DNA of 42,073 nucleotides from a virus, in the IMG/VR virus record IMGVR_UViG_3300035126_000768, positions 1-42,073 of that record; one strand, given 5' to 3'. This document shows positions 1 through 42,073 of the stretch, piece after piece (the first letter of the stretch is position 1; every line of letters starts with the position of its first letter). The position numbers and the translations under genes are program-made. The notes under the pieces were generated by a model. The model was given only the letters and a program-made list of their open reading frames with translations. It was not told the DNA's origin and did no database searches.

Positions 1-81
1 CAGCCTGGGCGGCCTGTGGCTTGGTATCCGTGCTGGCATGCGTTCAGCCTATGGCCCGCGTCCAGTTGGCTTGCAGCCGTA

Positions 82-208
82 TCTCGCCGCAATAGCGCAC
101 TTTCGCCTTTCGCGAAACGCCGTCGCTTCGCTCAAGAGCGCACTTTCGTTCGTTCCAGCAGGCCGAGAAGCGAGGCTGCGTGCTTCCCCCAAAGTCCGTG
201 ATTGCTTT
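82..208. repeat. 127-bp terminal repeat, left copy (contig circularisation overlap)
   Basis: This stretch is identical to the last 127 bases of the window (41947-42073). The exact length equals a common maximal assembler k-mer, so the simplest reading is an assembly overlap that closes the molecule into a circle of about 41.9 kb, rather than a physical terminal redundancy. The left flank (1-81) differs from the sequence before the right copy. The repeat holds the 3' end of a small leftward gene, a short palindrome CGCTCAAGAGCG across its stop codon (129-140), and two copies of GCGCACTTTCG. Confidence 0.9.
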
Positions 209-347
209 CGCCGTATGACGAAAACCACTCAATCGCCGCCCTCTCCTCGTCGGTGAGCCGCAGGCGGGCAATCTCGTCGGCCTGCTCGTCCAGTTCATCC
301 AGCGGATCGCCGTTCATCTGTGTCCCTCTCTGCGGCGTGTTGTGCAA
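132..347 (-). CDS. Small acidic protein, unknown function (71 aa)
   Basis: Not recognised. The protein has an acidic N-terminal helix (DELDEQADEIARLRLTDEERAAIEWF) and ends in a leucine-rich helix (LLGLLERTK), the pattern of a short helical accessory protein common in phages. The stop codon lies inside the terminal repeat and in the small palindrome at 129-140. It is the last leftward gene before the circle junction and follows the 72-aa gene at 374-592. The frame rather than the overlapping 84-aa frame is chosen because of its acidic helical composition. Confidence 0.6.
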   Translation of the reverse strand: MHNTPQRGTQMNGDPLDELDEQADEIARLRLTDEERAAIEWFSSYGESNHGLWGKHAASLLGLLERTKVRS

Positions 348-373
348 CTATCCGGCAATTCCGGTGGGTTCGC

Positions 374-592
374 TCAGACGAGCAGGCTCGTCAATTCGTA
401 GGGAATCAACTGCCGTATTTCTTCCAGAATCTTCGCCGTCTCCTCGCTCGGCTCGCCATGCTTACAGATCGCCCGGCAGCGGTTGTCGATCAGTTCCAAC
501 GCGATCAGCGCCTCACGCCCCGCCAGAGCATAGCGATGCTCGCGCTCGTCGTCCGCGTCAGAGAGGTCGAACTTCAGGATCGCGTGTGCCAT
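374..592 (-). CDS. Small helical protein, unknown function (72 aa)
   Basis: Not assigned to a family. It starts MAHAILKFDLSDADDEREHR, a short beta strand followed by a charged stretch, then two predicted helices (ALIALELIDNRCR, EETAKILEEIRQLI). The gene is preceded by a 300-base gap with palindromes and a leftward extended -10 element (683-688), so it probably begins a short transcript that leads into the head-completion and tail genes across the junction. Confidence 0.65.
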   Translation of the reverse strand: MAHAILKFDLSDADDEREHRYALAGREALIALELIDNRCRAICKHGEPSEETAKILEEIRQLIPYELTSLLV

Positions 593-682
593 TCCTTATA
601 CCAATTTGGGTATATACCCTCGCTCGGTGTAGCGTGCTGGTCGGGTGTGGCGTTTCGGGTTTCCCGAATCGCGAACGCCCAG

Positions 683-688
683 ATTGTA
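683..688 (-). promoter_or_regulatory. Extended -10 promoter element, leftward
   Basis: The minus strand reads TGATACAAT, an extended -10 (TG-N-TACAAT) with no convincing -35 at 17 bases. The predicted start near 676 gives a leader of about 85 bases before the gene at 374-592, with the palindrome 608-619 inside the leader. The same element type precedes several other leftward genes in the window. Confidence 0.45.
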
Positions 689-787
689 TCAGCATTCATA
701 CGGAAAACGTGTCGCTTCGGATACGTTTCGGCAACAAATGCTAGGTGCTTGTTCGCAACTACCTAGCTTTCGCTCTTCTGGTGCGAT

Positions 788-867
788 AGCGCAACTGTCA
801 AGGATCGCTTGACGGTTGGACTCTCTCTAAGGTGAAGAGCGCAACTGTCAAGGAATCCTTGACGGTT
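788..867. repeat. Two tandem dyads, AACTGTCAAG ... CTTGACGGTT
   Basis: A 17-base word (AGCGCAACTGTCAAGGA) occurs at 788-804 and again at 838-854, exactly 50 bases apart, about five helical turns. Each copy is followed by its near reverse complement, giving imperfect dyads at 792-818 and 843-867; the second has 12-base arms with one mismatch around a single central base. TTGACA/TTGACG -35-like hexamers lie inside on both strands. They look like a paired protein binding site, or hairpins if transcribed. Confidence 0.7.
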
Positions 868-896
868 CACGACCGTATGTTGTGGGTGTACGGTAC

Positions 897-1127
897 TCAG
901 CCCATCGACTCATTCGGCGGCAACGGCACCGCATCGGTCGGCGGCAACTTCTCCAACCACTCGCAATAGCCATGCCAATAGCACCCTTCGCCGCAGTCGG
1001 TGAGCAGATCGGCCCCGACGAGAAACGTGCCGCCCGTGCCTGCCACCGGCTGAATCTGCCGGTCGGCGTGGGCAGCGTTGAGCGTTGCCAGTTCGTCCAG
1101 GTGTGCGGAGGCGTCTAGCCAGTTCAC
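897..1127 (-). CDS. Small protein after the fibre genes, unknown (76 aa)
   Basis: Not recognised. The start is a GTG whose last bases overlap the TGA of the fibre gene upstream (1124), the usual coupling in this unit. The sequence has two cysteines close together (DCGEGCYWHGYCEWLEKL), possibly a small metal or disulfide motif, and a proline-rich tail. It is the last gene before the regulatory gap, so it may be a fibre chaperone or accessory virion protein; this is inference from position only. Confidence 0.6.
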   Translation of the reverse strand: MNWLDASAHLDELATLNAAHADRQIQPVAGTGGTFLVGADLLTDCGEGCYWHGYCEWLEKLPPTDAVPLPPNESMG

Positions 1128-2611
1128 GGGATCGCTGCTCCGATGGCGTTGTAGAGGTCCGTGACGCGGCTATCTAGCAATGCAAGATCGACAGCCTCGC
1201 CAATCGAATACCACGCGAGGCGGGCGTCGGTCGGCAGGTTGGAGGCTCGGCCACGATTGAACACTTCGATGTTTTGATTGAAAGGGGTCTGTGACGCTTG
1301 CGAAACGCTTTCCGTAGCGCCAGAAAAACGCCGCGACCAGCTGGCGCTTGACGAACGAGACACGCCCATAAAACCCGTTGCGTCCGCTGAACCAGTCGGG
1401 TTGTTAGGGGTGGCGTTGCGAGAGCGGAATGACATTGTGTTCGTGTTGGCCCTGTTGTTCTGGATTGTCGATGCACCCGTTGAGAATCCGCCCGCACCGA
1501 TGTATCCGCCTGTTCCGGTGCCGTGCGCGGTTTGGCAAAAGACAGACAGGTGATGATTGTTTTGCGGGTCAGCGTTGTTGTTGCGGTTGCTGTCCAGCCA
1601 CTTTGTTGTCTGGTTGCCTTTCAGCCCCGTCTTTCGGTTGTAGTCCGCGCTGACGAAGTTTGTGTTCGTCGGTGCCGCACCGACCAGCGGCACCAGCGCA
1701 CCAGCGAGCGTCCTCGCGCCCATGAGGACGCAAGACGCTTTGATGGCGGACCAGATGCCGTCTGCCTTGCAGCCCGTTATGAATGCGTTGATGGCATCGC
1801 GGACGCCAGACTCCAGCGCAAGGCCGCCATCTGCCATTTCCACCGCAGAGATATAGGTGTTTACGTCAGAGTCGGCATATGACGGCGGCGAATAAAGCGT
1901 CACGCCCCACTTCGCCGCTAGGTAACGCTCTACCGTCCCGATCTCGCCCGCCGACAGCACGCGGTCGTAGATGATATGTTCGCAGATTTGGCCGTTGAGC
2001 GGCAGCGACAACGTGCCGCTGATGTTTCGTATTCCCAGCCATATTCCGAGTTGATTGCTGCCCGTCGCGAGGGTCGTGCCAGCGAGGCCAGCACCGTCCA
2101 GCCTGCCAGTCGATGCGGTGCCGGAGAACGTAAGCGCCGTCAGCCTTTGATTGGCAGTCCTCGCACCGCCGGAAACGCCCTGATTCACGCCAGAGGCGAC
2201 ACTCTGGCTGCGATACTCGTTGGCCGACGAATACAAAAGGTGCATCCGCAGGTCTGTTAGCCCAGAGCCGGATTGCGTGTGATAGATCGTCTGCGCGACG
2301 TTTGCCACATCAAGCACATGGACATTGAACACCGTGCGGGCGTTGGCTTGCGTGCTGGTGAAAAGGTGATCGTTGGTGCCGTCGAAGTCCACCGCCTGCA
2401 AGCCGTTCACTGTCGTTGTGCTTGGCCTGTTTGCTTCTGTTGACTGCGTGAGGTGGAGTCCGTTGCCGGAGAGGTCGCTCCACTGCGACACAAAGCCGCC
2501 GGTCAGCGTCACGGAAGATGTTGCGCTGGCGTCGTACCATGCGGCCAGCCCGCTGATGTTGCGGGGATTGAAGCCGGTGGGCCGGAAGTAGCCGATCTTC
2601 GCGGAGAGCAT
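1124..2611 (-). CDS. LamG-like tail fibre or adhesin (495 aa)
   Basis: A virion adhesin candidate. The N-terminal half has the pattern 'ISGLAAWYDAS ... QWSDLSGNGLHLTQ ... AVDFDGTNDHL', typical of LamG/concanavalin-like carbohydrate-binding domains in tail proteins, and closes with 'GTVERYLAAKWGVTL'. The C-terminal half (from about residue 240) is an asparagine- and serine-rich domain with 'NHHLSVFCQTAH', of the sort found in receptor-binding modules. I chose the ATG at 2611, which overlaps the stop of the collagen-like gene (TAATG), over the upstream extension. Base composition is less GC-rich than the head genes, as expected for a host-range gene that is exchanged. Confidence 0.75.
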   Translation of the reverse strand: MLSAKIGYFRPTGFNPRNISGLAAWYDASATSSVTLTGGFVSQWSDLSGNGLHLTQSTEANRPSTTTVNGLQAVDFDGTNDHLFTSTQANARTVFNVHVLDVANVAQTIYHTQSGSGLTDLRMHLLYSSANEYRSQSVASGVNQGVSGGARTANQRLTALTFSGTASTGRLDGAGLAGTTLATGSNQLGIWLGIRNISGTLSLPLNGQICEHIIYDRVLSAGEIGTVERYLAAKWGVTLYSPPSYADSDVNTYISAVEMADGGLALESGVRDAINAFITGCKADGIWSAIKASCVLMGARTLAGALVPLVGAAPTNTNFVSADYNRKTGLKGNQTTKWLDSNRNNNADPQNNHHLSVFCQTAHGTGTGGYIGAGGFSTGASTIQNNRANTNTMSFRSRNATPNNPTGSADATGFMGVSRSSSASWSRRFSGATESVSQASQTPFNQNIEVFNRGRASNLPTDARLAWYSIGEAVDLALLDSRVTDLYNAIGAAIP

Positions 2612-3993
2612 TAGTGATTCTGGCTCGCGGTGCCGTACCAGTTCGTCCCGTCCGAGACGAACACCAAGATGTCCCGCTTGTTGCTCGTCGCCGTGATCGT
2701 GGGCGCGGTGCCGCCAGCCCACAGGACGGAAGTAAACGTCGCGGTGAAAGTCCCGCCCTGCGTCAAAATCAACGTGATCGAAGCCCCAGCGGTCGGGCTG
2801 GGCATCGTGAACGTGCAATTGCCCGAGAGCGTCACCGTCTGCACGCTGCCGGTGGTCAGGGCCAGCGTCGTCGATGTGCCGCTGTTGCCCACCGTTTGCG
2901 TTTGCTCAAGGACGACGGGGAGGCGGGCGAGGGCCAGCGTCCCGCTTCCGATCTGCGAGGCGGGGAGGCTGGGGATGCGGGCAACGTCCAGCGTTCCCGT
3001 TAGGTCAGCCGCCGATCCACTGGTGGCGACGGCGGCGAGGCCGCTTACCTGAAGTGCCGTATGCGTATGACCTGCGGCACTGGCCCCGATGTCGGCGGGC
3101 GTGAGGGCGTCGCTCCCGCCGGTCGCGTGGGTGCTCTTGTGGGCCGCCAGGACGAGCGAGCCGCTCGAAGTCGAGAGCCCGGTGCCAATAGAAAGGGCAA
3201 CAGTCTGCGTCCCTGAGTTGTAGGTGACGGGGGCCGTGGCCGTGACGACGCCAGCCGGACCTTGAGGGCCGGTCGCGCCAGCAGCTCCAGTTGCCCCTGC
3301 CGGGCCTTGCGGGCCTTGAGATCCAGCATCGCCCGTATCGCCCTTCGGTCCCTGCGGACCCGTTGCTCCAGTGGCACCGGCCGAGCCGGTAGCGCCTTGC
3401 GGGCCTTGCGGGCCTGCTGCCCCCGTGTCGCCCGCGTCACCCTTCGGCCCTTGTGGGCCTGTGGCTCCGGCTGCGCCGGTGGCACCGACTGCCCCTGCTG
3501 GGCCTTGCGGCCCCTGTGGACCAGCGTCGCCGGTTGCACCCTTTGCGACCAAAAGTTGCCAGTTGTACCCCGGCGGAGCGCCGCCGATCGTCCACCCGCC
3601 GGTCGCCGGCAGCCACCACAGGCCGCCGTCAAACGTCACCGCGTCGTACAGACTGTAGTTGGTGAAGTTATCCCACTCACCGCGATAGTTGTAGGGCATC
3701 GGGCCGGTTGCGCCAGCAGCTCCGGCCGGCCCAGGCGGGCCTTGAGGCCCGACTGTGGATGCAGCAACCCACTGAGTCAGATCGCTCGCCAGCCTCCACA
3801 TACTTTCGTCGGCCTGAACGAACACCAGCATCCCAGCCTCGCGACGAGGGGCCGGGATCGCGTCCCGCTCCGCCAGCGTGGCGACCGTGCGATAGCCGCC
3901 CTTGCCGTAGCGGGCCTCGTGCGACGGATGCACGTCGGCCGTGTCGAGCGGCACGACCGGGGCGACGACGTTGGTGCCCTGGATCTTTGCCAT
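2611..3993 (-). CDS. Collagen-like tail fibre protein (460 aa)
   Basis: A trimeric fibre protein candidate. After an N-terminal attachment region it has a first short Gly-X-Y run (GPQGPPGPAGAAGATGP), a globular insert with 'YRGEWDNFTNYSLYDAVTFDGGLWW' that resembles carbohydrate-binding modules, then a long collagen-like stretch (about residues 150-250), and a C-terminal beta-rich domain containing 'HKSTHATGGSDALTPADIGA', a known fibre pattern. It sits between a structural gene and the LamG-like adhesin, with one-base overlaps on both sides. The DNA for the Gly-X-Y run (about 3250-3540) is repetitive and prone to length change or mis-assembly. Confidence 0.85.
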   Translation of the reverse strand: MAKIQGTNVVAPVVPLDTADVHPSHEARYGKGGYRTVATLAERDAIPAPRREAGMLVFVQADESMWRLASDLTQWVAASTVGPQGPPGPAGAAGATGPMPYNYRGEWDNFTNYSLYDAVTFDGGLWWLPATGGWTIGGAPPGYNWQLLVAKGATGDAGPQGPQGPAGAVGATGAAGATGPQGPKGDAGDTGAAGPQGPQGATGSAGATGATGPQGPKGDTGDAGSQGPQGPAGATGAAGATGPQGPAGVVTATAPVTYNSGTQTVALSIGTGLSTSSGSLVLAAHKSTHATGGSDALTPADIGASAAGHTHTALQVSGLAAVATSGSAADLTGTLDVARIPSLPASQIGSGTLALARLPVVLEQTQTVGNSGTSTTLALTTGSVQTVTLSGNCTFTMPSPTAGASITLILTQGGTFTATFTSVLWAGGTAPTITATSNKRDILVFVSDGTNWYGTASQNH

Positions 3994-4691
3994 TACGAAA
4001 CCTCCACGACGGCCGTGCCGGTAATCGGGTAGGTCGAGCGGTAAATGCGGTAGGGCCGCGAGGCTTGCCCATCAAAGGCAATATTTCGCAGCGTCAACCC
4101 CCAGGCGGTCGTCAGAAAGCCGTTGACGCGGAGAACGGGCTCGCCAAATGACACCGGCAGCACGACGTAGAGGTAGGCCGACGAGGCGACGACGGTTTTT
4201 TCGATCGCCCGCGATTGGGCCATATCGAGCGAGAGGCCCGTCTTGATCTGGGCATCGGTGATCGCGGCCGCGGTCGAGGAACCGACGGCCCGCACGAGCA
4301 GCGTCTCGTTTGGGATCGCAGTTGTGCCGGCGACGGCCATGGTTCGGATCCTGCGGATTTTTTGCGAACGATCGGCCCACGACCAGGGGTGGGATGCCCC
4401 ACCGATGATCGCCACCTCGTACAACTTCTCGACGCCTTGCTCCGTGACGGCTATCCGGTCGCCCTTCTTGGGGTCGGCCGGCAGTTCGTCTTTGTGGATG
4501 AAGAAATCAAGGCTCTCCATCCGCACCAATTGCCCGGCCGAATCGACAGACTCCCAGCGGCCAACGACCAGCGTGGCCCGGCAGGTTCGCGGCAGGAGCG
4601 TGCCGGCCGGCCGGTATTGAACTTCAACGGCGAGATGCTCCCGGCGTTGTTGCTCAAACCACGACTCGGCCTTGGCCAACATATCCTGCAT
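3993..4691 (-). CDS. Putative structural protein after the decoration protein (232 aa)
   Basis: The function is not certain. The N-terminal half ('WFEQQRREHLAVEVQYRPAG ... RIAVTEQGVEKLYEVA') resembles small head-completion or head-tail joining proteins with a beta-barrel; the second half (from about residue 115) is a beta-rich domain with a hydrophobic C-terminus. It lies between the DUF2190-like decoration protein and the fibre gene. Its leader is unusual: the recurrent word GAGTATTTCG (4692-4701) abuts the ATG directly, so the purine-rich GGGAG of the ribosome binding site overlaps the motif. Confidence 0.6.
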   Translation of the reverse strand: MQDMLAKAESWFEQQRREHLAVEVQYRPAGTLLPRTCRATLVVGRWESVDSAGQLVRMESLDFFIHKDELPADPKKGDRIAVTEQGVEKLYEVAIIGGASHPWSWADRSQKIRRIRTMAVAGTTAIPNETLLVRAVGSSTAAAITDAQIKTGLSLDMAQSRAIEKTVVASSAYLYVVLPVSFGEPVLRVNGFLTTAWGLTLRNIAFDGQASRPYRIYRSTYPITGTAVVEVS

Positions 4692-4770
4692 CGAAATACT
4701 CCCGGGAACGGGTTGCGCCCGCGGCGGCGGCTATTGAAAGCGCCGCCGCGGGGCACCCGTCAGCACGCCA

Positions 4771-5097
4771 CTAGGCCTTCATCAGCTTGACGCGGACGGT
4801 CGCGTCGCCGGAGGCGGCGGCCGCGACGGCATAGCCGGCGAGCGTGTTGTTCGTCGCCGTCGTCGTCACGTTCTTGGCCGTGTTGTCCCAGTAGACCTTG
4901 GCGTACGCGTTGATCGCGCCGGTGGCCTTGGGGAACTCGACCAGGCCGTCGACCACGACCGCCCCAAGCGTGTTCGCCGGGATGTCGTGATCGGCGATGC
5001 CGACACCGATGGAACCGAGCACCACCACGTCTCCCGACGCAACGGCCGAGCTGGGGGTGTAGTCGAGGGAAGCACCCTCGCCAACGATAGAAGCCAT
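4771..5097 (-). CDS. DUF2190-like capsid decoration protein (108 aa)
   Basis: Small beta-rich protein that would sit on the capsid surface. The sequence 'YTPSSAVASGDVVVLGSIGVGIADHDIPANTLGAVVVDGLVEFPKATGAINAYAKVYWD' matches the DUF2190 (capsid cement) pattern of a hydrophobic beta-tandem followed by 'G..V.WD...'. Family members are around 110 residues, so it is full length. It follows the capsid gene directly, the normal place for a decoration protein. Named from pattern memory; an HMM search would confirm. Confidence 0.8.
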   Translation of the reverse strand: MASIVGEGASLDYTPSSAVASGDVVVLGSIGVGIADHDIPANTLGAVVVDGLVEFPKATGAINAYAKVYWDNTAKNVTTTATNNTLAGYAVAAAASGDATVRVKLMKA

Positions 5098-5192
5098 TTG
5101 AAACTCTCTTTCTTGGAAACAGGGTTAGGGTTGATCGAAGACCCGGCCGGCGGGCTTGGGCTCCCGCCGGCCGGGCACAGTCACGTCAGAGA

Positions 5193-6497
5193 TCAAGCAG
5201 TCGCCATCCGGTAGGCACCGTTCTTCTCGCCCTTGGCCACGCCAAAGGAGAAGTGGCCGCGGATCTGCACGCCGAGCTGGTTGAAGTCGGCTTCGGCCGA
5301 CTCCACGACCGGCTGGCGCTGACCGCCGAGGAAGGCGACTTCCATCGCGGGCAGATCCATCGGGTCGGCACAGAGCCACCACGTCGACGCGCTCGAGAGG
5401 TAGCTCGAGCCCACGACTTGATACCGGCCGGCGAGCACGTTCGCGTTGCCGCGGACGGTATCGCTGCCGGTGATGAGGAGCGAGCTGCTCATGATCTCGG
5501 CGGCGGGGAGCTCGAGGTCCGACGGAACCAGCAGGATCCGCGGAGCCACGCCGAGCACGTTGCCGTCGCCGTCCTTGAGCTTGCGGTAGCTCGCGGTCGC
5601 CGTGCGGAGGGAGGTCAGCGAGAACGCGTTGCCCGCGGCCGCCGTTTCCTTCGCGTAGTAGCTGGCGTTGCTGGCCTCGAAGGCAGCCCAGAACACCTTG
5701 TTGAGCCGAAGCGCGGCACCGCGGCCGAGCCGTGCGCTGACCTGCGTCAGAGCACCGAGATCGTCGTTCACGAGGTCGACCATCGAGATCGAGCTCAGAC
5801 GGCCGTAGAGGTCCGCCTTGATCGACCGCGTCTCCTCGCCGGCGTCAGCCGACTTGAGCTCACCCGTGGGGCCGACCGGCTCGAACTCGAAGCCGCCCGT
5901 CACCCGCACGCCCGTCACCGACTTGTAGTCGCTGACCGAGCGAACGGAGGCGATGCGGTCCCAGTTGCTCTCGACGGCGGTGAAGCCGTTGAGGAGGAAC
6001 TTGCCGTAGGTCGCCGACAGGATCGTCGAGATGCTGTGGGTCGCAAACGCGGCCTTGAGAACCTCGCGGCAGTTGCCCTCGCTGATGCGAGCCGGGCCGG
6101 TGTAGCCGTTGGCCTTGGCCGCGGCGAGCACCACCTGGGCCAGCGACGCCTCGCCACGCCGGGCGTGAGCCGCCTCGAGCGTCCGCTCGTCGAAGGCCTT
6201 TTCCGCACCGTGCAGGCCACCGGCAAGGCAGAGCGACGCCACGACCGTCTTCGGGTCGTCAGTCGCAGCCTTGACGTGGACCGCCGGCGCGGCGGGGGCG
6301 GTGGGGCGCGAGGCCCGCACTTCGGCGAGCAGCTCGGCCTTGATCTCCTTGAGCAGCTCGGTCTTGAGGTCTTGCATCGACTTCTTCTCCTCGGACACGA
6401 CCGCGGCAGCGGTCACAGGGGTTTCCACGGCGACGCTCGCCGCGGCCTCCGTCGGGGCAACAGCCTCGACGGGCTTTTCGTTGGCTTCGTCAGCCAT
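5193..6497 (-). CDS. Nested scaffold-capsid product from internal start (434 aa)
   Basis: Inside the protease-capsid frame the minus strand reads AAGGAGAAGTCCCCATG, a near-perfect ribosome binding site 7 bases before an in-frame ATG (M199). Initiation here would make the scaffold and capsid domains without the protease. This would let capsid protein greatly outnumber the protease, as nested genes do in lambda C/Nu3. The site is visible in the sequence; its use is inferred. Confidence 0.6.
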   Translation of the reverse strand: MADEANEKPVEAVAPTEAAASVAVETPVTAAAVVSEEKKSMQDLKTELLKEIKAELLAEVRASRPTAPAAPAVHVKAATDDPKTVVASLCLAGGLHGAEKAFDERTLEAAHARRGEASLAQVVLAAAKANGYTGPARISEGNCREVLKAAFATHSISTILSATYGKFLLNGFTAVESNWDRIASVRSVSDYKSVTGVRVTGGFEFEPVGPTGELKSADAGEETRSIKADLYGRLSSISMVDLVNDDLGALTQVSARLGRGAALRLNKVFWAAFEASNASYYAKETAAAGNAFSLTSLRTATASYRKLKDGDGNVLGVAPRILLVPSDLELPAAEIMSSSLLITGSDTVRGNANVLAGRYQVVGSSYLSSASTWWLCADPMDLPAMEVAFLGGQRQPVVESAEADFNQLGVQIRGHFSFGVAKGEKNGAYRMATA

Positions 6498-7091
6498 GGG
6501 GACTTCTCCTTGATCGTGCTCCGCTGCGATCTGCACCGTCGTCGAGGCATCGGCCCCGAACATCACGACGGAGACTTCGCGGAGCATGGAACTACGAACT
6601 ACGGAAATCGGCCCGGTGAACTCCCGGCCGTTGACGGTGACGGTTTCGCCGGCGGCGACGTTTTCGATGCGGTTCACGTCGGCACCGATCGAGGCCTGGA
6701 ACTTCCAGCCCTTCTTCGCGTAGCTCACTACGCGGTCATAGATCTCGCCTTCGCCGATCAGATTGCCGGACAGGGCGAGGTCTTCCATCGAATTGTCGAT
6801 AGAGTCGGCCTGGCCGAGAGCGGCTGAAATGTCGTACTGGTGGCCGTACATGATCGACACGACATTCGTCTTCGTGTCCATGCCGGCGAGGTCGACCACG
6901 ATCGGGTTGCGGGACCACGACTGCCGGATCGCCCGGCCGGTGTACGCCGTGAGTGCAAACCGCGGCTGGCCGCCGCCTTGGCCGTCGGCGGTGACGCCCG
7001 GCTGCACGACGTTGAAGTCCGCCTGGGCCACGATCCCGTGGCGGGTGGCGTTCTCGGCGGCAACAGACTCGCGACGGTGGCGACCGCTCAT
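5193..7091 (-). CDS. Prohead protease fused to major capsid protein (632 aa)
   Basis: One open frame carries the maturation protease and the capsid protein. Residues about 40-190 look like an HK97/U35-type prohead protease, with candidate catalytic H84 (MYGHQYD) and S134 (FQASIGAD). A flexible alanine/proline/charged stretch with a coiled coil (SMQDLKTELLKEIKAELLAEV, about 235-260) looks like a scaffold. From about residue 290 the sequence resembles a Mu gpT-like major capsid protein, ending 'FNQLGVQIRGHFSFGVAKGEKNGAYRMATA'. The ATG overlaps the portal stop (ATGA). An internal start at 6497 probably gives a separate scaffold-capsid product. Confidence 0.85.
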   Translation of the reverse strand: MSGRHRRESVAAENATRHGIVAQADFNVVQPGVTADGQGGGQPRFALTAYTGRAIRQSWSRNPIVVDLAGMDTKTNVVSIMYGHQYDISAALGQADSIDNSMEDLALSGNLIGEGEIYDRVVSYAKKGWKFQASIGADVNRIENVAAGETVTVNGREFTGPISVVRSSMLREVSVVMFGADASTTVQIAAEHDQGEVPMADEANEKPVEAVAPTEAAASVAVETPVTAAAVVSEEKKSMQDLKTELLKEIKAELLAEVRASRPTAPAAPAVHVKAATDDPKTVVASLCLAGGLHGAEKAFDERTLEAAHARRGEASLAQVVLAAAKANGYTGPARISEGNCREVLKAAFATHSISTILSATYGKFLLNGFTAVESNWDRIASVRSVSDYKSVTGVRVTGGFEFEPVGPTGELKSADAGEETRSIKADLYGRLSSISMVDLVNDDLGALTQVSARLGRGAALRLNKVFWAAFEASNASYYAKETAAAGNAFSLTSLRTATASYRKLKDGDGNVLGVAPRILLVPSDLELPAAEIMSSSLLITGSDTVRGNANVLAGRYQVVGSSYLSSASTWWLCADPMDLPAMEVAFLGGQRQPVVESAEADFNQLGVQIRGHFSFGVAKGEKNGAYRMATA

Positions 7092-8557
7092 TGATTGGGC
7101 TCCTCGTTTTGGTTGTCCTGCGGGATCTCGGCGGCCCCCTCCGGCCGGATGCCGAACTCCTCCTCGACGCCACGCTCAATCGCCCGCTGACGCAGCACGA
7201 CTCTCCAATCGAGGCCGCGCTTGGCACACACGTCGGCGAGGCTCGCCATGTTGTTGTTGACGAGCTCCACGTCGGCGGCGGCTTCCTTCATCGGGTCGAT
7301 GTGCTCGAAGCCGTCCCAGACCCAACGCCAATTCCACTGGTCGCGGGGCGGCAGGCCGTCGGGGATTGCGCCGTCCACGAGGGCGGCCTCGTCGAGCCAA
7401 CGCTCAAAGAGCGGGTCGAGCACGACACGCTCAAGGTCGCTCCGCTCGGTGCTCAGATGCTTGCGATAGACAAGGTAATCGCCTCGCATGGACGAGTAAT
7501 TCGCCTGCGAACTGTCCATGCACGCCACGATATAAGGCATATTCACGCTGCGGCTTATTTCGCAGAGCAGGCGACGCACGAACGAGTCGTAGGTGCTCGT
7601 CGGCTGCTCCGGCTTCATCTGGACCGGCTCCCACCCGTCGGGGGCGGCGATGGCCATGCCACGCGTGATCGGCATGGTTTCGTAGAGCTCGAGTCGGTTG
7701 GCCCCTTGGCCGTCGGCCGGCATCGTCGTCTTCAAGATCGCGGCGAAGTCGGCCGCCGTCTCCGCGGCCGTCACCACCGCGAGCGTGTAGCGGCGGAGCA
7801 TTGCAAAGAGCTCGAGGGCCGGCACGATCTCGCCGACGCCGCGGTGCTGGCCCGGGCGGGTGGCGTGGAACCAGTGCAGGACGTGATCGGCCGCCACCCA
7901 GCGGCCGTCCAGCGTCGCCGTCGCGAGGGCCGTGCCGGGGTGATGCTTGAGGACGTAGTATTCGGTGACGTTGCCGTCTTCGTCGAAGCGGATGCCGTCC
8001 GCCTCGTTCGTCCAGATCGACGCGGCCGGGTCGGCGATCTGGTCGGCCTCGATGAGCCGGAAGTCCAGCGTGACGGCATCGCGGCGGCGGGAGAGCCGGC
8101 CGTTGGTCGTCATGACGCCAAAGATTTCGCCGTCGCCCAACTTGGCCCGCTTGCAGATACGGAGTTTGTTGGCGAGGTCGACGTTGACGGACCAATCGAA
8201 ATTGGTGAGCTCAACCTGCCGGACGAGCTCTGGGTCAACGTCGGGGCCAAGGTCGAGTTGAATCTTCGGCCCGGTGCCGACGAGGTCGTTGGCCCAAGTG
8301 CTTACCATGCCGGCGGCGTAGCTGTTGTTCGCGATCTCGTAGCGAGCCCGCGAGCGGAGTTTGCGGCGAACCTCGTGGCTGAGAGCCGCGTCGGCGGAGT
8401 AGTAGTCGGCCTGCGACCAGTGCCGGCGGTTCAAGTCGGTCGTCTGGGCGGCGTCGTAGCGGGCACGCACCAGCGTCGACATAGCGGCCTGCTGCGCGGC
8501 GATCGTCGCCTGCAGCGTCCGCTTCGACGGCCCGACGAGCTTGGAGAACAGCCCCAT
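7088..8557 (-). CDS. Portal protein, lambda gpB family (489 aa)
   Basis: Forms the dodecameric ring at the packaging vertex. The pattern 'RRKLRSRARYEIANNSYAAGMVSTWANDLVGTGPKIQ' near residue 70, followed by 'LRICKRAKLGDGEIFGVM' and 'RLIEADQIADP', is characteristic of lambda-type portals, and the length is in the usual range. It overlaps the protease-capsid gene downstream by 4 bases and abuts a small head-joining gene upstream. A long frame of the same length on the other strand (7091-8560) is a GC-driven shadow. Confidence 0.93.
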   Translation of the reverse strand: MGLFSKLVGPSKRTLQATIAAQQAAMSTLVRARYDAAQTTDLNRRHWSQADYYSADAALSHEVRRKLRSRARYEIANNSYAAGMVSTWANDLVGTGPKIQLDLGPDVDPELVRQVELTNFDWSVNVDLANKLRICKRAKLGDGEIFGVMTTNGRLSRRRDAVTLDFRLIEADQIADPAASIWTNEADGIRFDEDGNVTEYYVLKHHPGTALATATLDGRWVAADHVLHWFHATRPGQHRGVGEIVPALELFAMLRRYTLAVVTAAETAADFAAILKTTMPADGQGANRLELYETMPITRGMAIAAPDGWEPVQMKPEQPTSTYDSFVRRLLCEISRSVNMPYIVACMDSSQANYSSMRGDYLVYRKHLSTERSDLERVVLDPLFERWLDEAALVDGAIPDGLPPRDQWNWRWVWDGFEHIDPMKEAAADVELVNNNMASLADVCAKRGLDWRVVLRQRAIERGVEEEFGIRPEGAAEIPQDNQNEEPNQ

Positions 8558-8766
8558 TAGCCGGTGGCCCCCGGGTACTCAATGCGGGCCATACGCAGGC
8601 TCTTGAAGGGCGACACGGAGGCCGCCCGCGACTGCATAACGAACTTGGCGGCCTCCACCTGGCGGTCGAGCTCGTGCTGCTCGACTTCACCGGCGTCGGT
8701 GCGGGCGCGACGGGGCTGGGCGAGATTCGCCGCCAGAGCGTCGATCACGTCGTCGTTGTCGGCCAA
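8557..8766 (-). CDS. Small head-tail joining protein, gpW-like (69 aa)
   Basis: Located between the terminase region and the portal, where lambda W lies. The protein starts 'LADNDDVIDALAANLAQPRRARTDAGEVEQHELDRQVEAAKFV', an N-terminal helix, a turn and a second helix, consistent with a small connector. I chose a TTG start at 8766, 7 bases after GGAGA; the longer frame from 8856 would begin upstream of the promoter element at 8814-8819. Moderate confidence in both function and start. Confidence 0.65.
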   Translation of the reverse strand: MADNDDVIDALAANLAQPRRARTDAGEVEQHELDRQVEAAKFVMQSRAASVSPFKSLRMARIEYPGATG

Positions 8767-8813
8767 GAGGCAGTCTCCGGCAGGTGGACGCGGTCCCTCC
8801 GCGCCTACCCATA

Positions 8814-8819
8814 AGTGTA
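8814..8819 (-). promoter_or_regulatory. Extended -10 promoter element, leftward
   Basis: The minus strand reads TGGTACACT (extended -10, TG-G-TACACT). Transcription would begin near 8807 and read the gpW-like and portal genes. The placement agrees with a TTG start at 8766 rather than an ATG at 8856. Confidence 0.45.
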
Positions 8820-8848
8820 CCACCGTACACCCGGCATCCTGGCCAAGC

Positions 8849-8950
8849 CTACGCAAAAACGATTAGGCCGATCGTTCCGTCGTCTTCGTCGAACGGGTTG
8901 AAGTCGAGGTCGTCCTCAACGAGCGAGCTGGTAAAGCCCGATGTTGGCAA
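8849..8950 (-). CDS. Possible 33-aa acidic peptide
   Basis: A short frame from a TTG overlaps the end of the 47-aa membrane protein in the -1 register and ends before the promoter at 8814. It has an acidic stretch (VEDDLDFNPFDEDDGTIGLIVFA). It could be a real tiny gene or a remnant; no clear ribosome binding site was found. Confidence 0.25.
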   Translation of the reverse strand: MPTSGFTSSLVEDDLDFNPFDEDDGTIGLIVFA

Positions 8951-9059
8951 CGGCATAGCCCAAGTAGGCGGTGCCCATGCCTGGATTGCCGCGCCAAAAC
9001 TGGTCGACGGCAATCCAGGCATAGATCAATCCAGTGAGTGCGATGAGAGAGCCGCTCAT
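8916..9059 (-). CDS. Small membrane protein (47 aa)
   Basis: A short frame beginning MSGSLIALTGLIYAWIAVDQ and ending in LGYAVANIGLYQLAR, with two hydrophobic segments (about residues 4-20 and 31-44) flanking a short loop with FWRGNPG. Its ATG overlaps the TGA of the secreted-protein gene upstream (TGATG), which argues for coupled translation. Function unknown; the size and topology recall a small holin-like or envelope-modulating protein, but this is not established. Confidence 0.65.
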   Translation of the reverse strand: MSGSLIALTGLIYAWIAVDQFWRGNPGMGTAYLGYAVANIGLYQLAR

Positions 9060-9358
9060 CACCAGTATCTCACGCAGGCGTACCAGCCCCGCGGGCCGCG
9101 GGCGACGCCGATCTCGCGAGGCTTTCGCTGGCCCCAGTAGCAGGAGTTGCGGATGGCATGGTCGGCACTCACGGTCGAGAAACCTATTCCCTCCGCACGG
9201 CCGCCGTTCCGGCCGCAGTGACGAAGGATGCCGGTGCGGGCCATGCCTTCGGCCTCGGCCTGGGCCGTCGTAATCGTGATGGTCGTCGTCGTGACGAACG
9301 TCTCAGCAAGGGCGGGGCAGGCGACAAGCAGGGCAACGAACGCGATCAAGAAACGCAT
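9059..9358 (-). CDS. Small secreted protein with signal peptide (99 aa)
   Basis: The start MRFLIAFVALLVACPALAETF is a clear cleavable signal peptide (cut after ALA). The mature part has a compact pattern with glycines, cysteines and aromatic residues (GILRHCGRNGGRAEGIGFST ... NSCYWGQRKP ... RGPRGWYACVRYW) that looks like a domain of host secreted proteins, though I cannot name it. The ribosome binding site (AAAGGAGATCCACC) decides the start. It sits between the terminase and head genes in an otherwise packaging-related block, so it may be a moron acting at the cell surface. It is preceded by a 29-base element also found at 30369. Confidence 0.75.
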   Translation of the reverse strand: MRFLIAFVALLVACPALAETFVTTTTITITTAQAEAEGMARTGILRHCGRNGGRAEGIGFSTVSADHAIRNSCYWGQRKPREIGVARGPRGWYACVRYW

Positions 9359-9392
9359 GGTGGATCTCCTTTGGGGGAAACTGTCCACCCGC

Positions 9393-9421
9393 AGACTGCC
9401 ATAGCCTGCATATGCGTCAAC
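9393..9421 (-). promoter_or_regulatory. 29-bp duplicated upstream element, copy 1
   Basis: On the minus strand it reads GTTGACG, any base, ATATGC, three variable bases, CTATGGCAGTCT. The same element with identical spacing is at 30369-30397 (25 of 29 bases match). Here it lies 35 bases before the start of the secreted-protein gene. TTGACG could be a -35, but there is no standard -10 at 16-18 bases, so a special promoter or operator is possible. Confidence 0.55.
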
Positions 9422-9428
9422 GCCAGAT

Positions 9429-11537
9429 TTAGCGACGCATTTTGGCCATGATTTCCGCCCGACGTTTCGCGGCCTCCTCGCGGGAGACGGTCCGGCTGGC
9501 CACAACGCCCGGCCGGGCGTCAACGCCCACGGCCGAGATCCCCGTGAACGACGCCGCCACGGCCGAGCCCACGCAGCAGTCGAGCCAATGGTTGTCGCGG
9601 CCGGGGATCAATCGCCATTCGTCGACGACGCGCCCCTTGGCCTCCACGCGGGTCGGATACTCTGCCGCCAACTGCTCGCACAGCATTTCGTGCCGGCCCT
9701 CGTGGACCGTGAAGGCCTGCAGATCGCCGATGGGCAGCTTGCAGCGGGCCGCAAAAAAGGTTTTCCACGAATTCGTGTCGTACAAGACGTGTCGCTGGCG
9801 GTTGATCGTGCTCGTCCGCCAGTTGGCCCCGACTCGCTCGCCCTTTTCGGCCTTCTTGTCCGAGAGCGTCGATCCGCTGGCCCCGACGAATCGGCCGTGG
9901 GTGGGGATGATCCGCGGCCCCCACTGCGACCGCCGGGCGAAGTCGCGGACCACGCCGGCCGTCTGCGCCCAATTCGCGTCAACGAAAACCTGAGAGACGC
10001 GGAGCACGGCATCGTCAGACTCGCGAGAAAACTCGCGGTCGAGTATTTCGCTGGCCACCTTCTCGAGCCCCGCGTGGATCGCCGCCTCGAGGCTCACGCC
10101 GCCCGCGGCCTTCACCAGCGTCTTGCGGGCGTCGCGGAGCGTGTAGTAGGTGCGGTTTTGCTCTGGGTAGACGCCGTAGGCCACCAGATGCCCGCGGAGT
10201 TGCTGGCCCCAGGCGACGACGGCCCAATACAAGAGTTTTTCCTGCACGTCGATGAACGCGGTCAAAGTCTCAAGGCCCGCCGGGACGATCCACCGCGGCA
10301 CCGCGATCGCCCGCCCGCGAACGTCGTCCTGCGTGAGCCCCGACGCTTGGGCCTCGTTGGCCAGCGGAACCTGCTGAAACTCGCTCGCGAAGACCGCTTC
10401 GCCGTCGTCAATCAGAGCGTTGTACGCGTGATGGATCGCTGAGTGCTCGTTGTCGGGATCGAAGCAGGAAGCCCACGAGACTTGGCAGCCGGCGTCCATC
10501 GCCTCGCGGTTCTTTTCGTAAAACTCGTTTGCCTCGCGGTGGGCTCTCGCCTGGTCGCCGACGCGATCCTTGTCGAACGTGTTGCGGATCTCGCGATACT
10601 TGCCGAGCCAGAGATCCTCGTGCTTGTCGGCCCACTTCCGCACCATCGGAATCCGCTCGCCCTGCCACGCCGGGTATTTCCGCTGGTCGAGGAGCTGGTC
10701 GACCATATCGTCGGTCGCGATCACGGTCGCGTTGACCACGCAGGCGATGCTCTTGGTGTGGCCGGCCAGTTTCATCACGCTCTTGGAGAGTATTTCGAGA
10801 CGCTTCTGGCACTGCATCGGGCTCGCCGCCGACTCTCGCGTCTGCGGGTCGTCGACGATCACGAAGTCCGGCCGGAGCTGGGTGCCGTCCGGCGCCTTGT
10901 GACGCAGGCCAAGGATAGAGCCGGTGAGGCCGCGGCTCATGATGATCGACCCGCTGGCCACGCCGCCCGGGATCGACGGTAGCACGACGCTATCGGCCTG
11001 CCAGCGGATATGGGTGTGCTTTCCGTTGAACGTCTGGCTGTTGCACCGCTGCGGCTTGCCCTCCAAGGCCCGCACGGGGATGCACACTTCGGGGAAGTCT
11101 TCAAACAGGAGATCGTTCTCGGCGAGTTCGAGCTTGATGCTCGTGATGGCCTTCGTGGCAAGGTCGGCCTCGGCCGCGAAGATCGCCCCAAATCGCCGGT
11201 GGCCGTAGAGCATCGCCCAGAGCAGAGAGTTTTCGGAGATCGTGCTCTTGGCGAAGCCGCGGTAGACGGCGTTGATGAATCGTCCGCCGCGGAGGATGCA
11301 GTCTTGGATGCGGCCGATGACTCGCTTGTGGTCTTCGGAGAATGGGGAAAGGCCGGTCGACTGCGGGAAGTATTCGACGAGAAAGCGGGCGAGGTCGAGC
11401 CGGCAGGCTTCCCGTCGCTCTGGGTTGACCGGCTTGGCAATCTCGCCGATGTCGGCCCCTAGCCGCGTCGTCGCCCGGCCACGCTCGAGCGTCGCCTTGC
11501 GGCGGTTTTCGATTGCCTCCTTGCTCTTGACGGGCAC
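9429..11537 (-). CDS. Terminase large subunit, lambda gpA-like (702 aa)
   Basis: ATP-driven DNA packaging motor and nuclease. A Walker A-like RGFAKST is at residues 93-99 and Walker B DFVIVDD at 224-230. The C-terminal nuclease region carries acidic candidates in 'TAFIDVQEKLLYWAVVAW', 'VFVDANW' and 'NHWLDCCVG'. Length (about 700) and pairing with a lambda-type portal fit the GpA class, which usually goes with cos-type packaging. The GTG start overlaps the nuclease stop upstream (TAGTG). Two GAGTATTTCG words lie inside this gene (10041, 10788). No convincing small terminase was found next to it. Confidence 0.92.
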   Translation of the reverse strand: MPVKSKEAIENRRKATLERGRATTRLGADIGEIAKPVNPERREACRLDLARFLVEYFPQSTGLSPFSEDHKRVIGRIQDCILRGGRFINAVYRGFAKSTISENSLLWAMLYGHRRFGAIFAAEADLATKAITSIKLELAENDLLFEDFPEVCIPVRALEGKPQRCNSQTFNGKHTHIRWQADSVVLPSIPGGVASGSIIMSRGLTGSILGLRHKAPDGTQLRPDFVIVDDPQTRESAASPMQCQKRLEILSKSVMKLAGHTKSIACVVNATVIATDDMVDQLLDQRKYPAWQGERIPMVRKWADKHEDLWLGKYREIRNTFDKDRVGDQARAHREANEFYEKNREAMDAGCQVSWASCFDPDNEHSAIHHAYNALIDDGEAVFASEFQQVPLANEAQASGLTQDDVRGRAIAVPRWIVPAGLETLTAFIDVQEKLLYWAVVAWGQQLRGHLVAYGVYPEQNRTYYTLRDARKTLVKAAGGVSLEAAIHAGLEKVASEILDREFSRESDDAVLRVSQVFVDANWAQTAGVVRDFARRSQWGPRIIPTHGRFVGASGSTLSDKKAEKGERVGANWRTSTINRQRHVLYDTNSWKTFFAARCKLPIGDLQAFTVHEGRHEMLCEQLAAEYPTRVEAKGRVVDEWRLIPGRDNHWLDCCVGSAVAASFTGISAVGVDARPGVVASRTVSREEAAKRRAEIMAKMRR

Positions 11538-11905
11538 TAGGTCGGCTCCGCGGGAGTACCGTTTTTTGCGGCCTCAACGACGGCCACCGCGAGGTCGTAA
11601 AGCCTCGCCGTCTCGACGATCACGACCGAACGACGCCGGTTGCACTTGTGCCACACGATCGGGACGCAGCCGGCCTTTGCATCGCGGCCTGCTTGGTCGA
11701 CCGCCGGCCAGAGGGAGAGCCGCTCAGTCCGCTTGGCCTCGACGTGAATCGGCACCCCGTCGAGCACCACGTCGGGCGAATCCGGCCCGCCTTGAAACTG
11801 GCAGCCACGCCGGGCCGCCCCGTCGGGCAGCCCCAGCACCTCGCGGAGCTCGTCGCGGCACTCCCGCTCGCCGCGTTTTCCCTTTTCTCTCGAACTACGT
11901 CCCAT
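11537..11905 (-). CDS. PD-(D/E)XK resolvase-like nuclease (122 aa)
   Basis: Likely a Holliday-junction resolvase-like or VRR-NUC-type nuclease. An N-terminal helix with 'REKGKRGERECRDEL' supplies a conserved Glu, followed by 'PDVVLDGVPIHVEAKR' with the D ... E-x-K core, and a later helix 'AVDQAGRDAKAG' with 'PIVWHK'. These are the elements of archaeal-Hjc-like enzymes. It lies directly upstream of the terminase, so it may trim branched replication products before packaging. The start is set by GAGGAAATC before ATG 11905, and a leftward -10 lies at 11927-11932. Confidence 0.75.
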   Translation of the reverse strand: MGRSSREKGKRGERECRDELREVLGLPDGAARRGCQFQGGPDSPDVVLDGVPIHVEAKRTERLSLWPAVDQAGRDAKAGCVPIVWHKCNRRRSVVIVETARLYDLAVAVVEAAKNGTPAEPT

Positions 11906-11913
11906 GATTTCCT

Positions 11914-12165
11914 CTACATGAATCTTAGTGTACGAGCGCATCCCTCACGCCAATCGACCCAGCCCTTGCGGCGCAGAGCATCCAACTGCACTCGCAGCCC
12001 ATTGAGCGATCGAATACCGACGGCCTGCGCCAACTCGCGGAGCGTGGGCGGATAGCCCGCGGCCGCCAAGCGGATGCCGGCGTCGAGTATTTCGCGCTGC
12101 CTCGGCGTCGGTGCCACGCGGCCGTCGGAGTCCTTCGGCATCCGCTCGATTCGCAGGCCGCCCAT
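11914..12165 (-). CDS. LexA-like winged-helix DNA-binding protein without peptidase (83 aa)
   Basis: The core 'TPRQREILDAGIRLAAAGYPPTLRELAQAVGIRSLNGLRVQLDALRRKGWV' matches the LexA N-terminal DNA-binding domain almost position for position. There is no S24 autopeptidase domain; the protein ends at residue 83. It is therefore a binding-only relative that cannot self-cleave. It may act as a phage transcription factor or compete at host SOS boxes. A copy of the GAGTATTTCG word lies within its own gene (12085-12094). It overlaps the replication gene upstream by one base. Confidence 0.8.
   Translation of the reverse strand: MGGLRIERMPKDSDGRVAPTPRQREILDAGIRLAAAGYPPTLRELAQAVGIRSLNGLRVQLDALRRKGWVDWREGCARTLRFM
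11927..11932 (-). promoter_or_regulatory. -10 promoter element before the nuclease-terminase block
   Basis: The minus strand reads CGTACACTAAG, a -10 like those at 8814 and 27754. Transcription would start near 11920, about 15 bases before the ATG at 11905 with a GAGGA ribosome binding site between. It lies inside the 3' end of the upstream LexA-like gene (ends at 11914), so the packaging and head genes may have their own promoter. Confidence 0.4.
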
Positions 12166-13016
12166 CAGTTCACCGCCTTCGCTTGGGCCAGCCGCTCGAG
12201 CTCGCGGCGGCGGGTGTATTCGAAATCGTCAGCGTCCTTGCCCACGAACGGCTTGGCCTCCGGCCTATCGTCCGGCCGGCCGCGGCCACCGGGGGGCCGC
12301 GGCGAGGTCTTGCCGGCGTCGTACTGGCCGCCCAGCGTCCGCTCCACGAATCCTTCGGCCACGAACTGCATCAGCGTTGGGGGGGTATCGAAATACTTGG
12401 CCGTGCGGAGCCGCTGGATCGCTTCCAGGGCCATAGGCCACCACTCCGGGTCGTTGAGGCGGTCTTCGGCACCGTCTGGCGGCTTGTTGGGCTTCCACTT
12501 CTGGCCGGGACCGTCGTTCCAGGCTTTCCGCAAGTCTGCGAAGCTCGCACGCGGAGGAGGAGGAACTTCTCCTCTATCTCCTCTATCTCCTCTACTGCGC
12601 GTCGGCGCAGGCGACTCCTGCGCTTGAGCGCAGGCAGCCTCGGGACGCTTCCGGCGGTCTGGATCCCGCTCGTTTTGGGCTTTTGCCCGGTCTTGATGCT
12701 GGATTCTGGCCTTCGCCGCCTGGCTGAAACGGCGGTCCCAGCCGGGCACGGCAACCGTGCCGCCGTCCTCGTCGATTTCCAGCCAGCCAACGGCCGCGAC
12801 GGCACGCCAAAAGGCCTCGTCGGCTCCGCACGTCCGCACGAGCCTCGGGATGGTCATTCGTGCCGTACCGTCGGAGCAGTGCAGGGCGGCCCAGCCCCAA
12901 AGACGGTAAAGCCGGAACACGACGGCCTCGACCGACTCGCCGGTTAGGTCGAGGAGCTCCTGCACCTCTGGTTTGTCCGGTAGACCCACGTCCATTGCGA
13001 TCCATTCACCGGCCAT
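12165..13016 (-). CDS. Putative replication initiation protein (283 aa)
   Basis: The N-terminal 100 residues ('WIAMDVGLPDKPEVQELLDLTGESVEAVVFRLYRLWGWA ... FWRAVAAVGWLEIDEDGGTVAVPGWDRRF') look like the winged-helix N-terminus of phage replication/replisome-organiser proteins. A charged low-complexity linker with an RGDRGDRGE repeat follows, then a helical C-terminal region ('FADLRKAWNDGPGQKWKP ... ALEAIQRL') like helicase-loader or primosome tails. The start is chosen by AAAGGAGTG upstream. No other initiator was seen, so it may define the origin. Function is inferred from architecture and neighbours. Confidence 0.6.
   Translation of the reverse strand: MAGEWIAMDVGLPDKPEVQELLDLTGESVEAVVFRLYRLWGWAALHCSDGTARMTIPRLVRTCGADEAFWRAVAAVGWLEIDEDGGTVAVPGWDRRFSQAAKARIQHQDRAKAQNERDPDRRKRPEAACAQAQESPAPTRSRGDRGDRGEVPPPPRASFADLRKAWNDGPGQKWKPNKPPDGAEDRLNDPEWWPMALEAIQRLRTAKYFDTPPTLMQFVAEGFVERTLGGQYDAGKTSPRPPGGRGRPDDRPEAKPFVGKDADDFEYTRRRELERLAQAKAVN
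12570..12597. repeat. Nine-base tandem repeat (CTCCTCTAT, three copies)
   Basis: Three tandem copies of a 9-base unit encode RGDRGDRGE in the linker of the putative replication protein. The repeat keeps frame when copies are gained or lost, so linker length could vary between isolates. Confidence 0.75.
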
Positions 13017-13031
13017 CGCGACACTCCTTTG

Positions 13032-13442
13032 TCAAAAAAGCATTGACTGCATTTCGTGCCTAACCGTGCTTCCTGCAAAAACGTCCCACCTGCCGCGAAA
13101 GTGCATCACGGACGGCATATAAACACCGTTCCCAATACTTCCGCACGCAGACGCTATTGACGAAGACGGAATGACGTACCATTCGTCAGCCCAAAAGACC
13201 GCGAACACATCAACTTCGCTCGTCTCGTAAACGACCTGCGACGACGAAAGATTTGTGACGAGCCGTATGTTGTTCGGCTTGGTTGCATCAACGGAACGCT
13301 TCTTGATCTGCACCTTTAGCCCATTGACGATGCGGTCCCAAGCTCGTTGGTTTCCGACGGCAGGGCGTGAAACGCTGTATCCGAGAGCGCGACAAATGTG
13401 CTCAAACTGCATTTCGTAAATGGAACCGTCCTCGCGGCTCAT
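13032..13442 (-). CDS. PD-(D/E)XK endonuclease-like protein, AT-richer (136 aa)
   Basis: The N-terminal pattern 'YEMQFEHICRALGYSVSRPAVGNQRAWDRIVNGLKVQIKKRS' has the conserved Glu in helix 1, the Asp of the core (AWDRIV) and a Q-I-K strand, the layout of the PDDEXK family to which stand-alone endonucleases such as PF11645 belong. A later beta pair 'EVDVFAVFWADEWYVIPSS' fits the same fold. I chose ATG 13442, which has GGAGG 5 bases upstream and overlaps the preceding stop (ATGA). Its codons are clearly less GC-rich than its neighbours, a sign of recent acquisition. A mobile or defence-related nuclease is possible. Confidence 0.6.
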   Translation of the reverse strand: MSREDGSIYEMQFEHICRALGYSVSRPAVGNQRAWDRIVNGLKVQIKKRSVDATKPNNIRLVTNLSSSQVVYETSEVDVFAVFWADEWYVIPSSSIASACGSIGNGVYMPSVMHFRGRWDVFAGSTVRHEMQSMLF

Positions 13443-13747
13443 GCGATCCTCCATTCACGCTCCGGCCGCCCGGTCGCCGACCGCACCGTGCGGCCGGTCG
13501 TCTGAATCAACCCTGCCCGCCCCATTTCGCCGAGACGCTTGCCGACTTGGTGAGCGTCCAGGCCGCACCGTGCCGCGATCTCGCTCGCCCCGGCCGCACC
13601 TTGACCAAGACTGTCAAGGATCTTCCGTTGATGGTCCGCCCGCAGCCCGCCGGCCATGCTTGCGGCCACGCGGCTCGTCGGCGGATCACTGCGGCGACAC
13701 GCTGCGAACAGCGGCAGATCGCAATTGGCTTCCACAAACGTCGGCAT
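13439..13747 (-). CDS. Winged-helix protein (102 aa)
   Basis: After an N-terminal 'LPLFAACRRSDPPTSRVAA' (a pattern seen in phage proteins of replication modules) comes a MarR/IclR-type winged helix: 'DHQRKILDSLGQGAAGASEIAARCGLDAHQVGKRLGEMGRAGLIQTTGRTVRSATGRPEREWRI'. It is likely a DNA-binding regulator or replication accessory factor. The ATG at 13747 is used rather than upstream starts because upstream residues are out of character. It contains a half copy (13610-13622) of the dyad seen at 788-867. Confidence 0.7.
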   Translation of the reverse strand: MPTFVEANCDLPLFAACRRSDPPTSRVAASMAGGLRADHQRKILDSLGQGAAGASEIAARCGLDAHQVGKRLGEMGRAGLIQTTGRTVRSATGRPEREWRIA

Positions 13748-13910
13748 TGGTCTTCTCCCGTGTATTGGCCGCGTAACGTGCGGCATCCGGCCAGCACCGC
13801 GGCGGAAGGTAAAAACCGCTTGCTGGCAGCCCAGCGATATACGCCTCAACAGGGCTAGGCGACCGATTACGCTGCATGATTTCAGCGTGCCCACGGCGGG
13901 GCTTTTCGGC

Positions 13911-14417
13911 TCAGAATGGAATGTCGTCCCCCGGCGTTTCGGCTGAAATCTTGGCCGCCGCCGTCTTTCGCGACGGGGCGTTTTTGATCGCGGCCGGCAG
14001 CGGCGCCGTGCTCGGCTGCCACTGCTCGACCTTCACGAACTCGTTGCCCTTCTTCGAGATCGCGAGCAGGCTCTTGAACGTGACGAACTGACCGGCGAGC
14101 GATGACTCGTCGAACTTCGGGCTCGTCTTCGTCGGCGGCTCAATCCTCGCGGCCCGGCAGAGGGCGGCGACCTTGCCGGTGTAGTGGCAGGGGATCGACT
14201 CCCAGATCGGCCGGTAGTTCGTCACGGAAACCTTGACCGTGAGGCACTCGCCATTCGGGTTGATGTCGGCCTTGGCCCAATCCTTCTGTTGAATGAGCGC
14301 CACCTTGATCTCGCCGGTGTGGGTGCCTTCCGGCAGGATCGGCAGATCGGCCTCGACCGCCGACGGGCCTTGCCGCGGCTCCTCGTCAGTGAAAAACGTC
14401 GTCCAATCCATGCTCAT
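13911..14417 (-). CDS. Single-stranded DNA-binding-like protein (168 aa)
   Basis: Candidate SSB. An OB-fold-like beta region ('LPEGTHTGEIKVALIQQKDWA ... ECLTVKVSVTNYRPIWESIPCHYTG') is followed by a helix and a disordered alanine-rich tail ending in GDDIPF, the acidic-phenylalanine tip by which SSBs recruit partner proteins. Residues 'SLAGQFVTFKSLLAISKKGNEFVKVEQW' give the last strands. It lies beside the Sak4-like recombinase, a pairing common in phages. The family could also be the DUF669-like group; both are ssDNA binders. Confidence 0.7.
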   Translation of the reverse strand: MSMDWTTFFTDEEPRQGPSAVEADLPILPEGTHTGEIKVALIQQKDWAKADINPNGECLTVKVSVTNYRPIWESIPCHYTGKVAALCRAARIEPPTKTSPKFDESSLAGQFVTFKSLLAISKKGNEFVKVEQWQPSTAPLPAAIKNAPSRKTAAAKISAETPGDDIPF

Positions 14418-14620
14418 GATTTGATCTCCAACTTGTGTGCTTCCCCGACCCGCACGATGCTGTCGGTATCCCCGTTCACGACCTCGTCGATCTTGTCGGC
14501 CAGCCGCGTGTACGAGAGCTCGCCACGCTTGTACGACTCAATCAACGCGGTCATCGTCTCGACCTTCTTCGCCTGCTCCTCGCGGCGAGCCTGCCACCGC
14601 GATCGGTCATGCCACAGCAT
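14414..14620 (-). CDS. Small helical protein between SSB and replication genes (68 aa)
   Basis: Not recognised. Two amphipathic helices ('RREEQAKKVETMTALIESYKRGELSYTRLADKIDEVV') suggest a small dimer or adaptor. It overlaps both neighbours by a few bases (ATGA-type couplings), so it is surely translated with the SSB-like protein. A partner role in recombination or replication is a guess from position. Confidence 0.65.
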   Translation of the reverse strand: MLWHDRSRWQARREEQAKKVETMTALIESYKRGELSYTRLADKIDEVVNGDTDSIVRVGEAHKLEIKS

Positions 14621-14954
14621 CCGATTCCTCCTCTGGTTTCATCCTTGCCGCCCACTGGATCGCAGTGCGGGCGCCGAGCCACGCGTTTACGGTCGTGAGC
14701 TTCCACGTCCCCTTGTCGTCGTCGGCCATCGTTTGCTGCAGATCGAGCAGGTGGCGATAAAACCACTTCGCATACTTGACGATCTGCTCGTCGGTGAGCT
14801 CCGGCAGCGGCAAAGGCGAGCCCTTCACCGCCCGCGGCCCGCACATACGCTTGACCGCAAACTCGCGGTCGAGCGGGTCGTGCTGCGACGCCTCGAATTC
14901 GATGAATTCGCGGAACGTCCGGTTGGCCGGCGACTTTTCGATGTCGTTCATCAT
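14607..14954 (-). CDS. Recombination-block protein, unknown (115 aa)
   Basis: No family recognised. The protein begins MMNDIEKSPANRTFREFIEFE, has 'LTDEQIVKYAKWFYRHLLDLQQTMADDDKGTWKLTTVNAWLGARTAIQWA' with several tryptophans and tyrosines in two helices, and a short acidic tail. The ATG-ATG start overlaps the recombinase stop. It lies between a tyrosine recombinase and an SSB-like protein, so a DNA-metabolism role is likely, but no motif shows which. Confidence 0.6.
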   Translation of the reverse strand: MMNDIEKSPANRTFREFIEFEASQHDPLDREFAVKRMCGPRAVKGSPLPLPELTDEQIVKYAKWFYRHLLDLQQTMADDDKGTWKLTTVNAWLGARTAIQWAARMKPEEESDAVA

Positions 14955-15781
14955 GACGCCACCAGCACGGGGGTTTGCGGGCTGCACTTGCGGATCTGGC
15001 CCCAATCGAGATAGGCCTGGCTGGCGAGCGCCGCCGTCCTGTGACCCAGATGGCGGGTGGCAAGGCCCGGCGACTCAATCTCGATATGGGTCGCCCCAGA
15101 GCGACGCAGGAACTTGCTTGAGCCCACCATCCCGCAGCGGTCCAGATGCTCCTTGAGCAGAATCGCCGCACGACGCCGCTGGACGACCCAGGCCAAGATG
15201 CTGCCATCGGGCGATTGCTCGAGCATTTCCCGGCAGGCCCGCAGGCAGGCCGGCGACAGATGCTTGGTCATCGGGTCGCCCGTCTTCGCCATCGTCCAGC
15301 GGAGCACGTCGCCGTCGAGGTGCTGGCCTGTGAACGAGAAGATGTCGCCCCGCCGGGCACCGCTCTCGTAGCCAAGCAGCAGCCAGCACTTGAGAAACGC
15401 ACCGAGATCGGCTCCGTTCCGCAGGGTTCGCCCGCGGACCTCGTCGGTCTTGGCGATGGCCCGCCGCATTTCCTCGACGGTCCACGCCCGCGTGGGCGGC
15501 CGCTTCGCCTTGATCCGCAACACGCCTCGCGGCGGGTCGTTCACCTTGCCGGCCTCGTAGGCGGCCCGCCAGAGCGAGAGCAGCACCACCCGCTCGGCCT
15601 TGGCCGTGACGGTGGAAACCTGCTCGAGACGCCCCTTGAGGAACGCGTTGACCCGCTCCGTTGAGATCGCCCCGGCCCGCGTCGCGATCCGCGTGACGTT
15701 CTCGGAGTAGTGTCGTGAGACGCTCCGCTGCGAGAGGTAGTCGATGGCGACGGAAACGAAGGTTTCGTAGTGCTCAGACAT
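14951..15781 (-). CDS. Tyrosine recombinase-like protein, second copy (276 aa)
   Basis: A site-specific recombinase relative. R143/R144 (YESGARRGDI), K166 (TMAKTGDP), H247 (RHLGHRT) and Y257 (SQAYLDW) fit the R-K-H-Y set. The usual HxxR box is changed to K-F-L-R-R-S (223-228), so His is replaced by Lys or Phe while Arg stays. The integrase at 18498-19400 has the same change (K-W-L-R-R-S). Its place within the leftward recombination operon, away from attP, suggests a job in multimer resolution or replication rather than integration. Confidence 0.8.
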   Translation of the reverse strand: MSEHYETFVSVAIDYLSQRSVSRHYSENVTRIATRAGAISTERVNAFLKGRLEQVSTVTAKAERVVLLSLWRAAYEAGKVNDPPRGVLRIKAKRPPTRAWTVEEMRRAIAKTDEVRGRTLRNGADLGAFLKCWLLLGYESGARRGDIFSFTGQHLDGDVLRWTMAKTGDPMTKHLSPACLRACREMLEQSPDGSILAWVVQRRRAAILLKEHLDRCGMVGSSKFLRRSGATHIEIESPGLATRHLGHRTAALASQAYLDWGQIRKCSPQTPVLVAS

Positions 15782-16691
15782 TCGACGCCTCGCTTTCCGT
15801 CAGCTCGCGGAGCTTGGCGTCCACCTTGTCCGTCAGGGTCGACCACTGCTCGCTCGAGAGCGTGCCGTCGGCCACCAGGGCGTCGATCCGCTTGGAGATC
15901 GGAGCGATCTTCTTGACCGAGTCGACCGCGTCGATCGCGTCGGCCGCCTTCTTGAAAAGACCGTCGTCGCCCTTGGCCTCCGGCTCCGGCTTGCGAGACT
16001 CGCCGCCGGCCAGCCACGCCGCGAGCCGTCGTCCGGTTTCCTCCGTGATCGGCTTCGGGTCGCCGCCAAAAAGCCCCGTCCGGTCCTTGCTCGCCACCGC
16101 GAAGTGGCCGTCGTGGACGATGTCGAGGCAGAGCGTGAATTCGTATTCCGCACCGTCGCGGCTTTCGAGCTTCATGCCCAACTTGACGACCTTCTTCCTG
16201 CCCCCGTCGTCGACTTGCGCCGTCTCAGTTTTCGCCCGCCCGGTCGCGATGATGTGGGCACTCGACCGCAGCATTGCGTCGATGAAGGCCCGGTGCCGCG
16301 GCGTGATCTCCGAGTAGGCCGACCAAGTGTTTCCGCGAAACTTGGCCTTGGCGATCTCGTCCACGAGCTCGAGGCAGCCGCCGCGTCCGTTCCACTCGTG
16401 CGAAATACTGTCGATGACGATGCAGTCGGCCCCGGCCTGCTCCGCCGTCTGGATCGCCTCGATGTATCGCTCCGGCGTAAACGGCGGGGCGAGGTCGATG
16501 ACACTGAAGTCGGCGAGCGTGTCGTAGAGATCGCTAGAGCCTTGCTCCGTGTCGATAACGACGATGTTCTTGCAGCCGAGCCCCTTGGCCACGAGCAAAC
16601 TGCCGTAGGTCTTCCCGGCGCCGCTGGGTCCGGTAGTGAGCAGTCGCAGCTTAGTTGCCGACCGCTTCGCTTTGCGAATCGAAATTGTCAT
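15774..16691 (-). CDS. Sak4-like RecA-family recombinase (305 aa)
   Basis: Phage single-strand annealing or strand-exchange ATPase. Walker A GPSGAGKT at residues 21-28, Walker B CIVIDS near 90-95, and the conserved 'ITPRHRAFIDAMLRSSAHIIATGRAKTE' region identify the AAA_24/Sak4 group. The C-terminal 70 residues are helical and acidic. It is adjacent to the SSB-like protein as in many phages with this system. The start overlaps the previous stop (ATGA). A copy of AGTATTTCG in reverse (16401-16409) falls in the Walker B region codons. Confidence 0.88.
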   Translation of the reverse strand: MTISIRKAKRSATKLRLLTTGPSGAGKTYGSLLVAKGLGCKNIVVIDTEQGSSDLYDTLADFSVIDLAPPFTPERYIEAIQTAEQAGADCIVIDSISHEWNGRGGCLELVDEIAKAKFRGNTWSAYSEITPRHRAFIDAMLRSSAHIIATGRAKTETAQVDDGGRKKVVKLGMKLESRDGAEYEFTLCLDIVHDGHFAVASKDRTGLFGGDPKPITEETGRRLAAWLAGGESRKPEPEAKGDDGLFKKAADAIDAVDSVKKIAPISKRIDALVADGTLSSEQWSTLTDKVDAKLRELTESEASNV

Positions 16692-16915
16692 CGTGAAATC
16701 CTTTCCATGTGTTGCCGGGCCGCCGCCAGCGATGTCCGCAGGCTCAAGAGCGATTCCGGCTTGATCTCGTACACCCCGCGAGCGATCGGCCGGCTTTCCG
16801 CTGCCAGCTTTTCCGCCGCCCGCATTACTTCCATCAACGTCGCGGTTGTCCGCGTGTGCTTCGCGAGAAGCCTCACGGCGACCGCCGACCGCATTTCAGA
16901 GTCCCATTGGCCCAT
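16688..16915 (-). CDS. Small helical early protein (75 aa)
   Basis: Not recognised. It starts MGQWDSEMRSAVAVRLLAKH and is mostly helical, with 'TATLMEVMRAAEKLAAESRP' and 'LLSLRTSLAAARQHMERI'. It lies directly after the csrA-like gene and directly before the Sak4-like gene, with GGAG upstream. Probably an accessory of the recombination block. Confidence 0.55.
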   Translation of the reverse strand: MGQWDSEMRSAVAVRLLAKHTRTTATLMEVMRAAEKLAAESRPIARGVYEIKPESLLSLRTSLAAARQHMERISR

Positions 16916-16918
16916 GAC

Positions 16919-17146
16919 CTACTCCTTTGGTGCCACGCTCCTTCCGCCCGATCCATCGGACGGCCTTTGACGCAGCGGCTCGCCAAGGCGAATCCGCTGC
17001 AAGACTTCATCGCGGAAGACCATCACGCCGTCGGGGGCGATGATTCCCAGGCGAACGCGGTCGCCTCGCATTTCGCAGACGAGCACGCTGATGCCCAAAT
17101 CGGGGAACACCAGTGACTCACCGGGCTTTCTGGACAGAACCAGCAC
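16919..17146 (-). CDS. csrA: CsrA/RsmA-like RNA-binding regulator (75 aa)
   Basis: Post-transcriptional regulator that binds GGA motifs in mRNA leaders. From the GTG at 17146 the protein reads (M)LVLSRKPGES, the standard CsrA N-terminus, with L4, R6 and E10 in place and the RNA-contacting Arg near residue 45 (VFRDEV). The core 'GDRVRLGIIAPDGVMVFRDEVLQRI' is full length, followed by a 20-residue tail. A perfect AAGGAGG 5 bases before this GTG decides the start over the ATG at 17182. It is an early gene behind the strong leftward promoter, well placed to alter host or phage translation. Confidence 0.9.
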   Translation of the reverse strand: MLVLSRKPGESLVFPDLGISVLVCEMRGDRVRLGIIAPDGVMVFRDEVLQRIRLGEPLRQRPSDGSGGRSVAPKE

Positions 17147-17204
17147 AATCGCCTCCTTGCTAACTGCCGGCTTGCCCGCCATGGCTCGCCGGCCGTCGAT
17201 CCTG

Positions 17205-17612
17205 CTAACGCCGCTCCTCTGCGGCTCCCTCCGGCTGGCCTCCGAGCCCGCCGTCTCCTTGTGCGAACAGGGCGAAACCGCCCGCGGCCCGCTCCCGCAA
17301 TTCCGCGAGCCTCGCCAGCGTTCCGCGGGCGCCCGCCAGCGGCCCCGACGGCGTGACGAGGTCGCGGTCGACCACGTCGCGGATTTCGCCCAACTCCCAG
17401 ATGGCCTCGACGATCACGTCGAACATCGCGGCCGGGTCGCCCGCCGAGATTCGCTGGTCGAGATCAAGGTGGGCCGAATCCCAACTCGCCAGGGGTGCAC
17501 TGGCGGCACACCCCTGGCAGAGTTGGGCGCGGCGGGCGAGGCTTTCGGCTAACTGAATGACTCGAGCACAGACTGCCTCTCGAGATCGAATTCGATACGC
17601 TGCGGCCGCCAC
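17205..17612 (-). CDS. Early protein with helical core, unknown (up to 135 aa)
   Basis: Not recognised. The credible part is 'SLARRAQLCQGCAASAPLASWDSAHLDLDQRISAGDPAAMFDVIVEAIWELGEIRDVVDRDLVTP ... RGTLARLAELRERAAGG', a set of helices with a Cys-x-x-Cys. The start is uncertain: GTG 17612 overlaps the upstream gene by 64 bases, and a rarer start near 17560 is possible. The tail is low in complexity. It precedes the csrA-like gene in the early leftward block. Confidence 0.5.
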   Translation of the reverse strand: MAAAAYRIRSREAVCARVIQLAESLARRAQLCQGCAASAPLASWDSAHLDLDQRISAGDPAAMFDVIVEAIWELGEIRDVVDRDLVTPSGPLAGARGTLARLAELRERAAGGFALFAQGDGGLGGQPEGAAEERR

Positions 17613-17764
17613 AGATATTCCGTCATGCCGGCCCGGTTCCGGCGTTCCCTCTCGCTCCAAGCCGCCTGCACTTCCAAGCAGCGTTCGGCTATTTCCTCGA
17701 GCGTGGGGTCCGGTGCAGCGGAGTATTTCCCGCCCCGTCGACCGACAATCCTTGCAGCTTCCAT
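17549..17764 (-). CDS. First small protein of the leftward early operon (71 aa)
   Basis: Starts MEAARIVGRRGGKYSAAPDP with AAGGAGG 5 bases upstream, which fixes the ATG at 17764. The helix 'TLEEIAERCLEVQAAWSERERRNRAG' is of a type I associate with short proteins in phage and plasmid early regions, function unknown. It is the first gene after the strong promoter at 17876-17904. Confidence 0.65.
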   Translation of the reverse strand: MEAARIVGRRGGKYSAAPDPTLEEIAERCLEVQAAWSERERRNRAGMTEYLWRPQRIEFDLERQSVLESFS

Positions 17765-17875
17765 TTCGGCCTCCTTGCGAAATGAGGTCGGCCGTCGGCT
17801 GCTCTGCGTCGCGTGCCATCCGGCGGTCCCTCGCCATGTGGTCGCGATGCCGCCCATCGGCATCGCATGGCGGGG

Positions 17876-17904
17876 ATCATAGGCACGCCTAATAACTCAG
17901 TCAA
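17876..17904 (-). promoter_or_regulatory. Strong sigma70-like leftward early promoter
   Basis: On the minus strand a TTGACT hexamer (17904-17899) is 17 bases from TATGAT (17881-17876), near-consensus spacing and sequence. It lies between the XRE repressor-like gene (ends at 17945) and the first early leftward gene, in a short AT-rich stretch (17880-17945) that stands out from the GC-rich genes. It is the obvious target for repression in lysogeny and probably starts the long leftward transcript. Confidence 0.75.
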
Positions 17905-17944
17905 CAGCAGTTTTTAGGTGGAGATAATTTTTCTGAAAAAGCGT

Positions 17945-18178
17945 CTACCGCAGCTTGGTTACTGGGACGCCGAGAGCGTCTGCAATCTTGCAGATCGTTT
18001 CAAACTTTGGTTTTGACTTGCCGACGCACAGAGCCCACATCGAGACGGGCGTGATGCCAGCACGGCTAGCAAGGTCGGTGCGGTTCCATCCGCGAGTGGC
18101 CGCCATCTGCTCGATACGCTTGCCGAGCTCGCACACCTTGATCTGCCGCGGCCTGCCGCCTGGGTGCCTGCTGACCAT
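17945..18178 (-). CDS. XRE/Cro-CI-like repressor protein (77 aa)
   Basis: A helix-turn-helix regulator: 'LGKRIEQMAATRGWNRTDLASRAGITPVSMWALCVGKSKPKFETICKIADALGVPVTKLR' is a complete Cro/C1-type domain with only a short basic arm (GGRPRQIKV) before it. The ATG at 18178 has GGAGG 8 bases upstream, which decides the start. It lacks a dimerisation or cleavage domain. It is next to the attP-like site, integrase and early promoter, the normal place of a lysogeny repressor or Cro. An inverted repeat lies just upstream of its start (18191-18239). Confidence 0.8.
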   Translation of the reverse strand: MVSRHPGGRPRQIKVCELGKRIEQMAATRGWNRTDLASRAGITPVSMWALCVGKSKPKFETICKIADALGVPVTKLR

Positions 18179-18190
18179 TTGGATTCCTCC

Positions 18191-18239
18191 GTGAACTCTA
18201 CGCAATTTGCCTCGCCGTCGCGCGACCCGTAGGGTTCAC
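18191..18239. repeat. Inverted repeat upstream of the repressor-like gene
   Basis: GTGAACTCTACG (18191-18202) and CGTAGGGTTCAC (18228-18239) pair over 12 bases with one mismatch, around a 25-base spacer. It lies between the start of the XRE gene and the tRNA-like attP fragment. It could be an operator for the repressor, a pair of integrase or excisionase arm sites, or a leader hairpin. Confidence 0.65.
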
Positions 18240-18248
18240 TGACGGCAA

Positions 18249-18305
18249 TACACCCCGCTGGGCTCGAACCAGCAACCTTCGGTTCCGTAGACCGATGCGC
18301 TACAT
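18249..18305 (-). other. Probable attP: 3' part of a tRNA-Arg(ACG) gene
   Basis: On the minus strand the sequence has part of the D stem (GCGC), a full anticodon arm with loop CTACGGA (anticodon ACG at 18288-18286; stem TCGGT/ACCGA), a 5-base variable loop, a full T arm (GCTGG, loop TTCGAGC, CCAGC) and an acceptor 3' strand GGGGTGT. The 5' half is missing, and no ACACCCC partner is nearby. Such a 3' tRNA fragment beside an integrase gene is the hallmark of a tyrosine-integrase attachment site, which restores the host tRNA on integration. The fragment alone cannot make a functional tRNA. Confidence 0.8.
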
Positions 18306-18343
18306 GGCCCGAAAAAGAACACTACCGAACTGAATTCCCCCTC

Positions 18344-18356
18344 GGGGGGGGGGGGG
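18344..18356. repeat. G13 homopolymer with C-run hairpin
   Basis: A run of 13 G follows CCCC-CTC, so a C/G hairpin can form. It is between attP and the integrase, outside any supported gene. Its exact length may be uncertain in sequencing. Confidence 0.7.
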
Positions 18357-18497
18357 CTTTGAGGGTTTTGCGGGGGTTTTGACGGCAGGCAAACCATCTG
18401 GAAGATGGCGGTATCACCCGGCGGCAGGACGCCCGCTGTGGGGGAGTCCTCGACGGGTCTGGCGGACCAGGCGAGGGCATAACCTTGACGAACAACC

Positions 18498-19400
18498 ATG
18501 TATTGCCGATCCGGCCCGCGGACGTTGGGCGACTACGCCCGCGACTACGGCCTGCTCCACGACTGCCGACCTGAGACGCTTCGCCAGTACCGCATGGCGG
18601 CGGAGCTTTTTGAGCGGTGGGCGGGTGGGCCTGTCCCACTCCAAGAACTTGATACGCAGAGCGTCTCGGCGTGGCTCCGCGATTACGCGGCGACTGTACG
18701 CCCGTACACAGTCCGGTCAAAGAAGGCCCAGGTGCTCTCCCTCTGGCGGGCGGCGGCCGACGAGGGGCTCTGCGAGCCGCCAGGGCGGCGGATTCGCTCC
18801 GTCCGGTGTGCGAGGCCGGTCGTCCAGTGCTGGACGCTCGAGGAGGTCGAGAAGTTGCTGGCGGCCTGCCGGACGCTGCCGCGGTGGCACAAGTGCGGGC
18901 TCCGCCGGAGCGTCTGGTGGGATCTCGCCGTCCGCGTCGCCTGGGATTCCGGTGTCCGGTGGGGCGATCTGATCGCGATTCCCGTCTCGGCGATCCGGCC
19001 GGACGGGTTCGCCTCATGGACGCAGAGCAAAACGGGCCGCGTCGTCACGTTCCGGCTGTCCGAGGCCACTATGGCGGCCCTTCGGGCATCGCTTGACGTA
19101 TGTCAACGGCCGCTGGTGACGCCGTGGCCGTCGAGTCGGGAGACGTTCCTCGACCAGCTCGACCGCCTGGTGCTCAAGGCCGGGATTCGGCCCGGGACGT
19201 GGAAGTGGCTCCGCCGCTCGAGCTCGACCGACTGCGAACTGCAGCAGCAGGGGGCCGCGAGCGTCCAGTTGGGGCACGCGCCGGGCAGCCGCATCGCCTA
19301 CGATTCCTACGTTGACCCAACGATCGTGGCCCGGAATCGCGTCTTTCCGCGACCGTTGGGCGTCGATCCGCCGCCGGCGAGAGGACGCCCTACGGCCTGA
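18498..19400 (+). CDS. int: Integrase, tyrosine recombinase family (300 aa)
   Basis: Likely catalyses integration at the adjacent attP. An N-terminal SAM-like domain ('TLGDYARDYGLLHDCRPETLRQYRMAAELFERW ... SVSAWLRDYA') precedes the catalytic domain with R154 (DSGVRWGDL), K178 (TQSKTGR), H260 (QLGHAPG) and Tyr at 268 or 271 (AYDSYVD). The HxxR box is replaced by K-W-L-R-R-S (236-241), as in the second recombinase at 14951-15781. No strong ribosome binding site precedes the ATG, so the start could be internal. Its 3' end overlaps the convergent secreted-protein gene by 11 bases. Confidence 0.85.
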   Translation: MYCRSGPRTLGDYARDYGLLHDCRPETLRQYRMAAELFERWAGGPVPLQELDTQSVSAWLRDYAATVRPYTVRSKKAQVLSLWRAAADEGLCEPPGRRIRSVRCARPVVQCWTLEEVEKLLAACRTLPRWHKCGLRRSVWWDLAVRVAWDSGVRWGDLIAIPVSAIRPDGFASWTQSKTGRVVTFRLSEATMAALRASLDVCQRPLVTPWPSSRETFLDQLDRLVLKAGIRPGTWKWLRRSSSTDCELQQQGAASVQLGHAPGSRIAYDSYVDPTIVARNRVFPRPLGVDPPPARGRPTA

Positions 19401-19821
19401 GTCGCTTGTAGTCGATTTTTTGGCGGTCCACCCACATGATCGCCCGCTTTGCGCCGCGCTTGCCCTCGGCCACCTTGTACGCCACTTGGATCATTTCGGC
19501 CCCGTTTCCGAGTGCTTTTGGCGTCGGGATACGGCCGAAAGGGTTTTTTTCCGACGATTCGTGGATGATGACGGTCACGACCACGCCGTCCGGCAGCTTC
19601 GGGGTCTTGTAGCGGCCGGTCGTCGCGGCATCGTGGGCGATTTCCGCGAGCCATTCGTCGTTTTCGACCAGGGCGATTGCCGCCTGCATCCTCGCCACGG
19701 CCTTGTCGATCTTCGGCTCGACGGCCTTCGTTTTCGCTTCGACCATTCCGGCCCGCTTCGGCTCGTCGGCGGCCGAGATCGCCGGCAGAAGCAGGGCGAT
19801 TACCGCGAGAATTCGCATCAT
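19390..19821 (-). CDS. Secreted protein, possible lysogenic-conversion gene (143 aa)
   Basis: It starts MMRILAVIALLLPAISAADEP, a clear signal peptide (cut after SAA or ISA). The mature protein has two helices (KAVEPKIDKAVARMQAAIALVENDEW) and a beta-rich part ('KLPDGVVVTVIIHESSEKNPFGRI ... MIQVAYKVAEGKRGAKRAIMWVDRQKIDY'). No family recognised. It is isolated on the minus strand among plus-strand control genes, with its own GAGGAG ribosome binding site and a fair promoter (TAGACC, 17 bases, TAGGAT) upstream. This layout suits a moron expressed in the prophage. Confidence 0.7.
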   Translation of the reverse strand: MMRILAVIALLLPAISAADEPKRAGMVEAKTKAVEPKIDKAVARMQAAIALVENDEWLAEIAHDAATTGRYKTPKLPDGVVVTVIIHESSEKNPFGRIPTPKALGNGAEMIQVAYKVAEGKRGAKRAIMWVDRQKIDYKRLRP

Positions 19822-19966
19822 TTCACGCTCCTCGTTTGGGTGGGTCGAATCCTACGCGTGAAAAGTTTTTCGGTCTAGCAGTCGAAGAATTTGGCAGGGC
19901 GCGCACGGACTCGACGCTAAAGTGGAGTTCGCAGCCGGGGGCAGGGCGGCGGAGGAGGCGGAAGGA

Positions 19967-19986
19967 CCCCCCCCTGCCGGGGGGGG
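19967..19986. repeat. C8/G8 hairpin
   Basis: Eight C, a TGCC loop and eight G form a perfect hairpin. It lies about 150 bases upstream of the secreted-protein gene start. There is no T-run after it, so it is not a classical terminator. Confidence 0.75.
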
Positions 19987-20002
19987 TGTAGCATTTTGCG
20001 TC

Positions 20003-20044
20003 ACCCCCACGCGGCGGGGTGTGCCACCCCCCACGCAGCGGGGT
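20003..20044. repeat. Two tandem small hairpins
   Basis: Two near-identical units (ACCCC...CACGC(G/A)GC...GGGGT) at 20003-20020 and 20026-20044 each can fold on themselves. They sit directly left of the first AGTATTTCG dyad. Confidence 0.65.
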
Positions 20045-20047
20045 AAA

Positions 20048-20073
20048 CGAGTATTTCGGAATCGAAATACTCG
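20048..20073. promoter_or_regulatory. Operator-like dyad 1 (CGAGTATTTCG, GAAT, inverse)
   Basis: A perfect inverted repeat with 11-base arms CGAGTATTTCG and CGAAATACTCG around a GAAT spacer. The arms are the recurrent word of this genome in head-to-head pairs. Such symmetry suggests a dimeric DNA-binding protein. It is in the divergent control region. Confidence 0.8.
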
Positions 20074-20125
20074 CGGCCGTCGGCCGGCCCCGACAACCCG
20101 CAACACGGAGCCCCGACGGCCGGCC

Positions 20126-20147
20126 AGTATTTCGGAATCGAAATACT
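20126..20147. promoter_or_regulatory. Operator-like dyad 2 (AGTATTTCG, GAAT, inverse)
   Basis: A second copy of the dyad with 9-base arms and the same GAAT spacer, 78 bases to the right of dyad 1 start to start. Identity of the spacer shows that the full 22-base site, not only the arm, is conserved. Confidence 0.8.
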
Positions 20148-20340
20148 TTCATCGATGGCCGCCGATGGATGGCCGGCCATCGTCGGCCAGGCCGGGCAGG
20201 TCGTCGCCCGACCATCGTCGCCCGATGCTTGAGCCCCTCGCCGCTCGTGGCCGCGGCCGCCGCTCGTGGCCACGTCCGTCGGCCATCGTGCCCGGCCCGG
20301 CGGTCGATCCCGCGGCCATCAGCCACGACGGGCGAGCACG

Positions 20341-20358
20341 CCCCCCGCTATCGGGGGG
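20341..20358. repeat. C6G/CG6 hairpin
   Basis: A 7-base-pair stem (CCCCCCG / CGGGGGG) with a CTAT loop, in the right part of the control region, about 130 bases before promoter P1. Confidence 0.65.
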
Positions 20359-20481
20359 AATGGCCGATGGCGTTTTTCGATTTCGCCAAAGTGTCCATTT
20401 GGAAATATCGCGGGCGAAACTCGCGGCCGCCGGAATTCTGGCCAGAAATTTGCCCGAAAAACTTTTTTTAGATTCCAGCCC

Positions 20482-20509
20482 TTGCACACTTATTGCCGAG
20501 TGATAATAT
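20482..20509 (+). promoter_or_regulatory. Rightward promoter P1 with TTATTGCCGA core
   Basis: TTGCAC (20482-20487) and TAATAT (20504-20509) are 16 bases apart. The spacer carries TTATTGCCGA (20490-20499), repeated at two more promoters downstream. A T-run and GATTCCAGCCCTT lie directly upstream, also repeated at P3. It drives the gene at 20530 with a leader of about 15 bases. Confidence 0.75.
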
Positions 20510-20529
20510 TGGGCATCGGGAGACGAGAC

Positions 20530-21132
20530 ATGGACATTCAAAAGCACAAGCAAACCGCCGCGAATCTTGGCCTTGATTGGTCGATCGTGCGGGCGATCTA
20601 CTCAGAGCTCCGCGAACTCGAGACTATGGGCATCGCCCGCACGCTTGAGGCCCGCCGCATTGCCTACGCTGCGCTCGGCCATCGCCACGGGGGCACGTTC
20701 AAACTCGCCAATCGGCACGCCGTCACGATTGGCGATCAAACGAACCTCCGCCACTTCGACGACGTGGCCCGTGAACTGGCCGCGACCGACATTCCCGAAC
20801 TAGGGCAGGACGACCCCGCCGCCGCCCTCTACGAGCTCGTGACGGCCCCGGCCCCGGTGCTGCCGACGGCCGACGAGACTATGGCCGCGGCGATCGACCG
20901 GGCCGCCGCGGAGATCGCCGCCGCCGCTCCGGCCACGTCGGCCGACGAGCTCTTGCCGCTGCCGGCCGCCGCCGCTCTAGCCGACGTGACGGAGCAATGG
21001 CTCCGCCAACTCGTCAAGGCCGGCCGTGTGCCCGGCCAGCGTATCGGCCGCTCGTGGCTCGTGCCGCGATCGGCCGCCGAAAGTTTCCGCCGGCACCCCA
21101 CGATGGGCCGGCCGCGATTTGCCCCGTTCTAA
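20530..21132 (+). CDS. Excisionase-like winged-helix protein with long N-terminus (200 aa)
   Basis: The C-terminal 60 residues ('LPLPAAAALADVTEQWLRQLVKAGRVPGQRIGRSWLVPRSAAESFRRHP') match the excisionase/MerR-type winged helix, ending in a basic tail TMGRPRFAPF. The N-terminal 100 residues are helical, with no family recognised. It shares the C-terminal tail pattern (S-A-A-x-x-F-[KR]-R-x-P ... GRPR) with the 75-aa protein at 22792-23019. First gene of the rightward operon; ATG 20530 has GGGAGA upstream and follows P1. It may regulate P1-P3 or act in excision. Confidence 0.75.
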   Translation: MDIQKHKQTAANLGLDWSIVRAIYSELRELETMGIARTLEARRIAYAALGHRHGGTFKLANRHAVTIGDQTNLRHFDDVARELAATDIPELGQDDPAAALYELVTAPAPVLPTADETMAAAIDRAAAEIAAAAPATSADELLPLPAAAALADVTEQWLRQLVKAGRVPGQRIGRSWLVPRSAAESFRRHPTMGRPRFAPF

Positions 21133-21136
21133 GTCT

Positions 21137-21156
21137 TTATTGCCGATTGACGATAT
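21137..21156 (+). promoter_or_regulatory. Rightward promoter P2 with TTATTGCCGA core
   Basis: TTATTGCCGA (21137-21146) is again 14 bases before a -10-like hexamer, CGATAT (21151-21156). The -35 region is weak (CTAAGT). It begins right after the stop codon of the excisionase-like gene and reads the 64-aa gene. Confidence 0.55.
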
Positions 21157-21178
21157 ACCCACAACAGGAGCCCCGACG

Positions 21179-21373
21179 ATGGACAACACGCCCCACAACC
21201 CGACGACCGTATACCGCATTGTTCGCATTGCAGACCCGCGGAGCCGCGGGGCTTGTGCATGGTTTGAAGTGGAAGCGATCGCCGCCGACGGTGCCCGGTA
21301 TCACGTCGCGACGTGTGACGACCGGCAAGAGGCCCGCGAGCTCGTGCGGCAGTTGGAGGCCGCCGCCAAGTAG
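21179..21373 (+). CDS. Small early protein (64 aa)
   Basis: Not recognised. MDNTPHNPTTVYRIVRIADP followed by a beta-rich segment (ACAWFEVEAIAADGARYHVATCDDRQEARELVRQLEAAA), with a strand-strand-helix look. The ATG follows an AGGAGCCCCGACG ribosome binding region that recurs in front of three other genes of this operon. Confidence 0.65.
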   Translation: MDNTPHNPTTVYRIVRIADPRSRGACAWFEVEAIAADGARYHVATCDDRQEARELVRQLEAAAK

Positions 21374-21486
21374 CCGCGGCCCCACGGCCACCGGCCGCCG
21401 CTCGTGGCGGCCGGGCACCGTGCGGCCGGGCACATCGCCCGACACACAACCCGGCGGACAACCCGCCACAACCTAGGAGCCCAAAC

Positions 21487-21891
21487 ATGAACGCTTGGAA
21501 ATATACCGCCGCCGAACGCCGGACGATTGACGCAGCCTATTCCGCGATCGAATACGTGGCCGACCATATGGGGCACTCGCAGCCGCGGGCGCTGCGTGAC
21601 GCGCTCCGCCACGAGCGGCGCGAGCGTAGCAGCGTCACAACTGCTAAGGCTTTGCTCGTGGCCGGATTCATTCGCGGCCGCGTGGACAACCCGCCGGCGG
21701 CCGATCTGGCTTGCCATTCGGCCGGCATCATCACTGCCACCATCATCGGCGCCGACTCTCGCCGATTCGACAGGCCGGCCGACGTGCTCGAGAAGCTGGC
21801 CGCACTCGCGGCCGCCGCCGCCCAGGCCCAGGCCGACTACATCGACCGCAACGCGCGAGCGGCCCGCGAGGAGATCGCCGCCGCCCAGTAG
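21487..21891 (+). CDS. Early protein, helical (134 aa)
   Basis: Not recognised. 'MNAWKYTAAERRTIDAAYSAIEYVADHMGHSQPRALRDALRHERRERSSVTTAKALLVAGFIRGRVDNPPAADLACHSAG' has several helices and a possible helix-turn-helix look; the rest is alanine-rich (ADVLEKLAALAAAAAQAQ). Ribosome binding site CTAGGAGCCC before the ATG. Confidence 0.6.
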   Translation: MNAWKYTAAERRTIDAAYSAIEYVADHMGHSQPRALRDALRHERRERSSVTTAKALLVAGFIRGRVDNPPAADLACHSAGIITATIIGADSRRFDRPADVLEKLAALAAAAAQAQADYIDRNARAAREEIAAAQ

Positions 21892-22012
21892 CCGCGGCCT
21901 CCCCCGTGCCGGCCCCGGGGCAACCCGCGGCCGGCTAGGGGGCTGCCGGGCACGTCGCCCACAACCCAACACAACCCGCGGCCGATGGCCGCACAACCCA
22001 GGAGCCCCGACG

Positions 22013-22285
22013 ATGAAATTGACCTACAAAAACGGCCTTGCGGTAACGCTTTCTAAATCAGGCTTTTTCGAATTGCACTCCGCCGGGCAATTGGTCGGCC
22101 GGATTCAGTTTCGCAAAAACTTTTTCGGCAAATGGGCGGCCGACTGCTATGGCTTTGACGGGGACGGTTTCCGGCTGGACCGAGTTTTGCATAGCCAATC
22201 CGATCTCCGCGAGGCCCGCCGGCTCGCGAGCGAGTGGGCAGAGGGAGTAGATCGCCACTGCCACGCCTGCAGCCTGCCCAACTGA
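22013..22285 (+). CDS. Small early protein (90 aa)
   Basis: Not recognised. The protein is beta-rich ('LTYKNGLAVTLSKSGFFELHSAGQLVGRIQFRKNFFGKWAADCYGFDGDGF') with a helix and a C-terminal His/Cys cluster (DRHCHACSLPN) that could bind metal. It has the operon's standard CAGGAGCCCCGACG leader. Overlapping longer frames on the same strand are rejected. Confidence 0.65.
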   Translation: MKLTYKNGLAVTLSKSGFFELHSAGQLVGRIQFRKNFFGKWAADCYGFDGDGFRLDRVLHSQSDLREARRLASEWAEGVDRHCHACSLPN

Positions 22286-22330
22286 ACCCACAACGGACAA
22301 CCCACAACGGACAACCCAGGAGCCCCACCC

Positions 22331-22690
22331 ATGCCCGCATATGCCACGAAAGAAATCGACCACGCCGCCTACCCGCAGATTTGCCGCCGCCGCTCGTTGG
22401 CTGAATTGGAATTCGTCATCGCCGATTGCCGCTCCGCCCTCGCGGCCATGCCCGACGGCCCGAAGGCCGGCTATTACATGGATGAGATCCACTACTGCCA
22501 CGCCGAGATCATGCGACGCCAGGCCGGCGGGAAGCGTGCCGGCCGCCGCTCGCCGGGCGTGTCGATCGTGGCCGACGTGCACGCCGCCGCCGGCCAGCCG
22601 CTTTCCGATGACGAGCTCGACGCCCTCGAGGGGCTGCCGGGCTCGGCTCTGGCCGACGAGCTCGTTTATCTGGCCGACTACCAGGGGTAG
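22331..22690 (+). CDS. Early protein, unknown (119 aa)
   Basis: Not recognised. 'YPQICRRRSLAELEFVIADCRSALAAMPDGPKAGYYMDEIHYCHAEIMRRQ' is helical with conserved-looking His/Cys. The C-terminal 50 residues are acidic (LSDDELDALEGLPGSALADELVYLADYQG). Leader CCCAGGAGCCCCACCC before the ATG. Confidence 0.65.
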   Translation: MPAYATKEIDHAAYPQICRRRSLAELEFVIADCRSALAAMPDGPKAGYYMDEIHYCHAEIMRRQAGGKRAGRRSPGVSIVADVHAAAGQPLSDDELDALEGLPGSALADELVYLADYQG

Positions 22691-22757
22691 ACAACCCACA
22701 GCGGACAACCCGGGGACAACCCGTGCCGGACAACCCGGGCCGGACAACCCGGGCCGC

Positions 22758-22785
22758 TTGACCATAGGAAACAAATGGCAATAAT
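22758..22785 (+). promoter_or_regulatory. Sigma70-like promoter before the small winged-helix gene
   Basis: TTGACC (22758-22763) and AATAAT (22780-22785) are separated by 16 bases. The ATG at 22792 is only 6 bases after the -10, so the transcript would be leaderless or nearly so. No ribosome binding site serves that ATG; the AGGAAACAA upstream belongs to an out-of-frame ATG at 22775. Confidence 0.45.
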
Positions 22786-22791
22786 CCAGCC

Positions 22792-23019
22792 ATGCCACCG
22801 AAAATCGACCCATCGCTCTACGTCCGAATCGGCACCGCGGCCAAGCTGGCGGGCGTGTCCCGCCTCTGGATGCGGAAGCAGGTCGAGAGCGGCGCGATCG
22901 CCGGCGTTGAGATTGACGGCCAATGGTTCGCCCTCCGGTCGTCGGCCGCCGCGTTCAAGCGTGACCCCGTCGGCCGTGGCCGGCCTCGAGCCGACGCCAC
23001 CAAGAAGGCCGGGAAGTAG
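22792..23019 (+). CDS. Small excisionase-like winged-helix protein (75 aa)
   Basis: 'YVRIGTAAKLAGVSRLWMRKQVESGAIAGVEIDGQWFALRSSAAAFKRDP' is a complete excisionase/MerR-type winged helix followed by the basic tail VGRGRPRADATKKAGK. It is related to the C-terminus of the 200-aa protein at 20530-21132. It lies just upstream of promoter P3, so it may regulate it. It may be the phage excisionase (directionality factor) or a repressor of the rightward operon. Confidence 0.75.
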   Translation: MPPKIDPSLYVRIGTAAKLAGVSRLWMRKQVESGAIAGVEIDGQWFALRSSAAAFKRDPVGRGRPRADATKKAGK

Positions 23020-23046
23020 CCCCAAGATTTTTTTTGATTTCAGCCC

Positions 23047-23074
23047 TTTACTCTTTATTGCCGATGGGTAATAT
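23047..23074 (+). promoter_or_regulatory. Rightward promoter P3 with TTATTGCCGA core
   Basis: TTTACT and TAATAT (23069-23074) are 16 bases apart with TTATTGCCGA (23055-23064) in the spacer, matching P1. A T-run and GATTTCAGCCCTT come directly before, as in P1 (GATTCCAGCCCTT), so the whole promoter unit looks duplicated. Confidence 0.7.
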
Positions 23075-23123
23075 ACACACATGGGCAGCAGCGAGCGGCC
23101 CGCCACTAACTAGGAGAAATGAA

Positions 23124-23357
23124 ATGACGACCATCGAAAAGAACGCAGCCGTTAGCCGGATGATCCTCGCCCGCGTGTCCACCGGGGCGACGCTCGCCGC
23201 AGCCATCGACGCCGTGCTCGGGGCCGGCAGCTATCAGGCCATCGCGTCCGATCTCTACGACGCCATGCGAGCGGCCCCGGCCGTGGCCGATGACCCCGAC
23301 GCGATCGTGCTCGAGGCCTGCCCGGCCAGCGAGCGTTTCCTGAGCATCAACGACTAG
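23124..23357 (+). CDS. Small early protein (77 aa)
   Basis: Not recognised. 'TTIEKNAAVSRMILARVSTGATLAAAIDAVLGAGSYQAIASDLYDAMRA' is helical, with an acidic tail. The ATG at 23124 is the second of two; the first (23119) opens a two-codon frame ATG-AAA-TGA directly behind TAGGAG, so translation of this gene may depend on re-initiation. It is the first gene after P3. Confidence 0.65.
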   Translation: MTTIEKNAAVSRMILARVSTGATLAAAIDAVLGAGSYQAIASDLYDAMRAAPAVADDPDAIVLEACPASERFLSIND

Positions 23358-23404
23358 CACCACAACCCACCTACACAACCCGCCACAACCCAGGAGCCCC
23401 CACC

Positions 23405-23668
23405 ATGCACGCCTCCAACTTTGAAACCGATCTCGCCCAGGTGCTCGAGGCCGACCCGCTCACGCGGCCCGTCGTCGACGCCATCGCCGCCGGCCGGGAA
23501 TTGCCGGACGCGTTCTTGATCCTCGACACCTACCACGACATCGGCGAGCCCGTGAGCGCCCACCGCTGCGAGCGTATCCGCCGAGAGGTCCGCGACGCTC
23601 TCGCCGCCGCGGGCCTCGCCATGCCCACCACCTACACCATGCTCGACGACAGGAGGAGCGACCGATGA
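23405..23668 (+). CDS. Early protein upstream of primase (87 aa)
   Basis: Not recognised. 'NFETDLAQVLEADPLTRPVVDAIAAGRELPDAFLILDTYHDIGEPVSAHRCERIRREVRDALAAAG' with an ordered helical look. Its stop overlaps the prim-pol start (ATGA), so the two are coupled and may act together. Confidence 0.65.
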   Translation: MHASNFETDLAQVLEADPLTRPVVDAIAAGRELPDAFLILDTYHDIGEPVSAHRCERIRREVRDALAAAGLAMPTTYTMLDDRRSDR

Positions 23669-24165
23669 ACGACATCGCAGCACTGGCCGCCGCCGGCTGC
23701 CGGTTTGTCCGGCTCGCCCGACGCGAGAAGCGCCCGCTCGGGGCCGCATGGCAAACCAGATCGACGGACAGCCCGGGCGACGTGGCCGCATGGCTCGCCG
23801 CTAGTTCGAATGTGGGGCTTCTGCTCGGCCCGGCCTCCGGCGTTGTCGACGTGGAATTCGACGACGACGACGGCCGGGCGACGCTCGAGCGGCTCGGCCT
23901 TGTCGACGTGGCCACCCCGACGTGGCGATCGGCTCGCGGCGAGCACCGGCTTTTCCGCTGGGCCGATACGCTGCCGCCCGTGGCCGTGGCCAAGGTCGAC
24001 GGCCTCGAGGTCCGCATCGGCGGCCGGGCCGCTCAATCAGTGCTCCCGCCGTCGATTCACCCCGACGGCCAGGCCTACGCATGGACAACCCACCCGGCCG
24101 CCGTGGAGGTCGCGGCCTTCCCTCAAAGACTCATGGAGGAGTTATGCGGAAACGTCGTCGGCTAA
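23665..24165 (+). CDS. Stand-alone prim-pol domain protein (166 aa)
   Basis: Bifunctional DNA primase/polymerase N-terminal domain. The pattern 'SSNVGLLLGPASGVVDVEFDDDDG' gives the D62/E64 metal site, 'GEHRLFRW' contains H94, and 'GLEVRIGGRAAQSVLPPSIHPDG' the E115/R117 region and the signature loop. Usually this domain is fused to a helicase; here it ends after 166 residues, and no helicase was found in the window. It probably primes phage replication together with a host helicase. Next gene downstream starts within it (24144). Confidence 0.85.
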   Translation: MNDIAALAAAGCRFVRLARREKRPLGAAWQTRSTDSPGDVAAWLAASSNVGLLLGPASGVVDVEFDDDDGRATLERLGLVDVATPTWRSARGEHRLFRWADTLPPVAVAKVDGLEVRIGGRAAQSVLPPSIHPDGQAYAWTTHPAAVEVAAFPQRLMEELCGNVVG

Positions 24166-24308
24166 TCCGCCGGACAACCCGGCCGCAATGGGACGAGTGG
24201 ATTCGTGCCCTCGTGCTCGTGCGGCTCGGGCAGGAGCTCGGCACCGAGACGCCGCTCGCCCGGGCCGTGCATGACGCGATCGCCGCCCTAATCGGGGCGA
24301 TCCGCTGA
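24144..24308 (+). CDS. Small basic protein at end of rightward operon (54 aa)
   Basis: MRKRRRLIRRTTRPQWDEWI is a very basic N-terminus followed by two helices (ALVLVRLGQELG, ARAVHDAIAALIGAI). The ATG has GGAGG 4 bases upstream and overlaps the end of the prim-pol gene. It likely binds nucleic acid; partner of the primase is a guess. Its end overlaps the convergent gene at 24288 by 21 bases. Confidence 0.65.
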   Translation: MRKRRRLIRRTTRPQWDEWIRALVLVRLGQELGTETPLARAVHDAIAALIGAIR

Positions 24309-24674
24309 CCGCTCGGCGGCGATCTGGCGGGACAACCCGCGGAGCATCACCCGCCACGCCCGATCGGCCAGCCAGAGATCGAGCACGCAGCTACAGATCG
24401 ACGCCACGAGGCCGCCGAGAAAGAGATCCCAGAGCGGGCCGACATCGTGCCGGGCCTCGTATTGCTCCCGAACCTGGGCACGCACGAGGAGCATCGCGTG
24501 AGCGGCCGCGGCGTTGTTCTTGCCGCCGTGCCGCTCGATGGCTTCGACGTGATTGTGCGGCCAGTGCCGGACAACCATCCGCGTGAGCTCGTGCACGCGG
24601 GCACGGCCAGCCATACGGGCACGCTGGCCGCATTGTTCCGAGACGTGGACGACGAGCCGCTCTAGGGCTTCCAT
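24288..24674 (-). CDS. Protein with one membrane segment, last leftward gene (128 aa)
   Basis: A helical N-terminal domain with many histidines (ERLVVHVSEQCG ... VRHWPHNHVEAIERHGG) precedes one hydrophobic stretch (LFLGGLVASICSCVLDLWLADRAW, about residues 86-108) and a basic tail. No family recognised. It is the last gene of the long leftward unit, in a set of small membrane proteins around the cysteine peptidase; a holin- or spanin-like lysis role is possible but unproven. Confidence 0.6.
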   Translation of the reverse strand: MEALERLVVHVSEQCGQRARMAGRARVHELTRMVVRHWPHNHVEAIERHGGKNNAAAAHAMLLVRAQVREQYEARHDVGPLWDLFLGGLVASICSCVLDLWLADRAWRVMLRGLSRQIAAERSADRPD

Positions 24675-24677
24675 GCT

Positions 24678-24974
24678 TCACCGTGGCGGGCACTTGCCAT
24701 CGGGGCAGGGGAGGGCGGGCTTCCGCTTGCATCGCTCACAGGTGCAGGTACACCGCTGCTCGATCCGCCCGTCGGGCTTCCAGATTCCATTCACGCACGT
24801 CCGACCGCAGACGCACTCAGCGGGGGCCGGGGCCGGTGGCGCCGGGCCGTCGGCGATCATGCTCGCTCGAGCGGCGGCGACTGCGGCGGCCGCCCGTGGC
24901 GCCTCCGCGTCGACGGCCCCCGGGCCGGCCGACAACGACACGAGCCAGGCGACGAGCCATTCGTAAAGCGTCAC
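24678..24974 (-). CDS. Cysteine-rich protein with N-terminal membrane segment (98 aa)
   Basis: A GTG start one base after the previous stop gives VTLYEWLVAWLVSLSAGPGA, a short hydrophobic anchor or signal. A long alanine/proline linker leads to a C-terminal Cys cluster ('CVCGRTCVNGIWKPDGRIEQ', 'CTCTCERCKRK', 'PCPDGKCPPR') with ten cysteines that could form disulfides outside the cytoplasm or bind zinc. Function unknown; no homologue recognised. Confidence 0.6.
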   Translation of the reverse strand: MTLYEWLVAWLVSLSAGPGAVDAEAPRAAAAVAAARASMIADGPAPPAPAPAECVCGRTCVNGIWKPDGRIEQRCTCTCERCKRKPALPCPDGKCPPR

Positions 24975-24975
24975 G

Positions 24976-25242
24976 CTACCACCCCCTGCCGTGTTGAATC
25001 GTGGCGTAGCCGTCTTCGCCCACGTCGCCGTGAGCGTGGACGAGCGGGCGATCCTGGGCCGGCGGGCCTTCGGCAAAAATCATGATCCAAAGGGCGGTCT
25101 TTGCGGCCCGGGCGATCCAGCGGAGGACTGGGCGATCCTGCGGCGGGGCGAACGGCTGCGGCTGCGGGGCAGGGGAGCCGGAAAACCACCAGACGAGCAC
25201 GCCAGCGGCCAAGAGCAGGAGAGTATTTCGATCAACCTTCAT
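24976..25242 (-). CDS. Small membrane-anchored protein (88 aa)
   Basis: Starts MKVDRNTLLLLAAGVLVWWF, a single membrane segment, then a proline-rich stretch (SGSPAPQPQPFAPPQDRP), a second hydrophobic patch (RAAKTALWIMIFAEGPP) and a short acidic/His tail. No family recognised. GAGTATTTCG (25221-25230) falls in codons 5-8. Confidence 0.6.
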   Translation of the reverse strand: MKVDRNTLLLLAAGVLVWWFSGSPAPQPQPFAPPQDRPVLRWIARAAKTALWIMIFAEGPPAQDRPLVHAHGDVGEDGYATIQHGRGW

Positions 25243-25250
25243 GGCACCCC

Positions 25251-26384
25251 CTAAAACGACAACTTGAATACGTCGGCCACAAGCCGGGCGGTCGACGGCC
25301 GGCGGCCGATGGTTTCCACCGGCATCGGCTGCAGCCATTCGCCGTTATGGATCTCACGCCAGCCCCAACCCGCTACCGAACCCACCGCAAACGAATCTTC
25401 GCCGGCGAGCATCCGCTCGACCGTCTTCCGGTCCGCCCAGAAACAACCCTCGGGCATATCCTCCGGCCACCGCGGGCCGGAGATCCACGACTCAGACCAG
25501 CTATTCGCAATCAGCATCCCGTCGCGCGGGCTGCCATTCTTTTGGTAGCGAACTCCGATCAGGCAGAGGCAATGAGCCCACTGGCCAGAGGGGGCCGCCC
25601 AGCCCCCGTCTGTGCGGACGGAAGCGAATCCCTGCATTGAACAGACAGGGATCGCAAAACCAGCCTCGACAGCCGCGGCCGCTTCGTCCCACGTCTTCAC
25701 CAGCGAAACGTATTTGCATGGATGCTTCTTCGCGATCGCGTCGAGCCGGCCCTTATCACCCTGGCCACCGTTGCCGTGGTTTCCCCATTGCTTAGCCCGA
25801 TCGCCGGAGTAGATGCGGAGATCGTGGCCGGCTACGACCTCGCGATACACGACGCCCCAATCACGAGCCCAGCGGGCCGCGGCGCCGCCGTATGACCCAT
25901 CGCTCCACCCGCCCGACCCCTCGGGCTTGTTGCGGGCCTCGACACGCGACCCGCCATAGATGGATTCCGTGCAGGGCAGCAGCGGCGGCTCCTGCAGTTG
26001 GCCGTTCTGCCAATCGACGCTCTCCGAAACGAAGATGCCCAGCCCCCACCCGAACGCCACACAGTCGCCGATCGATTGCCGCCACACCTTGAACGGCGTG
26101 CCGTAGCGTGCCCGGTGGGCCTTGTCGGCGGCCCGATACAGGAACGTGTCGACGCCCCGGGCCTTCGCCATGCACTCGGGGGCGGCTTGGGAAAACCGCG
26201 GCTCGTCGAGCTCTTGGAGAAACTGCCGCGTGCCCTCGGGATTGGGTGTGTACCCAAAACGACCACCAAACCCGACCGTGCCCTCGAGGAGCAGCCCGGC
26301 CCGAATGGCCACGAGCACGGCCAGGCCAAGCAGCAGTCCGGCAACCGCGAGGCGGAACCGTGCAGTGTCGTCAACGCGTCGCAT
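25251..26384 (-). CDS. Membrane-anchored papain-like cysteine peptidase (377 aa)
   Basis: An N-terminal signal anchor (residues 12-33, LAVAGLLLGLAVLVAIRAG) holds a C1-like peptidase domain. Visible catalytic set: Q103 and C108 in QSIGDCVAFGWG, H271 in GQWAHCLCLIGV, N294-S295-W296 in LIANSWSESW. Papain-like enzymes are rare in phages. It is in the cluster of small membrane proteins at the distal end of the leftward unit, where lysis genes often lie, and no peptidoglycan hydrolase was recognised elsewhere. ATG 26384 is chosen because the anchor starts there; it overlaps the upstream gene by 14 bases. Confidence 0.8.
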   Translation of the reverse strand: MRRVDDTARFRLAVAGLLLGLAVLVAIRAGLLLEGTVGFGGRFGYTPNPEGTRQFLQELDEPRFSQAAPECMAKARGVDTFLYRAADKAHRARYGTPFKVWRQSIGDCVAFGWGLGIFVSESVDWQNGQLQEPPLLPCTESIYGGSRVEARNKPEGSGGWSDGSYGGAAARWARDWGVVYREVVAGHDLRIYSGDRAKQWGNHGNGGQGDKGRLDAIAKKHPCKYVSLVKTWDEAAAAVEAGFAIPVCSMQGFASVRTDGGWAAPSGQWAHCLCLIGVRYQKNGSPRDGMLIANSWSESWISGPRWPEDMPEGCFWADRKTVERMLAGEDSFAVGSVAGWGWREIHNGEWLQPMPVETIGRRPSTARLVADVFKLSF

Positions 26385-26838
26385 CAGCGGCGGCCCTCGC
26401 GAGATTGCGGTACGCGTCAACCCAGGCCGACCGCTGCTTGTCACTCACCGGACCGCCGGCCGTGCCGACTGCCGTATCGAGGTAGGTATGGATCGCGTCG
26501 CGGGCCGCCGGCTGCCGCTCGCCGATGCTCACGCCCCGGCAGCGGAGCTCACGCGACCGCGTCCGCAAGGCGTCAAACTGGACAGCGTTTTTCAGGAACG
26601 GCTCGGCCTGCCGGCCATCCCAAGCGATCTCGTCGGCGAGCTCCGCACAGAGCGCCGAGATCGTGGCCGCATCCTCCGCCCCCGTCGGCCCGGTGAACTT
26701 GCCGCGGAGCATCACCGGCAGCGGCTCCGGCGGGAACGGCTCGGGGCTCGGCGGCGTTGCCGGGCGGTCGACAACCCAGGCGAACAGGGCACCGACAACC
26801 AGGGCACCGGCCAGAAGGTATCGGGATCGCTCGCTCAT
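26371..26838 (-). CDS. Membrane-anchored periplasmic protein (155 aa)
   Basis: MSERSRYLLAGALVVGALFA is a membrane anchor, followed by a proline-rich hinge (RPATPPSPEPFPPEPLP) and a helical domain with 'AATISALCAELADEIAWDGRQAEPFLKNAVQFDALRTRSRELRCRG'. No family recognised. Its start overlaps the stop of the next gene upstream (ATGA), and its stop lies within the peptidase gene, so it is probably translated with the peptidase. Confidence 0.65.
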   Translation of the reverse strand: MSERSRYLLAGALVVGALFAWVVDRPATPPSPEPFPPEPLPVMLRGKFTGPTGAEDAATISALCAELADEIAWDGRQAEPFLKNAVQFDALRTRSRELRCRGVSIGERQPAARDAIHTYLDTAVGTAGGPVSDKQRSAWVDAYRNLARAAADATR

Positions 26839-27089
26839 TGGTCGCTCCCTGCCACGAGTGCCAGCGTCAGCGTGTCGATCGCGGCCCGGGCCTGCTCGGT
26901 GAGCTGCTGCGTCTCGAGCAGTCGCAGCCGGACAACCGCCAAGTCGGCGATCGCCCCCTGGTAGGTCGGGCCGGCGGGCCGGTGGGCCGGCATCGCGAGG
27001 CCGCCACCGACGACCGACGCCGCACGACCCACGAGCCACGGGCAGGCGGTGAGCAGAGCCGCCACGGCCAGAGCAGTTGCCAGAATCAT
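26835..27089 (-). CDS. Small membrane protein (84 aa)
   Basis: MILATALAVAALLTACPWLV is a single hydrophobic segment or a lipoprotein-like signal (LLTAC), followed by a helix (AIADLAVVRLRLLETQQLTEQARAAIDTLTLALV) that may form a coiled coil. A TAATG junction with the gene upstream fixes the start. An Rz1- or spanin-like partner for the neighbours is possible. Confidence 0.6.
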   Translation of the reverse strand: MILATALAVAALLTACPWLVGRAASVVGGGLAMPAHRPAGPTYQGAIADLAVVRLRLLETQQLTEQARAAIDTLTLALVAGSDQ

Positions 27090-27448
27090 TAGATAGCCCT
27101 CACGAGCGGAAGCAGGCTCTCGACGGCCCCGGCGGCCACGGCCAGACACAACGCACGCAGGGCCGGCCGGAGCAGCACAAACAGCGGATAGGCCGCGAGC
27201 GGTACGGCCTTGTCGGCGACCGCGTCGAACAGATCGCCGACGGACGCGAGCACGACGGCTTTCTTGTCGGCCCCCGGCGCGGCGATCTTGTCGACCAGGC
27301 CGATAACGAGCCGCATGAGATCGACGGCCAGCCGCCCAAACTCGGCGACGGTCAGCCCGCCGGCGGCGAGATACTTTGCCCGCTCGAGGAACGCGGCGAT
27401 TTCGGTCGTGACGATCTCACGCTCGAGCTCTGGCATGACTTCCCTCAC
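27089..27448 (-). CDS. Membrane protein, holin-like candidate (119 aa)
   Basis: Two to three hydrophobic helices ('FGRLAVDLMRLVIGLVDKIA', 'VPLAAYPLFVLLRPALRALCLAVAAGAVESLLPLV') after a charged N-terminal helix (MREVMPELEREIVTTEIAAFLERAKYL). No family recognised. Its size, topology and place in the membrane-protein cluster fit a holin, which is inference only. Confidence 0.55.
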   Translation of the reverse strand: MREVMPELEREIVTTEIAAFLERAKYLAAGGLTVAEFGRLAVDLMRLVIGLVDKIAAPGADKKAVVLASVGDLFDAVADKAVPLAAYPLFVLLRPALRALCLAVAAGAVESLLPLVRAI

Positions 27449-27732
27449 TAGATGAGCCCCTCGTCGAACAGTTGTTTGGCTTGGCGGACGGTGCAGCCGG
27501 GCACGATCGCCTTGGAGGCATCGCCCGCACCGGACAACTCCCAGGCGAGCACCTCGAAAAACGAGAGGGCCGACGTGGGCTTCTTGTCTCGGCTCGTGAT
27601 GACCCCCAACCCGGCCCGCTTCATCGGCGTGTAGTGGACGTGATCGCCCGCCTGCCCCGGCGGCGACAGCGGCTCCCGGCCGCCGGCACCGTGGCGAAAC
27701 TGCGTCTCGTCTGGTCGCTGGCGGCGAATCAA
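27448..27732 (-). CDS. Small protein upstream of the membrane cluster (94 aa)
   Basis: Not recognised. It has a polar N-terminus (RRQRPDETQFRHGAGGREPLSPPGQAGDHVHYTPMKRAGLG) and a helical C-terminus (SALSFFEVLAWELSGAGDASKAIVPGCTVRQAKQLFDEGLI). A TTG start at 27732 follows AGGAGCCC, the same ribosome binding site word as in the rightward operon. A leftward -10 lies at 27754-27759. Confidence 0.55.
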   Translation of the reverse strand: MIRRQRPDETQFRHGAGGREPLSPPGQAGDHVHYTPMKRAGLGVITSRDKKPTSALSFFEVLAWELSGAGDASKAIVPGCTVRQAKQLFDEGLI

Positions 27733-27753
27733 AGGGCGGGCTCCTATACCCCT

Positions 27754-27759
27754 ATTGTA
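27754..27759 (-). promoter_or_regulatory. -10 promoter element, leftward
   Basis: The minus strand reads CGTACAATAGG. It starts a possible transcript of the membrane-protein and peptidase cluster at about 27747, 15 bases before the TTG start at 27732. Confidence 0.4.
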
Positions 27760-27766
27760 CGGTTGT

Positions 27767-28564
27767 TCAGATAGGGGGCTCGTAGGGTGGCGTGCACCCG
27801 GGGCCGCGGAGTTTGTTCTCGTTGAGATGCGGCCAGAGCGTGTCTGAATGGATCGCGGCTAGGAGCCCCCAAGCCGCGTGCGGCAGGTGCGGCTCGGAGC
27901 GGTCGCCGGCCAAGAATTGAAAGATGTGGCGGAGCGCGTGATTCAAAAGGTCTGGAACGTCCATGCCGCGCTCCCAGTTGTGGGCCGAGTATTTCGCAGC
28001 CCCTTCGGCGCACGTTCTCGCGACCGCCTCGAGGCCGATCGGCGAGATCAAGTCGTAGCGGGTTGCCTCCGCATCGCTTGAGCGGACGGCCCCGGTGGCA
28101 AACCTCGTGCGGTCGCCGTCGACAACCTTGTCGGCCGCCGGTGGCAGGGTCGACACAACCTCGGCCACGGGCTCCGGCACTTCGCCGGATTGAATCCGCT
28201 CGATCACTTGCTCGCGTCGTGCGTTGACGGCCGCCCAGGCGGCCTCGAGCTGCTCTGGCGTCATTGACGCCCCCACCCGCTGCGGCTCGACCTCGAGCGG
28301 TGGCTGCGGCTCGGCTGGCGTGAGCGTGTAGCGGTCGTTCGCCTTTACGAAGTCTTCGGGCAGCCCGCTAAACGCCGTGTCGATCGCCTCTTGCAGTCCC
28401 ATCGCTCGGTCCTCCTTGGTGACGTGTCGCAGGTGTTTCAGGATGCGGAGCACGTCTGCGGCAAGAGAGCCAGATGTGCCCGTAAAAGCGCCGCTAAAGC
28501 GTCTAGCGCGCTGCTCCGCCTCGCGTAGATACTCCTCCGTGAGAATGTCGCCTGAGTTTGCCAT
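27767..28564 (-). CDS. dATP/dGTP diphosphohydrolase-like domain protein (265 aa)
   Basis: The C-terminal 95 residues ('TRYDLISPIGLEAVARTCAEGAAKYSAHNWERGMDVPDLLNHALRHIFQFLAGDRSEPHLPHAAWGLLAAIHSD') match the phage family formerly DUF5664, now listed as a dATP/dGTP diphosphohydrolase N-terminal domain (PF18909). The N-terminal 150 residues are helical and not recognised. The ATG at 28564 is used, since the longer frame runs into the phosphoesterase gene. It may adjust nucleotide pools during replication. GAGTATTTCG lies in its family motif codons (27987-27996). Confidence 0.75.
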   Translation of the reverse strand: MANSGDILTEEYLREAEQRARRFSGAFTGTSGSLAADVLRILKHLRHVTKEDRAMGLQEAIDTAFSGLPEDFVKANDRYTLTPAEPQPPLEVEPQRVGASMTPEQLEAAWAAVNARREQVIERIQSGEVPEPVAEVVSTLPPAADKVVDGDRTRFATGAVRSSDAEATRYDLISPIGLEAVARTCAEGAAKYSAHNWERGMDVPDLLNHALRHIFQFLAGDRSEPHLPHAAWGLLAAIHSDTLWPHLNENKLRGPGCTPPYEPPI

Positions 28565-28569
28565 TCGCT

Positions 28570-29793
28570 CTACCGTGCCTGAGTGTTCACTATTCCCCGC
28601 CGCTCGGGCCGGGGGCCGCTGCAAAACATTCCCACGACCCCGCCCGCTGGATCGTAGAAATACGATTCCATCGCTCGGCGTGCCCCGATCCATCCATTGC
28701 TCGCGTGGTAGTCGTCGGCCGGCCCCAACGACGGGGCCACCCGCACGAGCACCGAATCAACCGTTTCGATGGGCAGTGACCACTCGGCGGCCTGGGAGTG
28801 GAAGTGCCCGGTATGAATCTCGCGGTAGGTCGTCCGCCCCCAAACGTCGGCGGCCTCAAGGGCCATCAGCTGAGGGAGCCGACGCTTTGCCCTATGTCCA
28901 TGCGCTATGCCGATTAGGTTCTGGCCGTGGTGGAGATACTGCCGGCCGGTGAGCCTCTCCGAAATACTCGTGCGACGGTCGCGGCGGAACCGCTCCAGCA
29001 AGATCCGCTGAAACGCAAACGTCAGCGTTTCGTCGTGGTTGCCGTGGACGATCGACACGTCGGTCGGGCATGTGGCCGCGGACCGCTCGATCAATCCCAG
29101 CAGGCAATCGGAGCCGACTCCAATCATCTTCTGCAGCCGGCCGTCAAGGCTGCCGGCCATCGGCGTGCCGCCGGTCGTCGTGCCGCTGATCGTGTCGTAA
29201 TGGAAGAGATCGCCCACGAGCAGGATCGACCGCCGGCTCGGCTTGTAGACGGCGTCGCCCTTGTCGAGCAGATCGCGGCCGGCGTCGCCCACCACCTTCT
29301 CGGCGATCGAGAGGTCGTAGTCCGCGTCGCCGGTGCCAGCCCGCCAGCAGTATTTTCCGAAATGGGTATCCGCGATCACGACAACCTGCCACGGGCCGGG
29401 GTCGCGGCGCTTGTGCGGCTTGATCGCGGGGCGGCGAATCTCTTTGGCCGCGGCTTGGATCATGGCCGCGACACACTCGACAACCCCCGGGCCGGGCCGC
29501 GGCTTGAGTCGAACCCAAACGCGATGCAATTCCGTCACGGTCGCCGTGCCGTCAGCGTCCGACGTGGCAACCTCCCATTTGGTTGCCTCACTCGCACTGA
29601 CTTCGTATCGCTCGAGGTCGGCCTCGATATGGCGGAGGAGATCCTCGACAGTGCGGATGCGGGCCGAGACGCTGCGGGCTTCGAGCGTGTCGCCATCGCG
29701 AGACTGCGTGACTTGCTCAGACTTCTCGGGCGGGCGGCCGGCGGCCATCGCGGCCTTCTCGGCGATCGCCTGGGCTATTTTCTTCGCAGCCAA
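28570..29793 (-). CDS. Calcineurin-like metallophosphoesterase (407 aa)
   Basis: All motifs of the family are present: ADTHFG (141-146), GDLFHYD (194-200), GNHDE (251-255), then GIAHGHR and HTGHFHSQ. The N-terminal 130 residues are a separate helical/beta region (TVEDLLRHIEADLERYEVSA, ATVTELHRVWVRLKPRPGPGVVECV). Substrate unknown; relatives act on nucleic acids, nucleotides or phosphoproteins. It starts inside the preceding 91-aa gene (19-base overlap). A reverse copy of GAGTATTTCG lies at 28960-28969. Confidence 0.88.
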   Translation of the reverse strand: MAAKKIAQAIAEKAAMAAGRPPEKSEQVTQSRDGDTLEARSVSARIRTVEDLLRHIEADLERYEVSASEATKWEVATSDADGTATVTELHRVWVRLKPRPGPGVVECVAAMIQAAAKEIRRPAIKPHKRRDPGPWQVVVIADTHFGKYCWRAGTGDADYDLSIAEKVVGDAGRDLLDKGDAVYKPSRRSILLVGDLFHYDTISGTTTGGTPMAGSLDGRLQKMIGVGSDCLLGLIERSAATCPTDVSIVHGNHDETLTFAFQRILLERFRRDRRTSISERLTGRQYLHHGQNLIGIAHGHRAKRRLPQLMALEAADVWGRTTYREIHTGHFHSQAAEWSLPIETVDSVLVRVAPSLGPADDYHASNGWIGARRAMESYFYDPAGGVVGMFCSGPRPERRGIVNTQAR

Positions 29794-30050
29794 TTCTCAA
29801 TCCCCTGGCGGCCGACGGTCGCAATCTCACGCTCGGCCAGTTCGGCCGACATCATTTCGGCGAATCGGCTCGTGGGCATCCGCCCGTGAGCGTCGACGAT
29901 CTCGCCGCGGAGGAAACTGGCTTTCGCCTCATTGAGCTCGGCCTGCACGTCGGCCGGCAGTTTGTCGAACCAAGTCTCGAAGCGGCGATTGCCGGACGCG
30001 ACGGCCCGCTCCTTCAGTGACGCCAACAGTCCGCCCTTGGCTTTCGCCAT
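29775..30050 (-). CDS. Small helical protein upstream of the phosphoesterase (91 aa)
   Basis: 'LASLKERAVASGNRRFETWFDKLPADVQAELNEAKASFLRGEIVDAHGRMPTSRFAEMMSAELAERE ... IENWLRRK' is helical throughout and could hold a helix-turn-helix. It overlaps the phosphoesterase start and abuts the metalloprotease. A small terminase or regulator is conceivable; nothing proves it. Confidence 0.6.
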   Translation of the reverse strand: MAKAKGGLLASLKERAVASGNRRFETWFDKLPADVQAELNEAKASFLRGEIVDAHGRMPTSRFAEMMSAELAEREIATVGRQGIENWLRRK

Positions 30051-30347
30051 TCACTCCTCCTCGTGGTCGTCGGCCTGGCGGAAGCCCTCATGGTGGGCGA
30101 TCGCGGCGGCCGTGCTGGCAAACTCCTCGACAACCTCCTCCGCGAGATCGGGAAACCGGGCGTGGAGCAGCTCGTGCAACAAGGCGTCGAGGAGCTGGAT
30201 GCCGGAGAGGTTCGCGGCGAGGCGGATAACTCGGCGGTCCCAATCACAATCGCCGTCCCGGTCCCGCGGGTAGCGGACGTGCTGGATCGTCCACCGGCGA
30301 TCGCCGACGTAGACCCTGCGGCTTTTCGTGACGTGCCTGCCCGCCAT
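30051..30347 (-). CDS. SprT-like zinc metalloprotease domain protein (98 aa)
   Basis: The zinc-binding HExxH motif is visible as LLHELLHARFPDL (residues about 57-69), preceded by beta strands ('RRVYVGDRRWTIQHVRYPRDRDGD ... RVIRLAANLSGIQLLDALLHE') as in small SprT/WLM-type domains. It may act on DNA-protein crosslinks or in particle maturation. Start decided by AAGGAGG. It is preceded by the second copy of the 29-base element. Confidence 0.75.
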   Translation of the reverse strand: MAGRHVTKSRRVYVGDRRWTIQHVRYPRDRDGDCDWDRRVIRLAANLSGIQLLDALLHELLHARFPDLAEEVVEEFASTAAAIAHHEGFRQADDHEEE

Positions 30348-30368
30348 CGCGGCCTCCTTGCTGCTACG

Positions 30369-30397
30369 AGACTGCCATAGGGGGCATATCCGTCAAC
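30369..30397 (-). promoter_or_regulatory. 29-bp duplicated upstream element, copy 2
   Basis: Minus-strand GTTGACG, any base, ATATGC, three bases, CTATGGCAGTCT, as at 9393-9421. It is 22 bases before the metalloprotease ATG. Shared only by two unrelated genes, so it may mark a co-regulated pair. Confidence 0.55.
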
Positions 30398-30459
30398 CTG
30401 GGTTTTTTGGTGATAGCGACGCTAGCGGGCAGGGCGATAGTCAACGGGCGGGCAGGGCG

Positions 30460-31386
30460 TCAGGGAGATGTCATGACGCGACTTGTGCCGCTGGGCGCGA
30501 CGGCGGCAAATATTCTGTTGCCGTATGCGACCGAGGCCCAAGAGTTCGCGGCGGCCGCAGCCCTCGCCGTCCAGTTCACTCCATCCGGCGAGGTCATGAC
30601 GCGATTCGTGCCGCTGCTAGCAACGGCGACAAACAGGCCGTTGCCATAGGTCACGGACGACCACAAATTCGCTTCTGCGGCAGTCCTTGCAGTCCAAGTC
30701 ACACCGTCCGGCGAGGTCATCACGCGGCTAGTGCCGCTGGTCGCAAAAGCGACGAACAGTCCATTGCCGTATGTGACGGAAAACCAAGAATTTGCTGCGG
30801 CGGCAGTCCTCGCGGTCCAAGTAACGCCATCCGGCGAGGTCATCACGCGATTGGTGCCAAAGCCGGCAACAGCGACAAACAAGCCGTTGCCGTAGGTGAC
30901 TGAATACCAAGGATTAGCCGCAGCCGCAGTCCTCGCAGTCCAGTTCACTCCATCCGGCGAGGTCATCACGCGGTTGGTGCCGCCAGATGCGACTGCGACA
31001 AACAAACCGCCACCGTATGCAACGGAATACCACCAACCATCTGCGGCAGTCCTTGCAGTCCAAGTCACACCGTCCGGCGAGGTCATCACGCGGCTAGTGC
31101 CGTCTTCGGCGACGGCGACAAACAGGCCGTTGCCGTGCGTCACTGATCGCCAGTAATTTGCGGCGGCCGCCGTTCTGGCCGTCCACGCCGCGCCATCCGT
31201 TGATGTCATCACGCGATTAGTGCCGCTCGATGCGACAGCGGCAAACAGGCCGCCACCGTATGCGACTGAGCGCCACTCATTTCCCTCAGCGGCAGACCTT
31301 GCCGTCCAAGTAAAGACGGGAGGGGGGAGCGCCGAAAACCGCCCTGCCTTGCCTCTCACTGCGACAAGTCTCCAACGGCAATCCAC
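30460..31386 (-). CDS. Seven-repeat beta-propeller-like tail protein (308 aa)
   Basis: Seven tandem repeats of about 41 residues with the core 'WTARTAAAANxWxSVTYGNGLFVAVAxxGTxRVMTSPDGV'. Seven repeats of this type are expected to close a beta-propeller, each blade showing a YGNGLFVAVA strand pair. The last repeat ends at RVMTSP and the stop. It is the last adhesin-like gene in the tail module, so it may bind a surface receptor or carbohydrate. DNA repeats of about 123-126 bases allow recombination between blades, which could swap specificity. The N-terminal 25 residues may be shorter if a later start is used. Confidence 0.75.
   Translation of the reverse strand: MDCRWRLVAVRGKAGRFSALPPPVFTWTARSAAEGNEWRSVAYGGGLFAAVASSGTNRVMTSTDGAAWTARTAAAANYWRSVTHGNGLFVAVAEDGTSRVMTSPDGVTWTARTAADGWWYSVAYGGGLFVAVASGGTNRVMTSPDGVNWTARTAAAANPWYSVTYGNGLFVAVAGFGTNRVMTSPDGVTWTARTAAAANSWFSVTYGNGLFVAFATSGTSRVMTSPDGVTWTARTAAEANLWSSVTYGNGLFVAVASSGTNRVMTSPDGVNWTARAAAAANSWASVAYGNRIFAAVAPSGTSRVMTSP
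30470..31330 (-). repeat. Tandem 123-126-bp repeats encoding propeller blades
   Basis: Seven diverged tandem copies. Adjacent copies share long identical words (for example GTCCGGCGAGGTCATCACGC), so slippage or unequal recombination is likely. Confidence 0.75.
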
Positions 31387-31964
31387 GAGTCGGCTGCGAC
31401 CTCAATCAGCGTGGCGGCCGAATACCGATCTCGGAGCTTCAAGCCAAGCGCGCCGTTTACGGTCACGCCAGACGCCCCGGCAATCACCACTGCGCCGACG
31501 CCTATCCTGGCTATGTCGATGTGAGTGCCGACAGGAAACGCTACCGACCCGCCGGCTGGGATTGTGATCGTGACCTGACTCCCCGAAGCCACTGTTATCA
31601 ACTTCCCCGAGTCGGCGATCGCGAGCGTGTAGTCTGCGGTCTGCGGATTTATCTCTTGGGCGGCTGCAAACGAGCCTGTCGCGCCGGCGGCCCCCTGCGG
31701 CCCCGTGATTGCTGCCAGTGCGACAAGGTTCGTCCACGTCGAGCTTCCAACCGCCCGCCACTGCAGATGCGTTGCCGTAGATTGAAGTTCAGTGCTCGCT
31801 GGGCCAGGCTCTCCCTGCGGCCCGCGATCTCCGACGCTCGTCACCGTGACGGTGGCCGTCCCGCCATTCGTGATTGTCGGCGTCGTGCCGGTTGACCCGG
31901 AGACGGCCACGGTGATCGTGTTGCCGGCGCCAACCGAAACGCTGATCTCGTTGCCGCCTGCCAT
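31356..31964 (-). CDS. Short collagen-like tail protein (202 aa)
   Basis: Beta-rich N-terminus ('EISVSVGAGNTITVAVSGSTGTTPTI'), a short collagen-like stretch (GDRGPQGEPGPAS), a second one (ITGPQGAAGATGS) and a C-terminal beta domain 'YTLAIADSGKLITVASGSQVTITIPAGGSVAFPVGTHIDIARIGVGAVVIAGASGVTVNG', a pattern found at the ends of phage fibres. It overlaps the propeller gene by 31 bases. Confidence 0.75.
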   Translation of the reverse strand: MAGGNEISVSVGAGNTITVAVSGSTGTTPTITNGGTATVTVTSVGDRGPQGEPGPASTELQSTATHLQWRAVGSSTWTNLVALAAITGPQGAAGATGSFAAAQEINPQTADYTLAIADSGKLITVASGSQVTITIPAGGSVAFPVGTHIDIARIGVGAVVIAGASGVTVNGALGLKLRDRYSAATLIEVAADSWIAVGDLSQ

Positions 31965-31971
31965 GCGTCTC

Positions 31972-32304
31972 TCAGGGGTTAGCGATGGAGACGTTGCCGG
32001 AGAGCACGGTTCGCGTGACGTTGCCAGGCGTCACCCAGCGGAAATACCAGCGGTAACGCCCGCCGGCGGCGAGAGCCCCGGTCTGCGTTTCGGTGAGGCC
32101 GATGCCGAGTTGGCCGTTCGCAAGGCTTGTAGTCGTGATCGTGGGCGTGGCGACCACCGTCGCGGCCGGCGTGCCGGAGTTGTAGATCGCGGCCGCGAGC
32201 TGGTAGCCCGTGAGATCCACGTCGAAGTCGACGGCGAAATTGATTTCGTCGCCCTTGATGAGCGCCAAATCCAGGGTCGCAGGCAGTTGGGACCAGGTAG
32301 CCAT
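31972..32304 (-). CDS. Small beta-rich tail protein (110 aa)
   Basis: 'MATWSQLPATLDLALIKGDEINFAVDFDVDLTGYQLAAAIYNSGT' begins a beta-sandwich resembling small baseplate or fibre-attachment proteins (BppU-like N-terminal). ATG 32304 is chosen because the upstream part of the longer frame overlaps the 923-aa gene out of frame. A -10 (TATACT, 32320-32315) is only 10 bases before the ATG with no ribosome binding site, which suggests a near-leaderless mRNA. Confidence 0.7.
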   Translation of the reverse strand: MATWSQLPATLDLALIKGDEINFAVDFDVDLTGYQLAAAIYNSGTPAATVVATPTITTTSLANGQLGIGLTETQTGALAAGGRYRWYFRWVTPGNVTRTVLSGNVSIANP

Positions 32305-32314
32305 GATATACGTC

Positions 32315-32320
32315 AGTATA
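32315..32320 (-). promoter_or_regulatory. -10 element (TATACT) with near-leaderless start
   Basis: The minus strand reads GGTATACTGACGTAT, almost the same as GGTATACTGACGTTC at 40685. It is 10 bases before the ATG at 32304. Confidence 0.5.
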
Positions 32321-32365
32321 CCCTGGCCGCTGCCTTGATTCTCCGGCGACGGAGGGGGGGGCACG

Positions 32366-35137
32366 CTATTCCGCCGGCTCAAAAGTCCACACAACACCCC
32401 CAAGCGGTATCGAAACAGACCCGCTTTCGTTCCATTCGTCTTCCTTGTCCCTAGAGAGCACGACCCTATGCCTGTCAGGCACACTTTGCGAATCGACAAC
32501 TTGGCCGCTAGGGGCATCTACCCCGCGAAAAATTCGTCTGATTTCAAAGTAAATTTCGAGCTCCCACAGAAAAGCGGTTTCCAGGGCGGCGTACTGGCTA
32601 GCATTGCGACACGCTGTTGCTAGCGCCACTCCGCTAACAAGCCCGACAGGAGGGAATCCGCCTCCGTCTGGCGCAATGGCTTTTCCATCTGTCACCTGCT
32701 GCCAGCCGCTACTAGACCAACTGTGCTTAGTCCCGTCGTTGAGTTGATACAGAGAGCCCCATTGGCCTTGCGCCGGCAGAGCGCCGCCAGCCTGGAACGT
32801 AAAGGCCTCGTGTGGCTTTAGGTCTTCTTCTATTTCTGCGCGCCATGTGTTTTGCGGCGTGCTCCCGTCAGAGGCTTGGTTGAATAGGTTTAGCGTAACT
32901 CCGGCCGCAGCGCTTCCCGGCACTGACAGAGTGGCCTTGAACGAAGGCAAGTCTTCTTCCATGCGAATGACTGAGGCGTGCCGCTGCGGTGCCTTGGCAA
33001 CCGGACAACGCAGCGTCTTCGGCGGACACGGGTCGATGGTGGTGGTCAATCCCCAGAATGAGCAATCGTCAGGCGAGTCCGACTGCGGTGGAACCTGCGG
33101 CGTGAACCCGTCAGTCTCAATGCCTTTTCGCGTCTGCCCCCAATTGGCTATTACGCCGCCGGTCGACTCAATCTTGAACGTGCCGTCTGGCTGCGGCATT
33201 TCCTCTAGCTCTTTCGAGATTGATGCCGTCGTTCCGATCGTCAGCGTCGTCGATGAAGTGTCCAACGGAGCAAGCCAGCCGTTCGCAGACGCCATTAGCC
33301 ACGAAACGCGGGCTGCGAGGACGCTGGGCTCCGGCTCAAACGCCACGCCGTTGGCGTCGGTCGGCGGACCGACCCCTATCGGGACGTATTGGGTCGGTGA
33401 TTTCGAGTAACGGAGTCCGGTGTTGGCCGCAACGTACACGCGGCGATAGACGGATTGAGATAGCGGAGGAAACGCCGCCAGCGAGCCGTAAGACTGCTCG
33501 TCGATGTCGTCGGTCATCACGTCGCCGCCAGGGTCATACTCCAAAACCCAGAAAGACTTTGGCGTCTGATCGGCTTCTGGCGGCAGCGTAATCAACCACT
33601 CCACATCGTTGAGTTGCGACATCGTGCAGCCAGCGACAGGCTCACCGTCCTTCGTGAGTGTGATCTGATCGGCGTTAACGCCGCTGGCATCGACCTTGCG
33701 ATCGAAGCGCAGTTTGACGGCCTGCACCTTCTCCGTCTGGAGCCTAGCCCTGCCGTACTCTCGCGTCTGCAAGCCAACGTCTTCGAGCAGCGGGCGGGAT
33801 CCACGCCTGTCGTTATTCGGAACCGCATGAATCTGAAGCGAAAACGTCGGCACGCCGGAGACCTCGTTGCCGGGGAAGTCGATAAAGTCATCAACCTCAG
33901 ACCCAGCAAAAGCGGGCGTCACGGTGTAGGAGCCGACGCCAAGATTCTTGAGTCCAGAAATTCCGGCGGCGTTGACGTACTTGTCGGAAGCCTCGTGATA
34001 CCACGTCAGATTTGGTGCAGAGCCGAGCCTTGGGGCATGGATAGGTCGCACGAGGCTATTGCCGGAGTCCGCTTGCAGCACATACATCGGAAAAGAAGTT
34101 CCTCTAGTGCGAATCGGCTTCGTCGCCACGAAGTATGGGCGCTGGCCCGTCACCTTGTCTGGATCGTCAACAAAGAAGTCGTTTGGTGCCGAAGCCCCGA
34201 CGACAGCCGCTTCTGTATCGACAACGAACGAAGCGACTCTCATCAGCGGCGAAGGCTCTCTCGTCCGATTGTCTGTGCCGTTGCCTGTCCAGGGAGGATC
34301 TGACGCCTCGCTGACCTCAGACACCCACACGTATACGCCGTCTTCCGACGTGTGCTCGATGCTGTCTTCTATCGCTGGCCGCGTAACCTCCCACACTAAT
34401 TCGCCGTCCCGGTAGAGGCTGCACTTCGACCCTTCCAGCTTCATGGGCGTGTTGAAATAACCCCAGAAAACGTAGTGCGTCGGAGTAACTGACGGGACCA
34501 GCGTGAACGGTTGCGTAATTTGCCCCTGCGGCCACGGAAGACCGAAGGCGCCGTCAATCCTGCCGCCTGCCGGCACCCGTGCAGTGATGATGCCAGGCTC
34601 TCCGCTGTCATCAGACAAGCCCGTTGACGATGCAAACTCAATTGAGAGCGGCAGCGTCGCGTTGCCGCTAGGTCCATACAGAATTCCCACAAGGGAGTCG
34701 CCGTTGAATGTCAACTGAGTGGCGTCGCCGTTGATAAACAACGGATCTACTAGAATTCCAGACTCAATAGATGCGGTTTCTTCAAACGCTGTAATCGCAA
34801 TCGCTCTGCTAGACGCAATGGCTTGAGTATTGGGAGCCACTGTGACTTGGTATGTGTTGCCGTAAATCCCATGCAGCGTCAGCGAGCCGCCGTATGCCTT
34901 TATGTTTGACTCAAAGCCGGAAATCGGCACCCAACCAGCACCACTTACCAAGTGCGTAGGGCCGCCTGCATCGTCCGCCCTGCTCGCCAAAGTGCTTGAA
35001 CCAATGGCGTTGTTCTCGACATCGAAGAAGTTAGTGCTTGTGTTGCACCAGCTCGCAAAAGTCACCGATGTCGGCTTTACTCGCTGCCCTCGGTAGTTGC
35101 CTTCTGTGTCGCAGCCGCAGCAGTCGCAGTCAGACAT
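32366..35137 (-). CDS. Large tail or tail-tip protein (923 aa)
   Basis: A multidomain beta-rich protein. It begins with a Cys-rich tag (SDCDCCGCDTEGNYRG), then domains with immunoglobulin-like spacing; about residue 470 has 'VQAVKLRFDRKVDASGVNADQITLTKDGEPV', the pattern of SwmB/Big-like domains with a cadherin-type loop. The C-terminal half has no clear family. Its position after tape measure and tail-tip genes, and the long length, suggest a central fibre or receptor-binding protein. GC content is clearly lower than elsewhere in the window. Confidence 0.65.
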   Translation of the reverse strand: MSDCDCCGCDTEGNYRGQRVKPTSVTFASWCNTSTNFFDVENNAIGSSTLASRADDAGGPTHLVSGAGWVPISGFESNIKAYGGSLTLHGIYGNTYQVTVAPNTQAIASSRAIAITAFEETASIESGILVDPLFINGDATQLTFNGDSLVGILYGPSGNATLPLSIEFASSTGLSDDSGEPGIITARVPAGGRIDGAFGLPWPQGQITQPFTLVPSVTPTHYVFWGYFNTPMKLEGSKCSLYRDGELVWEVTRPAIEDSIEHTSEDGVYVWVSEVSEASDPPWTGNGTDNRTREPSPLMRVASFVVDTEAAVVGASAPNDFFVDDPDKVTGQRPYFVATKPIRTRGTSFPMYVLQADSGNSLVRPIHAPRLGSAPNLTWYHEASDKYVNAAGISGLKNLGVGSYTVTPAFAGSEVDDFIDFPGNEVSGVPTFSLQIHAVPNNDRRGSRPLLEDVGLQTREYGRARLQTEKVQAVKLRFDRKVDASGVNADQITLTKDGEPVAGCTMSQLNDVEWLITLPPEADQTPKSFWVLEYDPGGDVMTDDIDEQSYGSLAAFPPLSQSVYRRVYVAANTGLRYSKSPTQYVPIGVGPPTDANGVAFEPEPSVLAARVSWLMASANGWLAPLDTSSTTLTIGTTASISKELEEMPQPDGTFKIESTGGVIANWGQTRKGIETDGFTPQVPPQSDSPDDCSFWGLTTTIDPCPPKTLRCPVAKAPQRHASVIRMEEDLPSFKATLSVPGSAAAGVTLNLFNQASDGSTPQNTWRAEIEEDLKPHEAFTFQAGGALPAQGQWGSLYQLNDGTKHSWSSSGWQQVTDGKAIAPDGGGFPPVGLVSGVALATACRNASQYAALETAFLWELEIYFEIRRIFRGVDAPSGQVVDSQSVPDRHRVVLSRDKEDEWNESGSVSIPLGGVVWTFEPAE

Positions 35138-35689
35138 TTACATCACCCCAACTGCCCACTTGTCATCGCCCCAATTTGCATTGTCCACCCACAACAGACG
35201 GACAGGGCCGCAACTCGTTGAAATGAGTTGTGTAACGTCATCTTTTCGGCCGCGAGCGAAGGTGTGATTTCCTGCGAGCTTCACCTTGCACGCAAAACAC
35301 CCTCCGACAGCCATTCGGCCGATCGCATTGACGGCGATCGGCTCCATAGCGATCGCCACCGGCCCCGATCCGCCGCTTGGAGTGGATCCGATCAAAATGA
35401 CTTGCCCAGACGCAAACTGCCTTGCCGCCGAATCCGCCGCCAAATTGCCAGTCAGGTTGCCTCCAACTGGAGAAATGACAGGCGATCCGACTGCAAGGAC
35501 TCCAAGCATCGGCACAGGAACGCCGCTGGTGTTTCGCACCAGCACAATATTTGATGCTGCCTCCGCGTGGCTTGGATGCGGGGCAGTAAACCCCGTTTTC
35601 ACGCGGATCATTTCGTTGAGCGCGTTGATCTGGCTGGCGGCGATCTGCAGCCGTTGGCCTGGCCGGACGTATTGGCGTGGGTCTGGCAT
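35138..35689 (-). CDS. Tail-tip associated protein (183 aa)
   Basis: 'YVRPGQRLQIAASQINALNEMIRVKTGF' near the N-terminus is a pattern of small phage tail proteins; the rest is beta-rich ('NIVLVRNTSGVPVPMLGVLAVGSPVI ... AIAMEPIAVNAIGRMAVGGCFACKVKL'). It directly abuts the 923-aa gene and overlaps the gene upstream by one base. Confidence 0.6.
   Translation of the reverse strand: MPDPRQYVRPGQRLQIAASQINALNEMIRVKTGFTAPHPSHAEAASNIVLVRNTSGVPVPMLGVLAVGSPVISPVGGNLTGNLAADSAARQFASGQVILIGSTPSGGSGPVAIAMEPIAVNAIGRMAVGGCFACKVKLAGNHTFARGRKDDVTQLISTSCGPVRLLWVDNANWGDDKWAVGVM

Positions 35690-42073: not shown

Follow-up and report, generated by a model that had tools for sequence, protein, structure and literature searches.

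Two perfect inverted repeats ahead of the early operon of a phage appear, from comparison with related genomes, to form the main cluster of a short sequence word. Selection has kept this word at around twelve further positions of the genome, as well as in dozens of relatives. The window analysed is a whole IMG/VR record of 42,073 bp. The copies of the word are probably bound by a protein of the phage whose gene lies nearby, the most likely candidate being an Xis/BldC-like winged-helix protein encoded at 20530–21132, a choice made by association. On balance, and with slightly more confidence than doubt, we read the dyads as this phage's form of a family-wide main array for a phage-encoded candidate binder, with about 12 selected half-sites elsewhere, nearly all of them intragenic.

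Each dyad is an exact repeat of 22 bp, AGTATTTCG-GAAT-CGAAATACT (that is, AGTATTTCGGAATCGAAATACT), the first at 20050–20071 and the second, identical to it, at 20126–20147. The initial annotation had described two full dyads with the same GAAT spacer, 78 bp apart; they are exact and identical as it stated, and their starts lie 76 bp apart. Its further claim that head-to-head pairs occur only here is borne out by a scan of the whole window for TATTTC/GAAATA inverted pairs with a gap of 0–11 bp, which found none besides the two dyads. Neither dyad arose in any of 100 dinucleotide-preserving shuffles, even when three mismatches were allowed. Dyad 1 is conserved in the relatives G001 and G002 and dyad 2 in G001, and a scan of the collection picked out two close relatives with the dyad, one carrying two dyads 74 bp apart and the other a single dyad. 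The annotation had staked its proposal on finding the dyads in close relatives that share the gene order, and there they are: two in G001, one in G002 and two in G016, whose dyads have CAAG, CATG and CGAG as spacers in place of the GAAT common to both window dyads. A degenerate third dyad (AAATATCG-CGGG-CGAAACTC) lies at 20403–20422; at the same place the dyad is intact in G016/L021 and L020 and nearly intact in L019, some 115–129 bp before the early gene in G016, L020 and L019.

Several other accounts of the dyads were set aside. Bacterial genomes also contain exact matches to the dyad; these differ in their spacers, have hardly any additional words nearby, and were put down to chance. An RNA element is not indicated, as no Rfam or tRNA match was obtained and the strand neutrality of the word, described below, also argues against it. 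Many contigs break near the array, as a genome end might require, but they do so at differing points within hairpins and tandem repeats, so that assembly breaks seem likelier. The edges of the control region are marked by a 13-bp perfect inverted pair, AAAAGTTTTTCGG at 19861–19873 and CCGAAAAACTTTT at 20454–20466, 580 bp apart, both arms of which contain AGTTTTTCG, one base off the word. To the left of the array, a block running from AGTTCGCAGCCGGGG to GGAAGGACC (19926–19965) is conserved in most relatives and has no Rfam match.

The word itself, AGTATTTCG, is the most over-represented 9-mer of the window: trinucleotide composition predicts 0.13 copies, and 16 exact ones are present, 12 of them not in the dyads. 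Expected counts are taken from a second-order Markov model. A portal-protein search recovered 70 loci, mostly at 60–70% identity; the relatives are all uncultured and many of their contigs are partial. Among cultured phages no close relative was found (portal about 27% identity), nor was any found among plasmids. Across the phage family, whose portal proteins are only about 65% identical, the 8-mer GTATTTCG is enriched 10- to 50-fold and ranks near the top of all 8-mers in almost every large record, at 7–19 copies per record versus 0.3–1.2 expected, while the reversed, non-complemented pattern, serving as a control in the relatives, gave 0–1 matches per strand. The word is enriched in 17 of the 18 relatives read in large part, the clear exception being G007 (60% portal identity), which has two copies of GTATTTCG; G013, a 32-kb fragment, has one copy of the word. 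A chance origin of the dyads and the word was rejected in view of the shuffles, the over-representation of the 9-mer and the enrichment in relatives. Among its other genes, the window encodes a CsrA-like regulator (16919–17182) and a tyrosine-integrase-like protein (14951–15781; PHROG 1, 2.6e-14), the latter suggesting that the phage may be temperate; other relatives have different or no detectable integrases.

The 12 single copies are scattered along the genome. Two lie antisense in the terminase gene, at 10042–10050 (plus strand; same position in G003 and G005) and 10789–10797 (plus; kept in G003, G008 and G018), and another is antisense in a LexA-type HTH gene (12086–12094, plus). Further copies fall in a replication-initiation-like gene (12389–12397, minus; kept as GTATTTCG in G004, G006, G009 and G018), in an AAA (Sak4-like) gene (16401–16409, minus), near a gene start (25222–25230, plus; kept in G003 and G015) and in a metallophosphoesterase-like gene (28960–28968, minus; kept as AGT ATT TCG in G003, G015 and G016). 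The remainder are at 4692–4700 (minus), 27988–27996 (plus), 36700–36708 (plus), 41045–41053 (minus) and 41292–41300 (plus). Thirteen of the GTATTTCG sites in the window are within predicted genes, and few are intergenic.

In nucleotide alignments these sites are retained far more often than other low-GC 8-mers. Retention of the word is 18/18 versus an expected 0.72 between the window's genome (G000) and G001, 13/13 versus 0.66 for G009–G010, 11/11 versus 0.60 for G006–G011, 10/11 versus 0.60 for G003–G015, 4/4 versus 0.11 for G000–G003 and 5/8 versus 0.10 for G006–G009, the aligned pairs sharing history, so that P values are nominal, and the loci not being independent. Codon-based alignments agree for the closer relatives. 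Several more distant pairs retain no word site, indicating that sites turn over. Within the terminase gene, one site preserves GAA ATA CTC, rare codon ATA included, in G003 and also in G005 (59% identity), and the second preserves GAA ATA in G003, G008 and G018. With one genome taken per clade, intragenic words show no strand bias (26 sense versus 27 antisense), and the evenness of site spacing along the genome is no different from random. A common peptide was rejected as the cause because the words occur in each of the three reading frames and on either strand, and rare codons persist. On these alignments the single sites are maintained by selection, and the view that they are merely weak secondary copies falls away.

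Strand-neutral intragenic 8-mers that turn over would also fit a host-protein site or a Chi-like recombination signal acquired through shared hosts. This we consider improbable. On the 77-kb contig G010 the 40 kb of phage holds 17 copies, whereas the other 37 kb, partly phage-like, holds none; G007 is word-poor; and a single place carries both dyads of a fixed 4-bp gap and phased arrays.

That place was surveyed in 46 loci which encode a homologue of the 20530–21132 protein and have at least 370 bp of upstream DNA. The word occurs within 800 bp of the homologue gene in 38 of them, and 34 have at least two same-strand words within that distance, mostly two or three copies. Relative to the gene, 92 array words are on the plus and 7 on the minus strand, the minus ones including dyad arms. 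Neighbouring copies are 32–34 bp apart in 29 of 55 cases, mostly 33 bp, and other spacings (21–22, 43–44 and 54–55 bp) are likewise close to multiples of 11, a near-helical step. These four classes dominate; spacings of 29–30, 36, 41, 47, 57, 60, 74 and 88 bp are also seen. In L022, L145, L146, L025 and L147 the array lies 1.4–3.9 kb upstream in the same orientation, and near two TEQW loci, L183 and L026, no array was seen. The 4-bp-gap dyad recurs: it is present in the window, G001, G002, G016, L020 and L147, the last three having other spacers, and G017, L145 and L146 carry it with mismatches in the right arm. This recurrence across lineages indicates that the dyad is one of two layouts of the same array.

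The initial annotation had taken the dyads for the primary operator of a dimer in a divergent control region. They are indeed the main cluster of their site family, but they overlap neither promoter. The early promoter, recognised by eye as TTGCAC-N16-TAATAT at 20482–20509 (plus strand), is 335–411 bp from the two perfect dyads and holds a TTATTGCC-type imperfect dyad in its spacer. In many relatives it has a clade-specific dyad of its own between −35 and −10, such as attctgccGATCggtagaat in G008, tatttgccGATCggcatata in G009 and ttgttgccGATAggtaacaa in L020. This promoter-internal dyad looks like an ordinary, fast-evolving operator of the early promoter, beside which the GTATTTCG network is a second, conserved layer. 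The idea of a local operator pair for a dimer at divergent promoters, with weak half-sites arising elsewhere by chance, draws on the perfection and identity of the dyads and on their non-coding position between divergent genes. Given the distance to an early promoter with its own dyad in many relatives, an operator of divergent promoters is not supported. The leftward gene is, moreover, not conserved, and in G008, G009 and G014 the gene on the left apparently points rightward, which means that divergence is no common feature; with the single sites retained by selection as well, we regard this idea as very improbable.

Two further repeated elements were noted in the early region. A promoter element, TTATTGCCGA followed by (A/T)ATAT, recurs before several early genes (window 20493, 21140 and 23058), and the dyad between its −35 and −10 differs between clades and is likely the early-promoter operator. 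A second over-represented word, GGACAACCC, has 12 copies versus 0.2 expected, at 21457–26931 and mainly on the plus strand, often in tandem between genes (22296–22743); relatives have CACAACCA, CAACCCAT or GTGGAAAC, so that this word changes between clades, unlike GTATTTCG.

Four candidate binders had been named at the outset, and the early gene at 20530–21132 (plus strand) emerged as the best of them. It encodes a 200-aa protein, modelled with AlphaFold2 (pLDDT 83.6) as a helical N-terminal part followed by a MerR/Xis-like winged helix at residues 139–191. By VIA-align these residues resemble BldC (Z 6.9), Xis (5.2–5.8), RacA (5.2) and GlnR, the best match being 6ama (Z 6.9 over 53 residues, 2.4 Å). 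Foldseek with the 200-aa protein gave no match at E≤0.001. The protein scores 24.6 bits against Pfam HTH_17, below the gathering cut-off of 27, matches a PHROG excisionase at 4.3e-7 and is 49% identical over 47 aa to the excisionase of mycobacteriophage Anaya. A homologue is present in all word-carrying records in which the early region is covered and is absent from the word-poor G007. The [TS]EQW helix is found in 53 of 54 family loci (L180 included), the exception being L177 (SPVW) with a single word in 15.7 kb. These 54 loci hold 256 words versus 14.7 expected, and 153 versus 14.0 outside the 800-bp zone; the 23 loci with other helices (22 out-group loci and L160) hold 14 versus 4.9, a roughly 3-fold enrichment indicating specificity that is strong but not absolute, and common descent confounds the association of helix and word. 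Searching with only the N-terminal domain brought in no further phages. L160, the second helix variant within the family (SEFW, read by eye), encodes the winged helix in a small upstream gene of its own (3460–3650), whereas in most relatives it is part of the early protein; this natural domain split goes with no word in 8 kb of the locus.

Should the network belong to another phage protein, two would come into question: the stand-alone LexA-type HTH protein of 83 aa (11914–12165, minus strand) and a 75-aa paralogous winged-helix protein (22792–23019, plus strand) with an AT-hook-like GRGRPR tail. Like the 200-aa protein, both are lacking in G007 and encoded by almost every genome that carries the word, and LexA-type HTHs bind dyads. 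However, the recognition-helix stretches of both vary between clades whose core word is identical, G005 and G017 lack the 75-aa protein, and neither gene is beside the array in most genomes. The gene of the 200-aa protein, by contrast, adjoins the array in most relatives, and its helix TEQWLRxLVxAG is nearly invariant, like the core word. The 200-aa protein is therefore preferred, and either alternative binder seems rather unlikely. The Cro-like HTH protein encoded at 17945–18205, the remaining candidate, was not found in the word-rich relatives G006, G009, G010 and G011 and was rejected.

Iteron-like direct repeats about 33 bp apart beside an early operon encoding a Prim-Pol, and the presence of RacA, a MerR-like centromere-type protein, among the fold matches, would suit a replication origin or centromere, the dispersed words then being secondary sites of an initiator or partition protein. 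We hold this to be rather unlikely too, and a shade more so than another phage binder. The control regions have no DnaA box and show no GC-skew switch. The replication-initiation-like gene at 12165–13016 was not found in word-rich G005, G010 and G011, which also removes its product from the candidate binders. A ParABS-type partition system was rejected as ParA, sought as PF13614 only, is absent in 11 records.

With the early protein as the preferred binder, a number of parallels can be drawn with known systems. The C1 operators of phage P1 are asymmetric monovalent sites scattered over the genome together with bivalent inverted pairs, mostly at promoters; the sites described here share the mixture of scattered single sites and inverted pairs, and differ in sequence and in location. 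The stoperators of cluster A mycobacteriophages (L5, TipsytheTRex) are asymmetric short repressor sites at more than 20 genome places, control-region operators included; their orientation matches that of transcription, and they are located in promoters or in small gaps between genes (PMC9283540, PMC6550527). As there, one short phage-specific site is present in many copies (16 versus 0.13 expected, and family-wide), yet here the sites are strand-neutral (26 versus 27) and mostly intragenic, so that they depart from stoperators in both orientation and location. Among the proteins scanned, no repressor with an N-terminal HTH and a stoperator domain was recognised. The SPbeta repeated element SPBRE is also a phage-specific motif at several places and is bound by a master repressor, MrpR (PMC10516654), the arrangement proposed here; SPBRE, however, lies in promoter or intergenic regions and MrpR has a tyrosine-recombinase fold, whereas the present sites are mostly intragenic and the proposed binder is a winged-helix protein. 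The predicted winged-helix fold of residues 139–191 resembles the MerR-like ones of BldC, Xis and RacA. In BldC repeats such as GAATTTCGC an AT-rich stretch is combined with C-G (PMC5859096), a resemblance to GTATTTCG that is suggestive only; the repeats that BldC recognises are about 9 bp long and directly adjoin one another head to tail, whereas the arrays here have copies mostly 33 bp apart and some 4-bp-gap dyads, and the proposed binder has a 135-residue N-terminal region unlike BldC.

In the mechanism we propose, the early protein would occupy the array cooperatively, close to its own operon, and would also bind the dispersed sites or bridge them; it may thereby regulate or silence the genome as a whole, as in the scattered-operator systems of P1 C1 or L5 Rep. 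Orientation-neutral, intragenic sites misfit one-way transcription stops and point to DNA-level bridging, hence cooperative array binding with bridging or local silencing is favoured; an effect on transcription or genome folding is hypothetical. A stronger version, in which the Xis/BldC-like protein bridges or compacts the phage genome through the intragenic sites as a nucleoid organiser, the dyad or array being its nucleation centre, is an unlikely though conceivable extension, one we rate just ahead of a different phage binder.

To our knowledge, genome-wide operator networks of phages are described in only a few model systems, with sites at promoters or at one-direction transcription stops. 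The present family, which has no close cultured relatives in the phage collection, maintains 8–19 copies of one word, mostly intragenic and in both orientations, and at these positions selection overrides codon preference. A repeated word found by eye can thus expose a site network across uncultured phages and, if confirmed, the network would represent another route by which a single phage protein acts genome-wide.
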